The notes under the pieces were generated by a model, which was not told the origin of the DNA, ran no database searches, and worked only from the letters and a program-made list of their open reading frames with translations. Positions 1-64,000 of a stretch of 64,000 bases of DNA are shown here, piece after piece. Within the stretch, counting starts at the first letter, position 1. Each line of letters starts with the position of its first letter. A program made the translations under genes and the position numbers. The stretch is from Synechococcus sp. CS-1329 (lineage in GTDB: Bacteria > Cyanobacteriota > Cyanobacteriia > PCC-6307 > Cyanobiaceae): NCBI RefSeq assembly GCF_025128055.1, contig NZ_JAHLYS010000033.1:1-64000 (forward strand), written 5' to 3'.

Positions 1-51
1 CATGGCGACCCTGGCCTTGAACTCGGGGCTGTGGGTTCGGCGTTTGCTCAA
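1..51 (-). mobile_element. IS3-family transposase OrfA, N-terminus only (cut by window edge)
   Basis: Read on the minus strand from a TTG at 49-51, the DNA encodes a start like LSKRRTHSPEFKARVAM, which is the typical N-terminus of the helix-turn-helix OrfA of IS3-family transposases. An AAGGAG ribosome-binding site directly precedes the TTG. Only 17 codons lie in the window, so whether the element is intact cannot be judged. The family call rests on the SPEFK(A/R)xVAxEA-type signature known from IS3 OrfA proteins. Confidence 0.6.
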
Positions 52-128
52 CTCCTTCGGAGAAGGCTTCGCCAACGTTGGGAGCCCCTTTCAGGGGCGG
101 TGCCCCGCCTCAGAGGTTAACGATGGGC

Positions 129-150
129 CCTGTCCAGAAAAACCAGACCA
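129..150 (-). repeat. Possible terminal inverted repeat of the IS3-type element
   Basis: On the minus strand the sequence begins TGGTCTGGTTTTTCTGGACA at position 150, about 100 bases upstream of the transposase start. IS3-family ends start with TG and are purine/pyrimidine-rich in this way, and the spacing to OrfA is right. The opposite end is outside the window, so the match between the two ends cannot be tested. Confidence 0.25.
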
Positions 151-175
151 CCTCACGAGCCCCCGATCCCCTGAT

Positions 176-3100
176 TCAAATCAGCGGCAGCTGCTGGATC
201 AGGTCGATCTGGCCCCCCTCCACCAGATAGCCGGAGCCGTTGATGTTTCCACCACCGAGGCTGTGGGCTTGGACATTGGCGAGGAAGAAGCTGCCGGGTG
301 CGGCTCCATAAATTGTCGAGACATCAATGATGCCCGAGGACTCCCAGTTGCCGACACCGTTGGTGTTGGTGTCGGTGACCACACCGGGTTGGCTCTGGCC
401 GTAGGCGGTCGGCACAGCGGTTCGATCGATCTGGGCCCAGCGCTCAGCCGGCACACCCGAGATTGGATCGACCGGGCCGCTGGGGTTCAACTTCCAGATC
501 GACGCCTCCTGGGTGCCGAAGTTGCCTGCACTGATGTCGATGCCACCGCCGTTGGCCCGATCCTCCTGCAGGTACAGGGAGCCGTCGGCGCTCCAGGTGA
601 GGTTGTCGGGGTTGCGCAGGCCCGTGATGGGGTCGGCGAAGCGATCGGCGTCGTAGATGAGCCGCAGGCTGCTGGCACCGGTGCTGGCCAGGCTGCCATC
701 GGTGGCGAAGGCATCAGCGAAGCTCATGGTGTAGACGTTGCCGTAGAGATCACCGCTGCTGAAATCCTTCGTGCCGGTAGTGACAAAGGCAGCCTGCTGG
801 CCATTGAGCGGGTTGACTTCGCCATCCTCAATACGGCTGAGCTGAAGGGCCCCGAGGCCGATCGTCAGATTGCGGAACTGGGCATCGCTGAGATCGGCGT
901 AGCTCGTGCCGGCGGGCTTCTCGACCTTCACCCAGCTGCCGGCCAGGGGAGCACCCAGGGCCAGGGCCTTGAGGTCGTCGGAATCAGGGCCGGGGGTGTT
1001 GTCGAGACCGGTTTCCGCCAGGGCCGTGGGCACGAAGGTGTACAGTGCGCCATTGGCCTCCGCCAGGCCGTTGCGCTCCAGGAACCCACCCGCCGTCTTC
1101 TGGCCAACCCAGAGACGCAGGGGTGCCTTGGCGTCATCGAAGAGGAGCACGGCGACCGTGTTGGCGCTGCCGGTGTCGATGGCCGTGGCCGATTCCCAGG
1201 TGCCCTTGCCGAAGGCCTTCACCTGGTACAGGTCACTGTTCAGCGTATCCAGCGCGTAGAAAGCGCCACCACCTCCTCCGAACACCTCCTCGCCCGTGAG
1301 GTAGATGCGATCAGAGAAGCCGCGGCCAGCGCCGAAACTGTTGGCTTCCACCAGATTGGCGGAGCAGAAGCGATCGAATCCGTTGAGGTCGTCGCCGATC
1401 ACCTTGTCGTAGGCCAGGCCACCACTGACGATGCGCGACTGGAAGCCGTTGGCCGCGTTGTCATCGACATCGATGTCGACGATGAAGCTGCTGATGCGGG
1501 AACCGGTGACCGAAGCATTGAGGCCCTCGGCGGTGTAGGCGTAGCCAACGCTGGCACCGACCTCATGGTTCACCAGCAGGGTGTAGGTGCCATCGCCATT
1601 GGCGTAGGCACCCTGTCCGTCGAAGATGCCCGGCGGCACGTAGACGCCGCTGCCCGGCGCGGTGCCGTTGGTGAACTCGCCGTTGGTGATCAGGCTGGTG
1701 ATCGTCAGTTCCGGTCCGCCGGCCACGTCCTTGAGCATGGTGGCGGCGAAGGTGCCGGCACCGGCCACCGGGGGCGCGGCGACAAGGGCGCCGAGGTCGA
1801 GGATGTTCAGGGTGTTCGACACCTCGTTGGACACCACCAGCAGGTCCCGCTTGGTGGGGCTGTCCTTGGCGTCGATCACCAGCAGGCCCTCGGGCGACAC
1901 GCTGCCGGCCAGCACGGTGCTGGTGACGAAGCTGGCCTGGGCGGGCTGGGTGATGTCGAACACCGCCAGCAGGCTGCTGGTGCCCCGTTCGGCACTGACG
2001 ATCGCGTAGGTGCGACCGTCCAGCTTCTTGACCACCACACCTTCGGGCTCAACGCCCTTGTCGTCGCTGCGTGTGTCGTCGTACACGCCGGCGGCGATGG
2101 CGATGGTCTGCAGGGTGTTGCCGCTGTCCCACACCAGGGCGCCGGTGCTGGCATCGAAGATGCTGACGCTGCGGCTGCCGAAGGCGGTGAAGGGGGCGGT
2201 GGTGTCTTCACTGAGGGTCTTCAGTCGACCCAGGCGCCGGGTTTCATCGATGTAGGTGCCGTATTCGCGGCCATCGCCCTCGTTGGCGGTGATGAAGTAG
2301 TCCTTGCCTTTGGTGCTGAAGGCGGCCACCCCATCCGGCATACGCAGACCCGCCACGTTGTTGCCGAGAACAGGCTTGATCAGGGGCGTTCCGGTGGTGC
2401 TGGGGGAAACGGGGGGGCCGTCCCGGTCGGTGATGTCAACGAGCTGGGTGCTGAAATCGACGCTGCCGAGGGCAAAGATCGTCTCGATCGTGTTGGTCTT
2501 GAGGTTGACCTTGGCGACGCCGTTGTTCTCCTGAAGGGTCACGTAGGCATAGTTCCCCAGGATCGAGACGTACTCCGGCTCGATGTCCGTGGCCTGAGTG
2601 GTGCCTGCCGGCCCGGAGATGCGGATCCCATCCGGCAGGGTGAGCCCGGCAAAGCCAAGGTCAGTGTAGGTGAACTTCTCCTTGCCTTCCTTGCCCTTGA
2701 TGTCGATGATGCCGATGCTGCCGGGGCGATCGATCGCGTAGTTCGCAATCGGCTCGCCCTCGTTGGCGATCACCAGCTTCTTGCCGTCGTCACTGAAGGC
2801 GATACCGTCGGGCAGATAACCCACTTCCACGTCCTTCAACAGGGTGAGCCTGCCGGACTTGTCAATCCGGTAGAAACGCACCAGCCCCTTGCCGGCGTTG
2901 ATGCCGTAGTCGCTAGGGGAGAGGGCAACGGCCACCAGATCGTCGTGGGTGGCCACCGACTGGCTGATGTAAGAATCGAAGGAGACCCGCTGCGGCGCTT
3001 TCGGGGCAGAGGGATCGGTGGCATCGGTCACCTGCAGGGTGCCACCACCGCCGGAGGAGAGGATGAACAGCTTGCCGCGCACGTTCACGTAAGCGGAGAT

Positions 3101-3358
3101 CTCCGTCTGGAACTGCTCGGTTGGGGAGGCGCCAGGGGCGGGAGGCGTCGGCGAAAGGTTGATGCTGGCCAGCAGGGGATTGGCCGGTGCCGGGGGCTTG
3201 CCGCGGCCGCGGCCGAAGCGATCTTCGAATCCAAACGAACCCGAGAAAAAGGAGCGGCGGAACGGGACTCCCTCTTCCAGGAAGGAGAAGAGAGACTTGA
3301 TCGCTTTGGTGGCCGGCACGGAGATTTGGGACGGTTGGTGACCATCACCCTCCGGCAA
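176..3358 (-). CDS. Choice-of-anchor I / PhoX-like (DUF839) two-propeller protein
   Basis: This is a 1060-residue protein. Residues about 60-530 match the choice-of-anchor I beta-propeller, with blade segments such as LPDGIAFSDDGKKLVIANEGEP and IANEGDGREY-like turns. Residues about 540-1060 match the PhoX/DUF839 domain, with LLVNHEVG, YLTGEE and NPDNLTW segments typical of PhoX-type phosphatases and phytase-like esterases. The family is usually exported and cleaves phosphate esters with Ca/Fe cofactors; activity here is inferred. The longest reading starts at a TTG (3358); an in-frame GTG at 3319 (VPATKAIKS) is an alternative. No classical signal peptide is obvious, so export would need a C-terminal or non-classical signal. 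It lies next to an IS3 end and may be an accessory gene. Confidence 0.85.
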   Translation of the reverse strand: MPEGDGHQPSQISVPATKAIKSLFSFLEEGVPFRRSFFSGSFGFEDRFGRGRGKPPAPANPLLASINLSPTPPAPGASPTEQFQTEISAYVNVRGKLFILSSGGGGTLQVTDATDPSAPKAPQRVSFDSYISQSVATHDDLVAVALSPSDYGINAGKGLVRFYRIDKSGRLTLLKDVEVGYLPDGIAFSDDGKKLVIANEGEPIANYAIDRPGSIGIIDIKGKEGKEKFTYTDLGFAGLTLPDGIRISGPAGTTQATDIEPEYVSILGNYAYVTLQENNGVAKVNLKTNTIETIFALGSVDFSTQLVDITDRDGPPVSPSTTGTPLIKPVLGNNVAGLRMPDGVAAFSTKGKDYFITANEGDGREYGTYIDETRRLGRLKTLSEDTTAPFTAFGSRSVSIFDASTGALVWDSGNTLQTIAIAAGVYDDTRSDDKGVEPEGVVVKKLDGRTYAIVSAERGTSSLLAVFDITQPAQASFVTSTVLAGSVSPEGLLVIDAKDSPTKRDLLVVSNEVSNTLNILDLGALVAAPPVAGAGTFAATMLKDVAGGPELTITSLITNGEFTNGTAPGSGVYVPPGIFDGQGAYANGDGTYTLLVNHEVGASVGYAYTAEGLNASVTGSRISSFIVDIDVDDNAANGFQSRIVSGGLAYDKVIGDDLNGFDRFCSANLVEANSFGAGRGFSDRIYLTGEEVFGGGGGAFYALDTLNSDLYQVKAFGKGTWESATAIDTGSANTVAVLLFDDAKAPLRLWVGQKTAGGFLERNGLAEANGALYTFVPTALAETGLDNTPGPDSDDLKALALGAPLAGSWVKVEKPAGTSYADLSDAQFRNLTIGLGALQLSRIEDGEVNPLNGQQAAFVTTGTKDFSSGDLYGNVYTMSFADAFATDGSLASTGASSLRLIYDADRFADPITGLRNPDNLTWSADGSLYLQEDRANGGGIDISAGNFGTQEASIWKLNPSGPVDPISGVPAERWAQIDRTAVPTAYGQSQPGVVTDTNTNGVGNWESSGIIDVSTIYGAAPGSFFLANVQAHSLGGGNINGSGYLVEGGQIDLIQQLPLI

Positions 3359-3589
3359 CAGACCCTGTGCTGTCGTTAAGGCTTGATTAGGCCAGGGTTA
3401 TGTCCATGGGATTGAAGTCCAGACCACCTCCCATGGGCCTGCATGCGACCCTTCCCTGTCGCCTCAGGCACAGACACGCCCAGGGCTCAAGGAACAGTTG
3501 GTGCTCGCCATGGTCCAGCCTCCGATCGATCTGGGTGTATTCCTGCTGATCCGGTCCGAATGCGGCCGAGCGAACTATGCCGAACTGGC

Positions 3590-3772
3590 CTAGCACCAGA
3601 AGCGCTCGCTCACACCTGCGTTGAAGCGGATCGCCCGCAGATCGATGACATCCCCCACCAGGTAGGGCAACTGAGGGCGGATGAGCTTGAGGAAGGCACT
3701 GAGTTTCCGGGCCTCGCACTGGTTGGAGCGGAGATGGAGATCGGAGATGAACAGGGCGTCGCGCTTAAGCAC
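3590..3772 (-). pseudogene. Metallophosphoesterase fragment (LpxH-like UDP-2,3-diacylglucosamine pyrophosphatase relative)
   Basis: A GTG-started reading frame gives 60 residues beginning LKRDALFISDLHLRSNQ and containing YLVGDVIDL. These are the first two metal-binding blocks (DxH and GDxxD) of the calcineurin-like phosphoesterase fold seen in LpxH-like proteins. The chain then ends in a stop after residue 60, whereas the family is about 240-280 residues long, and the GNHD and later His motifs are absent. No continuation was found in the other minus-strand frames as far as 3387, so this is a truncated remnant. Confidence 0.6.
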
Positions 3773-3811
3773 GATCGATTACAAGCCGTCAGGGGGCGGA
3801 TGCGTCTATCC

Positions 3812-4447
3812 CTACCCAAGGGCGCGCCGCGCCGCCCGTCCCGCCACCCAGATCGAACCCACCGTGGCGACCAGCCCCAGGATCCGCAGCGCCCAGGTGC
3901 CGGCGTCGGCGTCGCCGTGGAGCACCTCCCCGAAGCGGGCCACATCACCGGCCAGCTCCCCAAGGGCGCAGAACAGCACCGTGCCCGGCAGGATCGCGAT
4001 CAGCCCGATCGTGTAATCCCGCAGGCTCACCTCACTGAGCCCGTAGGCCAGGTTGAGCAGGCTGAAGGGGAAAGCCGGCGAAAGGCGGGTGAGCAGCACC
4101 AGCTTCAGCCCTTCGTGGCTCACGGCCCGCTCGATCGCCAGCAGCTTCGGGAAGGCGCCAAGGCGGCGGCGGCTCCAGCCGCGCAGCCAGTGGCGGCCCA
4201 GCAGGAAGGTGACGATCGCCCCCAGCGCCGCCCCCAGAAACACAATCACACTGGCCCAGACGGTGCCGTAGAGCGCCCCGGCCAACATCGAGGCCCAGAC
4301 CCCCGGCAGCAGCAGCGTCACCCAGAGGGCATAGAGCGGCACGAACGCCACCGCCCCGGCGGGGGAGCGCAGGGCCGGCAGCAGCGGCTCCAGCCAGGTG
4401 GAAGGGTCCACGGCCAGGAGGGCTGGGCTCACAGGCCCGCGAACCAT
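3812..4447 (-). CDS. TVP38/TMEM64 (DedA-like) family membrane protein
   Basis: About 210 residues with several hydrophobic segments and the family core: LLPGVWASMLAGALYG, then a FLLGRHWLR loop, then LTRLSPAFPFSLLNLAYGLS and a LPGTVLFCALGELAG segment. These are SNARE-associated/TVP38 signatures, and such proteins act as inner-membrane scramblase-like or transport proteins. The ATG at 4447 overlaps the preceding oxidoreductase by 19 bases. A GTG at 4432 gives the more usual four-base GTGA overlap and may be the true start. It is the last gene of an operon with the oxidoreductase and cytochrome b, suggesting co-expression rather than a shared reaction. Confidence 0.82.
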   Translation of the reverse strand: MVRGPVSPALLAVDPSTWLEPLLPALRSPAGAVAFVPLYALWVTLLLPGVWASMLAGALYGTVWASVIVFLGAALGAIVTFLLGRHWLRGWSRRRLGAFPKLLAIERAVSHEGLKLVLLTRLSPAFPFSLLNLAYGLSEVSLRDYTIGLIAILPGTVLFCALGELAGDVARFGEVLHGDADAGTWALRILGLVATVGSIWVAGRAARRALG

Positions 4448-5148
4448 TCGTAGCCCTGGTCTTCCCAGGTGCCGCGACGCACTCCGAGGCTGGAGACCAC
4501 CCGCAGGCGCGTCACCCACTTGCTGAGCTTGTAGCCCAGCTTGATCGGGGTGGCGAGGCGCACGGGGGCCCCATTGGCCACGGGCAGAGGCGCCCGGTTC
4601 ATGGCCGTGGCCAGGAGGGTCTGCGGATGGATGGCCGAGGCCCGGTCCCAGCTCTCGAAGTATTGATCGGCCGACTCGATCTCCACATAGCCGCCCAGGG
4701 GCGAGATCTCAGCCAGGTTGAGCACATCGGCCAGGCGCACGCCCGACCAGGTCACGATCGCCGCCCAGCCCTCCACGCAGACATGGCGCATGGTGACGCT
4801 CTGCTGGGGCAGGGCGGCCAGGGCCGCCAGATCGAGCTGGAGCGGCCGGTTCACCAGGCCCTCCACCCGCAGCCGGTAGCTGCCGGGATCCAAGCGGGGC
4901 GTGCCGTTGAAGCTGTTGATCAGCAGCGCCTCAGGATCCACCTGATCGGGCCGGAACTCCGGCACCGGGCCGCGGCCCTGCAGCAGAGCTTCGAGACGCT
5001 GGTTGAGGGGCTCGCTGATCTGCCCCACCTGCTCGCTGAGGCCATTGAGGGCGCAGCCCCCGAGCAGCAGGCTGGAGCCAGCCGACGCCCCAAGGCCCAG
5101 CAAGCGGCGGCGGCTGAGCAGTGAAGCGGGATCCTGGTGGTTCGTCAT
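4429..5148 (-). CDS. Tat-exported molybdopterin-dependent oxidoreductase (sulfite oxidase / MsrP fold)
   Basis: About 240 residues. The N-terminus MTNHQDPASLLSRRRLLGLG is a twin-arginine signal followed by a hydrophobic stretch and a GGC lipobox-like cysteine, so it is probably exported and may be lipid-anchored. The middle holds the Mo ligand segment RHVCVEGW followed by TWSGVRLADVL, and later PVRLATPIKLGYKLSKWVTRL, all typical of the sulfite-oxidase-type molybdopterin domain as in MsrP/YedY. The start was moved to the ATG at 5148 because the Tat motif follows it directly. The upstream gene encodes a likely cytochrome b partner. Genes for molybdenum cofactor synthesis occur at 59697-62234. 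The substrate is unknown. Confidence 0.88.
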   Translation of the reverse strand: MTNHQDPASLLSRRRLLGLGASAGSSLLLGGCALNGLSEQVGQISEPLNQRLEALLQGRGPVPEFRPDQVDPEALLINSFNGTPRLDPGSYRLRVEGLVNRPLQLDLAALAALPQQSVTMRHVCVEGWAAIVTWSGVRLADVLNLAEISPLGGYVEIESADQYFESWDRASAIHPQTLLATAMNRAPLPVANGAPVRLATPIKLGYKLSKWVTRLRVVSSLGVRRGTWEDQGYEWFAGL

Positions 5149-5156
5149 GGCAGGGC

Positions 5157-5771
5157 TCAGGCGAACATCGCGCGCAGCAGGCGCATCCCGCCGATCCGCC
5201 ACGAGAGCAGCACGTGGGCGATCAGCAGCAGAGCGATGGCGGGGATCGTGGCGAAATGGCACACCCGCAGGGTCTGCCAGGCGGTGACACCAAAGGCCTC
5301 ACCGAACGAGAACAGCCCCGAGAGCCACCAGAACTGGGCGGGTTTATACATCGCCAGGCCGGTGATCAGGCTGAAGCCCAGCAGGATCAGCATCAGCGTG
5401 TACACCAGCCGGTGACTGGCCAGTCGGCGCCTGGGCGCGTGGGCACTGGCCCTGAGGGTGCTCAGATCCCCCACCTCCGCCAACCGCCGCCGGCGCTGGG
5501 CCAGCAGCAGGGCCATCCAGAGACCGAGGTTGAGGGCGTAGAGCCCCATGAAGCCGAAATGCCAGTCGCGGCCGCCGGCCAGCCAGCCGCCGAGGGTGAA
5601 CAGCTCCGGCACGGTGGCGCCCCCCCGCCCCCCGAAGACCGGATTGGCGTTGTAGATCTGCAGGCCGCTGCCGGCCATCACCAGCAGCACCAGCAGGTTG
5701 AAGGCATGAAAGGCCCGGGTCCACCAGGGGGCGGGGCGGATGCGGGCGGGCTGGACCGGAACCTCGGGCAT
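5157..5771 (-). CDS. Cytochrome b-type membrane protein, electron partner of the molybdoenzyme
   Basis: About 204 residues with four to five membrane segments. Candidate haem-ligand histidines sit in FHAFNLLVLLVMAG, WHFGFMGLYALN, SHRLVYTLMLILLG and CHFATIPAIALLLIAHVLLSWR, which is the arrangement of the prokaryotic cytochrome b561/Ni-hydrogenase-type family. The start ATG at 5771 precedes the PEVPVQPARIRPAPWWTRAFH segment seen before helix 1. Eight bases separate it from the Tat-exported molybdopterin oxidoreductase, so the pair likely forms a membrane-anchored redox enzyme exchanging electrons with the quinone pool. It is unlike the MsrQ partner and resembles thiosulfate-reductase-type cytochromes. 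Confidence 0.8.
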   Translation of the reverse strand: MPEVPVQPARIRPAPWWTRAFHAFNLLVLLVMAGSGLQIYNANPVFGGRGGATVPELFTLGGWLAGGRDWHFGFMGLYALNLGLWMALLLAQRRRRLAEVGDLSTLRASAHAPRRRLASHRLVYTLMLILLGFSLITGLAMYKPAQFWWLSGLFSFGEAFGVTAWQTLRVCHFATIPAIALLLIAHVLLSWRIGGMRLLRAMFA

Positions 5772-6014
5772 GGGTGATGGAGATCCTCGAGGGGATACCG
5801 GTGAGCCTGGCCGATGGATTGCCGGAGACACGCCTCGGGCTGCCCATCACCGATCCCCACTCACCGATGGGTCCATCGCTGAGAGGCACGCCGCAAATCT
5901 GTATCCCGCTCAGATGGGTGCGATCGGCCTACAGGCCATCGCCGTCGATGGCGCCCGGAGGGATGTCCATTCTCCTGACTGGTAAGTTATCTCGATTCCA
6001 AATCATTTTCGGCT

Positions 6015-6395
6015 ATGGCCCCGCGTCGCTCCAGCTTCCTTGCCGATTTCAAGGCCTTCATCAACAAGGGCAATGTGGTTGACCTTGCGGTGGCGGTGGT
6101 GATTGCCGCTGCCTTTGGCAAGGTGGTCGAGGCGGTGGTGAGCCAGGTGATGACCAGCCTGCTGGAGCCTGCGCTCAAAGCTGCCCAGGTGGACTCCATC
6201 AATGCCTGGCCGGCAGGCGCCGTGATCGTGGCGCTGATCAACTTCTTCGTGATCGCCTTCGTGGTCTTCCTGATCGTGAAGACCATCGAGGCCACCAAGC
6301 GCAAGGAGGCGGCGGTGGCACCCCCCGACACCCAGGCCCAGCTGGCTTCAGCGGTGACAAGGCTGGCCGAGGCGCTGGACCGCAAGGGGCTGTAG
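6015..6395 (+). CDS. mscL: Large-conductance mechanosensitive channel MscL
   Basis: This 126-residue protein has the MscL hallmark N-terminus FLADFKAFINKGNVVDLAVAVVIAAAFGKVVEAVV, a periplasmic loop, and the second helix VALINFFVIAFVVFLIVKTI ending in a charged C-terminal tail. It forms a pentameric emergency-release channel in the plasma membrane opened by membrane tension during hypo-osmotic shock. The length matches the family (about 130-150 residues) at the short side. The gene stands alone; the next gene starts about 210 bases downstream. Confidence 0.95.
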   Translation: MAPRRSSFLADFKAFINKGNVVDLAVAVVIAAAFGKVVEAVVSQVMTSLLEPALKAAQVDSINAWPAGAVIVALINFFVIAFVVFLIVKTIEATKRKEAAVAPPDTQAQLASAVTRLAEALDRKGL

Positions 6396-6608
6396 GGGCG
6401 ACCCGCCGCTCGGAGCTGCAGATCATCGCCAACCCGCTCGATCTCCAGCTCGAAATCACTGCGCGCACAGGCGAACTGAGCCGGGCTTGACGCATCTCAG
6501 AGGCGTCTACGGTTGCTGAGCTGAATCTGGGAGTCGAGCACCATCGCCCGCCGTGAGCGATCCACCGCCCAGGGTTCCGCCCGGGGCTTTGCGTCCGGTC
6601 CACGAACC

Positions 6609-7088
6609 GTGAGCGCGCCGCCGGCGGGCCCGGAGGAGCAGCTGGTGGAGAAGCTGCGGCGGATCGAGGCCCTGTTCGCCAGGCCTGCCACTGACGGGGA
6701 GCGGGTGGCGGCCGAGCGGGCGCGCGAACGCATCCAGGCTCGCCTGCGGGAACTGGCGGCCGAGGAGCCACCGGTGGAGTTCCGCTTCTCCCTCTCCGAC
6801 CAGTGGTCGCGTCACCTGTTCGTGGCCCTGATGCGGCGCTACGGCATCCAGCCCTATCGGTATCGCGGCCAGCGGCGCACCACGGTGATGGCGCGGCTGA
6901 GCCGCCCCTTCGTGAACGAGACGCTCTGGCCGGAATTCCTGGAGCTCCAGCAGACCCTCTCGGCCTACTTCGATGCGCTCACCGACCGGGTGATCAAGCA
7001 GGTTCTCGACGTGGAGGCCAGCGAAGCAGAGGAGCGGGCCGAGTCAGCGCAGCTGGAGCCGGTGGAGCATCAGGGGACGTTGTTGTAA
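6609..7088 (+). CDS. Conserved hypothetical protein (DUF2786-like helical N-terminus)
   Basis: 159 residues from a GTG start. The first 55 residues are a charged helical region (LVEKLRRIEALFARP...AAERARERIQARL), similar in pattern to DUF2786. A compact domain follows with FRFSLSDQWSRHLFVALMRRYGIQPYRYRGQRRTT and FVNETLWPEFLELQQTL. Full-length, stable-looking composition and strong conservation-type motifs argue that it is real. The function is unknown; no partner gene is evident on either side. Confidence 0.7.
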   Translation: MSAPPAGPEEQLVEKLRRIEALFARPATDGERVAAERARERIQARLRELAAEEPPVEFRFSLSDQWSRHLFVALMRRYGIQPYRYRGQRRTTVMARLSRPFVNETLWPEFLELQQTLSAYFDALTDRVIKQVLDVEASEAEERAESAQLEPVEHQGTLL

Positions 7089-7300
7089 TACGGACCGAAG
7101 CCACAGCGGGGGCTCACTCCAGATCTGCTCACTGCCCTCCGAGTCCACGCGAACACGTCGAATCTTTCAAAGACTTACCCAGGCAGAAGCGAATCCAGCA
7201 GTCGGCCAGGATTATCAGGATCCCGACTCTTCGCCACAAAAGAAGAGAAGCTATGCCATGAACTTTCACGATCGTCAGCCAGGGCCGAACAGGCAAAGAC

Positions 7301-8233
7301 TGGCCCAACATTCTTTAGCTTGACCAGGAAGAAATAGCCACAACCCTGCGGCTCTGGATGCAGATCATCTGCAAGATCCGTCTGGTTGAAACACCATGAA
7401 CCAACCATTCCTTGCACGCTCCGCTCTACCTGAGCGCCCGTGACCTCACCACCTCACCCATTCCCCATGGCGGCCGTCTGTTCGAGCTGATCTTCGATTT
7501 CATTGAGCGCCAACTGGTGATTCAGACCAGCCTGGGAGAGACGCGTCGGGTCGCCCTTGAGCCCCGCAGTGTGGCTGAGTTCTATGGGGCGGTGATGGCT
7601 GAGTTGCACGCCCTCGGGCTCGATGTCCAGATCAGGACCACACCGTGCGAGATCGCGGACGCCATTCCATTGGAGCAGGACACGCTTCATCACCACTACG
7701 ACCCTGATGCAGCCTGCCGATTCTGGAGAGCCTTGCTGCAGGCCAATCGTGCCTTCAACGACTTCCGTTCCCATCTCCCAGGGAAATGCAGCCAGCACAC
7801 CTCTTCTGGGAAAGTTTCAACCTGGCCGTGACTTGCTTTCCCGGCCGGCTGGCACCGGTACACCCTGGGGGCATTGCCAACCCCCCAGGCCGGATGACCC
7901 GTTAGGCCTGCTCCCATGCAGTCATCAGTACAGGATTCTGGCCTGGGGGGAGGCGGTGTACAGGCACCTACCTTCCATTCGTATGCCTATCCAATATCAC
8001 CAGGATTGGCCAAGAGCACCACCCATCCGACTGAAGCCAGCTGGAATGCCTCCCTCAGTGAGCGCCTCCTTCCCTCCGATGCCGTTGGAGCAGCCCCGCC
8101 ACCCGACGACGTGCTGCTGATCTTCCTGCAGAGCACCTATGAGACTGCTGCACAAGCCCTCAACTTGGAGCGGGAACAACTGGAGAGGCAGCCGATCACA
8201 ATTGTCGTGGATGGAGCGCTATCGACAGCCTGA
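7301..8233 (+). pseudogene. Decayed DUF5996-family gene
   Basis: Successive frames spell a recognisable DUF5996 protein: WPNIL, then ATTLRLWMQIICKIRL, then LYLSARDLTTSPIPHGG with FELIFDFIERQLVI, then DAIPLEQDTLHHHYDPDAA and FWRALLQANRAFNDFRSHLPGKCS, then PAHLFWESFNLAVTCFPGRLAP, then FHSYAYPISPG and FLQSTYETAAQALNLEREQLER. The reading is broken by an in-frame stop near 7316, an in-frame TGA at 7397, a frameshift near 7790, a stop near 7902 and another frameshift near 7945. The family's function is unknown. The order and spacing of the pieces show simple decay rather than rearrangement. Confidence 0.8.
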
Positions 8234-8247
8234 TGGAATCATGAGCG

Positions 8248-8328
8248 ATGAGAACGCTAGAACCTGGGAGATCAGATCTCAAGGTGACTGCAATCAGCAT
8301 AGGGCGATGGCTTCGTGGTAGCGAGTTC
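8248..8328 (+). pseudogene. Possible aldo/keto reductase N-terminal remnant
   Basis: The frame from an ATG at 8248 reads MRTLEPGRSDLKVTAISIGR, which matches the universal start of aldo/keto reductases (M-x5-G-x-S-x-L-x-V-S-x-x-x-L-G). It loses similarity within 30 residues, and the TIM-barrel catalytic motifs are absent downstream. The match is short, so it may be chance, but it sits in a stretch of other decayed genes. Confidence 0.4.
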
Positions 8329-8330
8329 AG

Positions 8331-8736
8331 GGCCATGACCTACTCGCTGTTGCTACAGCGTATGATTGAGAATACCCTCACCACCAACCAACGTGAGCTG
8401 ATAAATCTACTGACTATGACTGCGCGACAATCGCGAGGCAGGAAGGATGACCCCTCTCGCCCGCCGCATGCAACCAAATTCCAATGACAGAACAGCAGCG
8501 TCGTGAACGGCACGCTTTGGTATCCCCCCCGCCCCCGACTGGAAGGTCGATTGAGCGGCCCCAGGGGCTGGGAGGGATCTCCGTCGATGCCTACAGGCAC
8601 ACAAGATTGGCTGAGCGAGAGAAAAAGGCTCCTAATTGTTGTTGAAACACTGATCGCTCATTGGGCCAACCTGATGAGCACTGCCAGGCCTGAGCGATGA
8701 GCATCCGTACTTGTCGGGAGCAGAGATAGCGGCAGA
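8331..8736. other. Gene-free stretch
   Basis: About 400 bases in which I see no convincing coding frame, RNA gene or strong hairpin. Short open frames here (for example one ending in HATKFQ at 8485) have no recognisable motif. The stretch is probably further decayed sequence of the 7.3-8.7 kb graveyard. Confidence 0.5.
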
Positions 8737-9402
8737 TCACAACCTGGAGCAACCGCTGATGGCGAGAAATACCCCAAAACCGAAGCAGAGAACGGCGTTA
8801 ATCTGGCGCTGATGCCGTTCGGTCCAACCGCTGAGGGTCACAAGAGTGCGGCGCCCTGATGAACCCGCCAGCAGCAGGGCCAACGGCGGGGCCAAGGAGG
8901 GCAGCAAGGTGATTGCGCTGACCATCGCCACCATCACCGCCTGGGTGATCGCTGAAAGCCCTGATCGGGCCACATCCTGAATCGCAGGCAGGAACAGCAC
9001 CAGGGTGGTGAGGTTCGCGGCCATGAGGCCTATCCCATACAGGAAAGACCCACGCAGAGGATGGGCAACGGGCGCGCTGGTGGCGACCTTCTGGGGTTCG
9101 GGCCGCCACAGGATTTCGATCCCGATCACCACCAGCACGACCGCCAGCACCAGGTGCAGGCAAGCTGAAACCGGGTCGGGGCCAGGGGTCCTGGCCGGCA
9201 GAGCTGCTCCTGTGCCCAGGCCCAGTGCCGTCCAGAGGGCCACCACCAGGGCCGAGCCGAGGGCAAAACACCAGCCTCTGCGCAGACCGGAGCCTGGGGT
9301 GGTGAGGGTCAGCACCTGACCCACCAACAGCAGTGGGCTTACGGCGGCCCCCACGGCCAGGGGCAGCACGTCGAGCGCGAGGGAGGTTGGCGAAGGAGCC
9401 AT
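8737..9402 (-). CDS. GAP-family (Sap-like) six-helix membrane protein
   Basis: 221 residues with six hydrophobic segments. The N-terminal VLPLAVGAAVSPLLLVGQVLTL is the usual first helix of the GAP/Sap (sulfolipid-addressing-like) family, and ANLTTLVLFLPAIQDVAR matches the fourth. Members belong to the wider LysE/cadmium-transport-like superfamily and are thought to export small molecules or lipids; the substrate is unknown. The ATG at 9402 is divergent from the FGE-like remnant 60 bases away. It is the only intact gene between 7.1 and 10.2 kb. Confidence 0.78.
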   Translation of the reverse strand: MAPSPTSLALDVLPLAVGAAVSPLLLVGQVLTLTTPGSGLRRGWCFALGSALVVALWTALGLGTGAALPARTPGPDPVSACLHLVLAVVLVVIGIEILWRPEPQKVATSAPVAHPLRGSFLYGIGLMAANLTTLVLFLPAIQDVARSGLSAITQAVMVAMVSAITLLPSLAPPLALLLAGSSGRRTLVTLSGWTERHQRQINAVLCFGFGVFLAISGCSRL

Positions 9403-9462
9403 GGGCAGAGGCTTTCTCCCATACTCTCAGGCTGTTAGGTACACACGCCCTGCGGAGTCTTC

Positions 9463-9984
9463 ATGCCCCTGCGCCTGCTGGCCATGGTCCTGCTCATCCT
9501 GGGCTTGCTGATCCAACCGCTGGAAGTGGGCGCCGTGCAGGTATCTCCCACCTGTCCGGCCGGCATGGAATGGATCGCCGGCGGCACGTTCCGCATGGGA
9601 TCAGACGATCACTACCCCGATGAACTCTCAGCCGATGCGGTGACGGTGGAGGGCTTCTGCATCGACCGCCATGAAATCACCAATGCCGAGTTCGATGCGT
9701 TCGTGAAGGCCACGGGCTATGTGACCGTCGCCGAACGGCCGATTCCCAAGGATCAGTACCCCGATCTGGCTGAGGATCAGATCTTCAGCTGGGGGACAAC
9801 CTATTCAGCGAAGCAGGCCAACACCTGGCAGTGGCGGGAGCAGGTCGATCAAATCCCAAACAAAACAGCTTCCGCGGCAAAGACTGGGCCAGGCGGGCGA
9901 TATACCGCGGCGGCGGCCTTACAGGCCAGTGGCGCTTCCCAGATCAGCTTCGATGGCCTCAGGCCACCCAGTTCTCGAGGGTGA
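9463..9984 (+). pseudogene. Formylglycine-generating-enzyme/SUMF1-like protein with internal deletion and lost C-terminus
   Basis: The first 110 residues are a good family match: a signal peptide, then CPAGMEWIAGGTFRMGSDDHYPDE, FCIDRHEITNAEFDAFVKATGYVTVAE and YPDLAEDQ. The chain then jumps directly to FSWGTTYSAKQANTWQ, a segment that in homologues lies roughly 100 residues further on after the RLPTEAEWEFAARGG motif. After NTWQ the frame is unrelated and ends in a stop at 9984. The YDMxGNVWEW and GFRC C-terminal motifs are missing. It therefore cannot make a normal FGE-sulfatase domain. Confidence 0.8.
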
Positions 9985-10024
9985 GGTTGGGATAGGCCTG
10001 AAAATCAGCCGGGTTGTTGCTCAC
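9959..10024 (-). pseudogene. VapC-type PIN-domain toxin, C-terminal tail only
   Basis: On the minus strand the codons before a TGA at 9959-9961 read VSNNPADFQAYPNLTLENW and VA. This is the standard end of PIN-domain VapC toxins (TNN..DF...PGL.LENW). The rest of the toxin is absent: upstream the frame reaches a stop after two codons and the DNA instead matches the end of valS. It is a remnant left at the island boundary. Confidence 0.65.
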
Positions 10025-10028
10025 CTGT

Positions 10029-10122
10029 TCAGCTCAGCCCCACCAGCCGCCACCACGCCAGCGCCGCCTGAGCCTCGGCTTCAGCCAAGTTGGCGCAGCA
10101 CTCCGCCACCACCTCGGGGGGG
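10029..10122 (-). pseudogene. Duplicated 3' end of valS (valyl-tRNA synthetase C-terminus)
   Basis: The minus strand encodes [18 protein letters not shown] then AALAWWRLVGLS and a stop. The end of intact valS at 21614 encodes [18 protein letters not shown] then [12 protein letters not shown] and a stop. By eye 24 of 30 residues agree and the DNA aligns over about 90 bases, then homology stops abruptly after the run of G at 10116-10122. Both copies face the same way and they bracket the restriction-modification island, so this looks like a displaced valS terminus at an insertion boundary. Confidence 0.8.
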
Positions 10123-10238
10123 CAGCATCAGCGCCTGCACGACGCTGCTCTCACCGGACGATCAGTGCAGGAGCCCTGGCGGAGAGCTGCGAGGTGAGCT
10201 CTCCCTACTGTGGAAGCCATTGGCAAGACAACGCTCGG

Positions 10239-11696
10239 ATGGACCAGGCCACCCACAACCGGATCGTGTCATTCCTGTGGAGCATCGCCGACGACGTGCT
10301 GCGCGATCTGTTCAAGCGCGGCAAGTATCCTGACGTGATCCTGCCGATGGCGGTGATCAGGCGGCTTGATGCGGTTCTGGAGCCCACCAAAGCGGGGGTG
10401 CTGGAAGCCAAGACCAGGCTCGATGCCGCCGAAATCAACGAGCAGGAAGCGGCCCTGCGGGCGGCGGCAGGCCAGGCCTTCTACAACGTGTCGCCTTTCG
10501 TGCTGCGCGATCTCACCACGCGGGGCAGCGAGCAGAAACTGCGGGCCGATTTCGAGGCCTACCTGGAGGGCTTCAGCGACAACGTGCAGGACATACTTGA
10601 GAACTTCAAGTTCCGCAACCACATCCCCACGCTGTCTCGCTCGGATTCGCTTGGCACACTGATCAGCAAGTTCCTCGATCCCCAGATCGATCTGAGCCCA
10701 GCGGCGCTCGACAACCACGCCATGGGCACGGTGTTCGAGGAGCTGGTGCGCCGCTTCAATGAAGACAACAACGAGGAAGCGGGCGAGCACTGGACCCCCC
10801 GCGACGCGGTGCGGCTGATGAGCAACCTTATCTTCCAGCCGATAGCCGACCAGGTGAAGAGCGGCAGCTATCTGCTTTACGACGGCGCCTGCGGCACCGG
10901 CGGCATGCTCACGGTGGCCGACGAAACCCTGCAAGAGCTTTCGCAGGCCCATGGTCAGCAGGTGGTGACCCACCTCTACGGCCAGGAGATCAACCCCGAA
11001 ACCTATGCGGTCTGCAAGGCCGACATGGTGCTCAAGGGCGAGGGCGAGAACGCCGACAACATCGTGGGCGGTGCCGAATGGTCGACCTTGTCGCACGACG
11101 CCTTTCCGGCACGGGTCTTCGATTTCATGCTCTCCAATCCGCCCTATGGCAAGAGCTGGAAGAAGGATCTCGAAGTGATGGGCGGCAAGAAGGAGATGAA
11201 GGATCCGCGATTCCAGGTGAACCACTGCGATGAGCTGCTGTCTTTGGTGACACGCTCCAGCGATGGCCAGATGCTGTTCCTGGCCAACATGGCCAGCAAG
11301 ATGAACCACGACTCACCCCTAGGCAGCCGCATCGCCCAGGTGCATAACGGCTCGTCGTTGTTCACCGGCGACGCGGGCTCTGGGGAGAGCAACATCCGCC
11401 GTTGGCTGTTCGAGAACGACTGGGTGGAGGCAATCGTGGCCCTGCCCCTCAATCTCTTCTACAACACAGGTATCGCCACCTATGTGTGGCTGCTGAGCAA
11501 CCGCAAAACGCCCGAACGGCAGGGCAAGGTGCAGCTGATTGATGCCAGCGGCTGGAGCCAGCCGCTGCGGAAAAATCAAGGCAAGAAAAACTGCATCATG
11601 GGTCCCGAGGATATCGATCGCGTCTTGGCCGCCTACAACGCCATGGAGGAAAGCGAACACGCCAAGATGTTCGCCAATGAGGCCTTCGGCTATTAG
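10239..11696 (+). CDS. hsdM: Type I restriction-modification methyltransferase HsdM, catalytic part (ends at amber codon)
   Basis: 485 residues. The N-terminal helical HsdM_N region starts SFLWSIADDVLRDLFKRGKY, and the N6-adenine methylase core has the SAM motif DGACGTGGML (about residue 215) and catalytic NPPY (residue 300), with the ELVRRF...EHWTPRDAVRLM segment between. It modifies host target sites so HsdR does not cut them. The open frame extends upstream to 10014, but similarity begins at the ATG at 10239. Translation stops at a TAG at 11694-11696 after ANEAFGY; the same frame continues directly as KVTVERPLRL, which homologues contain as FGYRKVTVERPLRL. The split is therefore one nonsense codon. 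Confidence 0.9.
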   Translation: MDQATHNRIVSFLWSIADDVLRDLFKRGKYPDVILPMAVIRRLDAVLEPTKAGVLEAKTRLDAAEINEQEAALRAAAGQAFYNVSPFVLRDLTTRGSEQKLRADFEAYLEGFSDNVQDILENFKFRNHIPTLSRSDSLGTLISKFLDPQIDLSPAALDNHAMGTVFEELVRRFNEDNNEEAGEHWTPRDAVRLMSNLIFQPIADQVKSGSYLLYDGACGTGGMLTVADETLQELSQAHGQQVVTHLYGQEINPETYAVCKADMVLKGEGENADNIVGGAEWSTLSHDAFPARVFDFMLSNPPYGKSWKKDLEVMGGKKEMKDPRFQVNHCDELLSLVTRSSDGQMLFLANMASKMNHDSPLGSRIAQVHNGSSLFTGDAGSGESNIRRWLFENDWVEAIVALPLNLFYNTGIATYVWLLSNRKTPERQGKVQLIDASGWSQPLRKNQGKKNCIMGPEDIDRVLAAYNAMEESEHAKMFANEAFGY

Positions 11697-11699
11697 AAG

Positions 11700-12539
11700 G
11701 TGACAGTGGAGCGCCCCCTGCGCCTGCACAGCCGCATCACCCCATCCGCGATCACGGCTCTTCGCACCGCCTCGGGCGACCGGGAGATCCGCGAAGCGGC
11801 CCTGGAGCAGTTCGGCGATGGGCTGGTGGCGGAGTTCGCTGCGCTGCAGCCCCGGCTGGAGGCATTCCTCGACGACTGGGGATCCGAGGAAGCCGGCGAC
11901 GAAGATGAGGGCGACGAGTCGCCGAAGCGGGGGCTGCCGGATAAACGCCGCAAGAAATTGCTGGATGGAACCACCTGGCAGCGTGACGAGCAGCTGGTCG
12001 CTGCTGCTGAGGCGCTGCGGGAGCTGTTCAGCGATGAGCTGTTCACGGATCACAACCACTTCCGCGCCGAGGTGCAGAAGGGGCTGAAGCTGCAGGGCCT
12101 CAAGCTCTCGGCCCCTGATCTGAAGCTGCTGCTGCGGGAAACCAGCTGGCGAGAGGAAGCTGCCCCCGCCGTGATCGCCAAGGCGCACAAGCCCGGCAAG
12201 ATGGCTCCGGATTCGCTCCATGGCTTGTTTGAAGCTGAGATCAGCGGCAAGGCCTGCGTGGTGGAGTACGAGCCGGATGTGGATCTGCGCGACAGCGAAC
12301 AGATCCCGCTGCTGGAGGAGGGCGGCATCGAGGCCTTCATCCGCCGCGAGGTGCTCCCCTTCACGCCCGATGCCTGGATCAACGCCGAAGCCACCAAAGT
12401 TGGCTACGAGGTGAGCTTCACGCGCCACTTCTACAAACCCAAGCCGCTGCGGTCCTTGGCCGAGATCGCCGCCGACATCCGCGCGATTGAGCAGGAGGCC
12501 GAGGGGCTGCTGGATGGGCTGCTGGTGGGGGCCAACTGA
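11700..12539 (+). CDS. hsdM: HsdM C-terminal region, same frame after the amber codon
   Basis: 279 residues from a GTG three bases after the TAG. It carries the HsdM C-terminal region (TVERPLRLHS..., a central charged stretch, then DLRDSEQIPLLEEGG, FTPDAWIN and YEVSFTRHFYKPKPLRSLAEIAADI), which contacts HsdS in type I complexes. It is in the same reading frame as the first part, so the parts could be joined by amber readthrough or made separately by re-initiation at the GTG. If neither happens, the methyltransferase lacks its C-terminal region. Confidence 0.85.
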   Translation: MTVERPLRLHSRITPSAITALRTASGDREIREAALEQFGDGLVAEFAALQPRLEAFLDDWGSEEAGDEDEGDESPKRGLPDKRRKKLLDGTTWQRDEQLVAAAEALRELFSDELFTDHNHFRAEVQKGLKLQGLKLSAPDLKLLLRETSWREEAAPAVIAKAHKPGKMAPDSLHGLFEAEISGKACVVEYEPDVDLRDSEQIPLLEEGGIEAFIRREVLPFTPDAWINAEATKVGYEVSFTRHFYKPKPLRSLAEIAADIRAIEQEAEGLLDGLLVGAN

Positions 12540-12649
12540 AGGGTGGTCATGGGCAAGGCTGAGATGCGCATGCAGCCCAACAGCCTCCATAGTGAAAGCT
12601 CTATTTACCATGGAAGCAGAAAGCCTCCATGGGAAAGGAACAGCAACAC

Positions 12650-13825
12650 ATGCTTGAAGCCAGGTCGAGCCGCGCCGGCACCTACCGCGCCCAGCCCTCC
12701 GGATACAGGGCCTTCCATCCCGCTCCGCTGCCACCGGATCCACCGCTGCAGGTGAACGGTGAGCTGCAGGTGCTGCTCTCCCAGGCCGATCGGGCCTTGG
12801 GGCGGCTGGATGGATCGGTGGAAACGCTGCCGAATCCGGATCTGTTCGTGTTCATGTATGTCCGCAAGGAAGCGGTGCTCTCCAGCCAGATCGAGGGCAC
12901 CCAGAGCTCCCTGCAGGATCTGCTGGCGGCTGAGGCCAATCTGTTCGGCATGGAAAACCTGCCACGCGATGTGGATGAGGTGGTGAACTATGTGCGAGCG
13001 ATGAACCATGGCCTGGGAAGGTTGGCGACCCTGCCGGTGTCAATGCGGTTGATCGGCGAGATCCACGCCGAACTGCTGCAGGGGGTGCGCGGCAGCCGGC
13101 TCACCCCTGGGGAACTGCGCCGCAGCCAGAACTGGATCGGGCCCGGCGGCTGCACCTTGAGCACCGCCAGCTTCGTGCCGCCACCACCGGAGCTGCTGCC
13201 GGAAGCATTGGGGGCCTTGGAGCGCTTTCTGCATGCAAAGGACGATCTGCCGGCCCTGATTCGCATCGGCCTGGCCCATGCCCAGTTCGAAACGATCCAT
13301 CCCTTTCTGGATGGCAATGGCCGGGTGGGGCGGCTGCTGATCACCTTCCTGCTCACCGAGAAGGGCATCCTGCAGAAACCGGTGCTCTACCTTTCTCACT
13401 ACTTCAAGCAGCACCGCCAGGCCTATTACGACCATCTGCAGGCGGTGCGGGACGACGGCGACTGGGAGGCCTGGCTGACCTTCTTTCTGCAAGGCGTGGC
13501 TGAAGTGAGCCAGGAGGCCAGTGGCACGGCACGGCGCATCCTGGCGCTGCGGGAGCAGCACCGAGCCCTGATCACCGACCACCTGGGCCGGGCCGCCGCC
13601 AACGGGCACCGGGTGCTGGAAAGCCTGTTCGATCGGCCGATCGTGAGCGTGAACGCGATCGAAGCACTGATCGCCACCACCTACCCCGCCGCCAACACGC
13701 TGGTGGCCCGGCTGGAAGCGCTAGGCATCCTTCGTGAGATGACGGGCCAGAAACGCCACCGGCGCTTCTGCTACCAGCCCTACATCGAGCTGTTCGGCGA
13801 CACGCCGCAGGGGGTGGCGGCGTGA
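12650..13825 (+). CDS. Fic-family AMPylase-type protein with N-terminal inhibitory helix
   Basis: 391 residues. The Fic active-site loop HPFLDGNGRVGR (about residues 217-228) has the catalytic His and the ATP-binding GNGR. The inhibitory motif S-x-x-x-E-G (SSQIEG, residues 78-83) lies N-terminal, making this a class II, self-inhibited Fic protein. A winged-helix-like C-terminus (VNAIEALIATTYPAANTLVARLEALGIL) is typical of the long Fic subfamily and suggests DNA binding. The ATG at 12650 has a GGAAAGGA site about ten bases upstream; an in-frame ATG at 12629 is an alternative. It overlaps hsdS by four bases (GTGA), so it is part of the hsd operon. Confidence 0.9.
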   Translation: MLEARSSRAGTYRAQPSGYRAFHPAPLPPDPPLQVNGELQVLLSQADRALGRLDGSVETLPNPDLFVFMYVRKEAVLSSQIEGTQSSLQDLLAAEANLFGMENLPRDVDEVVNYVRAMNHGLGRLATLPVSMRLIGEIHAELLQGVRGSRLTPGELRRSQNWIGPGGCTLSTASFVPPPPELLPEALGALERFLHAKDDLPALIRIGLAHAQFETIHPFLDGNGRVGRLLITFLLTEKGILQKPVLYLSHYFKQHRQAYYDHLQAVRDDGDWEAWLTFFLQGVAEVSQEASGTARRILALREQHRALITDHLGRAAANGHRVLESLFDRPIVSVNAIEALIATTYPAANTLVARLEALGILREMTGQKRHRRFCYQPYIELFGDTPQGVAA

Positions 13826-15246
13826 TTGAGGATCTGAAGCCGTATGCGGAGTACAAGGATTCGGACCTGGCATGGCTTGGGGAGATTCCAGCGCATTGGT
13901 CTGAAATGCGAGCCAAGTACTTCTTTCGTGAAGTCGATAAACGCTCGGAGTCCGGGAAGGAGGTATTGATGTCCGTGTCACACAAGACAGGAGTGACGCC
14001 TCGGAAGCAAAATGTAACCATGTTTCTGGCCGAATCGACGATCGGCTACAAGATCTGCCGCCCTGGGGATATCGCAATCAATACGATGTGGGCATTCATG
14101 GGTGCCCTGGGCATTGCTAGACAAGAAGGCATAGTGAGCCCCTCTTACGGCGTCTATCGCTCGCTGAGAACTGGGATTTTGAACTCGGAATATCTAGATA
14201 GCCTGCTGCGCACCGATGCCTACAAGACGGAATACATTCGTCGCTCGATGGGGATCAATTCTTCTCGTTTGCGATTGTATCCAGATCAGTTTCTTCAAAT
14301 TCCGTTGCTATGCCCACCGCCTGAGGAGCAGGAGGCTATCGCCCGTTTCCTCACCTGGGCCACCAACCGGCTGGATCGCGCCATCCGGGCCAAGCGCAGG
14401 ATCATAGCCCTGCTGAATGAGCAGAAGCAGGCCATCATTCACCGCGCCGTGACCCGGGGGCTGGATCCTTCCGTGCCGCTGAAGGATTCGGGGATTCAGT
14501 GGTTGGGGGAGATACCGGAGCATTGGGAGACAGTGCGACTGAAGTCACTGGTTTCCCGTGTGACTAGCGGTTCTCGCGGGTGGTCTAACTTCGCGGCTGT
14601 CTCTGGAGTGCTTTTCATTCGAATTGGAAACCTCACAAGAGCGTCGTTAGATCTCGATTTCGAAAGCAGCGTTCGTCTTCAGCTGCCCGACCATGCCATC
14701 GCCGAAGCGGCCCGAACCCGGGTTCAACCAGAGGACATTCTGTTGTCGATCACCGCGTTTATTGGGTCCGTGGCAGTTGTACCACCTGGCATCGAGGAGG
14801 CGTACGTCAGCCAGCACGTCGCTTGCTGTCGACCACGTGTGGGGGCTGCCAACTCCCGCTGGGTTGGATACGTGCTGCTATCGAATGTGGGACGGGCTCA
14901 CGGGCAGCTCAGTATGTACGGAGGGACTAAGCAGGGCTTGTCTCTTGATGACGTAAAGAACTACTTGGTGCTGCTTCCTCCCCATAACGAGCAAGACGGG
15001 CTTGTCGAATGGATTGGGCAGTCGACAGCAACTCTGAGCACGGGAATCAACAACGCCAAGCGGGAGATCACCCTTCTCAGCGAATACCGCACCCGCCTAA
15101 TCGCCGATGTGGTCACCGGCAAGCTTGATGTGCGGCAGGCTGCGGCAGGGCTGCCAGAGGAAATCGAACCCCAGGATGCCAGCGAGCCGGGCGACGAGAT
15201 TGAAGAGCTTGGGCTCGATGGCGACGAAGAGACGGAGTTGCCATGA
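13822..15246 (+). CDS. hsdS: Type I restriction-modification specificity subunit HsdS
   Basis: 474 residues with two target-recognition domains. Each half begins with the same block, AWLGEIPAHW near residue 18 and QWLGEIPEHW near residue 226, and each ends in a coiled-coil conserved region (AIRAKRRIIALLNEQKQAIIHRAV; NNAKREITLLSEYRTRLIADVVTGKLDVR). It determines the bipartite DNA site recognised by the HsdM/HsdR complex. The GTG start overlaps the fic stop by four bases, and the stop overlaps the next ATG. Codon choice within both recognition domains is less GC-rich than in the flanking genes, as is common for exchanged specificity domains. Confidence 0.93.
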   Translation: MIEDLKPYAEYKDSDLAWLGEIPAHWSEMRAKYFFREVDKRSESGKEVLMSVSHKTGVTPRKQNVTMFLAESTIGYKICRPGDIAINTMWAFMGALGIARQEGIVSPSYGVYRSLRTGILNSEYLDSLLRTDAYKTEYIRRSMGINSSRLRLYPDQFLQIPLLCPPPEEQEAIARFLTWATNRLDRAIRAKRRIIALLNEQKQAIIHRAVTRGLDPSVPLKDSGIQWLGEIPEHWETVRLKSLVSRVTSGSRGWSNFAAVSGVLFIRIGNLTRASLDLDFESSVRLQLPDHAIAEAARTRVQPEDILLSITAFIGSVAVVPPGIEEAYVSQHVACCRPRVGAANSRWVGYVLLSNVGRAHGQLSMYGGTKQGLSLDDVKNYLVLLPPHNEQDGLVEWIGQSTATLSTGINNAKREITLLSEYRTRLIADVVTGKLDVRQAAAGLPEEIEPQDASEPGDEIEELGLDGDEETELP

Positions 15247-16946
15247 ACCAGCCAGAACTCATTGCCCTGGTGGATCGCCTGCGCGGGCTGCCCAGAGAAA
15301 CCGAGTGGCTGGAGTTCAAGCACAACAACGCTGATCCCCAGGAGATTGGTGAGTACCTCTCCGCCCTGGCCAATGAAGCCGCCCTTCTGAATCAGCCCCG
15401 CGGCTATCTGATCTTTGGCATCGAGGATGCCAGCAACGCCGTCGTCGGCACCCGCTTCGATCCCTACACCGCCAAAGCCAAGGGCAATCAGGATCTGCTG
15501 CCCTGGCTGGCCGCCCTTCTGCAACCCAATCCCGGCATCGAGCCTCACAGCCTCGACCACCCCGATGGCAGGGTTGCTCTGCTCGCGGTTGGCCCTGCCC
15601 GGGGACGGCCGGTGGAGTTTCACGGCCAAGGCTATTGCCGCGCTGGCACCAGCAAAACTAAACTCGCCAATCACCCGGAAAAAGCGCGCCGGCTCTGGTC
15701 TCAGGGTGTCGACTGGTCGGCCGCCATCTGCGAAGGCGCCACCCTGGCAGATCTCGATCCCGAGGCCATCGCCAAGGCCCGCGAGCAGTTTCAGATCAAG
15801 CATCCCAACCAAGCCCAGGAGCTCACCACCTGGGACGACCGCACCTTCCTCAACAAGGCCCGGCTGCTGCGCCAGGGGGCCATCACCCACACCGCTGTTC
15901 TGCTCCTGGGCCGCCCTGAGGCCGCCACGCTGCTGTCGCCAGCCGTGGCCAAGGTGTCCTGGATCCTCAAGGACGCCGGCAACCACGAACTCGATTACAC
16001 CCACATCGGCCCTCCGTTTCTACTGGCCGGTGATCAGCTGTTGCAACGCCTGCGCAACCTCACAGTGCGCGCCCTGCCAAGTGGCACCCTCTTCCCGCAG
16101 GAATTGAGCCAGTACGACCCCTGGGTACTCCGGGAAGCACTGCACAACGCCATCGCCCATCAGGACTATCTCCGCCATGGCCGCATCACCGTGGTGGAGT
16201 TTCCCGACCGTGTGCTTATCACCAACGTGGGCGACTTTCTCCCCGGCACGATCCGAACCGTGATCGAGCAGGACGCCCCTCAAGAGCTCTACCGAAACCG
16301 GATGCTGGCGGACGCCATGGTGGAACTGAACCTGATCGATACCCAGGGCGGCGGCATCAAACGCATGTTCGAGACCCAGCGGCGCCGCTCCTTCCCCCTG
16401 CCCGACTACGACCTCAGCGCCACCGATCGGGTGCAAGTCACCATCCCCGGCCGCATCCTCGATGAGCGCTACACACGGCTGCTGATGCAGCAGCCCGACC
16501 TATCCCTTACCCAAGTGATCCTGCTCGACCGCATCCAGAAGGGCCTGCCGATCAGTCGCGACGAGCACCAGCAGCTCAAGAAGCAGAGGCTGGTGGAGGG
16601 GCGGTTTCCCAATCTGATCGTTTCGGCCTCCGTCGCCAAAGCCACAGGCGATACCGCCAGGCACATCCGTGAGCGCGGCTTCGAGAAGAAGTACTACCTG
16701 GATCTGATCCTCCAACTCGTCCACGAACACGGTCCTGTGGCGCGCAAGGAGGTGGATGCCTTGCTACTGCCCAAGCTGCCTGAGCGGCTGAGCGAGGAGC
16801 AGAAGCTCAGGAAGGTTCAGAACCTGATGCAAGAGCTGCGCCGCGCTGGACGGATCGAGCGGATCGGCACTCTGGAGGGCGCACGGTGGATCCTCAGGGC
16901 AGCAGCCGAGGGCTCTACTAAGGGCGGCTCCATAGTCGTCAATTAG
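15243..16946 (+). CDS. AlbA_2 (Schlafen-type) putative nucleic-acid-binding protein with GHKL-like ATPase region
   Basis: 567 residues. Residues 1-130 match the AlbA_2/Schlafen domain (ETEWLEFKHNNADPQEIGEYLSALANEAAL and GYLIFGIEDASNAVVGT). Residues about 270-380 match the HATPase_c_4-type region (REALHNAIAHQDY, PDRVLITNVGDFLPG, NRMLADAMVELNLIDTQGGGIKRMFE). A winged-helix-like C-terminus follows. Such proteins are common accessory genes of type I RM loci and are predicted transcription or RNA-related regulators; the exact role is unknown. The ATGA overlap with hsdS and the 98-base gap to hsdR place it within the operon. Confidence 0.85.
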   Translation: MNQPELIALVDRLRGLPRETEWLEFKHNNADPQEIGEYLSALANEAALLNQPRGYLIFGIEDASNAVVGTRFDPYTAKAKGNQDLLPWLAALLQPNPGIEPHSLDHPDGRVALLAVGPARGRPVEFHGQGYCRAGTSKTKLANHPEKARRLWSQGVDWSAAICEGATLADLDPEAIAKAREQFQIKHPNQAQELTTWDDRTFLNKARLLRQGAITHTAVLLLGRPEAATLLSPAVAKVSWILKDAGNHELDYTHIGPPFLLAGDQLLQRLRNLTVRALPSGTLFPQELSQYDPWVLREALHNAIAHQDYLRHGRITVVEFPDRVLITNVGDFLPGTIRTVIEQDAPQELYRNRMLADAMVELNLIDTQGGGIKRMFETQRRRSFPLPDYDLSATDRVQVTIPGRILDERYTRLLMQQPDLSLTQVILLDRIQKGLPISRDEHQQLKKQRLVEGRFPNLIVSASVAKATGDTARHIRERGFEKKYYLDLILQLVHEHGPVARKEVDALLLPKLPERLSEEQKLRKVQNLMQELRRAGRIERIGTLEGARWILRAAAEGSTKGGSIVVN

Positions 16947-17044
16947 CAGAGGAGTTAGCAAAGCCCCTAGCAGAGGCCCCGAACGGCACAAGCCAATGAC
17001 GTGCCCCAGACTGCCCACAGGCCAGCCACAACCACCCGGCCCCC

Positions 17045-20000
17045 ATGCCCACCGACACCAGCGAACAGGGACTGGAAGCGCTGATCACCCGCTCCATGAC
17101 CGGGCGCACCCACCTGCTGGAGCCTCGCCACCAAGCCACGCCATCCGCAGTGCCGGTGAGTGGCGGCACCGGTTGGCTGCTGGGCGACCCGCGCCACTAC
17201 GACCGCAGCCACTGCGTAGATCTGGTGCAGCTGCAGGGTTTTTTGGAGGCCACCCAGCCGCAGATCGCCGAAGCCGTGGCGATCGAAGTGGATGGGCCCC
17301 CTCGCCGGCAGTTCCTGGCCCGGCTGGAGAAACAGATCACGCAGCGCGGCGTGGTGGACGTGCTGCGCAAGGGCATCCGCCACGGCCCCCACGAGATCCA
17401 GCTTTTCTACGGCACGCCCTCCCCCGGCAACAGCCGCGCCGCCGAGCTGTTCGGCCTCAACCGCTTCAGCCTCACACGCCAGCTCGCTTACAGCAACGAC
17501 CAGACCCGCCGCGCCCTCGACCTGGCTCTGTTCATCAATGGCCTGCCGGTGGCCACCTTTGAGCTCAAGAACAACCTCACCTGTCAGTCCGTCAAGAAAG
17601 CCATCGAGCAGTACAAAACCGATCGCGATCCCCGCGAGCCGCTCTTCGCCTTCGCCCGCTGCCTTGTGCACTTCGCCGTGGACGAGCAGGAGGTGCGCTT
17701 CTGTACCCACCTCATCGGCAAAGAATCCGAGTTTCTGCCCTTCAACCGTGGCACCGCCTCCGGTGGCGCCGGAAATCCCCCCAGCCCCGATGGACTTTCC
17801 ACTGGCTATCTCTGGGAGCGGGTCCTCACGCCCAGCAGCCTCACCGACATCCTGGAGAACTACGCCCAGGTGGTGGGAAAGCCCAACCTGCGCACCGGCC
17901 GCAGGCGCTACAGGCAGATCTTTCCCCGCTACCACCAGCTGGATGTAGTGCGCTCGTTGCTGGCGGATGTGGCGACCCATGGGGCCGGCCGCTGCTACCT
18001 GGCCCAGCACTCCGCCGGCAGCGGCAAGAGCAACTCGATCGCCTGGCTCAGCCACCAGGTGGCCGACGTGACCCACAACGGCGAGCGTGTGTACGACTCG
18101 GTGATCGTCGTCACCGATCGCCGCAACCTCGATGAGCAGTTGCGCCACAACATCCTCGATTTCATGCAGGTGGGCGCCAGCGTGGGCGCCGTCACCGGGC
18201 GTGGCAGCTCGAAGACCGAGCAGCTCAAGCAGTTTCTGGCAGCTGGGAAGAAGATCATCATCTGCACCCTGCAGACCTTCCCGGAGCTCTGCAGCCAGCT
18301 CGACGGCGCCCCCCAGGGCCGTCGTTATGCGGTGATCATCGATGAGGCCCACTCAAGCCAGGGCAGCAAGGCCTCCGCTGCCCTCAACAAGGCCCTAGCC
18401 AGCGATGCCCAACCCCTGGCCGAAGACACCGACATCGAAGACTTCGTGAATACGGTGATCGATGAGCGCCTGCGCAGCCGCAAACTGCTGGCCAACGCCA
18501 GTTATTTCGCCTTCACCGCCACCGCCAAGGCCAAGACGCTCGGACTGTTCGGCACCCCACTTCCTCCGGATGGGGAAGGCAAGATCGGCCGCCGGCCCTT
18601 TCACGTCTACACGATGAAGCAGGCCATTGAGGAGAAGTTCATCCTCAATGTTTTGCAGTACTACACCCCGATCAGCAGCTACTACCGGTTGGTGAAAACG
18701 ATCGAGGCTGACCCGCTGTTCGACAGCAAACGCGCCCGCTCCAAGTTGCGCCGCTATGTGGAAAGCCACGACACGGCCATCCGCAACAAGGCCGAGATCA
18801 TGGTGGATCACTTCCTCGACCATGTGCTGCCTCTGCGGGAGATGAAGGGCGAAGCCCGTGCGATGGTGGTGACCGGCGCCATTGAGCGGGCGGTGCAGTA
18901 TTTCCATGCCATTCGCACGTACTTACACGAGCGCCGTAGCCCCTTCCTGCCGATCGTGGCCTTCTCCGGCGACCACGACTTCGGCGATGGTCCCGTGAGT
19001 GAGGCCTCCCTCAACGGCTTTCCCTCCAGCGAGATCACCAGCCGCATCCAGGAGGATCCCTATCGCTTCCTGATCTGCGCCGACAAATTCCAGACCGGCT
19101 ACGACGAACCGCTGCTGCAGGCCATGTATGTGGACAAGGCCCTGGGTGGCATCCAGGCGGTGCAGACCCTCTCGCGCCTCAACCGCGCTGCCCCAGGAAA
19201 AAATCGCGTGTTCGTGCTCGATTTCCAGGACAACACCGCCGCCGTGGAAGCGGCCTTCGCCGATTACTACAAGACCACCCTGCTGAGCGAGGAAACCGAT
19301 CCCAACAAACTGCACGATCTCCGCGACAGCCTCGATCAGCTGCGGGTCTACACCTGGGAGCAGGTGGAGGAGTTCGTGGGACTCTTCCTCAGCAACAGCG
19401 ATCGCGAAGAGCTGCAGCCGATCCTGAACCAATGCCGCCAGATCTATACCGAGCAGCTCAGCGAAGACGATCAGGTGGCCTTCAAGAGCAAGGCCAAAGC
19501 TTTTGTGCGCAGCTACGACTTCCTGGCCACGATCCTCACCTACGACAATCCGGAGTGGGAAAAGCTCTCCATCTTCCTCACCCTGCTGGTGCGTGCCCTG
19601 CCGGCCCCAGATGAGGACGACCTTACCAAGGGGATGCTGGAGCTGATCGACATGGACAGCTACCGCATCGAAAAGCAGGAGGAGCGCGGCGTTCCCCTTC
19701 CCGATCAGGATTCCACGTTGGATCCCGCCCCCGTTTCAGCCGGTGGCTTCAAGCCCCAACCGGAACTCGAACCGCTCTCGGTGATCGTCATCAACTTCAA
19801 CGAGCAGTTCGGCACCAGCTTCAGCGACGAAGACCGCATCCGCCGCCTGATCCGTGAGGAGATCGCCCCCCAGGTGGCCCAGGACCAGCGCTATCGCAAT
19901 GCCAAGGCGAACACCCCCAACACGGCCGCGATTGAGCTCGATGCCGCCCTCAATCGCGTGGTTGATCCATTATTTCTGGATCAGACGGAGTTCTACAAGC

Positions 20001-20086
20001 AGTTCAAGGACAACTCCCTCTTCCGCAACTTTGTGCGGGATCTGGTGACGCGACTGATCAACAACAACCCCCACAAATCACCATAG
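17045..20086 (+). CDS. hsdR: Type I restriction endonuclease subunit HsdR
   Basis: 1013 residues. The N-terminal nuclease domain has the D...ExK signature in LDLALFINGLPVATFELKN (E173-L-K175). The SF2 translocase motor follows with Walker A GSGKS (about 325), motif II DEAH (433), motif III FTATA, and the later QTGYDEPLLQAMYVDKAL and QTLSRLNR motifs. A C-terminal helical region binds the methylase. It hydrolyses ATP to translocate DNA and cuts unmodified phage DNA. All motifs seen are intact. The 3' end converges on and overlaps the DUF6880 gene by nine bases. Confidence 0.95.
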   Translation: MPTDTSEQGLEALITRSMTGRTHLLEPRHQATPSAVPVSGGTGWLLGDPRHYDRSHCVDLVQLQGFLEATQPQIAEAVAIEVDGPPRRQFLARLEKQITQRGVVDVLRKGIRHGPHEIQLFYGTPSPGNSRAAELFGLNRFSLTRQLAYSNDQTRRALDLALFINGLPVATFELKNNLTCQSVKKAIEQYKTDRDPREPLFAFARCLVHFAVDEQEVRFCTHLIGKESEFLPFNRGTASGGAGNPPSPDGLSTGYLWERVLTPSSLTDILENYAQVVGKPNLRTGRRRYRQIFPRYHQLDVVRSLLADVATHGAGRCYLAQHSAGSGKSNSIAWLSHQVADVTHNGERVYDSVIVVTDRRNLDEQLRHNILDFMQVGASVGAVTGRGSSKTEQLKQFLAAGKKIIICTLQTFPELCSQLDGAPQGRRYAVIIDEAHSSQGSKASAALNKALASDAQPLAEDTDIEDFVNTVIDERLRSRKLLANASYFAFTATAKAKTLGLFGTPLPPDGEGKIGRRPFHVYTMKQAIEEKFILNVLQYYTPISSYYRLVKTIEADPLFDSKRARSKLRRYVESHDTAIRNKAEIMVDHFLDHVLPLREMKGEARAMVVTGAIERAVQYFHAIRTYLHERRSPFLPIVAFSGDHDFGDGPVSEASLNGFPSSEITSRIQEDPYRFLICADKFQTGYDEPLLQAMYVDKALGGIQAVQTLSRLNRAAPGKNRVFVLDFQDNTAAVEAAFADYYKTTLLSEETDPNKLHDLRDSLDQLRVYTWEQVEEFVGLFLSNSDREELQPILNQCRQIYTEQLSEDDQVAFKSKAKAFVRSYDFLATILTYDNPEWEKLSIFLTLLVRALPAPDEDDLTKGMLELIDMDSYRIEKQEERGVPLPDQDSTLDPAPVSAGGFKPQPELEPLSVIVINFNEQFGTSFSDEDRIRRLIREEIAPQVAQDQRYRNAKANTPNTAAIELDAALNRVVDPLFLDQTEFYKQFKDNSLFRNFVRDLVTRLINNNPHKSP

Positions 20087-21586
20087 ACCCGGCTGCAGCG
20101 GCCCATCGCTGGCGGCAGGACTGGCAGCCTCAGTGGGGTCATCTCTTTGGGCTTTTCTCGACTGTCCTGCTGGCTCCGATTCAGGCGCAACTTCTTTCGG
20201 CACCAGGCTCCAGAAGCCGTACTTGCGGCCATGATCCCGCCGCAGCTGGGCCCCATAGCTGCGGTGATCGGCGAGTTCGCCCCAGCTCTCGATCCTTTGG
20301 GCAAGGAGGTGGCAAGTATGCAGATGGCGGGCGGCGTGGGGGTAGCGCTTGCTGCGCCCCACCCGCAGGCTGAAATCGACCATCGCCCGCAGGCAGCGCG
20401 TGGCAGCCAGGGGGTGATCCTTCTCCAGCAGCTCCGCCAGCGGTGCCAGCAGCACGTAGCAGTCGCCATTGAGCGGCTTCGGCGTGGCCAGCACCAGCCG
20501 GGCGGCGCGGCGCGGTTCGGGCCAGTGCAACAGAAACCACAGCGCCTCCTGCAGATCGTCGTGCTCCGCCACCAGATCGAGGGCCCGCTCCTCGGCATCC
20601 GCATCCTCGAAAGCTGGCAGGCGCTTCAGGTAGTCGCGCAGGTGGCGGCGCGACAGTTCCATCAGGGCATACTCCCAGCGCTGCCCCTGGGCCTCGTCGC
20701 GGCGGCCGAGGGCCTCCAGCGCCGCCAGGCGGGCATCGCACCACTCCTCGGCCCCGGCCCGGCGCTCGGACAGCCTTGGGTCGGCCTCCTCCAGCAGCGC
20801 CAGCGCCTCCTCGGCCCGGCCGGCGGGGGTGAGCCGCTCAGCCACCCTGGCCGCGATCGCCGGCACCGTCAGCGCCTCGGGATCATGGTCGCGGTATTCC
20901 GCCAGATAGGCATCAGCATCGCCCAGGGCATCGGCGATGTCGAGCATGGCGATGCGCACGATCCAACCTCGGTGCGTTTTCGCTTGATCGTTGTTGGTGA
21001 CGCGAGCCCGCAGGGTCTCCAGCCGCTGCCGCAGATGGGCCAGCCCTTCCGACCCTAGGGCCGTCCCCAGATCCCGCAGGATCGGATCGAACTGGCCATA
21101 GCTGTTGCTCACGATCGCGGCGTACACCTGATCCGCCAGGGGCCTGGGATCCCCGGAAACCTTGAGGGCCACGGCGCCGAGGGCGGCGCTGCTCTGATGA
21201 AAGAAGTCGCGCAAAACGGCGTCGCTGTCGTCGCAGCGCTCCATCAGGCCTTCGGCCAGGCCGAGCAGCTCCCAGAACAGCTCCACCGCCACGGCCGGGT
21301 TGTGTTCAGCGATCGGCCCGCTGATGGCCTGGCGCTGCCGCTCCAGATCCTTCAGCAGCCTGTCGCGCTGGTGGTCGTCGAGGAAGCTGCCGGAGCGCTC
21401 GATCGTGGCCAGCCGCTTGCGCACTTCTCTAGCGATCTCCGCAGGCCCCTTCTGTTCCGCCAGTGCCAGGCGCAGCATGCGCCTGGCACTGGCATCCCCC
21501 TTGCTCAGGGTGAGCAGCAGCTCCGCCAGCTTGGCCGTCCCCAGGGCTTCGAGGTTTTTGGCATTGAGACTGGATTGGCCGGCCAT
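20078..21586 (-). CDS. DUF6880-family helical-repeat protein
   Basis: 502 residues, almost wholly alpha-helical with TPR-like repeats (for example EEALALLEEADPRLSERRAGAEEW and EALWFLLHWPEPRRAARLVLA), matching the DUF6880 family. The N-terminal QRDRLLKDLERQRQAI region is strongly charged. The function is unknown. The gene lies 27 bases downstream of valS on the same strand and overlaps the hsdR end, so it sits between the RM operon and valS and may have travelled with the island. Confidence 0.75.
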   Translation of the reverse strand: MAGQSSLNAKNLEALGTAKLAELLLTLSKGDASARRMLRLALAEQKGPAEIAREVRKRLATIERSGSFLDDHQRDRLLKDLERQRQAISGPIAEHNPAVAVELFWELLGLAEGLMERCDDSDAVLRDFFHQSSAALGAVALKVSGDPRPLADQVYAAIVSNSYGQFDPILRDLGTALGSEGLAHLRQRLETLRARVTNNDQAKTHRGWIVRIAMLDIADALGDADAYLAEYRDHDPEALTVPAIAARVAERLTPAGRAEEALALLEEADPRLSERRAGAEEWCDARLAALEALGRRDEAQGQRWEYALMELSRRHLRDYLKRLPAFEDADAEERALDLVAEHDDLQEALWFLLHWPEPRRAARLVLATPKPLNGDCYVLLAPLAELLEKDHPLAATRCLRAMVDFSLRVGRSKRYPHAARHLHTCHLLAQRIESWGELADHRSYGAQLRRDHGRKYGFWSLVPKEVAPESEPAGQSRKAQRDDPTEAASPAASDGPLQPGLW

Positions 21587-21613
21587 CGCCTTGGTGAATC
21601 CTTGCTGTTCCGG

Positions 21614-24394
21614 TTAGCCCAGGTCGGCCAGGCGCTGTCTCGCCAGAGCCGCCTGGGCCTCCGCCTCGGCCAAGTTGGCGCGGCACTCTGCCACCACTTC
21701 GGGGGGTGCCTTGCCGGCGAAGTTGGGGTTGGCGAGGCGGCCGGCCAGGCCCTGAATCTCCTTCTCCGCCTTGGCCAGGTCTTTTTCAAGGCGGGCGCGC
21801 AGGGCTTCAAGGCTCTGATGGGGCACGGTGAGGCCCACCTGGGCGTCGCTGTCCACGATGCCCAGCAGCTGACCTACCGCCGGCTGGGGCTCCAGGCCGA
21901 GAGCACTGCCCCCCGCCAGGCGCAGGATCTTCTCCTGGTTCACTTCCAGAAAAGCCCGGCGCTCGGGGCTGCCGCTGTGGATTCCCACCGGCAGTCGCTC
22001 TGAGGGCTTCACCCCGGAGAGGGCACGCAGGTTGCGCAACGCCCGCACCGCCTCGATCCCGAACTGGAAGGCCCGTTCATGAGCTTCGTCGCGCCAGGCG
22101 GCCTCGGGCTCGGGCCAGGACTGCAGGGCGAGGAACGCCGTGGCATCGGCGCCCGTCACTGCATGCCAGAGCTCCTCGGTGAGGTGGGGCATCAGCGGGT
22201 GGAGCATCACCAGCAGCGCCTCGAGGCTGGTGGCCAGCACCCGCCGAGCTGCCATGCGGGCGCTGGTGTCTGAGCCGGCCAGGCGTGGCTTGGCCCACTC
22301 GATGTACTGGTCGCAGAGATCGTTCCAGGCGAACTCGTAAAGCAGCTTCGCCGCCTCCCCCAGCCTGTAGCTGCCGTAAAGCTCGGCCGCCTCATCGGCG
22401 GTGCGGGCCAGGCGCGAGAGGATCCAGCGGTCCTCGCTCTCCAGCTCGACGGCCAGGGGCCGGCCCAGGCTCGCCGGCGTTTCGCCGCCAAGGTTCATCA
22501 GGGCGAAGCGGGTGGCATTCCAGAGCTTGTTGGCGAAGTTGCGCGCCCCCTCCACCGTGGCCGAACTGCCGCTGGCGCGGTCGTAGTCGAGGCGGATGTC
22601 CTGGCCGGCGCCGGCCACCTCGCGCACCAGGGCGAAGCGCAGGGCATCGGCGCCATAGCGCTCGATCAGCGGCAGTGGGTCGATGCCGTTGCCGGCTGAT
22701 TTGCTCATCTTGCGGTTGTTCTCATCCCGCACCAGGCCGTGGATCATCACATCGGCGAAGGGCATGCGGCCGGTGAAGGCGCCGGCGAGCATCGTCATCC
22801 GCGCCACCCAGAAAAAGATGATGTCGAAGCCGGTCACCAGCACGCTGGTGGGATACCAGGTGGCCAGATCGGCGGCGCCCTCATCGGGCCAGCCCAGGGT
22901 GGAGAAGGGCCAAAGGCCGCTGGAGAACCAGGTGTCGAGCACATCGGGGTCCTGCTCCAGCTGCAGCGGGCGGCCCGCCGCGGCGCTGGCGGCGCCGAAC
23001 TGGGCTTGGGCCTTCTCACGGGCTTCGGTGGCATCGCGGGCCACCACGTAGGGCGTGGCCTCGGTGATCACCCCAGCGGTTTCACTCACCACGAACCAGG
23101 CGGGGATGCGGTGGCCCCACCAGAGCTGGCGCGAGATGCACCAGTCGCGGATGTCGGTGAGCCAGTCGCGGTAGACCTTCTCCCAGCGCTGCGGCACGAA
23201 GCGGGGCGCGCCGCCATCGAGGGCCTCGCGGCAGCGGGCGGCCAGGGGCTCGGCCCGGGCGAACCACTGGGTGGAGAGCAGGGGCTCCACCGGCACCTTG
23301 CCGCGATCCGAAAACGGCACGCTGTGGCGGTGCGGCTCCACCTTCACCAGAAAGCCTTCCGCCTCCATCGCCGCCACCACCGCTTGGCGCGCCTCGAAGC
23401 GATCCAGCCCGGCAAAGCGGCCGGCGGCAGCGTTCATGGTGCCGTCCTTGGCCATCACCGTGATCAGCGGCAGGCCGTGGCGGGCCCCGATGGCGAAGTC
23501 GTTGGGGTCGTGGGCGGGGGTCACCTTGACGCAACCGGTGCCGAAGGCCGGATCCACGTGCTCATCGGCCACGATCGGGATCTCGCGGCCCACCAGCGGC
23601 AGGGTGAGCGTGCGCCCCACCAGGGCGGCGTAGCGGGGGTCATCGGGGTGCACGGCCACGCCGGTGTCGCCCAGCAGGGTTTCGGGGCGGGTGGTGGCCA
23701 CCACCAGGTGGTCAAGGCCGCCAGCCGCTGAGCCTTCGCCCCCAGCCTCGCCGCCGCTAAGCGGATAGCGGAAGTGCCAGAGGTGGCCGTCGAGCTCCTT
23801 CATCTCCACTTCGAGATCGCTCACCGCCGATCCCGAGGCCGGGCACCAGTTCACCAGGTATTCGCCCCGGTAGATCAGCCCCTGCTCGTGCAGGCGCACG
23901 AAGGCCTCCACCACGGCTTTGTTGAGGCCGGGATCGAGGGTGAAGCGCTCCCGTCGCCAGTCCACCGAATAGCCCAGCCGGCGCAGCTGGCCCACGATCG
24001 TGCCGCCGCTCTCGGCCTTCCAGGCCCAGGCGCGCTCCAGGAAGGCGTCGCGGCCCAGGTCGTCCTTGCTGCCCCCCTCGGCCTTGATCTGCTTCTCCAG
24101 GATCGACTGCACGGCGATCGAGGCGTGGTCGGTGCCGGGCAGGCAGAGCACGTTTTTGCCCTGCAGGCGCTGGAAGCGCACGATCGTGTCGATCAGGGCC
24201 GTCTCGAAGCCGTGGCCCATGTGCAGACTGCCGGTCACGTTCGGCGGCGGGATCACCACAGAAAAAGGCTCGCCTGGGGCCTTCGGATCGGGATGGAAGG
24301 CGCCGGCCTCCTCCCAGGCCGCCTGCCAGCGGGCTTCGGTGCCGGCCGGGTCGTAGGTCTTGGGCAGGGCGGCGTCGGGGGTGGCCTCAGCCAT
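21614..24394 (-). CDS. valS: Valyl-tRNA synthetase
   Basis: 926 residues from the ATG at 24394. The class I synthetase signatures are present: HMGH (residues 58-61, in [13 protein letters not shown]) and KMSKS (about residue 560, in [14 protein letters not shown]). The CP1 editing domain with the [16 protein letters not shown] motif, the anticodon-binding domain and the C-terminal coiled coil ([19 protein letters not shown]) are also there. It charges tRNA-Val and edits Thr. The upstream extension to 24430 is not needed. Its last 90 bases are duplicated in degraded form at 10029-10122. Confidence 0.97.
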
Positions 24395-24451
24395 GGAAAC
24401 AGTGAACCGGCGGAGGCCCCATGCTCTCAAAGCGGCCCATCGCCCCGGGCT

Positions 24452-25087
24452 TCACTCGGCGGCCAGCCGCGCCACGTAGGCCTCCAGGGTGCCGGCATTG
24501 ATCCAGCCGGTGGCGATCGTCTTGGTGTGGGTGTGGCTGACCCGGCCGCGGTGGATGTGGGAGAGACCGGCGGGGAAAATCGCCAACTGCCCCTGGATCG
24601 CCTCCACATGGTGCTCCTGCCAGTGGAACTCGGTGCCGGCGTCGGGGAGGGTTTCGAGGTAAAGGATCCAGGCCAGCACCCTCTGGATCGGCTCGGTGGC
24701 CTCCTCGCTAGTGTTCCAGTCGCAGTGCCAGCTGCGAAATCCTTCGCCCGGCGCGTAGCGCTGCAGGTTGAAGATCGGCATCACGAACAGCGATCGCTCG
24801 GGGCAGCACTCCAGCAGCAGGGGCCGCTCGGCCAGGTAGCGCTGCAGCCCGGCCGACACCCCGCGCAGGATCAGCTGGGCCAGGCCATGGGCCTCCGGGT
24901 CGGAGCGGTCGATCGCCACCAGGGAGATGTCGGTCGACACCTTGTCGAGCGGGCGGCCAGCGGCATCTGAGCCAGCGCCGAAGCTGGTGCCAGCCGTGCG
25001 CAGATCGGCGCGGCGTTCGTAGAAGGCCAGGGCAGCCTCGGCCACCGCTGCGTAGCCGGCGTTATTGTAGGTGGCGATCAGCTGCAT
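24452..25087 (-). CDS. 2OG-Fe(II) dioxygenase (prolyl-4-hydroxylase-like)
   Basis: 211 residues with the non-haem iron facial triad: WHCDW supplies His and Asp, and SHTHTKTIATGWIN supplies the distal His with the 2-oxoglutarate-binding basic residue nearby. The YAPGEGFRSWHCDWN and LPDAGTEFHWQ blocks match the P4HA-type oxygenases. It would hydroxylate an unknown protein or small molecule. The start ATG (25085-25087) lies within ten bases of the stop of the upstream frameshifted gene, indicating translational coupling. Confidence 0.82.
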   Translation of the reverse strand: MQLIATYNNAGYAAVAEAALAFYERRADLRTAGTSFGAGSDAAGRPLDKVSTDISLVAIDRSDPEAHGLAQLILRGVSAGLQRYLAERPLLLECCPERSLFVMPIFNLQRYAPGEGFRSWHCDWNTSEEATEPIQRVLAWILYLETLPDAGTEFHWQEHHVEAIQGQLAIFPAGLSHIHRGRVSHTHTKTIATGWINAGTLEAYVARLAAE

Positions 25088-25564
25088 GGTTCGTCTCGCC
25101 AGGGCACGGCCACCAGAGACTCCAGCATCTGCCAGCGCCCGCGCTCGGCCACGCGTCCGTCGAGGCCGGCCCCCGCCAGGGCCACCGCCACCCGCTCCAG
25201 ATCCAGGAGCGGGTCATCGCCGCCGGCCGCCGGCCGCCGCCAGCGGCAGCACCAGCACCTGCGCTTCGGCCGGGTCGGCCAGCAGCTTCAGGCCCAGGGA
25301 TTCCAGCTCCCGCTGATAGAACAGCTGCCGCATCCGGCCACAGAGCGATGGCCCCAGGGCGTCCGCGAACTGCTCAAGGGCCTGCCGATCGCCGCTGCCG
25401 CCGCTGTTGAGGGTCAGCCAGATCATCAGCTTGGCCCAGCTCTCCACGGTCCAGAGGGGCTCAAAGCTGCTCCGGTGCCGGCGCACCAGCTCGGCGATGG
25501 CGAACTCGAACAGACCGGCCTGAAGGGCGGTGGCTGAGGGCTCGGGGGATTGGGGTGACATCAA
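25078..25564 (-). pseudogene. Conserved hypothetical gene interrupted by a frameshift in a GC repeat
   Basis: The first frame runs from 25564 and encodes 116 residues (LFEFAIAELVRRHRSSFEPLWTVESWAKLMIWL ... LGLKLLADPAEAQVLVLPLAAAGG) before ending at a TGA near 25214. A second frame picks up at once with GDDPLLDLERVAVALAGAG and WQMLESLVAVPWRDEPCS, stopping at 25078-25080 right by the oxygenase start. The join falls in a GGCGGCCGGC-type tandem repeat where a one-base slip or a sequencing error is easy. Restored, the protein would be about 162 residues. Function unknown. Confidence 0.7.
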
Positions 25565-25660
25565 CTCAAAGCAACAGCGCGGCTCAAGGCGACAGCACAG
25601 CCCGTTCGATCACCAGCAGCGCCACGGGTGACGATCGGGAGCCCGAACGAGAGCTCGATC

Positions 25661-26323
25661 TCAGCGCGCGCATTTGATTGCATAGATCGAGAGGTCGTCA
25701 CTGATGTTCTCGGCCTTGTCGGCCAGGCCATCGAGCATGGCGGTGGCTTCTCTCACCTGGGTGCGCTGCTCGAAACTGAGATCGACAGCGAAGGCCTTGC
25801 GCTTGATGCGCAGGGCGATGCGGTCGGTTTCATCCTCAGACATGCGCACGTCATTGATGTGATCGCGGACGGCGGCTGGATTGCGGAAGAAGGTGCGGGC
25901 CGCCAGCACAGCGGCCTGGCTGCAGCGGGTCGCCATGGCATTGAGCTCGGCGAAATCATCGGCGAATCCCTCCAGGCCCAAGGGCTGAACAATCATCATC
26001 TCCTGATAGTCGTCACCGATCTCATCGAGCAGCTCGAAGAGATTTCCCAGCAGCCTCAGCACATCACCGCGGGCATCCGGCAACAGCATTTCGGTATAGA
26101 GCATGGTCACAATCGTGTGACGCAGCTCACTGCAACGCTGCTTGATTGCAATCATCTCATTCAGCTTCTGCTGGCAGAGCTCTGGATCGTTCGTGGTGGA
26201 GAGGTAGGCCCCGACGCCCGCCTCCACAACGAACATTCCCTCGGAGATCTTGTCGAGAAAATTCTCGATCAATTCCTCAAGAAACGTGTTGCCGCCGAAC
26301 AGTGGAGACGCTTCGCTGGACAT
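25661..26323 (-). CDS. DUF47/PhoU-like protein (Pit accessory-protein family)
   Basis: 220 residues, all helical, with the DUF47 layout: a start GGNTFLEELIENFLDKISEGMFVVEAGVGAYL, a central E(L/M)RH-like segment, and the end RIKRKAFAVDLSFEQRTQVREATAMLDGLADKAENISDDLSIYAIKC. DUF47 proteins are PhoU-like and usually sit beside a Pit-type phosphate transporter, but no transporter gene is adjacent here. The metal-binding acidic clusters (EDETDR, DKAENISDD) are retained. Role in phosphate handling is inferred from the family. Confidence 0.82.
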   Translation of the reverse strand: MSSEASPLFGGNTFLEELIENFLDKISEGMFVVEAGVGAYLSTTNDPELCQQKLNEMIAIKQRCSELRHTIVTMLYTEMLLPDARGDVLRLLGNLFELLDEIGDDYQEMMIVQPLGLEGFADDFAELNAMATRCSQAAVLAARTFFRNPAAVRDHINDVRMSEDETDRIALRIKRKAFAVDLSFEQRTQVREATAMLDGLADKAENISDDLSIYAIKCAR

Positions 26324-26449
26324 CGTTTCCTTCCCTTGCTACCGGCCCGTAGCGCCAAGGTAGAGGCAGAACGGGGTCAGCAGACCCACAGACGATGGCC
26401 GCCCGACCCCTCGGGGGTCAGACTACGCAGGCCTCAACGTGACAGACCC

Positions 26450-26707
26450 ATGGGCCTCGACCTCAACGATCCCGATCTGGAGTTCGCAGACCTCGTCTAC
26501 GCCTACCAGAGCTGGGTCATGGCCGTCATCAACGACGAGAAGCTCGGCGGCGAGGAGAAACTGCTCAACGACGACATCGCCGAGGACGCGCTCAACGCCA
26601 TGCGCTTCCTTCCCGGGGAAGTGACCTCCGCGATCGAGACCAGCCTGGCCCGCGTCTACGACGTCGATGCCGACGAGCTGGCCGACCTGCTCTTCCCTGA
26701 GGATTGA
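26450..26707 (+). CDS. Small conserved acidic protein, function unknown
   Basis: 85 residues, very acidic, beginning MGLDLNDPDLEFADLVYAYQSWVMAVINDEKL and ending DADELADLLFPED. No domain is recognised. The even, motif-like composition, the clean ATG and the gap to flanking genes suggest a genuine cyanobacterial gene. It is followed 24 bases later by a methyltransferase gene on the same strand. A GACCCC/GGGGTC hairpin lies about 30 bases upstream. Confidence 0.65.
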   Translation: MGLDLNDPDLEFADLVYAYQSWVMAVINDEKLGGEEKLLNDDIAEDALNAMRFLPGEVTSAIETSLARVYDVDADELADLLFPED

Positions 26708-26731
26708 ATCGCCCCACCACGCCCTGCTGCG

Positions 26732-27574
26732 ATGGCCACTCCCCTGGTTGAGGCTCAGGCCGGTGACACCTACGTGCTCGGCACCGCCGCCGCCGAGGAA
26801 CAGCGCCTGGGGGTTCAGCACAAGCTCTGGCTCCCCTTCGCCGAGGACGCCTGGCGCAGGGCCGGCCTGAGCACCGGTCAGCGGGTCCTCGACCTCGGGG
26901 CCGGCCCCGGTTTCGTCAGCCTGGAGCTCGCCCGGCAGGTGGGACCAGGCGGCCGGGTGCTGGGGCTGGAGCTCAGTCCCGCCTATGGGGAAACCGCCCG
27001 CCGCTCGGCGGCCGACGCGGGCCTGAGCCAGCTGGAGGTCCGCACCCACGACCTCTGCTGTGATCCGCTGCCGGCGGAGACTTTTGACCTGATCTGGTGC
27101 CGCTGGGTGGCGATGTTCCTGCCGGCGCTCGAGCCCCTGCTCGACCAGCTCGCCGCCCGCCTGCAGCCCGGAGCGCAGCTGCTGATCCACGAATACGTTC
27201 ACTGGAGCACCTTCGCGCTCCATCCCCGCGGCGAGGCGGTCCGTCGCTTCGCTGCCGCGGTGCTCGCGAGTTTCGCTGCCGCCGGCGGTGATCCCGATGT
27301 GAACCGCCGCCTGCCATCGCTGCTGGCGGCGCGGGGTTTCCGCATCGAGGCCCTCAGGCCCCTGTCACTGCTGGGCCGCCCCGGAGACGCCGTGGCCAGC
27401 TGGCTGGAGAGCTTTGTGGTGATCTACGGCGAGGAACTGATCCGGCAGGGGCTCTGGACGGAGGAGGAGGCCGCTGCCGTCGCCGCCGAGATCGCCGCCG
27501 CCGGTCAGGATCCCGGCGCCTACTGGATGGCCCCCACGGTGCTGGAGCTACAGGCGACACGATGGGACCCCTGA
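26732..27574 (+). CDS. Class I SAM-dependent methyltransferase
   Basis: 280 residues with motif I VLDLGAGPGFVSLELARQ (near residue 55), motif II GGRVLGLELS, a post-motif FDLIWCRWVAMFL and LQPGAQLLIHEYVHW. It belongs to the broad Methyltransf_25-type group; the substrate is unknown. The gene is 24 bases after a small acidic gene and 6 bases before an SDR gene, so these are probably one transcript. Confidence 0.8.
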   Translation: MATPLVEAQAGDTYVLGTAAAEEQRLGVQHKLWLPFAEDAWRRAGLSTGQRVLDLGAGPGFVSLELARQVGPGGRVLGLELSPAYGETARRSAADAGLSQLEVRTHDLCCDPLPAETFDLIWCRWVAMFLPALEPLLDQLAARLQPGAQLLIHEYVHWSTFALHPRGEAVRRFAAAVLASFAAAGGDPDVNRRLPSLLAARGFRIEALRPLSLLGRPGDAVASWLESFVVIYGEELIRQGLWTEEEAAAVAAEIAAAGQDPGAYWMAPTVLELQATRWDP

Positions 27575-27580
27575 TCCGAC

Positions 27581-28522
27581 ATGCGCCCCAAGCCGATGCC
27601 CTGGACCACCGCCTCCATTCCTGATCAGACCGGCCGGATCGCCCTGATCACCGGAGCCAACAGCGGGCTTGGCCTCGAGTCGGCCAGAGCCCTGGCCGCC
27701 CGGGGCGCCACCGTGGTGCTGGCCTGCCGCTCCCGCCGCCGGGGGGAGGAGGCCCGCGCCGAGCTGCTGCCCATCGCGGCGGCGGGCCTGGAGGTGCTCG
27801 AGCTCGACCTGGCGGATCTGGCCAGCGTGCGCGCCGGGGCCCACTGGATGCAGGAGCAGTACGGCCGCCTCGATCTGCTGCTCAACAACGCCGGTGTGAT
27901 GGGCCCGCCGCGGCAGCTCAGCCGCGATGGCTTCGAGCTGCAGTTCGGCACCAACCACCTGGGCCATTTCGCCCTCACCACAGCGCTGCTGCCCCTGATG
28001 GAGGGACGCGCCGACGCCCGGGTGGTGACGGTGACCTCCGGCGCCCAGTACTTCGGCAAGCTGGCCTTCGACGACCTGCAGGCGGAGCGGCGCTACGACC
28101 GCTGGGCGGCCTACAGCCAGAGCAAGCTGGCCAATGTGACCTTTGCCCTTGAGCTGCAGCAACGGCTGGCGGCAGCCGGCAGCACGGTGTCATCGCTGGC
28201 GGCCCACCCCGGGCTGGCGCGCACCAACCTGCAGCCCGCCTCGGTGGCCTCGAGCGGCTCGCGCTTCGAGAGCCTGGCCTACCGGCTGATGGACCCCCTC
28301 TTCCAGAGCGCCGCCATGGGGGCCCTGCCGCAGCTCTATGCCGCCACCGCCCCCGAAGCCCGCGGCGGAGAGCACTACGGGCCCGACCAATGGGGGGGCA
28401 TGCGCGGTGGGCCCACCCAGGTGCGCATCGCCCCAGCCGCCCTCGATCCCCAGATCCGCCAGCAGCTCTGGGAGGTGAGTGAGCAACTGGTGGGCCAGGC
28501 CCTCCCTGCCAAGGCCCCATGA
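27581..28522 (+). CDS. Short-chain dehydrogenase/reductase
   Basis: 313 residues with the NAD(P)-binding TGANSGLG motif (about residues 23-30), the LLNNAGVMG segment, and the catalytic YxxxK in AYSQSKLANVTF preceded by the active-site TSG. The layout and length match the retinol-dehydrogenase/WW-domain-oxidoreductase-like classical SDRs common in cyanobacteria. The substrate is unknown. The stop overlaps the next gene's ATG (ATGA). Confidence 0.88.
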   Translation: MRPKPMPWTTASIPDQTGRIALITGANSGLGLESARALAARGATVVLACRSRRRGEEARAELLPIAAAGLEVLELDLADLASVRAGAHWMQEQYGRLDLLLNNAGVMGPPRQLSRDGFELQFGTNHLGHFALTTALLPLMEGRADARVVTVTSGAQYFGKLAFDDLQAERRYDRWAAYSQSKLANVTFALELQQRLAAAGSTVSSLAAHPGLARTNLQPASVASSGSRFESLAYRLMDPLFQSAAMGALPQLYAATAPEARGGEHYGPDQWGGMRGGPTQVRIAPAALDPQIRQQLWEVSEQLVGQALPAKAP

Positions 28523-29772
28523 GTGCCAGGCCGGCCAGAACCCTCGCAGCCCTGGCGGCCCTCCTGCTCAGCGGCGGCTGCCACGGCTGGGGCGTCAACG
28601 AAAGCCTCTTTCTTTATGTGGAGACCGACTCCACCCAAACCCGGAGGGTGGAGCTGGGCGACAGCCAGCAGCGGGCACGCAAGCTGATTGAGGAGTTCCG
28701 CCAGGTGAATCCAGGCGTGAGCATCCACGTCCGCCACCTCCCCAGTGATGCGTTTCTGAGCTCCACCGCCTTCCGCACCTCCCGGGGGCTGGGCCCCGAC
28801 CTGATGGTGACACGGGTGGTGACGGCCCTCCGTCTGAATCAGCAGGAGCTGAGCGAATCCGTTGAGCTGAATTCAGCGCAGCTGAAGGAGATCGACCCGC
28901 GCTTCCTCGAGGATTTCCGGGTGGGCGGCAAGCTGCTGGCCGTGCCGCTGCTGGCCCAGCCGGACGTGGCCTGCTACGACCGCCGGCTTGTGCCCACACC
29001 GCCGAGCGATCTCGATGGCCTGATCGGCCTCAGCGCCAAGGGCCTGAAGGTGGGCCTGCCCCTGCGGCTCACGGATCTCTACTGGACCAGCAGCGCGCTC
29101 CAGGCCCAAGGAGCTGTCAAGCGCCTGCTGGAAACGCCGATCAGCGCCAGCGGATCCCTGCCGATCAACCCGGCCGATCGCCAGGACCTGCTGCGCTGGC
29201 TGAACTGGCTCAACAACGTCAATCTGCAGCAGAACGTGGAGTTCTCCGATGATCCGCTCGACCTGGTGGAGAGGATGGAGCAGGGCAAGCTCGGCTGGAT
29301 CAGCTGCAACAGTGTCTGGCTGGATCGGCTCGGCAAGACCCTGGGGCCATCGCTGGGGGTGTCACAGCTGCCGGGTCGCGACGGCAAGCCGGCCCAGGGC
29401 CTCACCCGGCTGAAGGTCTGGAGTTTCGGGCGGCACTCCACCCCCCGGCAACGGCAGCTGGCTGAGGAGTTCGTTCTGTTCACACTCAACCAGCTCAACC
29501 AGAAACGGCTGATGCTGGCCGCCCCAGGCAATCTGCCGGTGAACCGCGACGTGCTCATTCCCAGCAAGAGCTCCAGCCTGTTCGCCGCCCTCGCGGGCAG
29601 CCTCGATCGCGCCGAGCTGATGAGCTTCAAGGATCCCGAACGGATCGAAATCCGTCTGGCCTGGATCGACGACGTGCTGGAGCGCGCGATTGTGAACGCC
29701 GAAGCACCCGCTGAGGTGATGCGCACACTCCAGGCGGGACCAGCCGCGACGCCGCGCAGCAACAAGCCCTGA
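28519..29772 (+). CDS. Solute-binding lipoprotein of an ABC-type uptake system (orphan)
   Basis: 417 residues. The N-terminus has a signal peptide with lipobox LLSGGC, so it should be anchored outside the plasma membrane. The remainder has the type-2 periplasmic-binding-protein pattern (KLIEEFRQVNPGVSIHVRHLPSDAF, LAVPLLAQPDVACYDRRLV, FVLFTLNQLNQKRLMLAAPGNLPVNRDV), as in carbohydrate-binding components. No permease or ATPase genes are nearby, so its transporter is elsewhere or it acts as a sensor. It is coupled by ATGA overlap to the SDR and followed by an MscS-type channel. Confidence 0.78.
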   Translation: MSARPARTLAALAALLLSGGCHGWGVNESLFLYVETDSTQTRRVELGDSQQRARKLIEEFRQVNPGVSIHVRHLPSDAFLSSTAFRTSRGLGPDLMVTRVVTALRLNQQELSESVELNSAQLKEIDPRFLEDFRVGGKLLAVPLLAQPDVACYDRRLVPTPPSDLDGLIGLSAKGLKVGLPLRLTDLYWTSSALQAQGAVKRLLETPISASGSLPINPADRQDLLRWLNWLNNVNLQQNVEFSDDPLDLVERMEQGKLGWISCNSVWLDRLGKTLGPSLGVSQLPGRDGKPAQGLTRLKVWSFGRHSTPRQRQLAEEFVLFTLNQLNQKRLMLAAPGNLPVNRDVLIPSKSSSLFAALAGSLDRAELMSFKDPERIEIRLAWIDDVLERAIVNAEAPAEVMRTLQAGPAATPRSNKP

Positions 29773-29796
29773 CCTTCACCGTCCAGCCGAGCGTCA

Positions 29797-31041
29797 ATGC
29801 GCCTCTTCCTCTACGAGATCTCCGGCTGGATGGGCTACGTGGCCCGGCCCCAGGTGCTGGTCCAGGTGCTGATCGGGGTGCTGCTCTATGGCAGCTACGC
29901 CATCTGGATCCGCCCGCGGCTGCTGGGACGCGGCCACCGCCTGGAATTCCTCGGCAGCCTCGGCCTGCTGCTGGCCCTGCGGCTCAGTGCGGTGCTGCTG
30001 GGCTGGCTGGGATTCCACAACGGCCTGGCCCACTACGTGGCTCAGCTGTTCGGCCTCTGGCTGGTGCTGGCCCTGGTGCGGCTGATCTCCCGGCGGTGGT
30101 ACAGCAAAGACGCGGTTGAGCGCTTCTACCGCCAGCTGGTGCGCCCCCTGGCGGCCCTGGTGGTGGTGGGGTCGTTGATCAACCAGCTGGATTCCCTCAT
30201 CGATGTGGGCCAGATCCCGCTGATCACCCTGTTCGGTGAACCGCTCACCGCCAGTGGGATCTTCTTGATCCTGACCATTCCCTATTTCCTGGTGGTGGTG
30301 TCGGGCTATGGGGTGGTGCTGGTGGGCGGGCTGCTGCAGCGGCTGCTGGGCTTCACCAACGGCACCCGCGTGGCGGTGGAACTGGTGAGCCGCTACCTGG
30401 TGATCGCCATGGGATCGCTATGGGTGCTCAAGCGCATCGGCCTGAACACCACCGCGATCGCGGCGGTGGCAGGGGGCCTCTCGGTGGGGCTGGGCTTCGG
30501 CGTCAAGGAGGTGTTCTCCAACTTCGTCAGCGGCCTCTGGCTGCTGTTTGAGGGATCGGTGCGTCCTGGCGAGATCCTGTTCATCGATGGCGACCCCTGC
30601 GAGGTGCGCAGCCTCGGCCTGCGGGCGGCGGTGCTCTGGCGCGACCGCGACAACGCCGAACTGGTGATTCCCAACCAGGACTTCTTCACCACCACCACCA
30701 CCACCTACACCGGCTCCGACCGCCTGCGCCGCAGCCAGGTGGAGGTGTCAGCCGCCTACCGCCACGACCCGGACGTGGTGATCCGCCTGCTGGAGTCGGT
30801 GGCGCGCTCCTCGGCGCGGGTGATGTTGCAGCCCCCACCCACAGCCCTGCTGCTGAGCTACGGCGATTCCGGCATCAACTATGCGCTGCGCTTCTGGATC
30901 GAGGACCCCATGAACAACGCCGGCATCAAAAGCGAGGTGAGCCGCGCCATCTGGCACCGCTTCAGCGCGGAGGGCATCGAGATTCCCTTCCCACAGCGGG
31001 TGGTGTCCATGCTGGATCCGGCGTTGGAAGGAGAGGGCTGA
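29797..31041 (+). CDS. MscS-type small-conductance mechanosensitive channel
   Basis: 414 residues with four to five N-terminal membrane helices, then the pore helix TTAIAAVAGGLSVGLGFGVKEVFSNFVSGLWLLFEGSVRPGE, followed by the beta domain (IDGDPCEVRSLGLRAAVLWRDRDNAELVIPNQDFFTTTTTTY) and the alpha/beta C-terminal domain. These are the full MscS signatures. It releases osmolytes on membrane tension and may also signal with the adjacent binding lipoprotein. The gene converges on mazF with an 8-base gap. Confidence 0.9.
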   Translation: MRLFLYEISGWMGYVARPQVLVQVLIGVLLYGSYAIWIRPRLLGRGHRLEFLGSLGLLLALRLSAVLLGWLGFHNGLAHYVAQLFGLWLVLALVRLISRRWYSKDAVERFYRQLVRPLAALVVVGSLINQLDSLIDVGQIPLITLFGEPLTASGIFLILTIPYFLVVVSGYGVVLVGGLLQRLLGFTNGTRVAVELVSRYLVIAMGSLWVLKRIGLNTTAIAAVAGGLSVGLGFGVKEVFSNFVSGLWLLFEGSVRPGEILFIDGDPCEVRSLGLRAAVLWRDRDNAELVIPNQDFFTTTTTTYTGSDRLRRSQVEVSAAYRHDPDVVIRLLESVARSSARVMLQPPPTALLLSYGDSGINYALRFWIEDPMNNAGIKSEVSRAIWHRFSAEGIEIPFPQRVVSMLDPALEGEG

Positions 31042-31049
31042 GGCGCACC

Positions 31050-31379
31050 TCAGCGGGCCAGGCCCAGGAACACCAGCAGCGATCGGTTGAGGCGCAGCAG
31101 GTCAGCGTCGGAGAGCTGACCGATCTTCTGGCCAAGGCGGCTCCTGGGCACGGTCATCAGCTTGTCCACCATCAGACGGCTGGTGCTGCGGAGACCGTTC
31201 GCCGCCGTCGGCTCCACCTGGATGCGGAGGATCGGGGCGTCGATCGGCTCACTGGTAAGAGGACACAGCGCAATCGAAAGCGTTTCCGCAAAGCCGTCCT
31301 CCTGGATGATCACGGCTGGACGGGGTTTGCTCGCGTAGCCAGGACCACCGGCCATGGTCCAGATCTCTCCTCGCTTCAC
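31050..31379 (-). CDS. mazF: MazF/PemK-type toxin (mRNA interferase)
   Basis: 109 residues from a GTG start: KRGEIWTMAGGPGYASKPRPAVIIQ, then ITLCPLTSE-like SIALCPLTSEP and STSRLMVDKLMTVPRSRLGQKIG. These are the PemK/MazF core strands with the RPAVIIQ and DKLMTVPR motifs that form the RNA-cleaving surface. It would cut mRNA when the antitoxin is lost. The GTGA overlap with the upstream antitoxin is the standard toxin-antitoxin arrangement. Confidence 0.88.
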   Translation of the reverse strand: MKRGEIWTMAGGPGYASKPRPAVIIQEDGFAETLSIALCPLTSEPIDAPILRIQVEPTAANGLRSTSRLMVDKLMTVPRSRLGQKIGQLSDADLLRLNRSLLVFLGLAR

Positions 31380-31639
31380 TGGCTGTACTCATCGTCCGGC
31401 CACTCGACCACCGAATCAATGAAGGCCTGGATCTCGGCCTCTTCAGGGCTCTGGGCCACCAAACGCGACTGCCGCCGCGCCTCGGCCTCGAACCCAGGCG
31501 CATGCACATCCGGCACCCAGATCTGGATCGGCCGCATCCCCTGGGCCCGCAACCGCTGGCGGTGCTCCCGAACCTTGCGGCGGGTGGCGGCGCGGCGTGC
31601 CTCCAGGGGGTCTGCGCCCGGGCTTGGTTCTGCTGTCAT
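31376..31639 (-). CDS. MazE-like antitoxin (DUF3018 family)
   Basis: 87 residues from the ATG at 31639. The DUF3018 signature RRKVREHRQRLRAQGMRPIQIWVPD followed by APGFEAEARRQSRLVAQS is complete, and the acidic tail VEWPDDEYSQ would bind MazF. A GGAG site lies five bases upstream of this ATG; an in-frame ATG at 31654 is an alternative start. The antitoxin precedes the toxin with a four-base overlap, and the palindrome at 31657-31666 is a likely self-repression site. Confidence 0.85.
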   Translation of the reverse strand: MTAEPSPGADPLEARRAATRRKVREHRQRLRAQGMRPIQIWVPDVHAPGFEAEARRQSRLVAQSPEEAEIQAFIDSVVEWPDDEYSQ

Positions 31640-31656
31640 CGCCGCTCCACCCATGG

Positions 31657-31666
31657 TTACATGTAA
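31657..31666. promoter_or_regulatory. Palindromic operator and possible promoter of the mazEF pair
   Basis: TTACATGTAA is a perfect ten-base palindrome just upstream of the antitoxin gene. On the minus strand it is immediately preceded by TAAAAT, a good -10 hexamer, so a bound MazE-type dimer would cover the transcription start. The -35 region is weak. Confidence 0.45.
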
Positions 31667-31861
31667 TTTTAGGCGATGCTGGCAGGGTGGCCGACTGCCC
31701 AGGGCTACGACCTCAGCTTCAACCGCACCAAGCAGTTGGTGCACGAGGAGGCGGAGCACCGGCCGCCATTGGAAGACCTAAGAAAACCCCAGAAAACCCA
31801 GGCGATTCACGCGGGAATGGGGCTGTAAAGCAAGATCAGCACTGGGTTGAGGGCGGCAAGC

Positions 31862-32127
31862 AGCTCGGGTTCACTGATGACGAGCAGACCACGGCCAAGA
31901 AGCGCACCAAGCGTGAGAAGTTTCTGACTGAGATGGAGAAGGTGGTTCCTTGACAGGCGCTGATCCTGGCTTTCCGTCACCTGCTGGAGAAGCACAACCA
32001 GGGAGAGCAGATCTTTGAGACGGTGAAAGCCCATCTCAAGAAGCTGGGCCTGGCGATGAAGCAGGGGACAATCATTGGTGCCACCTCGATCGCCGCACCA
32101 AGTTCCACCAAGAACAAAGCTGGGTAA
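31862..32127 (+). mobile_element. IS5-family transposase remnant with internal deletion
   Basis: In one frame the DNA reads FTDDEQTTAKKRTKREKFLTEMEKVVP, then a TGA at 31951-31953 in place of the usual Trp, then QALILAFRHLLEKH, GEQIFETVKAHLKKLGLAM and SIAAPSSTKNKAG before a TAA. These pieces are the N-terminus and the middle of IS5-group transposases. About 70 residues normally found between VVPWxAL and FRHLLEKH are missing, and the DDE catalytic C-terminal half is absent. It is dead. Confidence 0.75.
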
Positions 32128-32650
32128 AGAGCACGGGTTCTGTGGACCCCATAAGCGTACGGTCCGTTTCAGGAGGTTCAAGCGAACTCGGCCGCGACCA
32201 GCAGCCTGGAAACACTGTCAATTGGCTGCATGGATGCAACTCCCTGCCCTAAGCGAGTGGTGTCTTCGCCAACGCAGATCCTTGAACAGCTGGAGCGGCC
32301 CTCCTGAACAGGGGCACGAGCAGTGGTGGGCTGGCCGCCCATAGGTCACCAGCACGCCACCGACGCGGAGCATCAACGACTACCGACAGCCTGAGCACTG
32401 TCATCAGCTGAAGCAACAGCAACAATGAGCAACAGAGCGAGACGGCCAGACCACATCAAAAGTAGCAACAGATACCCGCCGTATCGAAGGGAACAGGAAG
32501 AATGCATTGGGCGCTTTTGATGCCACGAAGCAATAAGAAAAAGATATCGAGAATTGCATAATTCAAGCTGAGTTCATCTTCTGTTTGCCAAATCAGGACA
32601 TTTTGTCCAGCCTTCAGCAAGCTTTTATTGCAAAAACTTCTGCCTTTCTC
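32128..32650. other. Long leader / intergenic region upstream of the cyn operon
   Basis: About 520 bases between the IS5 remnant and cynA. The left part to about 32400 shows no recognisable coding sequence and may be further transposon debris. The right part is more AT-rich and holds the NtcA-type box at 32462-32475. A TTG at 32585 extends the cynA frame by 22 codons, but no ribosome-binding site is clear. Confidence 0.5.
32462..32475 (+). promoter_or_regulatory. NtcA-type binding site upstream of cynABDS
   Basis: GTAGCAACAGATAC fits the cyanobacterial NtcA consensus GTA-N8-TAC exactly. NtcA is the CRP-family activator of nitrogen-scavenging genes when 2-oxoglutarate is high. A clear TAN3T -10 box about 22 bases downstream was not seen; AATGCAT near 32501 is the best candidate. 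The position, 189 bases before the likely cynA start and in front of a cyanate operon, makes the site functionally sensible. Confidence 0.65.
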
Positions 32651-34264
32651 ATGCCATCAATTCCCGCAACACTGTCCGGTCAGGCCTCGATCGAGCGGCT
32701 CCTTGGACAGACAGCCAATTCGGCCTGTACTTGCACAGATTGCATCCAAGGACTGGCCTCCCATGAATCATTTCTGACGGATTTTCCTGAGGATCCCGAA
32801 ACCTTGATGGATGACTTCCATCGCATGGGACTGATCCGTCGAGAGGCCTATCCAATCGCGGAGAAGATCAGTCAGTCCGAACTTCGCGAGGTGCTCTTCT
32901 TTCGACATGCATCTCAGGGAAATCCAGAAAAGGAACAGCTCCTGCGCGCCCTGGCCAGCGAAGCCGGCGGCCTTGATCAAGCCTTTGCGGCGGCTTTCGG
33001 TCCCCAGGCAGGTCGCTTTTTCTCCCGTGTGAGTAGCAGCAGCCCGCTGGGGCGGCGCACGTTCATGAAAGGTCTCGCTGCAGGGGCAGCCTTGGTCACC
33101 CTGGCCAACTGCGGTGTACGGGATGACAGAGAAACCGACGGAGGAGCCCCGGTCGATCCCTCCAGCCTTGAGAAGAAAGACCTGAAGGTTGGATTCATTC
33201 CAATTACCTGTGCCACGCCAATCATCATGTCGGAGCCGTTGGGCTTCTACACCAAGCAAGGCCTGAATGTAAGTGTGGTGAAAATGCCGAGCTGGGGAGC
33301 TGTACGCGATTCAGCCATTGCAGGCGAACTCGACGCCTATCACATGCTCGCCCCCATGCCGATCGCCATGACCCTGGGCCTTGGCTCCACACCATTCAGT
33401 GTCAAGTTGGCGAGCATCGAGAACATCAACGGCCAGGCCATCACCGTTGCCAAACGCCACGCCGGCAAAGTCAGGGAAGCCAAGGACTTCAAAGGATTCG
33501 TCATCGGCGTGCCCTTCCCCTTCTCGATGCACAACCTGCTGCTGCGCTACTACCTGGCCAATGGCGGAGTGAACCCCGATACCGATGTTCAGATCCGCCC
33601 CGTACCGCCGCCGGACAGCATCGCCCAACTGGTGACTGGCGATCTCGATGCCATGTTGATGCCCGATCCATTCAACCAAAGGGCCGTCTACGAAGATGCG
33701 GGCTTCATTCTTCTGCTCACCAAGGATCTCTGGGATGGACATCCCTGCTGCGCCTTTGCTGCGGGAGAGCCCTGGATTCAAGAGCACCCCCAGACCTTCC
33801 GAGCCCTCAACAAATCAATCATCGAAGCCGCAAACTACGCCAGCAAAGCCGAAAATCGCAAGGAAATCGCTTCAGCCATCTCTGGGCGAGCCTTCCTGAA
33901 CCAGCCCACCGAAGTGGTTGAAGCCGTATTGACTGGCAAGTTCGAGAATGGGCTGGGGCAAAGCTTTGATGTCCCCGATCGCATCGATTTCAAGCCTTAT
34001 CCTTGGCAGAGCTTTTCCAACTGGATTCAGAGCCAGCTGGTGCGATGGGATCTCGGCAAGGCTGCCAGCATGATCCAAGCGGGTGATTTTGACACCAACA
34101 GTGCTTCCATCTTCCTCACAACTGAGGCCCAGGAACTGGAGAGGAGCATGGGCTTGAACCCACCAACTGAAACGTCCCGCGTCGAAACTCTCGCCTTTGA
34201 CACCTTCGATCCCCAGAGGCCCCTCGACTACGTCGAGGAACAGAGAAAGCGCGATGGCTTCTGA
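32651..34264 (+). CDS. cynA: Cyanate ABC transporter substrate-binding protein, with unusual N-terminal domain
   Basis: 537 residues from the ATG at 32651 (a TTG at 32585 would add 22). Residues about 170-530 are a NrtA/CmpA/CynA-type binding domain (LKVGFIPITCATPIIMSEPLGFYTKQGLNV, AYHMLAPMPIAMTLGLGS, DLDAMLMPDPFNQRAVY). A twin-arginine signal with lipobox-like LANC (RRTFMKGLAAGAALVTLANC) occurs only at about residue 135. Before it lies a 130-residue domain with the cysteine cluster CTCTDC (C26, C28, C31). A Tat signal that far from the N-terminus is abnormal. It is the first gene of the cynABDS operon, and cynS fixes the substrate as cyanate. Confidence 0.88.
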   Translation: MPSIPATLSGQASIERLLGQTANSACTCTDCIQGLASHESFLTDFPEDPETLMDDFHRMGLIRREAYPIAEKISQSELREVLFFRHASQGNPEKEQLLRALASEAGGLDQAFAAAFGPQAGRFFSRVSSSSPLGRRTFMKGLAAGAALVTLANCGVRDDRETDGGAPVDPSSLEKKDLKVGFIPITCATPIIMSEPLGFYTKQGLNVSVVKMPSWGAVRDSAIAGELDAYHMLAPMPIAMTLGLGSTPFSVKLASIENINGQAITVAKRHAGKVREAKDFKGFVIGVPFPFSMHNLLLRYYLANGGVNPDTDVQIRPVPPPDSIAQLVTGDLDAMLMPDPFNQRAVYEDAGFILLLTKDLWDGHPCCAFAAGEPWIQEHPQTFRALNKSIIEAANYASKAENRKEIASAISGRAFLNQPTEVVEAVLTGKFENGLGQSFDVPDRIDFKPYPWQSFSNWIQSQLVRWDLGKAASMIQAGDFDTNSASIFLTTEAQELERSMGLNPPTETSRVETLAFDTFDPQRPLDYVEEQRKRDGF

Positions 34265-34296
34265 TTGAACTGCACACTTCTCATGCTTCTGTCTCC

Positions 34297-35082
34297 ATGA
34301 CAAAGTCGTCCCTGAGCAAACCGATGGGCCTGCTTGTCTCCATCGTCAGTGTTGTGATCGCCTTGGTCGTCTGGCAGATTCTTGCCAAGCAAGGTCTGCT
34401 GGGCAAAAACTTCCCAGGATCCCTAGAAACCCTGAAAGAACTCCAATGGTGGCTCTCGGATCCCTTCTTCAACAACGGTCCCAATGATCTGGGAATCGGC
34501 ACTAATTTGCTGATTAGTTTACGCCGGGTGATGATCGGCTACAGCTTGTCCATCGTTGTCGCCGTCCCGCTCGGGCTCTTGATTGGGGTGTCCCGCCTGG
34601 CCAGCAGTTCCGCCAACCCCTTCATTCAGCTGCTGAAGCCGGTCTCGCCTTTGGCCTGGCTGCCAATCGGCCTTTTCGTCTTCAGGGATTCAGAGCTGAC
34701 CGGCATTTTTGTGATCTTCATTTCCAGTGTCTGGCCAACATTGATCAGCACATCCTTTGGCGTACAAACCATTAACCCCGATTACCTGCGGGTCTCCAGA
34801 TCCCTGGGTGCCAGCCAGCTGCGCACGATTACCAAAGTCGTGCTCCCCGCTGTCATGCCCAACATCCTGGCGGGCATGCGCATCTCGATGGGCATTGCCT
34901 GGCTGGTGATCGTTGCAGCCGAGATGCTGCTGGGCTCCGGCATTGGTTATTTTATCTGGAATGAATGGAACAATCTTTCACTTCCTAATATCTTCGTGGC
35001 AATCATCGTGATCGGCCTCACTGGCATTCTTCTTGATCAATTGATTGGAGCTTTGCAGAAGCGCTTTGATTATCAACTCTAA
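34297..35082 (+). CDS. cynB: Cyanate ABC transporter permease
   Basis: 261 residues with about six membrane helices and the NrtB/SsuC-type permease pattern: LLISLRRVMIGYSLSIVVAVPLG, KPVSPLAWLPIGLFVF, and the EAA cytoplasmic loop RVSRSLGASQLRTITKVVLPAVMPNILAGMRISMGIAW that docks on the ATPase. It moves cyanate across the plasma membrane with CynA and CynD. It lies 32 bases after cynA. Confidence 0.92.
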   Translation: MTKSSLSKPMGLLVSIVSVVIALVVWQILAKQGLLGKNFPGSLETLKELQWWLSDPFFNNGPNDLGIGTNLLISLRRVMIGYSLSIVVAVPLGLLIGVSRLASSSANPFIQLLKPVSPLAWLPIGLFVFRDSELTGIFVIFISSVWPTLISTSFGVQTINPDYLRVSRSLGASQLRTITKVVLPAVMPNILAGMRISMGIAWLVIVAAEMLLGSGIGYFIWNEWNNLSLPNIFVAIIVIGLTGILLDQLIGALQKRFDYQL

Positions 35083-35119
35083 CGTCCAAAGATCTACAGA
35101 ACCAGCCTTGCCTTATGTC

Positions 35120-35968
35120 ATGCCAGCCAACAACGACTACCGCGAAGCCCAGCTCAGTATCGAAAGTGTTGGCAAGGTCTTCACATCGGAACCTGGCCTG
35201 CTGAGGTCGCTGAGCGGGCGTCGAGCCAGCGGTGGTTACGTTGCCCTTGAGGACGTTAATCTCCGAATCGAAGAAAATACCTTCGTCTCGATCATCGGTC
35301 CATCGGGCTGCGGCAAGTCCACTTTGCTTAATTTGATGGCCGGCCTGGATGAACCCAGCTCAGGTCAGATCCTCATGGACGGGCTTCGCATCCGCGGCCC
35401 CGGTCCTGACCGTGGAGTTGTCTTCCAGAACTATGTCCTGATGCCATGGCTCACGGCCCTGGAGAACGTCATCTACGCGATCGAAACCGCACAACCCAGC
35501 ATCAGCAAGGGCAGCGCCAAGGAACAGGCCCGTGAGTATCTGTCCATGGTGGATCTCGATAAGGCGATGGGCCGCTATCCCAGGGAGATGAGTGGTGGCA
35601 TGAAACAACGGGTGGCCATTGCCAGAGCCTTATCGATCAAGCCCAAGATTCTGCTGATGGATGAGCCCTTTGGGGCCCTCGACGCCCTGACCCGCGGCTA
35701 TCTTCAGGAGGAAGTTCTACAGCTGTGGGAAAATCACCGGGTCACGGTGGTGCTGGTGACCCACAGCATTGACGAGGCCCTGCTGCTCTCGGACCAGATC
35801 GTGTTGATGTCGAGCGGTCCGAATGCTCGGATCAGTGATTTGATCGACCTTCCACGGATTCGTCCGCGCAAACGGAACATGATCGAAACCCATCCGGATT
35901 TTCTAGCCGTGAAACAGCGGCTGGAAGACCATCTGTTCCGGGAAACCAGGGCCATCGAAGAAAAGTAG
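35120..35968 (+). CDS. cynD: Cyanate ABC transporter ATP-binding protein
   Basis: 282 residues, from an ATG at 35120 chosen because similarity begins at QLSIESVGKVF. Walker A GPSGCGKST, Q-loop VVFQNYVLMPWLT, signature MSGGMKQRVAIARAL, Walker B ILLMDEPFGALDALTR and the switch VTHSIDEALLLSD are all intact. It belongs to the NrtD/SsuB-type ATPases. The gene starts 37 bases after cynB. Confidence 0.94.
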   Translation: MPANNDYREAQLSIESVGKVFTSEPGLLRSLSGRRASGGYVALEDVNLRIEENTFVSIIGPSGCGKSTLLNLMAGLDEPSSGQILMDGLRIRGPGPDRGVVFQNYVLMPWLTALENVIYAIETAQPSISKGSAKEQAREYLSMVDLDKAMGRYPREMSGGMKQRVAIARALSIKPKILLMDEPFGALDALTRGYLQEEVLQLWENHRVTVVLVTHSIDEALLLSDQIVLMSSGPNARISDLIDLPRIRPRKRNMIETHPDFLAVKQRLEDHLFRETRAIEEK

Positions 35969-36049
35969 TCCTCCGGCCACTTTCCGGCCCAGCTACCGCT
36001 TCCCCTCCCGTCCCGATCACCCCTCCCCTTCATCCTTGACGGATCTGCC

Positions 36050-36496
36050 ATGAGCACACTCACCCCGCTCAGTCACACCCTGCTCAACGCCAAACGCAAA
36101 AAAGGCATCAGCTTTGCGGAACTGGAAACGCTGCTCAATCGAGATGAGGTCTGGATTGCCAGCCTGCTCTATGGCCAGGCCACAGCCTCGCCGGATGAAG
36201 CACAGACCCTTCTGGCGGCCCTGGATCTGGATCCCAACCTGGCTGGCGAGCTGACCGTTCCTCCCGTCAAGGGTTGCCTGGATCCCGTGGTCCCCACCGA
36301 CCCATTGATCTATCGCTTCTACGAAATCATGCAGGTGTACGGCCTGCCGATGAAGGATGTGATCCAGGAGAAATTTGGCGACGGCATCATGAGTGCGATC
36401 GATTTCACCCTGGAAATCGATAAAGTTGAGCATCCAGCTGGAGATCGGGTCAAGGTGACCATGTGCGGCAAATTTCTGCCTTACAAGAAGTGGTGA
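36050..36496 (+). CDS. cynS: Cyanase (cyanate hydratase)
   Basis: 148 residues with the N-terminal helical domain ([37 protein letters not shown]) and the C-terminal catalytic domain ([52 protein letters not shown]). The catalytic Arg, Glu and Ser positions ([14 protein letters not shown]) are kept. It converts cyanate plus bicarbonate to ammonia and CO2, so imported cyanate serves as a nitrogen source. It ends the cyn operon. Confidence 0.97.
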
Positions 36497-36511
36497 CCTG
36501 AGCCGCTCTGA

Positions 36512-36988
36512 TTAAAGGCCGAGTTCGGTGAGGCCGGGGTGGTCCTGCGGCCTCGGTCCTTGGGGCCAGAGGAATTTGCGCTCTGAATCGGCAATCGGCA
36601 CATCGTTGATGCTGGCCTCACGCCAACGCATCAGACCTTCATCACTGAACTCCCAGTTTTCATTGCCATAGGCCCGATACCAATGGCCATCTGAATCATG
36701 CCACTCGTACTGGAAGCGCACAGCGATGCGATTGCCATGCCAGGCCCAGACTTCCTTGATCAATCGATAGCCGTTCTCCTGAGCCCATTTCCGCTGCAGG
36801 AACTCCACAATCTCTTGGCGGCCCCTGATGAATTCTGAGCGATTCCGCCAGTAGCTGTCTTCCGTGTAGGCCAGCGAGACTCGGTGCGGATCTCTGGAAT
36901 TCCAGGCGTCCTCCGCCATTCTTGCTTTCTGGATCGCCGTTTCTTGATTGAACGGAGGCAGTGGAGGCTTTGTACTTTGAGCGGGCAT
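36512..36988 (-). CDS. NTF2-like protein of the DUF1348 family
   Basis: 158 residues from an ATG at 36988. The DUF1348 signature runs [74 protein letters not shown] and [15 protein letters not shown]. The fold is NTF2-like; members are small soluble proteins of unknown function, often induced by stress. It converges on cynS with a 15-base gap. The frame is open further upstream but without similarity. Confidence 0.85.
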
Positions 36989-37201
36989 CTGAATCTTGCG
37001 ATGAATTATCTTACTCCTGTCAGAGGCTGAACCGGGCTTAGGCCTCGCAGCCGATGAAATGCTTCTGAAGCAAAGACACCCTCTATTGGTTGATGGCCTG
37101 AGGCCGGTCAGTTTCAGCTCCTTCGATTCGCCATGGCCAAGATCAGAGCATCGGCTGTGACGATCACATCCGTAGAACAAGATGAATAACTTGTTGGGCT
37201 C

Positions 37202-37285
37202 TCACCAGTACTTCGGATAGCGGCTCTCGCGGAAGGCGTTGTTGTACAGCAGGGTGGGCAGGAGCAGAAACACGATCACCGGGTT
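37202..37285 (-). pseudogene. Possible C-terminal remnant of a membrane protein
   Basis: On the minus strand a stretch reads NPVIVFLLLPTLLYNN then AFRESRYPKYW and a stop at 37202-37204. The hydrophobic run followed by a basic, aromatic tail looks like a genuine membrane-protein terminus. Upstream the similarity-like quality ends at once and the frame runs antisense to the desaturase gene. I could not identify the parent protein. Confidence 0.25.
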
Positions 37286-37379
37286 CGACCGCGCCGGTGG
37301 ATGCACCGTGCCGGTGGGCGATGACCACGGGCCGCTGTGGAGGCATCCGCTACGCAACGGCGGACCAGGAGCGGTTGGA

Positions 37380-38372
37380 ATGCACAGCATTGCTGGGGGC
37401 CTGAGGTCCGTGATCACGCGCCAACCTGCCTTCACGGCGGCTGCAGCCGAGCTGACTCCAGCTGAGCTGATTCCAGCCGAGGCCCTGCGCCAGCTCAACC
37501 GGCGCAGCGATCGGGCCGGCTGGCGGCAGCTGGCGGGCCATGGGGCGCTGATCCTGGCCAGCGGCCTGATCTGGGCGGATGGGCGGCTGCCCTGGGCGCT
37601 GCGGCTGCCGGCGCTGCTGCTGCTGGGCTGGGGCCTGGCCTTCGCCTTCTGTGCCCTGCACGAATGCGGCCACCGCACCGCCTTCGCCAGCCGCCGGCTC
37701 AACGACGCCGTGGCCTGGTGGGCCGGGGTGCTGAGTTTCTACAACGCTGATTTTTACCGCCGCTACCACCAGTGGCATCACCGCCACACCCACCAACCGG
37801 GCCTGGACCCGGAGCTGGAGGATCCGCCGCCCAGCAGCCGCTGGGGCTACCTGCTGGAGTTGAGCGGCCTGCCCTGGTGGGCCGGCAAGCTGCGCGGCCA
37901 TGCCGCTGGCCTGATGGGCAACTTCAGCGATTGCCCCTACATCCCCGCCGAGGCGGCCCCGGCGCTGCGCCGCTCGATCCGGCTGCAGTTCGCGGTCTAC
38001 GGGCTGCTGCTGCTGCTGTCACTACCGGGCGGCAACGGTGTCCTGCTCTGGCTGTGGCTGCTGCCGCTGGCCCTGGGCCAGCCCCTGCTGCGCTTCGTGC
38101 TGCTGGCGGAGCACGGCGGCTGCAGCACCAGCACCGATGTGTTGCGCAACACCCGCACCACCCACACCCTGGCGCCGCTGCGCTGGTTGATGTGGAACAT
38201 GCCCTTCCACGTGGAGCACCACCTGCTGGCCTCGATTCCCTTCCATGCCCTGCCGGCCGCCCACGGCTGGATCGCCGGGCGTCTGGAGCACAACGATCCG
38301 GGTTATCTGGCGGTGCACCGGTCGTTTCTGGCCGAACCATCGCAGCTGGCGCTGCCGGCGCCGCCGGCATGA
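37380..38372 (+). CDS. Fatty-acid-desaturase-superfamily membrane di-iron enzyme
   Basis: 330 residues with four predicted helices and the three histidine boxes of the superfamily: HECGHR, HQWHHRHTH and HVEHH, followed by LLASIPFHALPAAHG. These eight or more histidines bind the di-iron centre that activates O2 at the membrane face. The family includes acyl desaturases, hydroxylases and carotenoid enzymes, so the substrate is open. The ATG at 37380 precedes the first conserved block; the frame extends to 37239. Its stop overlaps the hydrolase ATG (ATGA), and a GlnT-type enzyme follows. Confidence 0.82.
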   Translation: MHSIAGGLRSVITRQPAFTAAAAELTPAELIPAEALRQLNRRSDRAGWRQLAGHGALILASGLIWADGRLPWALRLPALLLLGWGLAFAFCALHECGHRTAFASRRLNDAVAWWAGVLSFYNADFYRRYHQWHHRHTHQPGLDPELEDPPPSSRWGYLLELSGLPWWAGKLRGHAAGLMGNFSDCPYIPAEAAPALRRSIRLQFAVYGLLLLLSLPGGNGVLLWLWLLPLALGQPLLRFVLLAEHGGCSTSTDVLRNTRTTHTLAPLRWLMWNMPFHVEHHLLASIPFHALPAAHGWIAGRLEHNDPGYLAVHRSFLAEPSQLALPAPPA

Positions 38373-39388
38373 GCGTGACAGCGGCGATCCGGGGCCGCGA
38401 CGGGCTGTTCGAGCTGGGCCCGATGGCGCTCAGCTGCGGCCAGCAGCTGCCCAACGCCCGCCTGGCCTACCGGCTGTTCGGGGAGCTCAACGCCGATCGC
38501 TCCAACCTGGTGCTCTACCCCAGCTCCTACGGCGCCTGGCCCGAGGACATCGACTGGGTGGTGGGCCCGATCCTCGATCCGGAGCGCTGGTGCGTGCTGC
38601 TGGTGAGCCAGTTCGGCAATGGCCGCTCCAGCAGCCCCAGCACCAGTGCCATGGGGCTGGCCGAGCAGGGCTGGGTGATCAGCCACGCCGACAACGTGGC
38701 CGCCCAGTGCCGGCTGATCCAGGAGCGGTTCGCGGTGGAGCGCCTCGCCCTGATCTACGGCTGGTCGATGGGGGCGCAGCAGGCCTACCACTGGGCGGCC
38801 CTGGAGCCGCAGCGGGTGGAGCGGATCTGCTGCCTCTGCGGCACGGCCCGCACCACACCCCACAACCGCCTGTTCCTGCTCAGCCTGCGTCAGGCCCTCA
38901 CGGCCGATCCCGCCTGGAACGGGCAGCGCTTCACGGCCCCACCGGAGCAGGGGCTGCGCAGCTTTGCCCTGATCTACGCCAGCTGGGCCGCCAGCCAGGC
39001 CTACTACCGCGATGGACACCACACGGCCCTCGGCTTCACGAGCGTGGAGGAGTATGTGGAGCAGAGCTGGCTGCCCGCCTACCGCCGCCACGATCCCCGC
39101 GACCTGCTGGCGATGCTCGACACCTGGCTGGCCAATGATCTCGGTGCCGCCGTGGGCCGTTCCCTGGCCGCCGCCCTGGGGCGGATCACGGCCCGCACCA
39201 CCGTGATCGCCGGCTCCCACGACCTCTACTTCCCCCCGGACGACTGCGCCGCGGAAGCCGCCTGCATCCCCGGCGCCCGCTTCGAGCGGCTGGAGTCGGT
39301 GCTGGGGCACCGGGCCGGCAACCCCCGCGAGGCGCCGCGGGAGCAGGCGATGATCCGCGCCGCCCTCGGGCGTCTGCTGATGGATTGA
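38369..39388 (+). CDS. Alpha/beta hydrolase of the homoserine-acetyltransferase-like family
   Basis: 339 residues. The nucleophile elbow YGWSMGAQQAYHWA supplies the Ser, SHDLYFPPDDC the Asp and LGHRAGNP the His. The N-terminal LAYRLFGELNADRSNLVLYPSSYGA is the MetX-like pattern. Sequence features of true homoserine acetyltransferases, such as the GGS nucleophile motif, are absent, so it is more likely a hydrolase or amidase of this fold. It overlaps the desaturase gene by four bases and precedes glnT by 31 bases, suggesting a shared pathway. Confidence 0.82.
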   Translation: MSVTAAIRGRDGLFELGPMALSCGQQLPNARLAYRLFGELNADRSNLVLYPSSYGAWPEDIDWVVGPILDPERWCVLLVSQFGNGRSSSPSTSAMGLAEQGWVISHADNVAAQCRLIQERFAVERLALIYGWSMGAQQAYHWAALEPQRVERICCLCGTARTTPHNRLFLLSLRQALTADPAWNGQRFTAPPEQGLRSFALIYASWAASQAYYRDGHHTALGFTSVEEYVEQSWLPAYRRHDPRDLLAMLDTWLANDLGAAVGRSLAAALGRITARTTVIAGSHDLYFPPDDCAAEAACIPGARFERLESVLGHRAGNPREAPREQAMIRAALGRLLMD

Positions 39389-39419
39389 TCCACCGTTCCG
39401 CCCGCCCCCCGCTGAGCCC

Positions 39420-40667
39420 ATGACCGACCTGGCCCGCTACGCCGCCGACCACGGCATCCGCCACTTCCTCTTCTCCTTCTCCGATCTGTTCGGGGTGCAG
39501 CGGGCCAAGCTGGTGCCCGCCAGCGCCGCCGATCAGCTGGCCCGCGATGGCGCCGGCTTCGCTGGTTTCGCCGCCTGGTTGGCGATGACCCCAGCCGATC
39601 CCGATGTGCTCGGCCTGCCTGATCCCGCCAGCCTGGCGGTGCTGCCCTGGCAGCGGAGCGTGGCCTGGCTGGCCACCGATCTGCAGGTGGAGGGCCGGCC
39701 CCTGGAGCAGTCGCCGCGCTGGGTGCTGCGCCGCCAGCTGGAGCGGGTGGCGCAGCTGGGCTACAGCTTCCGCACCGGCGTGGAAGCTGAGTTCTTCCTG
39801 CTGCAAGCCGGCGGCAGGGCGATCGCCGATGGCCGCGACACCCAGGTCAAACCCTGCTACGACCAGCTGGCCCTGATGCGCCAGTTCGAGCTGATCGGCG
39901 GCCTGCTCGAAGCGATGGAGGAGCTGGGCTGGGGGCCGTATCAAGCCGATCACGAGGATGCCAACGGCCAGTTCGAGATCAACTGGACCTTCGCCGATGC
40001 CCTGGTGACCGCCGACCGCCACGCCCTCTTCCGGGTGATGGCCCAGTCGATGGCGGAACCGCTGGGCGCTCAGGTGAGCTTCGGGCCCAAACCCTTCCCC
40101 CAGCTCACCGGCAGCGGCGCCCACCTGCACCATTCCCTCTGGGACGCCACGGGCCGCAACCTCTTCCATGACCCCCGCGGCGCGCTGGGCCTCTCGGCGC
40201 TGGCCTATCACTTCCTCGGCGGTCTGCTGGCCCATGCCCCGGCCCTCTGCGCCCTCACCAATCCCACCGCCGAGAGCTACGCCCGCCTCGGCGGCCAGAC
40301 CACCAACTCCGGCGCCACCTGGTCACCGGGCTGGATCAGCTACGGCGGCAACAACCGCAGCCACATGGTGCGCATCCCCGACGACCAGCGCCTGGAGCTG
40401 CGCCTCGCCGACAGCGCCGCCAGTCCCTACCTGCTGCCTGCAGCGGTGCTGGCCGCCGGCCTCGACGGCCTCGAGCGCCAGCTTGACCCCGGCATCCGCA
40501 ACGACGCCAACCTCTACACCGACCCGCCGCCCCCCGGCACAGCCGCCCCCTTGCCCGCCAGCCTGGAGGAAGCCCTGGCCGCCTTCGCCGCCGACACGCT
40601 GCTGCGTGACGCCCTGGGCGAACCCTTCTGCCAGGCCTACGAGAGCCTCAGACGCCAGCACGGCTGA
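39420..40667 (+). CDS. glnT: GlnT-type glutamine synthetase relative (possible glutamyl-amine ligase)
   Basis: 415 residues of the glutamine-synthetase fold. Catalytic positions are visible: EAEFFLL (metal-binding glutamates), QADHEDANGQFEINW, GSGAHLHHSLW (ATP/metal His), NNRSHMVRIP (substrate Arg) and ELRLADSAASPYLLPAA. It is shorter than GlnA (about 470) and matches the type III-annotated GlnT group of rhizobia, whose relatives include gamma-glutamylmethylamide and gamma-glutamylanilide synthetases. It could ligate glutamate to ammonia or to another amine. It follows the desaturase-hydrolase pair on the same strand. Confidence 0.85.
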   Translation: MTDLARYAADHGIRHFLFSFSDLFGVQRAKLVPASAADQLARDGAGFAGFAAWLAMTPADPDVLGLPDPASLAVLPWQRSVAWLATDLQVEGRPLEQSPRWVLRRQLERVAQLGYSFRTGVEAEFFLLQAGGRAIADGRDTQVKPCYDQLALMRQFELIGGLLEAMEELGWGPYQADHEDANGQFEINWTFADALVTADRHALFRVMAQSMAEPLGAQVSFGPKPFPQLTGSGAHLHHSLWDATGRNLFHDPRGALGLSALAYHFLGGLLAHAPALCALTNPTAESYARLGGQTTNSGATWSPGWISYGGNNRSHMVRIPDDQRLELRLADSAASPYLLPAAVLAAGLDGLERQLDPGIRNDANLYTDPPPPGTAAPLPASLEEALAAFAADTLLRDALGEPFCQAYESLRRQHG

Positions 40668-41448
40668 AGGGCAGCTTGCTCAGCGCCCAGGGCCACGCCT
40701 GTGGCACTCGCGAGATGTCGATCACATACTCCTGGCCCGGAGACGTGGTGGAGAGCCGGGCCGTGCCATCGCCAAGATCACAGAAGTGACGTCTGCGATG
40801 GCGGGACATCGTGACGCTGTGATCATCGGCAGGAATCAGGAAAGACGGAACACTCCACTGGCTCATCCGCTCACCCGCCGAGAGGCGCAAGCTGGCGTTG
40901 TAGTGATCAAAGACTCCGGCCCCTGGCAGCCCCTCCACGCCAGGCCAGGTGAGGCGATCAGCCGCCGAAAAGATCACATTTCTGCTGTGATGCTTAAGGG
41001 CAGGGGCGGCATGGGGATGGTAGGTGAGCCAGTCTGGAAGCACATCGGCCTCCGGCCAGTGCATCTCTCCCACCTGCATCCATCCCCAGATGACGTGACT
41101 GCCTCGCATCGGCAAGAACGCACCCTTGAACCATCCATAGAAGAGAAACAAATCACCCACACCCACCCCCTGATGCAACAGATGCGTCAGGGCTCCATCG
41201 CACTGGCCAAACGAAGGCCGCCAGCCGGGCTGGCGCGGAAGGGCCTGCTGCCGCAGATCAGGGTCGAGATGGGCCAACCCAGACAGGCCCGCAGGCAGAC
41301 CACGGATGCTCTCATAGGTGATCCCATGGGCAAACCCATCCTCAGGAATCGGCACACTCAGCATCGCCCCATCGGCAGCCACCAAGCTGGCCCTCTTGCC
41401 GTAGGAGGTGTCAGACCCCTTTCGGCTGAAGATGAGTTTCAGAGCCAA
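40648..41448 (-). CDS. Nmad3-type protein (nucleotide modification associated domain 3)
   Basis: 266 residues starting KLIFSRKGSDTSYGKRASLV and containing TYESIRGL, HLDPDLR, PGWRPSFGQCDGALTHLLHQGVGVGDLFLFYGWF and HVIWGWMQVGE, then LTYHPHAAPAL and NVIFSAADRLTWPG. This is the Nmad3 pattern, predicted from comparative genomics to act with DNA or nucleotide modification systems. The chemistry is unknown. No base-modifying partner is adjacent here, and the 3' end overlaps glnT by 20 bases in convergent orientation. Confidence 0.75.
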   Translation of the reverse strand: MALKLIFSRKGSDTSYGKRASLVAADGAMLSVPIPEDGFAHGITYESIRGLPAGLSGLAHLDPDLRQQALPRQPGWRPSFGQCDGALTHLLHQGVGVGDLFLFYGWFKGAFLPMRGSHVIWGWMQVGEMHWPEADVLPDWLTYHPHAAPALKHHSRNVIFSAADRLTWPGVEGLPGAGVFDHYNASLRLSAGERMSQWSVPSFLIPADDHSVTMSRHRRRHFCDLGDGTARLSTTSPGQEYVIDISRVPQAWPWALSKLPFSRAGV

Positions 41449-41656
41449 GATTTTGCGACAGTGACTGATCCCCTCTCCACAGCCATGGCAAGCGCTGACT
41501 TGCAGCCATCAGCCCATTAAGAACCACGATCAGCCTCATTATAGCTCAGATCGAAAGAGCAGAGAATGCTGCCACAAAGCACACCGATTCTCGAGGCGCC
41601 AAGCAATCTTCCACGCTTTCAGGAAATCACAGAACAGAACTGATTGAGCACCAAAG

Positions 41657-41678
41657 CGGCTCCAAGGAAGCGGAGCCG
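41657..41678. promoter_or_regulatory. Hairpin just upstream of the thermonuclease gene
   Basis: CGGCTCC and GGAGCCG form a perfect seven-base stem around an eight-base loop, ending 15 bases before the ATG at 41694. The place suggests control of translation initiation, or a terminator, though no long T run follows on the plus strand. Confidence 0.3.
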
Positions 41679-41693
41679 TTCAGACTCAGCGCC

Positions 41694-42341
41694 ATGCCAA
41701 AGCTCCCACTGCCGTGGCCAGGTCTGCTGGTCATGGCCCTGCTGGTGACCCCTGCCTGTACAGCCCAGGGCATCCAGGCCACAGTGCTCTCCGTCGGAGA
41801 TGGCGACACCATCCGTGTTCTGCAGGGGAAGCAACGGCTCACGGTCCGCCTCGCCTGCATTGATGCACCGGAGATGGCCCAGGCGCCCCACGGTGCCAAC
41901 TCCAGAAATGCCCTTCAAAGCCGGTTGCCGGTGGGGCGTGTGGTGCAACTCAACGTCAAGACCAGGGATCGCTATGGCCGCACAGTGGCGGAGGTGATCA
42001 GCTCTGGCAACATCAACCTGGCCATGGTGGCGAGCGGCCAGGCCTTCGCTTACCGCCAATACCTGGGAAACTGCAAGGCCAGCGACTTCCTTGAAGCCGA
42101 ATCGAAGGCGGGCCTGCGCGGCCTGGGCGTGTGGCAGCTGAGCGGTGGAATCCTCAGGCCCTGGGACTTCCGCCGGGCCAAAAGAGCAGCACGAGCCCCG
42201 GCTGGCAGCCCCTCAGGGCCACGTCGCTACGACTGCCAGGAGATCGGCTCCCACCAACGGGCCCAGGAACTGCTGCGCCAGGGTCACAGCTATCTCGATG
42301 GCAACGGCGACGGCGAAGCCTGTGAACAGCTGCTGCGCTGA
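41694..42341 (+). CDS. Secreted thermonuclease with C-terminal Excalibur motif
   Basis: 215 residues. A signal peptide (WPGLLVMALLVTPACTA, with a possible lipobox cysteine) leads to the staphylococcal-nuclease fold: GDGDTIRVLQGKQRLTVRLACIDAPE with the catalytic Arg and Asp, GRVVQLNVKTRDRYGRTVAEV with the second Arg, and LRGLGVWQL. The C-terminus YLDGNGDGEACEQL is an Excalibur calcium-binding motif. It likely degrades extracellular DNA or RNA at the cell surface. It stands alone on the plus strand. Confidence 0.88.
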   Translation: MPKLPLPWPGLLVMALLVTPACTAQGIQATVLSVGDGDTIRVLQGKQRLTVRLACIDAPEMAQAPHGANSRNALQSRLPVGRVVQLNVKTRDRYGRTVAEVISSGNINLAMVASGQAFAYRQYLGNCKASDFLEAESKAGLRGLGVWQLSGGILRPWDFRRAKRAARAPAGSPSGPRRYDCQEIGSHQRAQELLRQGHSYLDGNGDGEACEQLLR

Positions 42342-42361
42342 GACTCAGGGCCAACCTGAGC

Positions 42362-42853
42362 TCATGGCCTGAGCGGATCAGCGATCCAGAACCGCTCGCC
42401 AGTGGCTTCAGCAAGGCGTTCGGCGAAATCCTGTGCTGCCTCGGCCTCGCTGAAGCTGGCCGCCTGCAGCCAGCCGCTGGCATTGATGTAGGCATCGCCG
42501 CAATAACGGCTGCGAACGCTGGCGAGCAGCTCGCGGCTGGAAGAGGCAACAACGGGCCACCATTCCCCTGAGGGGGAGCCTCTGGAGCCGCAGCTGTCCT
42601 GGAAGGCCAGCGACTGCGCTGCTGATGACGGCGTTGGAGATGTCATGGGCACCATGAAGCGCACGGCCATCAGCCCGAAAACACCCATGAGCCCGATGAG
42701 GACGATCCTGATCCAGACCACGGAGCCTGGCGCGGAAAGGGTTGGATTCCTCTGCGAGGATTGCCCGCTCGATCCCACCTTCTCCAGCTCAGCCAAAAGA
42801 CGCTCGGCCTCATGGCCGGTGGATTCAATACTGCCATCGGCAGGATCAGACAT
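42362..42853 (-). CDS. Single-span membrane protein with SPOR-like C-terminus, function unknown
   Basis: 163 residues: a polar N-terminus, one membrane helix (VVWIRIVLIGLMGVFGLMAVRFMV) at about residues 46-68, then an extracytoplasmic part with two cysteines. The end YINASGWLQAASFSEAEAAQDFAERLAEATGERFWI has the SPOR-like pattern (V/LQxGSFxxxxxAxxLxxxL), which in other proteins binds denuded septal peptidoglycan. The SPOR resemblance is suggestive, not certain. It is divergent from the VWA-tubulin cluster to its right. Confidence 0.65.
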   Translation of the reverse strand: MSDPADGSIESTGHEAERLLAELEKVGSSGQSSQRNPTLSAPGSVVWIRIVLIGLMGVFGLMAVRFMVPMTSPTPSSAAQSLAFQDSCGSRGSPSGEWWPVVASSSRELLASVRSRYCGDAYINASGWLQAASFSEAEAAQDFAERLAEATGERFWIADPLRP

Positions 42854-43272
42854 CTGGACTCAAACAATCGAGACGGACAGCAGCTTGATGAGACATGCCC
42901 ACGGCGAACACTCATGCCCGTAAGTTCTTTGACTATAATTGGAAAAGGTTGCAAAAGGGTAAATGCACAGCACTAGCCAGAATTGGCGTACGTCAACGCA
43001 CAGTCCAAGGCCGAGCTGGATGCGATAATTCCCAGAATGGTCCAGTCGCGGAACGACAGTCAGCCATGATCGCCAAGGCCATCCTCGGATTGACTCGATC
43101 CTGCGAACAACCTGAGCAGTCGGTTGTTCGCAGCAACTCCGGCCAGCCGCTGTTGCTTCAGGCCAGAATCCACTCTGATCTTCAGACCAATCCTGCTGTG
43201 TTACAGCCAGCTGCCCGGAAGGGTTGAAGCCAAGCCATGGCCCATCAGCATCAGAACAAGGGGACCCACGGC
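42854..43272. promoter_or_regulatory. Intergenic region with promoter-like element before the tubulin/actin cluster
   Basis: About 420 bases without a convincing gene. A perfect -10 hexamer TATAAT lies at 42933-42938 on the plus strand; a -35 hexamer at the right distance is poor, so activation by another factor is possible. A transcript from there would have a leader of roughly 300 bases to the VWA lipoprotein. An open frame from 42895 to 43227 has no recognisable motif and unlikely composition. The 43237 ATG of the VWA frame falls in this stretch. Confidence 0.35.
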
Positions 43273-44556
43273 ATGGTGCTGCGTCGATGGCTGCTTTTCT
43301 CTGGCCTCATCCCTTTGGCAGGGTTGTCGTCCTGCGGCAGTGAGCTACCTCCCTGCCTCAACTCCAAAGCCAACGCTGAAGCAGCGACCCCAGCAGCTCC
43401 GGCGAAGGCTGATGCCAAGGCCTTGATGATCGGCATTGATGGCAGCGGCTCCATGTTGGGCCATGCCGAGGCCGGCGACGCCTCAGGCTGGCGCAATCTG
43501 CTTCAGGCCATCAATCTCTCAGCTGAAACCATTGGGCTCTCCTCCCAGGGCTTCCGTGTTGGCGGGCAGAAGATACAGCCACTCACAGGCGGCAAGGTAA
43601 CGCAGGCCACAGATCCATGTTTCTTCAAGGGCTGTGGCAGCTACCCACCAGTGAGCTCCAGCCTGCAAACCCTCTGGACGGCTAGCTCAGGGAGTGATGC
43701 CATTCCACTGAGGCTGCTGGTGAGTGATCTGGAGGTGAATCAAAGCGATATTTCCAGTTTGGTAGGCGGGATTCGCACGGATCTTGCCAAGGGAGCTTCC
43801 GCAGGAGTTCTCGCGCTGAAGCTGCCATTCAATGGCAAAGTTTTTGACCCTCAGGGCAACAACTTTTACACTGGTAAGCTCAATCGGCCACTCTATCTTC
43901 TGGCAACTGGTAAGCCAGAGCAAGTCAAAGATTTGCTTGCTCTGATCCAAAGCACAATGGCCCAGAAAGGGGTTGCGGCGCAGGAGCTTTCCATGTTGGA
44001 GCCCAAGAGGAGCGGCAGTCCGTTGACAATCAAGTCAATTGCAGCAGTCCCGTTGGCCAAGGGGAAGCCTGATCAACCCATTCGCATTGGCAACAGCCAA
44101 TATTCAGCGGGACGCAACGGCGACTATCGCTCCATACAACTCTTGCCTGGTGCCACTGGTGTCGTCGTCGACACAATCAAACCATGGGGCGAAGGCAGCA
44201 GCCGAGGCGACCTTGGTCTGGTACGTCTCGAACGTATTCCGTTGTTGCCCACAGATACCAGCGAGGCTGGTGGTATTCGCCTGAGGAGCATGAGCATGGC
44301 CAACTCCAACATCCGTCTGGAGCTGGACATTCCCGCAACGGCCCCTGCTGGCTTGCTCAGAGCCACGATCCCACAGGGCAACATGCCAGATCAGTGGTGG
44401 TTTGACTGGGATCGCTCAGACCCCAGGAACGCCAACGCCAAACAACAGACGGAGGGCCTCCTCCTGCTCATGACCACCCTCGGCCAACAGATTGCAGCCA
44501 GGGACCCCAACACGCCACCGGCAGCTGTGCTCTGCATCGCCTTCCAACACAACTAA
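43273..44556 (+). CDS. VWA-type lipoprotein, first gene of the tubulin/actin-like cluster
   Basis: 427 residues from the ATG at 43273 (an ATG at 43237 is 12 codons upstream). The signal MVLRRWLLFSGLIPLAGLSSC has a lipobox with Cys21, giving a lipid-anchored protein. A von Willebrand A-like domain follows: IGIDGSGSM carries the MIDAS DxSxS residues (D56, S58, S60), with later LLVSDLEVNQSD as the second strand. The C-terminal part is beta-rich (IRLRSMSMANSNIRLELDIPATAP). A metal-dependent binding role outside the membrane is inferred. The next gene is 11 bases downstream. Confidence 0.75.
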   Translation: MVLRRWLLFSGLIPLAGLSSCGSELPPCLNSKANAEAATPAAPAKADAKALMIGIDGSGSMLGHAEAGDASGWRNLLQAINLSAETIGLSSQGFRVGGQKIQPLTGGKVTQATDPCFFKGCGSYPPVSSSLQTLWTASSGSDAIPLRLLVSDLEVNQSDISSLVGGIRTDLAKGASAGVLALKLPFNGKVFDPQGNNFYTGKLNRPLYLLATGKPEQVKDLLALIQSTMAQKGVAAQELSMLEPKRSGSPLTIKSIAAVPLAKGKPDQPIRIGNSQYSAGRNGDYRSIQLLPGATGVVVDTIKPWGEGSSRGDLGLVRLERIPLLPTDTSEAGGIRLRSMSMANSNIRLELDIPATAPAGLLRATIPQGNMPDQWWFDWDRSDPRNANAKQQTEGLLLLMTTLGQQIAARDPNTPPAAVLCIAFQHN

Positions 44557-44567
44557 CCCCACCAGCC

Positions 44568-45104
44568 ATGCGATCTCAACAAGGCATCTTGCTCGGCCTT
44601 TCCTTCGTTGCAGGGCTCCTCTGGGTGTTCGTGGTCCAGAAATGGATGTTCCTCAACGTTTTCTCTGGCGTTCTGGCCGGTCCAGGCCTTCCTCTCAACG
44701 ACTACCTCCAGCTCGCCAATGAACCCGCCTTCACCATGCTCTGGATCAGCTGCATCAGTGCGCTGATGATCTGGTTGTGGATCACCTTCAGAGCCCGGCC
44801 GCGCAACGGCGCCGAAGTCAGGCGAATGAAACCTCTGTGGTGGACCGCTGCTGTGATTCTGGTGTTGCTGGGTTGGTTGTATCAACTCTTTTTCAGCATC
44901 ATCATCTGGCAGCTCCAAGGGCAATCTCCTGTTCAAGGCAGTGGCATGAATTTCTTTCTTCTACCGCCAGGAGGCTGGCTCCTTTTGACAATGATGGTGA
45001 TGATTAATGTGACCTTGTTATTCTGGCTGCCCACCTTGCTGGCCTCACCGAGGACCTATCGATTGGTTGTGCCGGGTGCTGTGAAAATCCTCGGAGGTCG
45101 TTGA
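44568..45104 (+). CDS. Four-helix membrane protein of the tubulin/actin-like cluster
   Basis: 178 residues with four hydrophobic segments: GILLGLSFVAGLLWVFVV, FTMLWISCISALMIWLWITF, WTAAVILVLLGWLYQLFFSIII and WLLLTMMVMINVTLLFWLPTLL. No known domain is recognised. Its place between the VWA lipoprotein and the tubulin-like gene, with only an 11-base gap before and one base after, suggests it anchors the complex in the plasma membrane. Confidence 0.7.
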   Translation: MRSQQGILLGLSFVAGLLWVFVVQKWMFLNVFSGVLAGPGLPLNDYLQLANEPAFTMLWISCISALMIWLWITFRARPRNGAEVRRMKPLWWTAAVILVLLGWLYQLFFSIIIWQLQGQSPVQGSGMNFFLLPPGGWLLLTMMVMINVTLLFWLPTLLASPRTYRLVVPGAVKILGGR

Positions 45105-45105
45105 A

Positions 45106-46623
45106 ATGAGCGTGTTCGCCATCGGCGTCGGCGGTACCGGAGCCAAGTGCCTCGAAGCCCTCACCCATCTCCATACCTGCGGCCTGCTCGAACAAGGCGG
45201 CACCAGTGTGCGGCTCGGCACATTTCTGGTGGAGCCCGACCAGCAAAGCACCCTGCTGGCAAGGGCCGAAACAGCAATCGATCGATACCAGAAGATGCGC
45301 AGGCTGCTGGGCAGCAAGGCCGATCATTTCGCCCGGGGGGAGCTGCGTCACTACGGCACCTGGAGCCCGCTCAGTAACTCATCCGGAGCCATCAGCCTCG
45401 ACCAGGTGTTCCCCAAGGCCATCCTGCGCACCAGGGCCAGTGGCCTGGCCGCCCTGTTCGATTGTCTCTTTCCCCCGGAGGAGCAGGCCGCTGATCTGGA
45501 GGTGGGCTTCCGGGGCCGTCCGCCGATCGGCTCAGCGGTGATGAGCCGCGTGAGCCTCACCGCCGAAGCGAAGACCGGGCAGTGGCAACAGATGCTCAGC
45601 GACATCGAAACAGCCAGCGGAGGTGGTGAAACACCTGTGATTCATCTCTTCGGCAGCGTATTCGGTGGAACGGGTGCCTCCGGCGTTCCCACCCTGGGAC
45701 AGATGCTCAAGAGCTGGTTAAAGGAACAGGGACTGAACAAGGTCAAGGTCAACGCCTCGCTACTCCTGCCCTACTTCGACTTCGAAGGTCAGGCCAGGGA
45801 GGACACCGGTGTTCATGCCGAAGCACGGAATTTTCAGCTCAACACCGATGCCGCCCTGCAGTATCTGAGAAGCAGCGGCACCTCCTGCTTCGATCAGGTC
45901 TATCTGGTGGGCAGCGACATCAAAGCTCGCTACGACTTCAGCATCGGTGGCCGCTCCCAGGCCAATGGCGCCCACCTGGTGGAACTTCTGGCAAGCCTGG
46001 GGATGCGCCACGGGCTCAAGGCCGATTCATCGAGCCATTACGCCCATGTCCTGAGCCGAGCTGTTGAGAACAAGATCAGCTGGGGTGATATCCCCGACAG
46101 TGAAGTAGTGGGTGAGGGTATGGCCCGCGCCGCGCGTTTTGGCGTGGCCTGGCTGAACAACATCAGCCTGGAACTCGATGCAGCCCAAAGTGTGCCGATG
46201 CCCACGTTCCTCAGTGGTGCCCCCTGGGCCCATCAATTCTTTCAACCCAGTGGCCAGGCCAGCGGCACCCAGGCCGGTCGGCCCAGTATCCGCAGCAGCG
46301 AGGAGCTGAGCCTCAAGACAGCAATTGACGCTTATGTCGAAACCTTGCTGCAGTGGCTTCAGCAGTTCAGCAGCAACACCGGCACCGGCTTCAGCCAGGA
46401 GCTGTTCACACCCGAGTTGCTTGAGCGCAACTCCAACTACGAGAACGCCCTCGGCAGGGTGGTGCGTGGCTCAGCGCGGCCAAGCCGGGATGAGCAGGAC
46501 GACACCGTCGAGGCCATCAAGGTGCTGATGGATGCCCTCAGCCACAAAAAGATCAGCCACAACGGAATGGCTGGTCTGGCTGACACCCTCTGGTCCCTCA
46601 GTTACTGCGACACCGGACTCTGA
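45106..46623 (+). CDS. Tubulin/FtsZ-like GTPase
   Basis: 505 residues. The N-terminus FAIGVGGTGAKCLEALTHL is the first nucleotide-binding loop, and FGSVFGGTGASGVPTLGQ (F186 onward) is the tubulin-superfamily GTP signature, equivalent to GGGTGSG/GGGTGTG. Later HLVELLASLGMRHGL and YDFSIGGRSQANGAHLVEL fit the core fold. This is not cell-division FtsZ, which is about 380 residues and keeps GGGTGTGAAP. It resembles the FtsZ-like families that comparative genomics placed in predicted membrane-remodelling operons with VWA and OmpA proteins. It is in the middle of an operon-like run. Confidence 0.75.
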   Translation: MSVFAIGVGGTGAKCLEALTHLHTCGLLEQGGTSVRLGTFLVEPDQQSTLLARAETAIDRYQKMRRLLGSKADHFARGELRHYGTWSPLSNSSGAISLDQVFPKAILRTRASGLAALFDCLFPPEEQAADLEVGFRGRPPIGSAVMSRVSLTAEAKTGQWQQMLSDIETASGGGETPVIHLFGSVFGGTGASGVPTLGQMLKSWLKEQGLNKVKVNASLLLPYFDFEGQAREDTGVHAEARNFQLNTDAALQYLRSSGTSCFDQVYLVGSDIKARYDFSIGGRSQANGAHLVELLASLGMRHGLKADSSSHYAHVLSRAVENKISWGDIPDSEVVGEGMARAARFGVAWLNNISLELDAAQSVPMPTFLSGAPWAHQFFQPSGQASGTQAGRPSIRSSEELSLKTAIDAYVETLLQWLQQFSSNTGTGFSQELFTPELLERNSNYENALGRVVRGSARPSRDEQDDTVEAIKVLMDALSHKKISHNGMAGLADTLWSLSYCDTGL

Positions 46624-46668
46624 CCCCAGTCGTTACCTGCCCCAAACGCCACTTCACTCGCCACCGTC

Positions 46669-49600
46669 ATGACCCAAGGCAACAACTCCAGCAATATTCT
46701 GCAGTTTCCCTGGTTGCCGAAGACCGACCCTCCCCAGGCAGGTGGCGCCCAGGCGGGGACCTGGCTCGGCAAGGATCAGCAGAAGCTGGGGGAGATCGCC
46801 AATACGCTCGTCTATGAGGTCACCAACAGCCGGGTGAATGCACTGCCTTCCCCCTGGTCGCGGGCCTTGCAATTTGAGCAAGCGGTGAGGAATCCTCGCT
46901 ACCCCACCCGTGCAGCCTTGCTGGAGGAGCTGTTCGGCTGTTTCGCCACCGTGGGGCTGTGGGAGATGTTCGGCCTCAAGCTCGAGGCAGAGAAGGTGGC
47001 TCTAACCGACCTGATCACCAGCCAGGACGAGGCGGTGGGGCCGTTCGCACGCAGCCTCTTTGGCTCGCGGCCCAACGGGGATCAAACCCTCTACTCCCTG
47101 GCTGATGGCAGCAACCCCTGGAGCACCGTTCACGTGCTGAAAGTGGAGGGAGTGGTGATCGGCTTCACATCCCCTGCCACGGTGCTGTGCCCAGCTGTTC
47201 ATTTGCCCACCACGATTCCCGGCATGAACTGGACAGCCAAGGGACGCTTCGGTGGGCCCACCAGCTTTCTTGGAGCTCAGCAGCGCCAGGCTCTGGCCGA
47301 CTGGCTGGCCCATGTGAACGAAGGCCTGCTCAATGCTCCCGATCACCTCAGTGACGCCCTGGCGGGGCAGATGGATCAGGTCTTCACAGGCTTCATCGAG
47401 ACCCTCAACGGTGGCCACGCCAGCAACGTGATTCTCTCCGACAATTCGGTGATCAGCCTGCGTAACAGACCCACAGCCGTATCCCTGCTGGCCCGTGCTG
47501 CCAAAGGTGGCGAAAGCCCAAGCCTGGCCACCGTGGAACTGGGCGATCGCCGCGAACGACCCCTCAAGGGCACTCCTGTACGCCCGGTGATTCTGCTGGA
47601 TGCGGAGATGCCCAATCGGCTGGGACTGACAGCCAACGACATCGTGCTGTACAAGGCCGCCACCCTGGAAGCCATCGGAGGAGACAAGACAAAGCTCGAG
47701 CGGCAATATGGCCACGAGATCGATGTGATCACACCTGATGACATCTTTCTGCCAGAGCTCTATCTCCTGCCAGGGGAATCGGCGCTGGCCAATTCCTGGC
47801 TAGGCAGCCGCCTGGAAGGCAAGCCGATGGTGAACGGCATTCCCGTGACCCCCCTGCTGCCACTGAACGAGCGCATCCGTGAACTGTTCAGCAGCGCCGA
47901 GCTCGCCAGGAGCTGCAGCCTGCGGCTGGTACAGACCGGCAGCGGCATGGGCATTGAAATGACCCTGATGCTGCCACTGCAAGGGAGCCGGACGGCCTAC
48001 CCGATCACCAAGCACTTCCCGATCAAGGAGCAGAACCTGATCGACCAGGATCTACCAGTGATCACCCTCTGGCCCAACATTGCCGATCTGAACTGGAAGC
48101 ACTTCTTCATCTTCTGCGATGACAGCAGTTCAGGCCTGACCGTGGACGGCTTCGAGGACTATGACCTTCACAAAGGCAGGGAAGGCCAGGAAAGTGTCAA
48201 ATACTTCACAAGCAAGAGCTTTCCAGATCTGATCAAGCTGATTGAGCGTGGCCAGAACTGTGGATTGATCCCTGTCAATCCGCCACCTCCTGCCAGCAAC
48301 ACTGCAGCAACCTGGCGCGTTGGTATCGATTTTGGCACTTCATTCACCAATTTCTTCATCGACGACGGTTCTGGCCCGAAAAGAAAGCCACTGGATACCC
48401 GAGTCATCTCATTGGCAAAGGCGCAAGAAGAAACAAAGCTTAATCAACTTTACAAGTACTTCATTCCTGAAACTCTCTTGCCGATAGGCTCGAATCCTCC
48501 GACATCGACAGCCCTGAATACCTTTGGATGGCAGGAAGTCAAAGGCACAGTTCCCAAGCTTTATCATGAATCCAGGATTCAATGGCCAAGTGAGAATGCC
48601 AATGCTCTGCGTGGGCTCAATATCCGTACAAACTTCAAGTGGCGACAGTTGCAATACCAGAAGCCATTTCTCAAGGAATTGGCCCTGCTGATCAGCTGCA
48701 ATGCCGCTGCAGCCGGTGCAACGGAGCTGGCCTGGTCTGTGTCTTACCCAAGTGCCTTCTCCAAAAACGAAGCCCAAAGCTATCGGCGACTGTGGAGTGA
48801 CCTCTGCAATGACCTCGCTCCACTGACCGGCCTCAAGCAGATCTTTGTTGAGGACAGCCATGAGGGAGGGCTTCAGACTGAGGCCGTAGCCTTCGCCAGC
48901 TATTTCGGCAACCACCAGGGTAAGCCGATGGTTCATACAGCCTGCCTTGATGTTGGTGGAGGAACCACTGATATCAGCCTCTGGCAGGAGAATCGGCTGC
49001 TGCATCAGGTCTCCATTCCCTTTGCCGGACGCAACATCTGCACCAGTGTGCTGCAAAACAAGCCAGCTTTCATGCACTTCCTGTTTCCACCCAGCCTCAC
49101 AGGGGAAGTCAGTGGGAACAAGGCGCAGCTACGCCAGGACCCGAACTTCAACAGCTGGTTCGACAACTGCTTGCGCTATCAATCTGATCAGCTGCTCAGC
49201 GATCGAATGCCGATTCATCGTGCCGATCAAGAACGCCAGTTGATTGAGTTTGTGAGCCTCATGGCCGTGAGCTTTGGTGGCCTCTACCACTATCTCGGGC
49301 TGATCCTGAAATCCCTGAACCGAGAAGGCCTTTTGCGCAAGCAGGCAACGATGCCAATTTATATGGGCGGCAATGGCGCTCGCTTCCTGAACTGGCTGGA
49401 TGAGAGTGGCTCCTTCTCCCGGAACTGCGATGCCGACCAACTCATGGGAATCCTGCAGAGCAAGAGCTCTGCTTTTGAGTCAGGTCAGAATGGCACCGCT
49501 GAGACAACACTCTCTGATGCCTTCAAGGATGAAGCAGCTTGCGGCCTGATCAGCAGTGGAGTGAATCTGCAGGGCATTTTTGACCCGAAAGATGAGTTCA

Positions 49601-49956
49601 TGGTGGCCGGAGAAGGGCTGATGATCAACGACAGAACATTCAATTCACTGGACCGTGTTCGAACTGACGGGCTTGAAACCATCAGCAGCTATGAGATAGC
49701 CAGCCTGACTGAACTACGTCAGTTCGCCAGCAACTACGACGAGGCCTTGAATAGCGCCAGAATCAGCTCACTCCTGCCGATTCGCAGCCTCACCTGCATG
49801 GACAGTCTCTGGGGAGAGGTGGAGACGCAGGTGCGGGCGCTGTGCCTGGAGCGCATCAGCAAACGTGTGAACGATCTTGAGCCCGAACCTGCATTCATCA
49901 CAGGGCTCAAGGCGCTGAACCACGTTTTATCCCAGCAGTGGGCAGAACGCTTCTAA
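46669..49956 (+). CDS. Large protein with novel N-terminal region and actin/Hsp70-like ATPase domain
   Basis: 1095 residues. Residues 1 to about 540 match nothing I recognise; they contain no membrane span and no low-complexity stretch. Residues about 550-1000 form an actin/Hsp70-type ATPase: phosphate-1 IDFGTSFTNFF (D554), phosphate-2 LDVGGGTTDISLW (D761) and the adenosine loop MGGNGARFL (899-903). It could be a polymerising actin-like filament protein or a chaperone-like ATPase. It lies 45 bases after the tubulin-like gene and 32 before a coiled-coil membrane protein, so the two nucleotide-driven proteins are probably co-produced. Confidence 0.8.
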   Translation: MTQGNNSSNILQFPWLPKTDPPQAGGAQAGTWLGKDQQKLGEIANTLVYEVTNSRVNALPSPWSRALQFEQAVRNPRYPTRAALLEELFGCFATVGLWEMFGLKLEAEKVALTDLITSQDEAVGPFARSLFGSRPNGDQTLYSLADGSNPWSTVHVLKVEGVVIGFTSPATVLCPAVHLPTTIPGMNWTAKGRFGGPTSFLGAQQRQALADWLAHVNEGLLNAPDHLSDALAGQMDQVFTGFIETLNGGHASNVILSDNSVISLRNRPTAVSLLARAAKGGESPSLATVELGDRRERPLKGTPVRPVILLDAEMPNRLGLTANDIVLYKAATLEAIGGDKTKLERQYGHEIDVITPDDIFLPELYLLPGESALANSWLGSRLEGKPMVNGIPVTPLLPLNERIRELFSSAELARSCSLRLVQTGSGMGIEMTLMLPLQGSRTAYPITKHFPIKEQNLIDQDLPVITLWPNIADLNWKHFFIFCDDSSSGLTVDGFEDYDLHKGREGQESVKYFTSKSFPDLIKLIERGQNCGLIPVNPPPPASNTAATWRVGIDFGTSFTNFFIDDGSGPKRKPLDTRVISLAKAQEETKLNQLYKYFIPETLLPIGSNPPTSTALNTFGWQEVKGTVPKLYHESRIQWPSENANALRGLNIRTNFKWRQLQYQKPFLKELALLISCNAAAAGATELAWSVSYPSAFSKNEAQSYRRLWSDLCNDLAPLTGLKQIFVEDSHEGGLQTEAVAFASYFGNHQGKPMVHTACLDVGGGTTDISLWQENRLLHQVSIPFAGRNICTSVLQNKPAFMHFLFPPSLTGEVSGNKAQLRQDPNFNSWFDNCLRYQSDQLLSDRMPIHRADQERQLIEFVSLMAVSFGGLYHYLGLILKSLNREGLLRKQATMPIYMGGNGARFLNWLDESGSFSRNCDADQLMGILQSKSSAFESGQNGTAETTLSDAFKDEAACGLISSGVNLQGIFDPKDEFMVAGEGLMINDRTFNSLDRVRTDGLETISSYEIASLTELRQFASNYDEALNSARISSLLPIRSLTCMDSLWGEVETQVRALCLERISKRVNDLEPEPAFITGLKALNHVLSQQWAERF

Positions 49957-49988
49957 ACCTTGAATCCTGGCCAATCCAGCCTGCCACC

Positions 49989-51026
49989 ATGAAAGATCCA
50001 AAAATTCATAGTGACCACAGCAAAAACTATCTTATGCTGGCTCTGGTGGCTGCAATCGCCATCGCCCTGCCAGCGGCAGTGCAGCAAGCAGCTTTTGGGC
50101 TTCCCTGGCTTGGCGCCGCACAGGAGGGCGCTTCGCAGCTGGAGGCTGGGAGCCCATCCCTTTCAACTCCTTCAGAGGAGAGCGAACAAAAGGGCCCCAC
50201 TTGGTGGGACAATATTATTCTATGGAGGATTCTGACAGCCATTGGCCTTGTCTCTAGCGGCACTTCACTGATCCTATGGGCGATCTATTTCTGGCGCTAC
50301 GATATATCGGTCATAGAAAGGGGAAGTGCACGCAAGATCCGACATGCCATGAGAAGCAGGCAAGGCAAAAGCAGTCGTTTCGACGATGTCGAAGATCATG
50401 CTCAGGCACTCTACGAGAAGCTGAGCAAAGCTTCAACAGCGACAGAGCTACACAAAGAGCGAGAGGAACGCACACTTCAAGACCGGGCTATTCAGTCCAT
50501 GATCCAAATCTTTCAGAATGAAACCGCCAGCCGGATCACCAAACTTGAGGCACTGATCACTGATCCCTCTAAATCATCAAGCGTGGCTACGCCATTGGCA
50601 GCTCAAGAGCACAAGGATCTCAAGATCTTGCCGCCACCTTCCCCTACGGCCGAGCTGGTTATGGAGTTTCAGGCCGCATTTCAAAACAACGACAGAGATG
50701 CCATTAGAAGAATCATGCCCAACGAACTGAATATTATCGATGAATCTGAAAACACCCTGGCCCTTGGCTTTTCACAGAACAAGACCCAACTGCGAACTGT
50801 ATCCGGAGGCGGGAGCTATCTGCTGATTCAACGGAACAACAGAGACTGGCTGCTCCCCACCTTTCAAACGTTGACTGGCATGACAACCAGTCAGCCGGCC
50901 AAAGGCCTCTTTACCTACGAGCGCCAGAGCGTTTCCTGCGCAGAATTAAAACGCCCCGCTGAAGTGAAAATGCTGGGTGAAGTCTGGGAAGTGGTCAACA
51001 TGGGAATTGTGATCGTTCCAGCTTGA
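49989..51026 (+). CDS. Two-span membrane protein with coiled coil and shared C-terminal beta module
   Basis: 345 residues from the ATG at 49989. Two hydrophobic segments (LMLALVAAIAIALPAAV and ILWRILTAIGLVSSGTSLILWAIYFW) enclose a short polar loop. A cytoplasmic basic coiled coil (KIRHAMRSRQGKSSRF to SRITKLEALIT) follows. The final 90 residues (GGSYLLIQRNNRDWLLPTF, GLFTYERQ, LKRPAEVKMLGEVWEVVNMG) match in pattern the products at 51034-51747 and 54153-54842. Function unknown; it may link the actin-like protein to the membrane. Confidence 0.7.
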   Translation: MKDPKIHSDHSKNYLMLALVAAIAIALPAAVQQAAFGLPWLGAAQEGASQLEAGSPSLSTPSEESEQKGPTWWDNIILWRILTAIGLVSSGTSLILWAIYFWRYDISVIERGSARKIRHAMRSRQGKSSRFDDVEDHAQALYEKLSKASTATELHKEREERTLQDRAIQSMIQIFQNETASRITKLEALITDPSKSSSVATPLAAQEHKDLKILPPPSPTAELVMEFQAAFQNNDRDAIRRIMPNELNIIDESENTLALGFSQNKTQLRTVSGGGSYLLIQRNNRDWLLPTFQTLTGMTTSQPAKGLFTYERQSVSCAELKRPAEVKMLGEVWEVVNMGIVIVPA

Positions 51027-51033
51027 GGCAGGC

Positions 51034-51747
51034 TCACCCCCGCGCCTCGAGCTGGCTGAGGCGTTGCTCCAGCTCTGCCATCTTTTGAGTCATGCTGGCC
51101 CTGATTGGATCGGGATGGACACTGAGCTCACCCTTCGCTTTAAGCTGCCACCGCCTGCCGAACACCACCGCCTCGGCCTCGGCCGGACGGATCATGTGCA
51201 AAACAACGGGCAGCTCTTTCACGCCAGTGATGTCAAAAAGGCGCTCCAGGGATTGCAGCTGGGTCCTGCGCTCCAGGCTGCCGGGCCGAGGCAACAACAG
51301 CCAGCCATCATCAAGGGTTTCGAGCGCCCAGGTGGTGCCCTGCTCAACAACTTCCAGTTCAACCTCGCCAATCTCGCCAGTGAGGGTGCGTCCACTGACG
51401 CCGCAGGAGCGGCTGAAGGGCTCAAGCAGAATGGGTGTGCTGGCGTAGGCGTCAAGGATGGCCACCAGCGATAGATTCAAGCTGGGAATCACTCGCTGAG
51501 CCGAGTCAGTCGTCACAGGCAAATCGGATGCCGCAGGGCGCGGTGATGAAACCTGGGGCTGAGATATGCCATCGCTCCAGGCCGGCTCGAACCGTGCAAG
51601 CCTCTCATGGAGATCATTGAGATCAGCCATGACTCCATCAAAACTCCGTGTCAGCTTTGCATCTGTCTCGAGGAAACGATCGCTCAACTGTTTAACACTT
51701 TTAAGCAGAAACTTAATGGATTCAATGATCTTGTCGTCAGCGGCCAT
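51034..51747 (-). CDS. Coiled-coil protein with the shared beta module (minus strand)
   Basis: 237 residues: N-terminal coiled coil (IIESIKFLLKSVKQLSDRFLETDAKL), a Pro/Ser linker, the beta module (VELEVVEQGTTWALETLDDGWLLLP, RLFDITG, MIRPAEAEAVVFGRRWQLKAKGEL), and a short C-terminal coiled coil (TQKMAELEQRLSQLEARG). It is soluble. It is the only gene of the cluster on the minus strand, lying between the actin-like half and the motor half, with its start 159 bases from the MotA-like start in divergent orientation. Function unknown. Confidence 0.68.
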   Translation of the reverse strand: MAADDKIIESIKFLLKSVKQLSDRFLETDAKLTRSFDGVMADLNDLHERLARFEPAWSDGISQPQVSSPRPAASDLPVTTDSAQRVIPSLNLSLVAILDAYASTPILLEPFSRSCGVSGRTLTGEIGEVELEVVEQGTTWALETLDDGWLLLPRPGSLERRTQLQSLERLFDITGVKELPVVLHMIRPAEAEAVVFGRRWQLKAKGELSVHPDPIRASMTQKMAELEQRLSQLEARG

Positions 51748-51905
51748 GAGGTCTGCATTGGCACTCTGTTACTGCCAGCGTAGCGAAGCCAACTCAGGAT
51801 TCGTCCTGATGAATCGGGGCTGTCCTCCACCCCTGAAAACGCACACTCCTGGAACTAACATGGTGTCACGCTGATTGATCGGAAAGCACCGGTCACCGAG
51901 TCTTG

Positions 51906-53546
51906 ATGAGTGATCTGACTGTCCTGACGACTCTCTCCAAGGTCATCATTCTGGTGTTGCAGCTGCTGGTGGCCCTCGTCGCACTTGAATTGTCTGCTCG
52001 TCTGGCTCGGCTCACCACTCCGCTGGCCGTCAAGCTCGCTGAGCTTCATCAGAACGGCTCCACTGCCATTGAGCTGGGAGATCGCCTGACCCGCATCAAG
52101 GAGCGCTACATCTCCCTGATCGCCCATGTCGACAATGTTGACGCTGCCGAGTTCAGTGCCGGCGAAATTGAAACGATCTCGCTGCCATTCTTCCAGTCCA
52201 GCATCACCGCTGCCGCCGCGCAGAGCTGGCTGCGGCAAGCACCTGGAATTTTGATTTCCCTGGGTCTGCTGGGAACATTCACCGGTCTCACCGTCGGCCT
52301 GGGCCAGATCGGCGGGGCCTTGGGCAAGAACGCCAGCACCGCAGACACCATCACGGCACTCTCCAGCATCGTTGCACCGATGGGTGCCGCCTTTCAAACG
52401 AGCCTACTGGGCCTGTTTCTGAGTCTTGTGGTCCTGATCTGGACGCAGATTGTTGGCACCAGAACATGCCTGGAGCGCTGCGAAGCCCTGTTGAGCAGCT
52501 GGCTGGAAACCGTGCTTCCTCAGCAACTCGGCAGCAAGGTCATTACCCCCCTGCGTCAGTCGATTCAGGACCTGAATGAGTCGGTTCAGAATCTGCCTGT
52601 AGCCGTTTACTCCGCCATTGAGACCGCCATGAAGGAGGCCTTTACCGCCAAGCTCAACACAATGTTTGACGCCAATACGAACCTGACAGCAGAGGCTCAG
52701 ATCGCCGTTCGCCAGATCGGAGTTATCGCCGGCGCACTCAATGAAAGCGGTCAGGACTTTGTTCAGGCTGCTCAGGCTTTCCGCGACAGCGACTTTGCAA
52801 CAACCCTGCAACAATCAGTTCAGAGTTTGCATGAGTCACAGGAGCGGCTCACCACCAGCAGCAATGGGCTCAGTGCCCGGCTTGTGGATGTGCGCGATGG
52901 CCTGTTCGCCACCCAGTCCGATTGGCAGCTGCTCGCCAAGACGGCTGAGCAGGAGCTGGGAACCTGCCGAAGGGCCTCCCAACAGATCCAGCGGGAGATC
53001 CAGGTTCTGCAGCAGGCGGCCATCAGCCTGGAGAACGGCACCCAAGCGGCGAAGGAATCCAGCAAGCAGCTGCGTGAAACACGTCTGGAGGTGATGCGCG
53101 ACAGAAAACTTGCCATCGCAATCGCCGAAACGGTCCAGAGCCGCCTGACATCAGATCGCTCCGTGGCAGAAAGTTGTCAGGTGTTTGCCTCAGGCCTTGA
53201 GAGCGCTCTGAGCAACTGGAACCGCAATGTTGAGCGGCTTGATGGCCTCACGGCAGCCTATGTGAATTCACTCCAACAGGCCAAGCGGGAGGATGAGCAG
53301 ATGCTGGTTGAGCGCAGCAAGCTGGCCCGTCAGAGCATTGAGCAGCTGGGTCAACAACTGCAGCAGGATCTCCTGGCCGCCATTGAGGTTCAGCGAACGG
53401 CCATGGCACAACTTGGCGCACCCGCTATTGAGGCCAAGGCCCTCAGTGAGCAGCTGCTCCAGCAGCTTCAGGTTCTGCAAGCTCGTCTGGCCAGCCTGCG
53501 GGTGCTGGAGCCACCGATCTCCCCCGATCCTGCAGGGGGTCGCTGA
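51906..53546 (+). CDS. MotA/TolQ/ExbB-like channel subunit with long coiled-coil tail
   Basis: 546 residues from the ATG at 51906. Helices lie at about 12-32, 112-135 (APGILISLGLLGTFTGLTVGLG) and 158-183 (APMGAAFQTSLLGLFLSLVVLIW); the last two are the conserved MotA/TolQ/ExbB pair. Residues about 200-540 are a long helical tail (QSIQDLNESVQNLP, ALNESGQDFVQAAQAF, QIQREIQVLQQAAISLENG). Such tails are known in ZorA of Zorya anti-phage systems, whose motor uses the proton-motive force. The next gene, two bases on, is the expected MotB/ZorB-like partner. Confidence 0.82.
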   Translation: MSDLTVLTTLSKVIILVLQLLVALVALELSARLARLTTPLAVKLAELHQNGSTAIELGDRLTRIKERYISLIAHVDNVDAAEFSAGEIETISLPFFQSSITAAAAQSWLRQAPGILISLGLLGTFTGLTVGLGQIGGALGKNASTADTITALSSIVAPMGAAFQTSLLGLFLSLVVLIWTQIVGTRTCLERCEALLSSWLETVLPQQLGSKVITPLRQSIQDLNESVQNLPVAVYSAIETAMKEAFTAKLNTMFDANTNLTAEAQIAVRQIGVIAGALNESGQDFVQAAQAFRDSDFATTLQQSVQSLHESQERLTTSSNGLSARLVDVRDGLFATQSDWQLLAKTAEQELGTCRRASQQIQREIQVLQQAAISLENGTQAAKESSKQLRETRLEVMRDRKLAIAIAETVQSRLTSDRSVAESCQVFASGLESALSNWNRNVERLDGLTAAYVNSLQQAKREDEQMLVERSKLARQSIEQLGQQLQQDLLAAIEVQRTAMAQLGAPAIEAKALSEQLLQQLQVLQARLASLRVLEPPISPDPAGGR

Positions 53547-53548
53547 CC

Positions 53549-54151
53549 ATGGCCCGCAGCCAACGTCGTTCCAGCAGCAGCGACAGCAACCACTGGATCG
53601 GCTACACCGATCTGCTCAGCAGCAGCCTGCTGATTCTGCTATTGACCATCGCCATCTCGTCCCTGGCCCGTGCCAACAACGAGAAGCCACCACTGGTGCG
53701 CCTGACGGAGCGGGAATCATTTCGGTTTCCAACCGGTAGCTACACCCTCAGCCCTGAGTTCATCAAGGCCCTGGATCAGCGTGTCCCGGAAATCCTCGCC
53801 ACGATCTCGAAGTATCGAATCGACAGCGTTGAAGTGATTGGCCACACCGATGGTCAGCCATCACCTGGATTGAGCAATCTGGATCTGTTGATGCCAAAAG
53901 CCAGTGGTTCATCCAGCCTGAGTGGATTCAGGGCGGGCTCCAATGCCGATCTGGGATTGCTACGGGCCCTGGCGGTGGCCCATCATCTGCGCAACAAGCT
54001 GGATTCCGATGGCTCCAGAGGCCTGATCATCCGGCCCTATTCGGCTGGCAGTCTGATCAATGATGATGGCACCTATGCCCCTGCAGACACCAGGGATCGC
54101 GCCGAACGCCGCCGGATTGAGCTTCGCTTCACCCGCCAAAAGGAGAGCTGA
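53549..54151 (+). CDS. MotB/OmpA-like peptidoglycan-binding stator subunit
   Basis: 200 residues with one N-terminal helix (YTDLLSSSLLILLLTIAISSL) that begins with Asp21, matching the ion-binding Asp of MotB-type stators, and an OmpA-like domain (ESFRFPTGSYTLSPEF, VEVIGHTDGQPSP, NADLGLLRALAVAHHLRN, DTRDRAERRRIELRF). The OmpA core binds peptidoglycan and so anchors the motor. It forms a two-base-spaced pair with the MotA-like gene. The linker between helix and OmpA domain is short, as in ZorB. Confidence 0.85.
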   Translation: MARSQRRSSSSDSNHWIGYTDLLSSSLLILLLTIAISSLARANNEKPPLVRLTERESFRFPTGSYTLSPEFIKALDQRVPEILATISKYRIDSVEVIGHTDGQPSPGLSNLDLLMPKASGSSSLSGFRAGSNADLGLLRALAVAHHLRNKLDSDGSRGLIIRPYSAGSLINDDGTYAPADTRDRAERRRIELRFTRQKES

Positions 54152-54152
54152 G

Positions 54153-54842
54153 ATGAATGCCGCCACGCCCACGCCCCTTGAGCGCCTTCTGCACCTGGAG
54201 ACCAGCCTCGATCAATTGCAGCTCCAACTTGCCCAGCCGCGGCCGAAGCTTGAAGCGAACGATCACCCCCTTCCAGCGCGTCAGCCCTGGCCCGTTGACG
54301 AACTGCTGTTGATCCGGCTGCTGCGTCGCACCCCAGCAGCCCTCGCTGCGTACCAGGCCCCGGCAGAGCTCAGCAGCACAAGCCAGCGGGACCTGCGCCT
54401 GACCACATCCCAGACGGGATCACCCTTCCAGTTCTGTGAACTGAACCATGGTGGTGCGGTGGTCTGGATCACTGCAGATTCTCCATCATGGATCTGGGGC
54501 AGTGAAACCTTTCAACAGTTGTTCAGCGTGCCCAGTGGTGTGGAAGCCAGCCCTGATCTGGTGGTGCAATCATTGCCGGTGTTCAATCCTGTGGTGCGAG
54601 GCACAACCTGGAGCCTGTTCCGGCGAGGAGAAATGGTGCCTCGCCATCGGCTGTCTCCAGAGAATGAGCAGCAGGGAATGCTGCTGCGCCGTATCGAGAC
54701 CTTGGAGCGTCGGCTCAGCCAACAGATGATCCGGCAGGACACCGAGATCAACGAACTGAAGACCCAACTGCACATTCAGCAGAACGTTCTCGACCGTCTG
54801 TTGCGGATAACAGAAACCAGGCAACCCGATTCCAGTGGGTGA
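54153..54842 (+). CDS. Coiled-coil protein with the shared beta module
   Basis: 229 residues from the ATG at 54153, with an AGGAG site just upstream, overlapping nothing and starting one base after the MotB-like stop. The N-terminus LERLLHLETSLDQLQLQL is helical. The beta module (CELNHGGAVVWITADSPSWIWGS, QLFSVPSG, VFNPVVRGTTWSLFRRGEMVPR) follows the same order of strands as in the products at 49989-51026 and 51034-51747. A long C-terminal coiled coil (LLRRIETLERRLSQQMIRQDTEINELKTQL) ends it. Function unknown. Confidence 0.7.
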   Translation: MNAATPTPLERLLHLETSLDQLQLQLAQPRPKLEANDHPLPARQPWPVDELLLIRLLRRTPAALAAYQAPAELSSTSQRDLRLTTSQTGSPFQFCELNHGGAVVWITADSPSWIWGSETFQQLFSVPSGVEASPDLVVQSLPVFNPVVRGTTWSLFRRGEMVPRHRLSPENEQQGMLLRRIETLERRLSQQMIRQDTEINELKTQLHIQQNVLDRLLRITETRQPDSSG

Positions 54843-54847
54843 TCCAC

Positions 54848-55287
54848 TCACACCACCTCCAGCACCCCCCGCACCATGGCCATGCCGCAGTGGAAGGGAT
54901 ACTCGCCGGGCTGCATCGCCGGCAGCTCCAGGCTGGTGCGGCCGTTGAGGGGGAGATCGAGGCTGCGGCGGAAGTCGGGGACGATCACCTGGGCGACGCA
55001 GCTGCTGGGATCAAGGCGGTGAAAGGTGAGGCGCACCGGCTGACCCGCCTTCAGCCGGATGCGCGCTGGCGAGTAGCCGCCATCGACGGTGATCGTGATC
55101 TCCTGCAGGCCGCGCTCCCCTTCGCTGGCGACCGCGGCGTGGCCATGGCGGCCGAGGAACCACCAGAGCTGGGCGGCGATCAGCGCCAGGCCGCCGGCGG
55201 CCACCGCCAGCTTGAGGGCCAGGGGCTGCTGGATCGTGCGCCAGAGCGGTTCGCCGTTGCTGGCGACGGCGGCAAGCAAACTGCTCA

Positions 55288-55288
<1 letters not shown>
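54848..55288 (-). CDS. Membrane-anchored cupredoxin-domain protein
   Basis: 146 residues: an N-terminal helix (LALKLAVAAGGLALIAAQLWWFL) followed by a cupredoxin fold with copper-ligand region SCVAQVIVPDF and FHCGMAM, in which Cys, His and Met are positioned as type 1 copper ligands (the His near the N-terminal strand was not located with confidence). It overlaps the copA stop by one base, so it is co-transcribed with the copper exporter and probably handles periplasmic copper. It converges with the 54153 gene, 5 bases apart. Confidence 0.82.
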
Positions 55289-57363
<2,075 letters not shown>

Positions 57364-57410
57364 CAGCGGGGGCTGATCGACGAGAGTCGATCGGGAGGGT
57401 CGCTGACTCA

Positions 57411-57442
57411 AACCTATGCTCTCCAGTCGACTGGAGAGTCAA
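57411..57442 (-). promoter_or_regulatory. MerR-family (CueR-like) promoter of the copper exporter
   Basis: On the minus strand TTGACT (57442-57437) and TAGGTT (57416-57411) are spaced by 20 bases, and the spacer holds the perfect palindrome CTCTCCAGTCGACTGGAGAG (57419-57438). Over-long spacing with a dyad between -35 and -10 is the hallmark of MerR-type metal-responsive promoters. The transcript starts just before copA. No MerR-type regulator gene is within the window. Confidence 0.8.
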
Positions 57443-57481
57443 GTGGAGCGTCCGCGGCGTCCGCGATCAGTGCACTTGGGA

Positions 57482-57961
57482 TCAGCCCCGCTGTGGAGGG
57501 TCCCAGGCCGCTTGGATCTGCTCGGGGGGCACGGCCAGGTGCTGCAGCAGCAGCAGCAGCAAGCGCTCGATTCGAGAGATGGCGGCCGGGCTCAACGGTG
57601 CTTCCAACGGCGTTGGAGAGCCGGAGGACTGGGCTGAATCCTGGGTGAGCGCCGCAGCCACAAAGGCGAGCAGAGGGTCGCGCCGCAATTTCGACCAGCC
57701 CTTGAGCTTGTGCTGGCGGCAGAGGCCCTGGAGTTGTTCTTTGCTGAGGTGCTCCAGTTCCAGTGCAGCCGCAGGCAACAGCTCGCGGCTTTCTTCGATG
57801 AGCTGGTCTTCACGCAGGGTTAATCGCTCGTGCTGGCGGCCGAGATGCTCATCGAGGCCGCGCATGTGGCTGCCGAGAAGGGATCCAAGGGCCTGCAGGT
57901 CGGAGGCGAGGCCGTCGCTGATCGGCGTGCGCGAGGGGCTGGGATCAGCTTTGCGGGTCAT
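57482..57961 (-). CDS. Hypothetical protein with SAP/HeH-like motif
   Basis: 159 residues from the ATG at 57961. An N-terminal helical region (SDLQALGSLLGSHMRGLDEHLGRQ) leads to LSKEQLQGLCRQHKLKGWSK-LRRDPLLAF, which resembles the SAP/helix-extension-helix DNA-binding motif (L-x-x-L-x-x-L-C-x-x-x-x-L-x-G-x-S-K-L). The tail is Leu-rich helical. It overlaps the stop of the upstream coiled-coil gene by 17 bases, so the two are co-translated. Function unknown. Confidence 0.65.
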   Translation of the reverse strand: MTRKADPSPSRTPISDGLASDLQALGSLLGSHMRGLDEHLGRQHERLTLREDQLIEESRELLPAAALELEHLSKEQLQGLCRQHKLKGWSKLRRDPLLAFVAAALTQDSAQSSGSPTPLEAPLSPAAISRIERLLLLLLQHLAVPPEQIQAAWDPPQRG

Positions 57962-58487
57962 GGCCGCTCTCGGGTTCGTCTTCGAAGAAATCGACGGCAT
58001 CGGCCCGCTCCAGCAGGTTCTCCACGGCGCGCTTGAGATCCTGCATCGATTGCCGTGTGGGGCTGCCGCTCTGGTGTTCCTGTTGATCAACTGCCTCCTT
58101 CACATCAGCCAGAGTGGTGAGCGCCTGCTCGATCTGCTGGACCTGGAGCAGCCGGCCCCGGAAGCGCGGCAGCAGTTCGGCCAGTTGACCTGCCTCCTGC
58201 TCAGCCCGCTCGCGATAGGCCAGCAACTCCAGCCGCTCCTGTTCCACCGCGGCCAGCTGCTGCTGCAACCCCTCGATCTTCTTGCGGGCTTTGGTCACCA
58301 GCCCCTGCTGGGCACCGGCACGGCGGTTGGCGGCCTTGAGCGCCTCCCGCATGTCCTTATAAAAATTGCGCAGATCCGCAAAATGGATCAGCTTGTGCAC
58401 CAATGGGAAGCGAGACGCGCCTGTCTTGCTGATGTCGGCAGAATTGGGGATGGCTCCTGCTTCGCGGCTACGGCCTGCAGTGGCCAT
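57945..58487 (-). CDS. Coiled-coil hypothetical protein, partner of the SAP-like gene
   Basis: 180 residues. The first 40 contain SRFPLVHKLIHFADLRNFYKDMREAL; residues about 45-110 form a coiled coil (KARKKIEGLQQQLAAVEQERLELLAYRERAEQEAGQL); the end is acidic (AVDFFEDEPESGHDPQS). No domain is recognised. The stop lies inside the next gene, suggesting the products interact. An ATG at 58487 is the start; 229 bases of non-coding DNA separate it from the divergent methyltransferase. Confidence 0.65.
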   Translation of the reverse strand: MATAGRSREAGAIPNSADISKTGASRFPLVHKLIHFADLRNFYKDMREALKAANRRAGAQQGLVTKARKKIEGLQQQLAAVEQERLELLAYRERAEQEAGQLAELLPRFRGRLLQVQQIEQALTTLADVKEAVDQQEHQSGSPTRQSMQDLKRAVENLLERADAVDFFEDEPESGHDPQS

Positions 58488-58716
58488 GGGGCGCTAGCGC
58501 AAAAACCAAGATTAGGACTGCAGAGGAGAGGCGGCCGGTCCACCGACACTTGAACTACAGAACAGTTGATGACAGCCCCCGCAGAACCCCTCCTCCTGGC
58601 CGTGCCCCTGGCGGACGTTGATCCCGCCTACCGGCGCTGGGTGATCGAGCAGACGCAGCCCAAGGCCTGAGCCGGGGGCGCCAGGATGGCAACCTCGCCT
58701 TGAGTCCAGCGCCGCG

Positions 58717-59700
58717 ATGAACACCAGCGCCATCCACTCCAGCCCGGTGATCGGCCCGTCGACACCGCCCCCCTGGGTGGATGCGCGCACGCCCCTGGGG
58801 CGGCTGATCGCTGGGGTGCTGGCGGTGGAGCCCGTGCGGCAGCTCCTGTTCCTGCAGGCCCGGCGGATGATGATCCGCACGGCCGAGGGCCGGGGCATCC
58901 CCTGGCGCCAGCGCCGCGAGCAGCTGCGGCAGCAGGCCGAACCCTGGCTGGCCAGCAGCACCGAGGCAGCCGTGGTCGTCCCGCCCTACTACCGGGCCCG
59001 CTTCCACGCCTATGCCGAGGGCAATCTCTGCTGGGAAGCCGCCTGTGAGGCGGAGCAGGCCACCGATTCGGTGGCGCTGCGGGTGTGGAAGGAGGAGAAG
59101 CAACTCAGCCCCGAAGCCGCCCAGCAGCGCATGCGCGAGGGCATCTACGCCGCCATCGAGCCCAGCCTCAGCGCTCCAGTACGCGACGTGCTCGACATCG
59201 GCTGCTCGGTGGGGGTGGGCACCCTGGCCCTGGCCGACTGGCTGGAGCAGCACGGCCACAGCGACGCGCGCGTGAGCGGCCTCGATCTCTCCCCGCAGAT
59301 GCTGGCGGTGGCGCGGGTGCGCGATGCCGGCGGCCGCATCAAGGCCTGGCACCACGGCGCCGCCGAAGCCACCGGCCTGCCGGCGGCCAGCCTCGATCTG
59401 ATCACTGCCCAGTTCCTCTGCCATGAACTGCCGGGCGACGCCAGCCGCGCCGTGCTCAGGGAAGCGGCGCGGCTGCTGCGGCCCGGGGGGGTGCTGGCCC
59501 TGGTGGATCAGGACCCCGAAGCGGCGGTGATCCGCGCCATGCCGCCGGCCCTGGCCACCCTGCTCAAAGCCACCGAGCCCTACCTCGAGGATTATTTCCG
59601 CCTGGATCTACCGGCCGCCCTGGCCGACGCCGGCTTCACCGCCATCCGCCGCGTGGCCTCCGACCACCGCCACCGGGTGCTGGTGGCCACCCGAGCGTGA
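58717..59700 (+). CDS. Class I SAM-dependent methyltransferase
   Basis: 327 residues. Motif I is VLDIGCSVGVGTLALADWL (about residue 158), motif II RVSGLDLSPQMLAVARVR, motif III LDLITAQFLCHELPGDASRAVLREAARLLRPGGVLALVDQDP. The first 130 residues are helical and not clearly related to known domains (RRQREQLRQQAEPWLASSTEAAVVVPPYYR-like). The stop overlaps the GTG of moaD by four bases, so it is in the molybdenum cofactor operon, though it may methylate something unrelated. Confidence 0.82.
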   Translation: MNTSAIHSSPVIGPSTPPPWVDARTPLGRLIAGVLAVEPVRQLLFLQARRMMIRTAEGRGIPWRQRREQLRQQAEPWLASSTEAAVVVPPYYRARFHAYAEGNLCWEAACEAEQATDSVALRVWKEEKQLSPEAAQQRMREGIYAAIEPSLSAPVRDVLDIGCSVGVGTLALADWLEQHGHSDARVSGLDLSPQMLAVARVRDAGGRIKAWHHGAAEATGLPAASLDLITAQFLCHELPGDASRAVLREAARLLRPGGVLALVDQDPEAAVIRAMPPALATLLKATEPYLEDYFRLDLPAALADAGFTAIRRVASDHRHRVLVATRA

Positions 59701-59936
59701 TCCACGTGCGCCTGTTCGCCGGCCTGCGCGAGCAGGCGGGCTGGGGGGAGCGCAGCCTCGCGATCTCGGCGGAATCCCCGCCCGACACACCGGCTGGCCT
59801 CTGGCGCCAGCTGGGTCTGGGGGAGACCGTGCCGCCCCAGGTGCGGGTGGCCGTGAACCAGGCCTTCGCCGCCCTCGATCAGCCCCTGCAGCCCGGAGAC
59901 GAAGTGGCCTTTCTGCCCCCGATCAGTGGCGGCTGA
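59697..59936 (+). CDS. moaD: Molybdopterin synthase small subunit MoaD
   Basis: 79 residues from a GTG start (IHVRLFAGLREQAG), a beta-grasp protein ending DEVAFLPPISGG with the C-terminal Gly-Gly that is thiocarboxylated to carry sulfur. It joins MoaE to convert cPMP to molybdopterin. The GTG overlaps the methyltransferase stop. MoaE follows after four bases. Confidence 0.92.
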   Translation: MIHVRLFAGLREQAGWGERSLAISAESPPDTPAGLWRQLGLGETVPPQVRVAVNQAFAALDQPLQPGDEVAFLPPISGG

Positions 59937-59940
59937 GCGC

Positions 59941-60408
59941 ATGGCTGAAGCCCATCGGCCGGGCCTGGTGCTGCGGCTCCACCCCGAGGCTTTCGAGCCG
60001 CTGGTCGCCCTGGCGGAATGGCAGCAACAGCTCACGGCCGGCGGCAGCGAAGCGCCGCCGGCGGAAGCCCATTTCATCGGCCGGGTGCGCGGCCGCAGCG
60101 CCAGCGGCGCAGCGCTCGAGGCCCTGGAGCTGGAGCACTACCCCGGCATGACCGAGGCCCAGATCACCCGCCTCGCCACCGCCATTGCCGAGCACCATGG
60201 CCTGCTGGCCCTGCGGGTGGATCACCGGGTGGGTCGGGTGCTGCCGGGGGAGGCGATCGTGCTGGTGGCGGTGGCGGCTGATCGGCGCGGTCCGGCCCAG
60301 CGCGGCGGCCAGGAGCTGCTCGAAGCCCTCAAGCACGACGCTCCCTTCTGGAAACGAGAGTGGAGCAACGGCGTGGGCCGCTGGGTGGAGGGCAACACCG
60401 CCTACTGA
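59941..60408 (+). CDS. moaE: Molybdopterin synthase catalytic subunit MoaE
   Basis: 155 residues from the ATG at 59941. Family blocks are seen: EAHFIGRVRGRSASGAALEALELEHYPGM, LALRVDHRVGRVLPGEAIVLVAVAADRR and LLEALKHDAPFWKREW, including the active-site lysines (ALKHDAPFWKRE). An upstream GTG at 59926 overlaps moaD, but the ATG fits the family start better. It completes molybdopterin synthase with MoaD. Confidence 0.93.
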   Translation: MAEAHRPGLVLRLHPEAFEPLVALAEWQQQLTAGGSEAPPAEAHFIGRVRGRSASGAALEALELEHYPGMTEAQITRLATAIAEHHGLLALRVDHRVGRVLPGEAIVLVAVAADRRGPAQRGGQELLEALKHDAPFWKREWSNGVGRWVEGNTAY

Positions 60409-60451
60409 ACAGCCACTGAACCACCGGGACCTGTGCGGCCAGGGGCGGCCC

Positions 60452-61705
60452 TCAGAAGATCGGCAGCCGCAGCAGCTGCGCCCACAGCTCCGTGCCCGCC
60501 GCCAGCGTGCCCAGCTCGGCTGGGATCTCCAGCAGCAGGTCCGCGCCCTGGAGGGAGCCGATGCGGGAGGAGGCCTGGCTGCCGTCCACCAGCGCCAGCA
60601 GCTCCCCTTCGCTCCCCACCTGCAGCCGGGCGCGGGCCAGCTCGGGGCGGCCCGCACCCCGCCTGAGCTCGGCGGCCAGGCGCACCTTCAGGCGCGGCAA
60701 TGGCTCCACCGGCGCCCCCTCCAGCCGCTGCAGCGCCGGCACCAGCAGCTGCAGGGCGGTGATCGCCGCCGCCACCGGATTGCCCGGCAGCCCGAAGAAC
60801 GGCCTGCCCAGCAGCTCGCCGAAGGCGAAGGGCCTCCCGGGCTTGAGAAACAGCTTCCAGAAGGCCACCGATCCCAGCTCCGCCAGCAGCGGCCGGATCC
60901 AGTCGCTGTCGCCCGCCGACACCCCGCCGGTGCTCACCACCAGATCACAGCCGGCCGCCAGCTCCAGCAGGGCCGAGCGCAGGGCGGCGGGCTGATCTCC
61001 CACCACCCGCCGCTCACTCACCACCATCCCCAACCGCTGCAGCAGCGCCACCAGCAGCGTGCCGTTGCTCTCCCAGATCTGCCCCGGAGCACGGACGCTG
61101 CCCGCCGGCACCAGTTCATCACCGCTGATCAGCAGGCCCAGCCGCGGCCGCGGCCGCAGGGCCAGCTCCGCCACGCCGCAGCTGGCCAGCCGTCCCAGCA
61201 ACGCCGGACCCAGGCGCACGCCGGCCGCCAGCAGCTCCTGGCCGGCGGCGGCCTCCTCATCGGCGGCGCGGATCCAGGGGTTCGCCCCCGCCTCGCGCAC
61301 CAGGCTGAGGCGCTCACCCTGCACAGCCACCAGCTCCTGGGGCAGCACCCGGGTGGCCCCCTCCGGCAGCGGCGCACCGGTGAGGATGCGGATCGCCTCG
61401 CCGTCCGCCAGCGGCCTGGGATAGGGAGCGCCGGGGGCCGAGCGGCCCAGCAGTGGCCACGAGTGTCCCAGCTGCGGGACACTCGCCGCCGCCAGGGCAT
61501 AGCCATCCATGATCGAGGCGCGAAAGCCCGGCACCGCCTCACTGGCCAGCAGCGGCTCGGCACTCACCCGGCCCAGGGCCTGCTCCAGCGGCAGCACCTC
61601 CCGGCCGGCCAGGGGCGTGAGGGCAGCCAGCACCTGGCGGCGGGCCTCCTCCAGGGGCAGGCCTTCGCGGGGATAGGGCTCGAGCGATGCAGCGCTGGTG
61701 CTCAT
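60452..61705 (-). CDS. moeA: Molybdopterin molybdenumtransferase MoeA
   Basis: 417 residues with the MoeA signatures: SLPAFDNSAMDGYA-like AVPGFRASIMDGYALAAASV, the ILTGAPLPEGATRVLPQE stretch, TGGVSAGDSDWIRPLL, and the FGLPGNPVAAAITALQLLVPAL segment in domain III. It inserts molybdate into adenylylated molybdopterin. Convergent with moaE, with 43 bases between, and 13 bases from moaC in the same direction. Confidence 0.94.
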   Translation of the reverse strand: MSTSAASLEPYPREGLPLEEARRQVLAALTPLAGREVLPLEQALGRVSAEPLLASEAVPGFRASIMDGYALAAASVPQLGHSWPLLGRSAPGAPYPRPLADGEAIRILTGAPLPEGATRVLPQELVAVQGERLSLVREAGANPWIRAADEEAAAGQELLAAGVRLGPALLGRLASCGVAELALRPRPRLGLLISGDELVPAGSVRAPGQIWESNGTLLVALLQRLGMVVSERRVVGDQPAALRSALLELAAGCDLVVSTGGVSAGDSDWIRPLLAELGSVAFWKLFLKPGRPFAFGELLGRPFFGLPGNPVAAAITALQLLVPALQRLEGAPVEPLPRLKVRLAAELRRGAGRPELARARLQVGSEGELLALVDGSQASSRIGSLQGADLLLEIPAELGTLAAGTELWAQLLRLPIF

Positions 61706-61718
61706 CGGCAGCTCCGGT

Positions 61719-62234
61719 TCAGGAGGACAGGGCGACAGGACGGCTCCAGGCGCCGTGGCGTCCGCCGGTTTTGCTCAGCAGCCGCACCGGGCCGATGGTC
61801 ATGGCCGGATCAGCGGATTTGAGCATGTCGTAGAGGGTGAGCAGGCCCACCTGAACGGCGGTGAGCGCCTCCATCTCCACCCCCGTGGGCGCGGTGGTGC
61901 GGGCGGCCGCCTCAAGGCGCAGGCCGCCGCCATCGGCGCTGGGCTCGATGCGCACCTCCAGGCCCGTGAGCGCGATCGGGTGGCAGAGGGGGATCAGCTC
62001 CCAGGTGCGCTTGGCCCCCTGGATCGCCGCCACCCGCGCCACCGCCAGCACATCGCCTTTGGGGGCCCGGCCCTCCACCACCAGGGCCAGCACCGCCGCC
62101 TCCATGCTGATGAACCCCTCGGCCACGGCGCGGCGGTCTGTGGCGGGGCGGTCGCCCACCTCCACCATGTGCACCTCACCGCTGGCATTGAGGTGGCTGA
62201 GCCGGCCCGGAGCTGAATCCATGCCGGCGATCAT
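61719..62234 (-). CDS. moaC: Cyclic pyranopterin monophosphate synthase MoaC
   Basis: 171 residues: [76 protein letters not shown] and [12 protein letters not shown], the complete MoaC set including the catalytic Lys and Asp region (YDMLKSAD). It makes cPMP with MoaA, whose gene is not in the window. The ATG at 62234 or an in-frame ATG at 62222 may be used. Confidence 0.95.
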
Positions 62235-62246
62235 GGCGGGTCGGGA

Positions 62247-62720
62247 TCACTTCATCATCGAGCCTTTGCCCATGGAGTCGTGCTGCATCGGCGCCCAGGC
62301 CATGGTGGCGTTGAACTTCCGGCACCAGATCAGCACCGACTTCTGCTTGCTCAGATCGATCGAAGCGGGAATCACATAGCGCTGGGCTCCCTGGCTCGAC
62401 TGGAGCGGCGCGAGCACGGTGTAGCTGCCGGGCTTGAGCGCGTACTCGGGAGGCTTGCTCATCGCCAGCGGCTTGGCCGATGGGCTGAAGGCCACCTTCA
62501 GGTCGGGGGCGGTGGTGCTGGTCTTGAAATCACTGCTGAGCACGAGCACCTGACGGCCCCCCTCCTTCTTGATCATGAAGCTGCCGTTCACCGGGGCCTC
62601 GGCCTTCTGGAACATGCCGCTGTGGGCTCCCATCTCCCCGGCCTGGACCACCAGCACGCTGGAGGCGCCCAGGGCCAGGGCGGTGAGACCGCGGGCAACG
62701 GTTGAGGTGGGGAACAACAT
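62247..62720 (-). CDS. Secreted DM13-domain protein
   Basis: 157 residues: signal peptide (LTALALGASSVLVVQA), then the DM13 domain: VLVLSSDFKTSTTAPDLKVAFSP, YALKPGSYTVLAPLQSSQGAQRYVIPASIDLSKQKSVLIWCRKF and NATMAWAPM. The conserved Cys in IWCRKF and the DxxT(S/A)xxPDL pattern are typical. DM13 proteins are predicted to participate in extracytoplasmic redox or electron transfer. It lies 12 bases after moaC in the same direction and is divergent from the ECF sigma gene, 137 bases away. Confidence 0.85.
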   Translation of the reverse strand: MLFPTSTVARGLTALALGASSVLVVQAGEMGAHSGMFQKAEAPVNGSFMIKKEGGRQVLVLSSDFKTSTTAPDLKVAFSPSAKPLAMSKPPEYALKPGSYTVLAPLQSSQGAQRYVIPASIDLSKQKSVLIWCRKFNATMAWAPMQHDSMGKGSMMK

Positions 62721-62770
62721 GACGGGGAGGTGGGTGGTGTGAGACCCCTTCAGTACCGGTGAGGGTCACC

Positions 62771-62803
62771 ATCGGATTGCCGCGCTCCTCCGGGCAATCC
62801 GAT
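62771..62803. promoter_or_regulatory. Perfect 11-bp inverted repeat between DM13 and sigma genes
   Basis: ATCGGATTGCC and GGCAATCCGAT are exact complements separated by 11 bases, in the gap between the divergent DM13 and ECF-sigma genes. It is either a protein-binding site for a dimeric regulator or a strong hairpin in the sigma-gene leader. It could control both genes at once. Confidence 0.5.
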
Positions 62804-62857
62804 CGGCGGGCTCGGCGGTACCCCCTCTGTTGCAGCCCATTCGGCTTCCTGTTGCGC

Positions 62858-63433
62858 GTGACCACCCCCGAGCCCAGCGCCGCCGCACCCCCCGGGGTCA
62901 GGCTGGCGGACCAGCGTCCGGCGGGATGTCCCGACCTGGCGGGCCTCTACGACGCCTGCGGGGCGCCGGTGTTCCGCCTGGCCCTGCGGCTCAGCCAGTC
63001 CCATCAGGAGGCGGAAGACCTCTGCCACGACGTCTTCCTGCGCTACTGGCAGCAGGGCCGCTACGACCCGAAGCGGGGGCCGGTGCTGGCCTACTTGCTG
63101 ATGATGACCCGCTCGATGGCCTTCAACCGCATCGAGCAGCGCCGCAACCGCTGGCAGCTGGTGCAACGCTGGTCGCAGCAGCTGTTTCCCTCGGCCGTGC
63201 GCAGCCCCCAGGAAGCCGCCGAGGCCGACGACCTCGCCCAGCGGGTGCGCCTCGCCCTTGAGGCGATCCCCGCCAACCAGCGCCAGGTGCTGGAGATGGC
63301 CTACTACGAGGGCCTGAGCCAATCGGCCATCGCCGAGCGGTTGCAACTCCCCCTCGGCACCGTCAAGACCCGCTCCCGCCAGGGTCTGATTCGCCTGCGT
63401 GACCAGCTGATCGACGAGCGCCCACAGCCATGA
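62858..63433 (+). CDS. ECF-type RNA polymerase sigma factor
   Basis: 191 residues from a GTG at 62858. Sigma region 2 is FRLALRLSQSHQEAEDLCHDVFLRYWQQGRYDPKRG and LAYLLMMTRSMAFNRIEQRRNR; region 4 is ALEAIPANQRQVLEMAYYEGLSQSAIAERLQLPLGTVKTRSRQGLIRLRDQL, a complete helix-turn-helix. It redirects RNA polymerase in response to a cell-envelope or stress signal. The stop overlaps the anti-sigma ATG (ATGA). Confidence 0.92.
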   Translation: MTTPEPSAAAPPGVRLADQRPAGCPDLAGLYDACGAPVFRLALRLSQSHQEAEDLCHDVFLRYWQQGRYDPKRGPVLAYLLMMTRSMAFNRIEQRRNRWQLVQRWSQQLFPSAVRSPQEAAEADDLAQRVRLALEAIPANQRQVLEMAYYEGLSQSAIAERLQLPLGTVKTRSRQGLIRLRDQLIDERPQP

Positions 63434-64000
63434 GCATCCACGACACCCACAGCCACGCCAACGCAGCAGAGCCTCAGGCCGATCTCGACCTGCTGCTGGC
63501 CGGCCATGCCCTCGGCGACCTCGACGAACAGGAGCGCCAGCGGCTGGCGGCGCTGTTGCAGGAGCGCCCCGAGCTGCGCCAGCGCCTCGATGAGTTCAGC
63601 ACCACCCTCGAACTCCTGCCCCTCGCCCTCCCCGCCGCCGCCAGTCCGCCGCAGCGCCTGCGCCAGCGCCTGCTCGCTCAGCCCCCACCGCGGCGGGCGA
63701 TCCTCCCCTGGCTGCTGCCGGCGCTGATGGGGCTGGGGGTGCTGGTGCTGGGCAGCCAGCTGCACCAGACCCGCCAGCAGCTGGCGCGGGTGCAGCAACA
63801 GGCCGGCTACAACGGAACCCTCACCCCCGCCAGCCGCGAGTTGTCGCTCCAGGCCATGGGCGGCGAGGGCGGCGCCAGCGGCAAGGTGCTGGTCACCGGC
63901 AATCCCAACCACAACATGCTCATGCTCGACGGATTGCCGCCGCCGCCGCCCAACACCACCTACCGGCTCTGGGCCCGCGTCAATGGCCGCGAGGTGGGCT
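63430..64000 (+). CDS. Anti-sigma factor (RskA/anti-sigma K type), truncated by window end
   Basis: 190 residues are visible. The N-terminal cytoplasmic anti-sigma part (ADLDLLLAGHALGDLDEQERQRLAALLQERPELRQRLDEF), a membrane helix (AILPWLLPALMGLGVLVLG) and the start of the RskA C-terminal domain (GKVLVTGNPNHNMLMLDGLPPPPPNTTYRLWARVNG) are present. It should hold the upstream ECF sigma factor inactive until an extracytoplasmic signal. The gene continues past the window. Confidence 0.9.
   Translation, partial: MSIHDTHSHANAAEPQADLDLLLAGHALGDLDEQERQRLAALLQERPELRQRLDEFSTTLELLPLALPAAASPPQRLRQRLLAQPPPRRAILPWLLPALMGLGVLVLGSQLHQTRQQLARVQQQAGYNGTLTPASRELSLQAMGGEGGASGKVLVTGNPNHNMLMLDGLPPPPPNTTYRLWARVNGREVG

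Follow-up and report, generated by a model that had tools for sequence, protein, structure and literature searches.

Nine genes at 43,273–54,842 of the window, the whole stretch of 64,000 nucleotides that was analyzed (contig G000:C32 of a cyanobacterial host genome of 2.58 Mb), very probably form a functional unit. The gene content of the block, the folds and motifs of its proteins, its mobility and its modularity are shown by the analysis. We propose, with chances that we regard as evenly balanced, a mobile, modular, envelope-spanning NTPase machine to which a ZorAB motor is attached via beta-module adaptors, and which most likely serves in anti-phage or other conflict defense.

Gene order and boundaries of the block

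All features named in the original prediction are present in the sequence. Its tight block of nine genes was recovered in full, but one gene, at 51,034–51,747 on the minus strand, is transcribed convergently to the other block genes, and this orientation, opposite to that of the core, is conserved in eight Cyanobiaceae loci. The core is defined as the MIDAS lipoprotein, the small TM protein, the tubulin-like protein and the actin-like protein. The open reading frame of the lipoprotein opens at 43,237, and the start at 43,273 yields a lipoprotein signal. The most likely start of the last gene is 54,153, not 54,060, as suggested by the Shine-Dalgarno sequence AAGGAGAG upstream of 54,153. A gene on the minus strand at 42,362–42,853 encodes a SPOR-like single-TM protein of 163 residues (SPOR E 6e-4, just below the cutoff) and may be part of the system too; its family was found in 11 loci and is kin to the kinase/ARC6-IMS proteins beside the Picosynechococcus core.

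Proteins of the core

The first gene (43,273–44,556, plus strand) encodes a MIDAS (VWA-like) lipoprotein, in which the lipobox Cys-33 is invariant and Cys-40 and Cys-433 are conserved in the alignment of relatives. The MIDAS residues, DxSxS (here DGSGSM) and a later aspartate, are retained in 18 of 19 sequences for Asp-68 and Ser-70 and in all 19 for Ser-72 and Asp-164. No VWA profile of Pfam or NCBIfam matched the protein up to E 1, and the comparison with integrin alpha-M gave E 0.88. The lipobox, DGSGSM and Asp-164 of the predicted VWA lipoprotein are thus conserved, but its VWA label rests on the MIDAS motif and the context because no Pfam VWA profile matches. The second gene (44,568–45,104, plus strand) encodes a 4-TM membrane protein of 178 residues, whose relatives lie immediately 5' of the tubulin-like gene at most loci; a small TM protein occupies the same slot in a Prevotella locus (L017) and in five IMG/VR contigs (L103–L107). 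The third gene (45,106–46,623, plus strand) encodes a tubulin/FtsZ-superfamily protein of 505 residues. It matches PF13809 (Tubulin_2) with 31.4 bits against a curated cutoff of 27 (E 1.6e-7), and its FGGTGASG, a GGTG-type nucleotide loop, is nearly invariant in 24 tubulin-like relatives, so that the expected homolog of tubulin/FtsZ-like GTPases is borne out by a profile match.

The fourth gene (46,669–49,956, plus strand) encodes a protein of 1095 residues with an N-terminal domain followed by an actin/Hsp70-fold ATPase at about 550–1095. A Pfam profile search gave a weak FtsA match. An AlphaFold2 model built from 27 relatives (pLDDT 82.7, pTM 0.72) matches MreB, DnaK and the BeeR filament protein (Foldseek, E about 1e-6, probability 1.00), and the phosphate-1 (DFGT), phosphate-2 (DxGGGTTD) and adenosine (GGNG) motifs in the C-terminal half are almost invariant in the 27 relatives. 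The confident model and the conserved motif trio thereby confirm the actin/Hsp70-like fold of the ATPase domain, which the original prediction had proposed to check by structure prediction. The 1095-residue sequence stops at roughly the end of the ATPase fold, with no obvious Hsp70 substrate domain; the predicted actin/Hsp70 fold alone does not separate actin-type polymerization from an Hsp70-type cycle. The SrfB family (PF07520, SrfABC) was considered and rejected, as its match is sub-threshold (9.6 bits compared with a cutoff of 27.1) and covers the phosphate-2 region only.

Beta-module proteins and the ZorAB-like motor

Iterated HMM searches confirmed the predicted beta module shared by three block proteins, which comprises about 120 residues. 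These are a membrane-anchored protein of 362 residues (49,938–51,026, plus strand; an alternative start is possibly the ATG at 49,989), a coiled-coil protein of 237 residues (51,034–51,747, minus strand) and a putative cassette adaptor that always lies 3' of ZorB (54,153–54,842, plus strand). The module is usually C-terminal, is sometimes found in tandem and in one case (L076) is fused to a second actin-like protein, a fusion that would fit an adaptor role. The model of the 237-residue protein is confident (pLDDT 89.6), and no fold match to it was found in the PDB or BFVD. The beta module is previously undescribed.

The channel subunit with a long helical cytoplasmic tail (51,906–53,546, plus strand) is matched by PADLOC ZorA (E 1.8e-17), and the stator (53,549–54,151, plus strand), with Asp-21 in its TM segment and an OmpA/peptidoglycan-binding domain, by PADLOC ZorB (E 4e-10). 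The ZorA family profile finds the Escherichia coli ZorA structures, tail included (E 5e-10), and the ZorB family profile recovers PomB about as well as ZorB. Both proteins score far below the NCBIfam cutoffs for ZorA and ZorB, and the pair is therefore termed ZorAB-like. Asp-21 is invariant in eight ZorB-like sequences and aligns with the aspartate of E. coli ZorB, and the peptidoglycan-binding residues HTDGQ and RRRIE are also invariant. Judged by these matches, Zorya proteins are closer relatives of the pair than flagellar stators are. Of the predicted MotA/TolQ and MotB/OmpA-type pair, the channel with its long tail, the stator Asp-21 and the OmpA domain hold, but the proteins are specifically ZorA/ZorB-like rather than MotAB-like.

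Distribution and mobility of the core

Of 200 genomes of the order, 12 encode the tubulin-like protein, and among 386 genomes of the phylum the actin-like protein is encoded by 27; Synechococcus sp. SynAce01 and BSA11S are the closest named relatives in which the system occurs. Among 36 loci picked by the presence of a tubulin-like or an actin-like gene, 34 contain both, in most cases alongside the lipoprotein and TM protein genes. The order lipoprotein, small TM protein, tubulin-like protein, actin-like protein also occurs in Prevotella (L017) and in the five IMG/VR contigs L103–L107, two of which are near-identical. The tubulin-like and actin-like profile scores at these six loci are far above chance, and the lipoprotein profile matches in L017, L104, L106 and L107. 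The neighbors are thus found together far outside close relatives, which answers the co-occurrence check set out in the original prediction, and the core is present in more than one phylum. Because the gene order recurs in such distant genomes, the block is well beyond chance. Other loci have other partners, including a Ser/Thr kinase with an ARC6-IMS domain, TM2 proteins and SPOR-like proteins. A contig scan with a single protein as query gave two loci only. A phage origin was considered and rejected: no actin-like homolog was found in 50,697 phage records or, with the actin-like profile as query, among the viral contigs scanned.

In the host genome the block lies within a 14-kb low-GC island (40,806–54,846) that also contains a staphylococcal-nuclease-like gene (41,694–42,341). 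The island is absent from the same site in the congeners G064, G173, G112 and G073. In G173 the sequence passes from window position 40,805 to 57,493 within about 70 bases, in G112 the sequence in common begins again at 54,847, which is five bases past the last stop codon, and G073, with no block at this site, carries its own copy on another contig. The GC content of the island is 58.3%, compared with 62.5% to its left and 70.8% to its right. Plasmids of Picosynechococcus and Gloeothece, some of them mobilizable, carry the core; the plasmid search found none with ZorA of the window type. A relaxase and an integrase lie beside the core at L103, and a resolvase and DNA methylases beside L105. 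No recognizable nuclease or toxin effector was found in the core, and its flanks show no clear excess of defense genes in a crude PADLOC comparison of uncurated open reading frames (137 in the flanks and 127 in randomly chosen regions, largely from the same genomes).

The motor cassette as an exchangeable module

The ZorA-ZorB pair adjoins the core at eight cyanobacterial loci, and a ninth (G146) is split over two contigs. ZorA, ZorB and the beta-module protein are linked in 8/8 cassettes that are not cut by a contig end, and the position and strand of the cassette vary (L026, L029 and L030). Within the order, 8 of 12 genomes that carry the core have ZorA of the window type, as do 2 of 188 that lack the core (Fisher P 4e-10, kinship ignored). 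Evolutionary distances correlate closely between the tubulin-like and actin-like proteins (r = 0.96) and between ZorA and ZorB (0.97), with lower values between core and ZorA (0.71–0.81). The G146 core groups with another genus (support 0.93–1.0) and its ZorA with that of the window (0.999), a conflict from which we conclude that the cassette was exchanged. At L106 and L107 a different channel and stator pair lies directly 3' of the core (ZorA E 6e-5, ZorB E 2e-7); its channel protein has a GTF channel motif, and the pair is only distantly similar to that of the window. This pair is a further instance of a ZorAB-type motor joined to the core. The L106 ZorA-like protein also hit hemagglutinin HA2, which was put down to coiled-coil chance. 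The ion-driven motor is probably a plug-in to the core. Since most loci have no motor, the core must work without one, and since the ZorAB pair is exchangeable and absent from most loci, the original description, in which a single machine couples two filament-forming NTPases to proton flow, can apply at most to a subset.

Proposed function and alternatives

The assembly, polymerization and function of the machine are what we infer from the block. ZorB would grip peptidoglycan, a ZorA5B2 motor would be driven by ion flow, and either the lipoprotein or the motor would sense an envelope disturbance. The two NTPases would receive the signal via the tail of ZorA and the beta-module adaptors; their assembly or remodeling at the inner membrane would then halt the invader or the cell. 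Such a system would sense in the manner of Zorya, and its output, in place of ZorC/D or ZorE, would be cytoskeletal. A role in defense, for which we see the balance as close to level, is favored by the mobility of the core, its patchiness and the kinship of the motor with Zorya; it is weakened by the lack of a recognizable effector and of flank enrichment in known defense genes. The fuller reading, a new bacterial defense class in which a ZorAB-type envelope motor reports infection to tubulin-like and actin-like NTPases via exchangeable beta-module adaptors, is offered tentatively. Among the three roles originally suggested for an envelope machine, defense gained indirect support from the mobility and ZorAB kinship, and motility found no support in our analysis.

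The chief rival to defense is membrane remodeling, as proposed for the tubulin-like family FtsZl1 with VWA and OmpA protein neighbors in the passages of Makarova and Koonin (2010, PMC2875224) on this family; the original prediction had named this link correctly. The block would then be an accessory, housekeeping-like membrane-remodeling or vesicle/cytoskeleton system, in which the NTPases shape the membrane and the lipoprotein and stator tie the system to the envelope. Membrane proteins throughout the block, the ARC6-IMS and SPOR-like neighbors at some loci (domains of division proteins) and the flanks without defense-gene enrichment in the PADLOC comparison agree with such a role, but the patchy presence (12/200 in the order), the carriage on plasmids and mobile elements and the empty-site island better suit a conflict or niche trait. 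We consider remodeling somewhat unlikely, and defense more likely than remodeling.

The same motor bears on two further readings, both improbable. The ZorAB cassette might be a separate system that merely adjoins the core in a shared island; its varying position and strand, the conflict between ZorA and core trees in G146 and the related ZorAB pair that occurs elsewhere without the core would be expected of such a neighbor. However, its beta module belongs to the same family as those of the core's own proteins, ZorA and core co-occur strongly, and another, distantly similar motor pair lies 3' of the core in L106/L107. It is less probable still that the ZorAB-like motor powers a surface or secretion apparatus or one for gliding or swimming. 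The block does combine an ion motor, a peptidoglycan anchor and a lipoprotein, and motors of the ZorAB class drive gliding and type 9 secretion according to the relevant passages of PMC11890865; but the motor is missing at most core loci, no outer-membrane channel, adhesin or secretion gene was recognized in the block, the core is carried on plasmids, and among solved structures the ZorA type is closest to the ZorA of defense systems.

Comparison with known systems

In its ZorA-type channel with a helical tail and its ZorB stator with a conserved aspartate and a peptidoglycan-binding domain, the block resembles Zorya, in which ZorAB is combined with ZorCD, ZorE or ZorFG. Tubulin-like and actin-like NTPases and beta-module proteins stand here in place of ZorC–G, and none of ZorC, ZorD, ZorE, ZorF or ZorG was matched among the nine proteins up to E 1 (PADLOC). 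Judged by gene content, the block is not a Zorya system, since it lacks ZorC–G. A second cyanobacterial ZorAB cassette (L095–L099) has a related ZorA and ZorB but, unlike that of the window, has C3a123/C3a124-like partner genes and no tubulin-like, actin-like or beta-module gene.

Like the FtsZl1 operons in the account of PMC2875224, the block sets a tubulin-superfamily protein beside a MIDAS-bearing protein; some FtsZl1 operons there include an OmpA-domain protein, the family's distribution includes cyanobacteria, and kinases occur at some of our loci (Picosynechococcus). Unlike those operons, the block has an actin-like protein and a channel of the MotA/ZorA type, neither named in that text, and no P-loop GTPase. 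The majority FtsZl1 architecture has an extended coiled coil and a helical C-terminal domain, and the tubulin-like protein (P0003), at 505 residues, is half as long as the first-described Tubulin_2/FtsZl1 member (1051 residues, with a coiled coil). The passages of Kaur et al. (2020, PMC7159879) on GTPase-centric conflict systems, whose conflict role is inferred, treat tubulin/vWA and HSP70 as separate themes. These are, within that account, the nearest conceptual relatives of the block, being membrane-linked mobile clusters with tubulin-like and vWA proteins and, in another theme, HSP70. They are defined by a DO-GTPase and GAP1, neither of which is seen here, are described there without an ion motor and reportedly hardly occur in cyanobacteria; no P-loop (TRAFAC DO-) GTPase was matched among the nine proteins (Pfam, NCBIfam, PADLOC). 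The block is therefore distinct from the tubulin/vWA GTPase systems as published in those passages.

A literature search, with supplements and bioRxiv outside its scope, returned nothing on a tubulin combination with ZorAB or actin; an unlisted mention may exist, for instance in PMC2875224 under its unnamed B families. Within the literature searched, the tubulin-like/vWA association is already known; an actin-fold partner, a ZorAB cassette that can be exchanged and adaptors with the beta module were not found there. Three separately studied kinds of machine, a tubulin-like GTPase, an actin/Hsp70-fold ATPase and a rotary ion motor, are thus joined in one mobile locus, and the 2010 FtsZl1 prediction gains a concrete partner set. 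The locus suggests a general role for ZorAB as a plug-in motor that serves several outputs and not the Zorya effectors alone, and there is a fair chance that it represents a new class of system.

The staphylococcal-nuclease/Excalibur gene (window 41694-42341) lies within the low-GC island that holds the nine-gene block, and its homologues also adjoin the block in G073 and G146. The genomes of relatives contain 2-16 such homologues each, counting full and partial copies, and the gene is perhaps island-associated. Elsewhere in the window are a type I restriction-modification locus (10014-20086; HsdM, HsdS, and HsdR), with a Schlafen AlbA_2/HATPase protein positioned between HsdS and HsdR, and a PemK/MazF-like toxin gene on the minus strand (31050-31379).

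A second actin-like paralogue is present at two of the compared loci, with an N-terminal beta module fused on in L076 (5949-8879) and a separate beta-module gene coming next in L077 (12943-15974). In the IMG/VR contig L103, the core and a TPR protein are followed downstream by two small proteins judged by eye to be TerD-like (15682-16863); the one tested gave no Pfam match. ZorA of the core-linked type is found at contig ends in G196 (C26, L093) and G199 (C17, L094), genomes in which no tubulin-like gene was detected and where assembly gaps may be hiding it.

A second cyanobacterial ZorAB-like cassette occurs in L095 (1842-5758), L096 (7274-11234), L097 (6958-10969), L098 (1046-5058), and L099 (7441-11397), in each case with partners of ~452 and ~168 aa and with tubulin-like and actin-like genes absent. 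In L074, a core locus with no ZorAB nearby is followed 3.4 kb downstream by a gene for a C3a124-like protein (13246-14565). In the cassettes, the 452-aa partner matched PADLOC C3a124 in both of the two tested and the 170-aa partner weakly matched C3a123 in one of the two, C3a being a label that we take to denote, probably, a type III CRISPR accessory.
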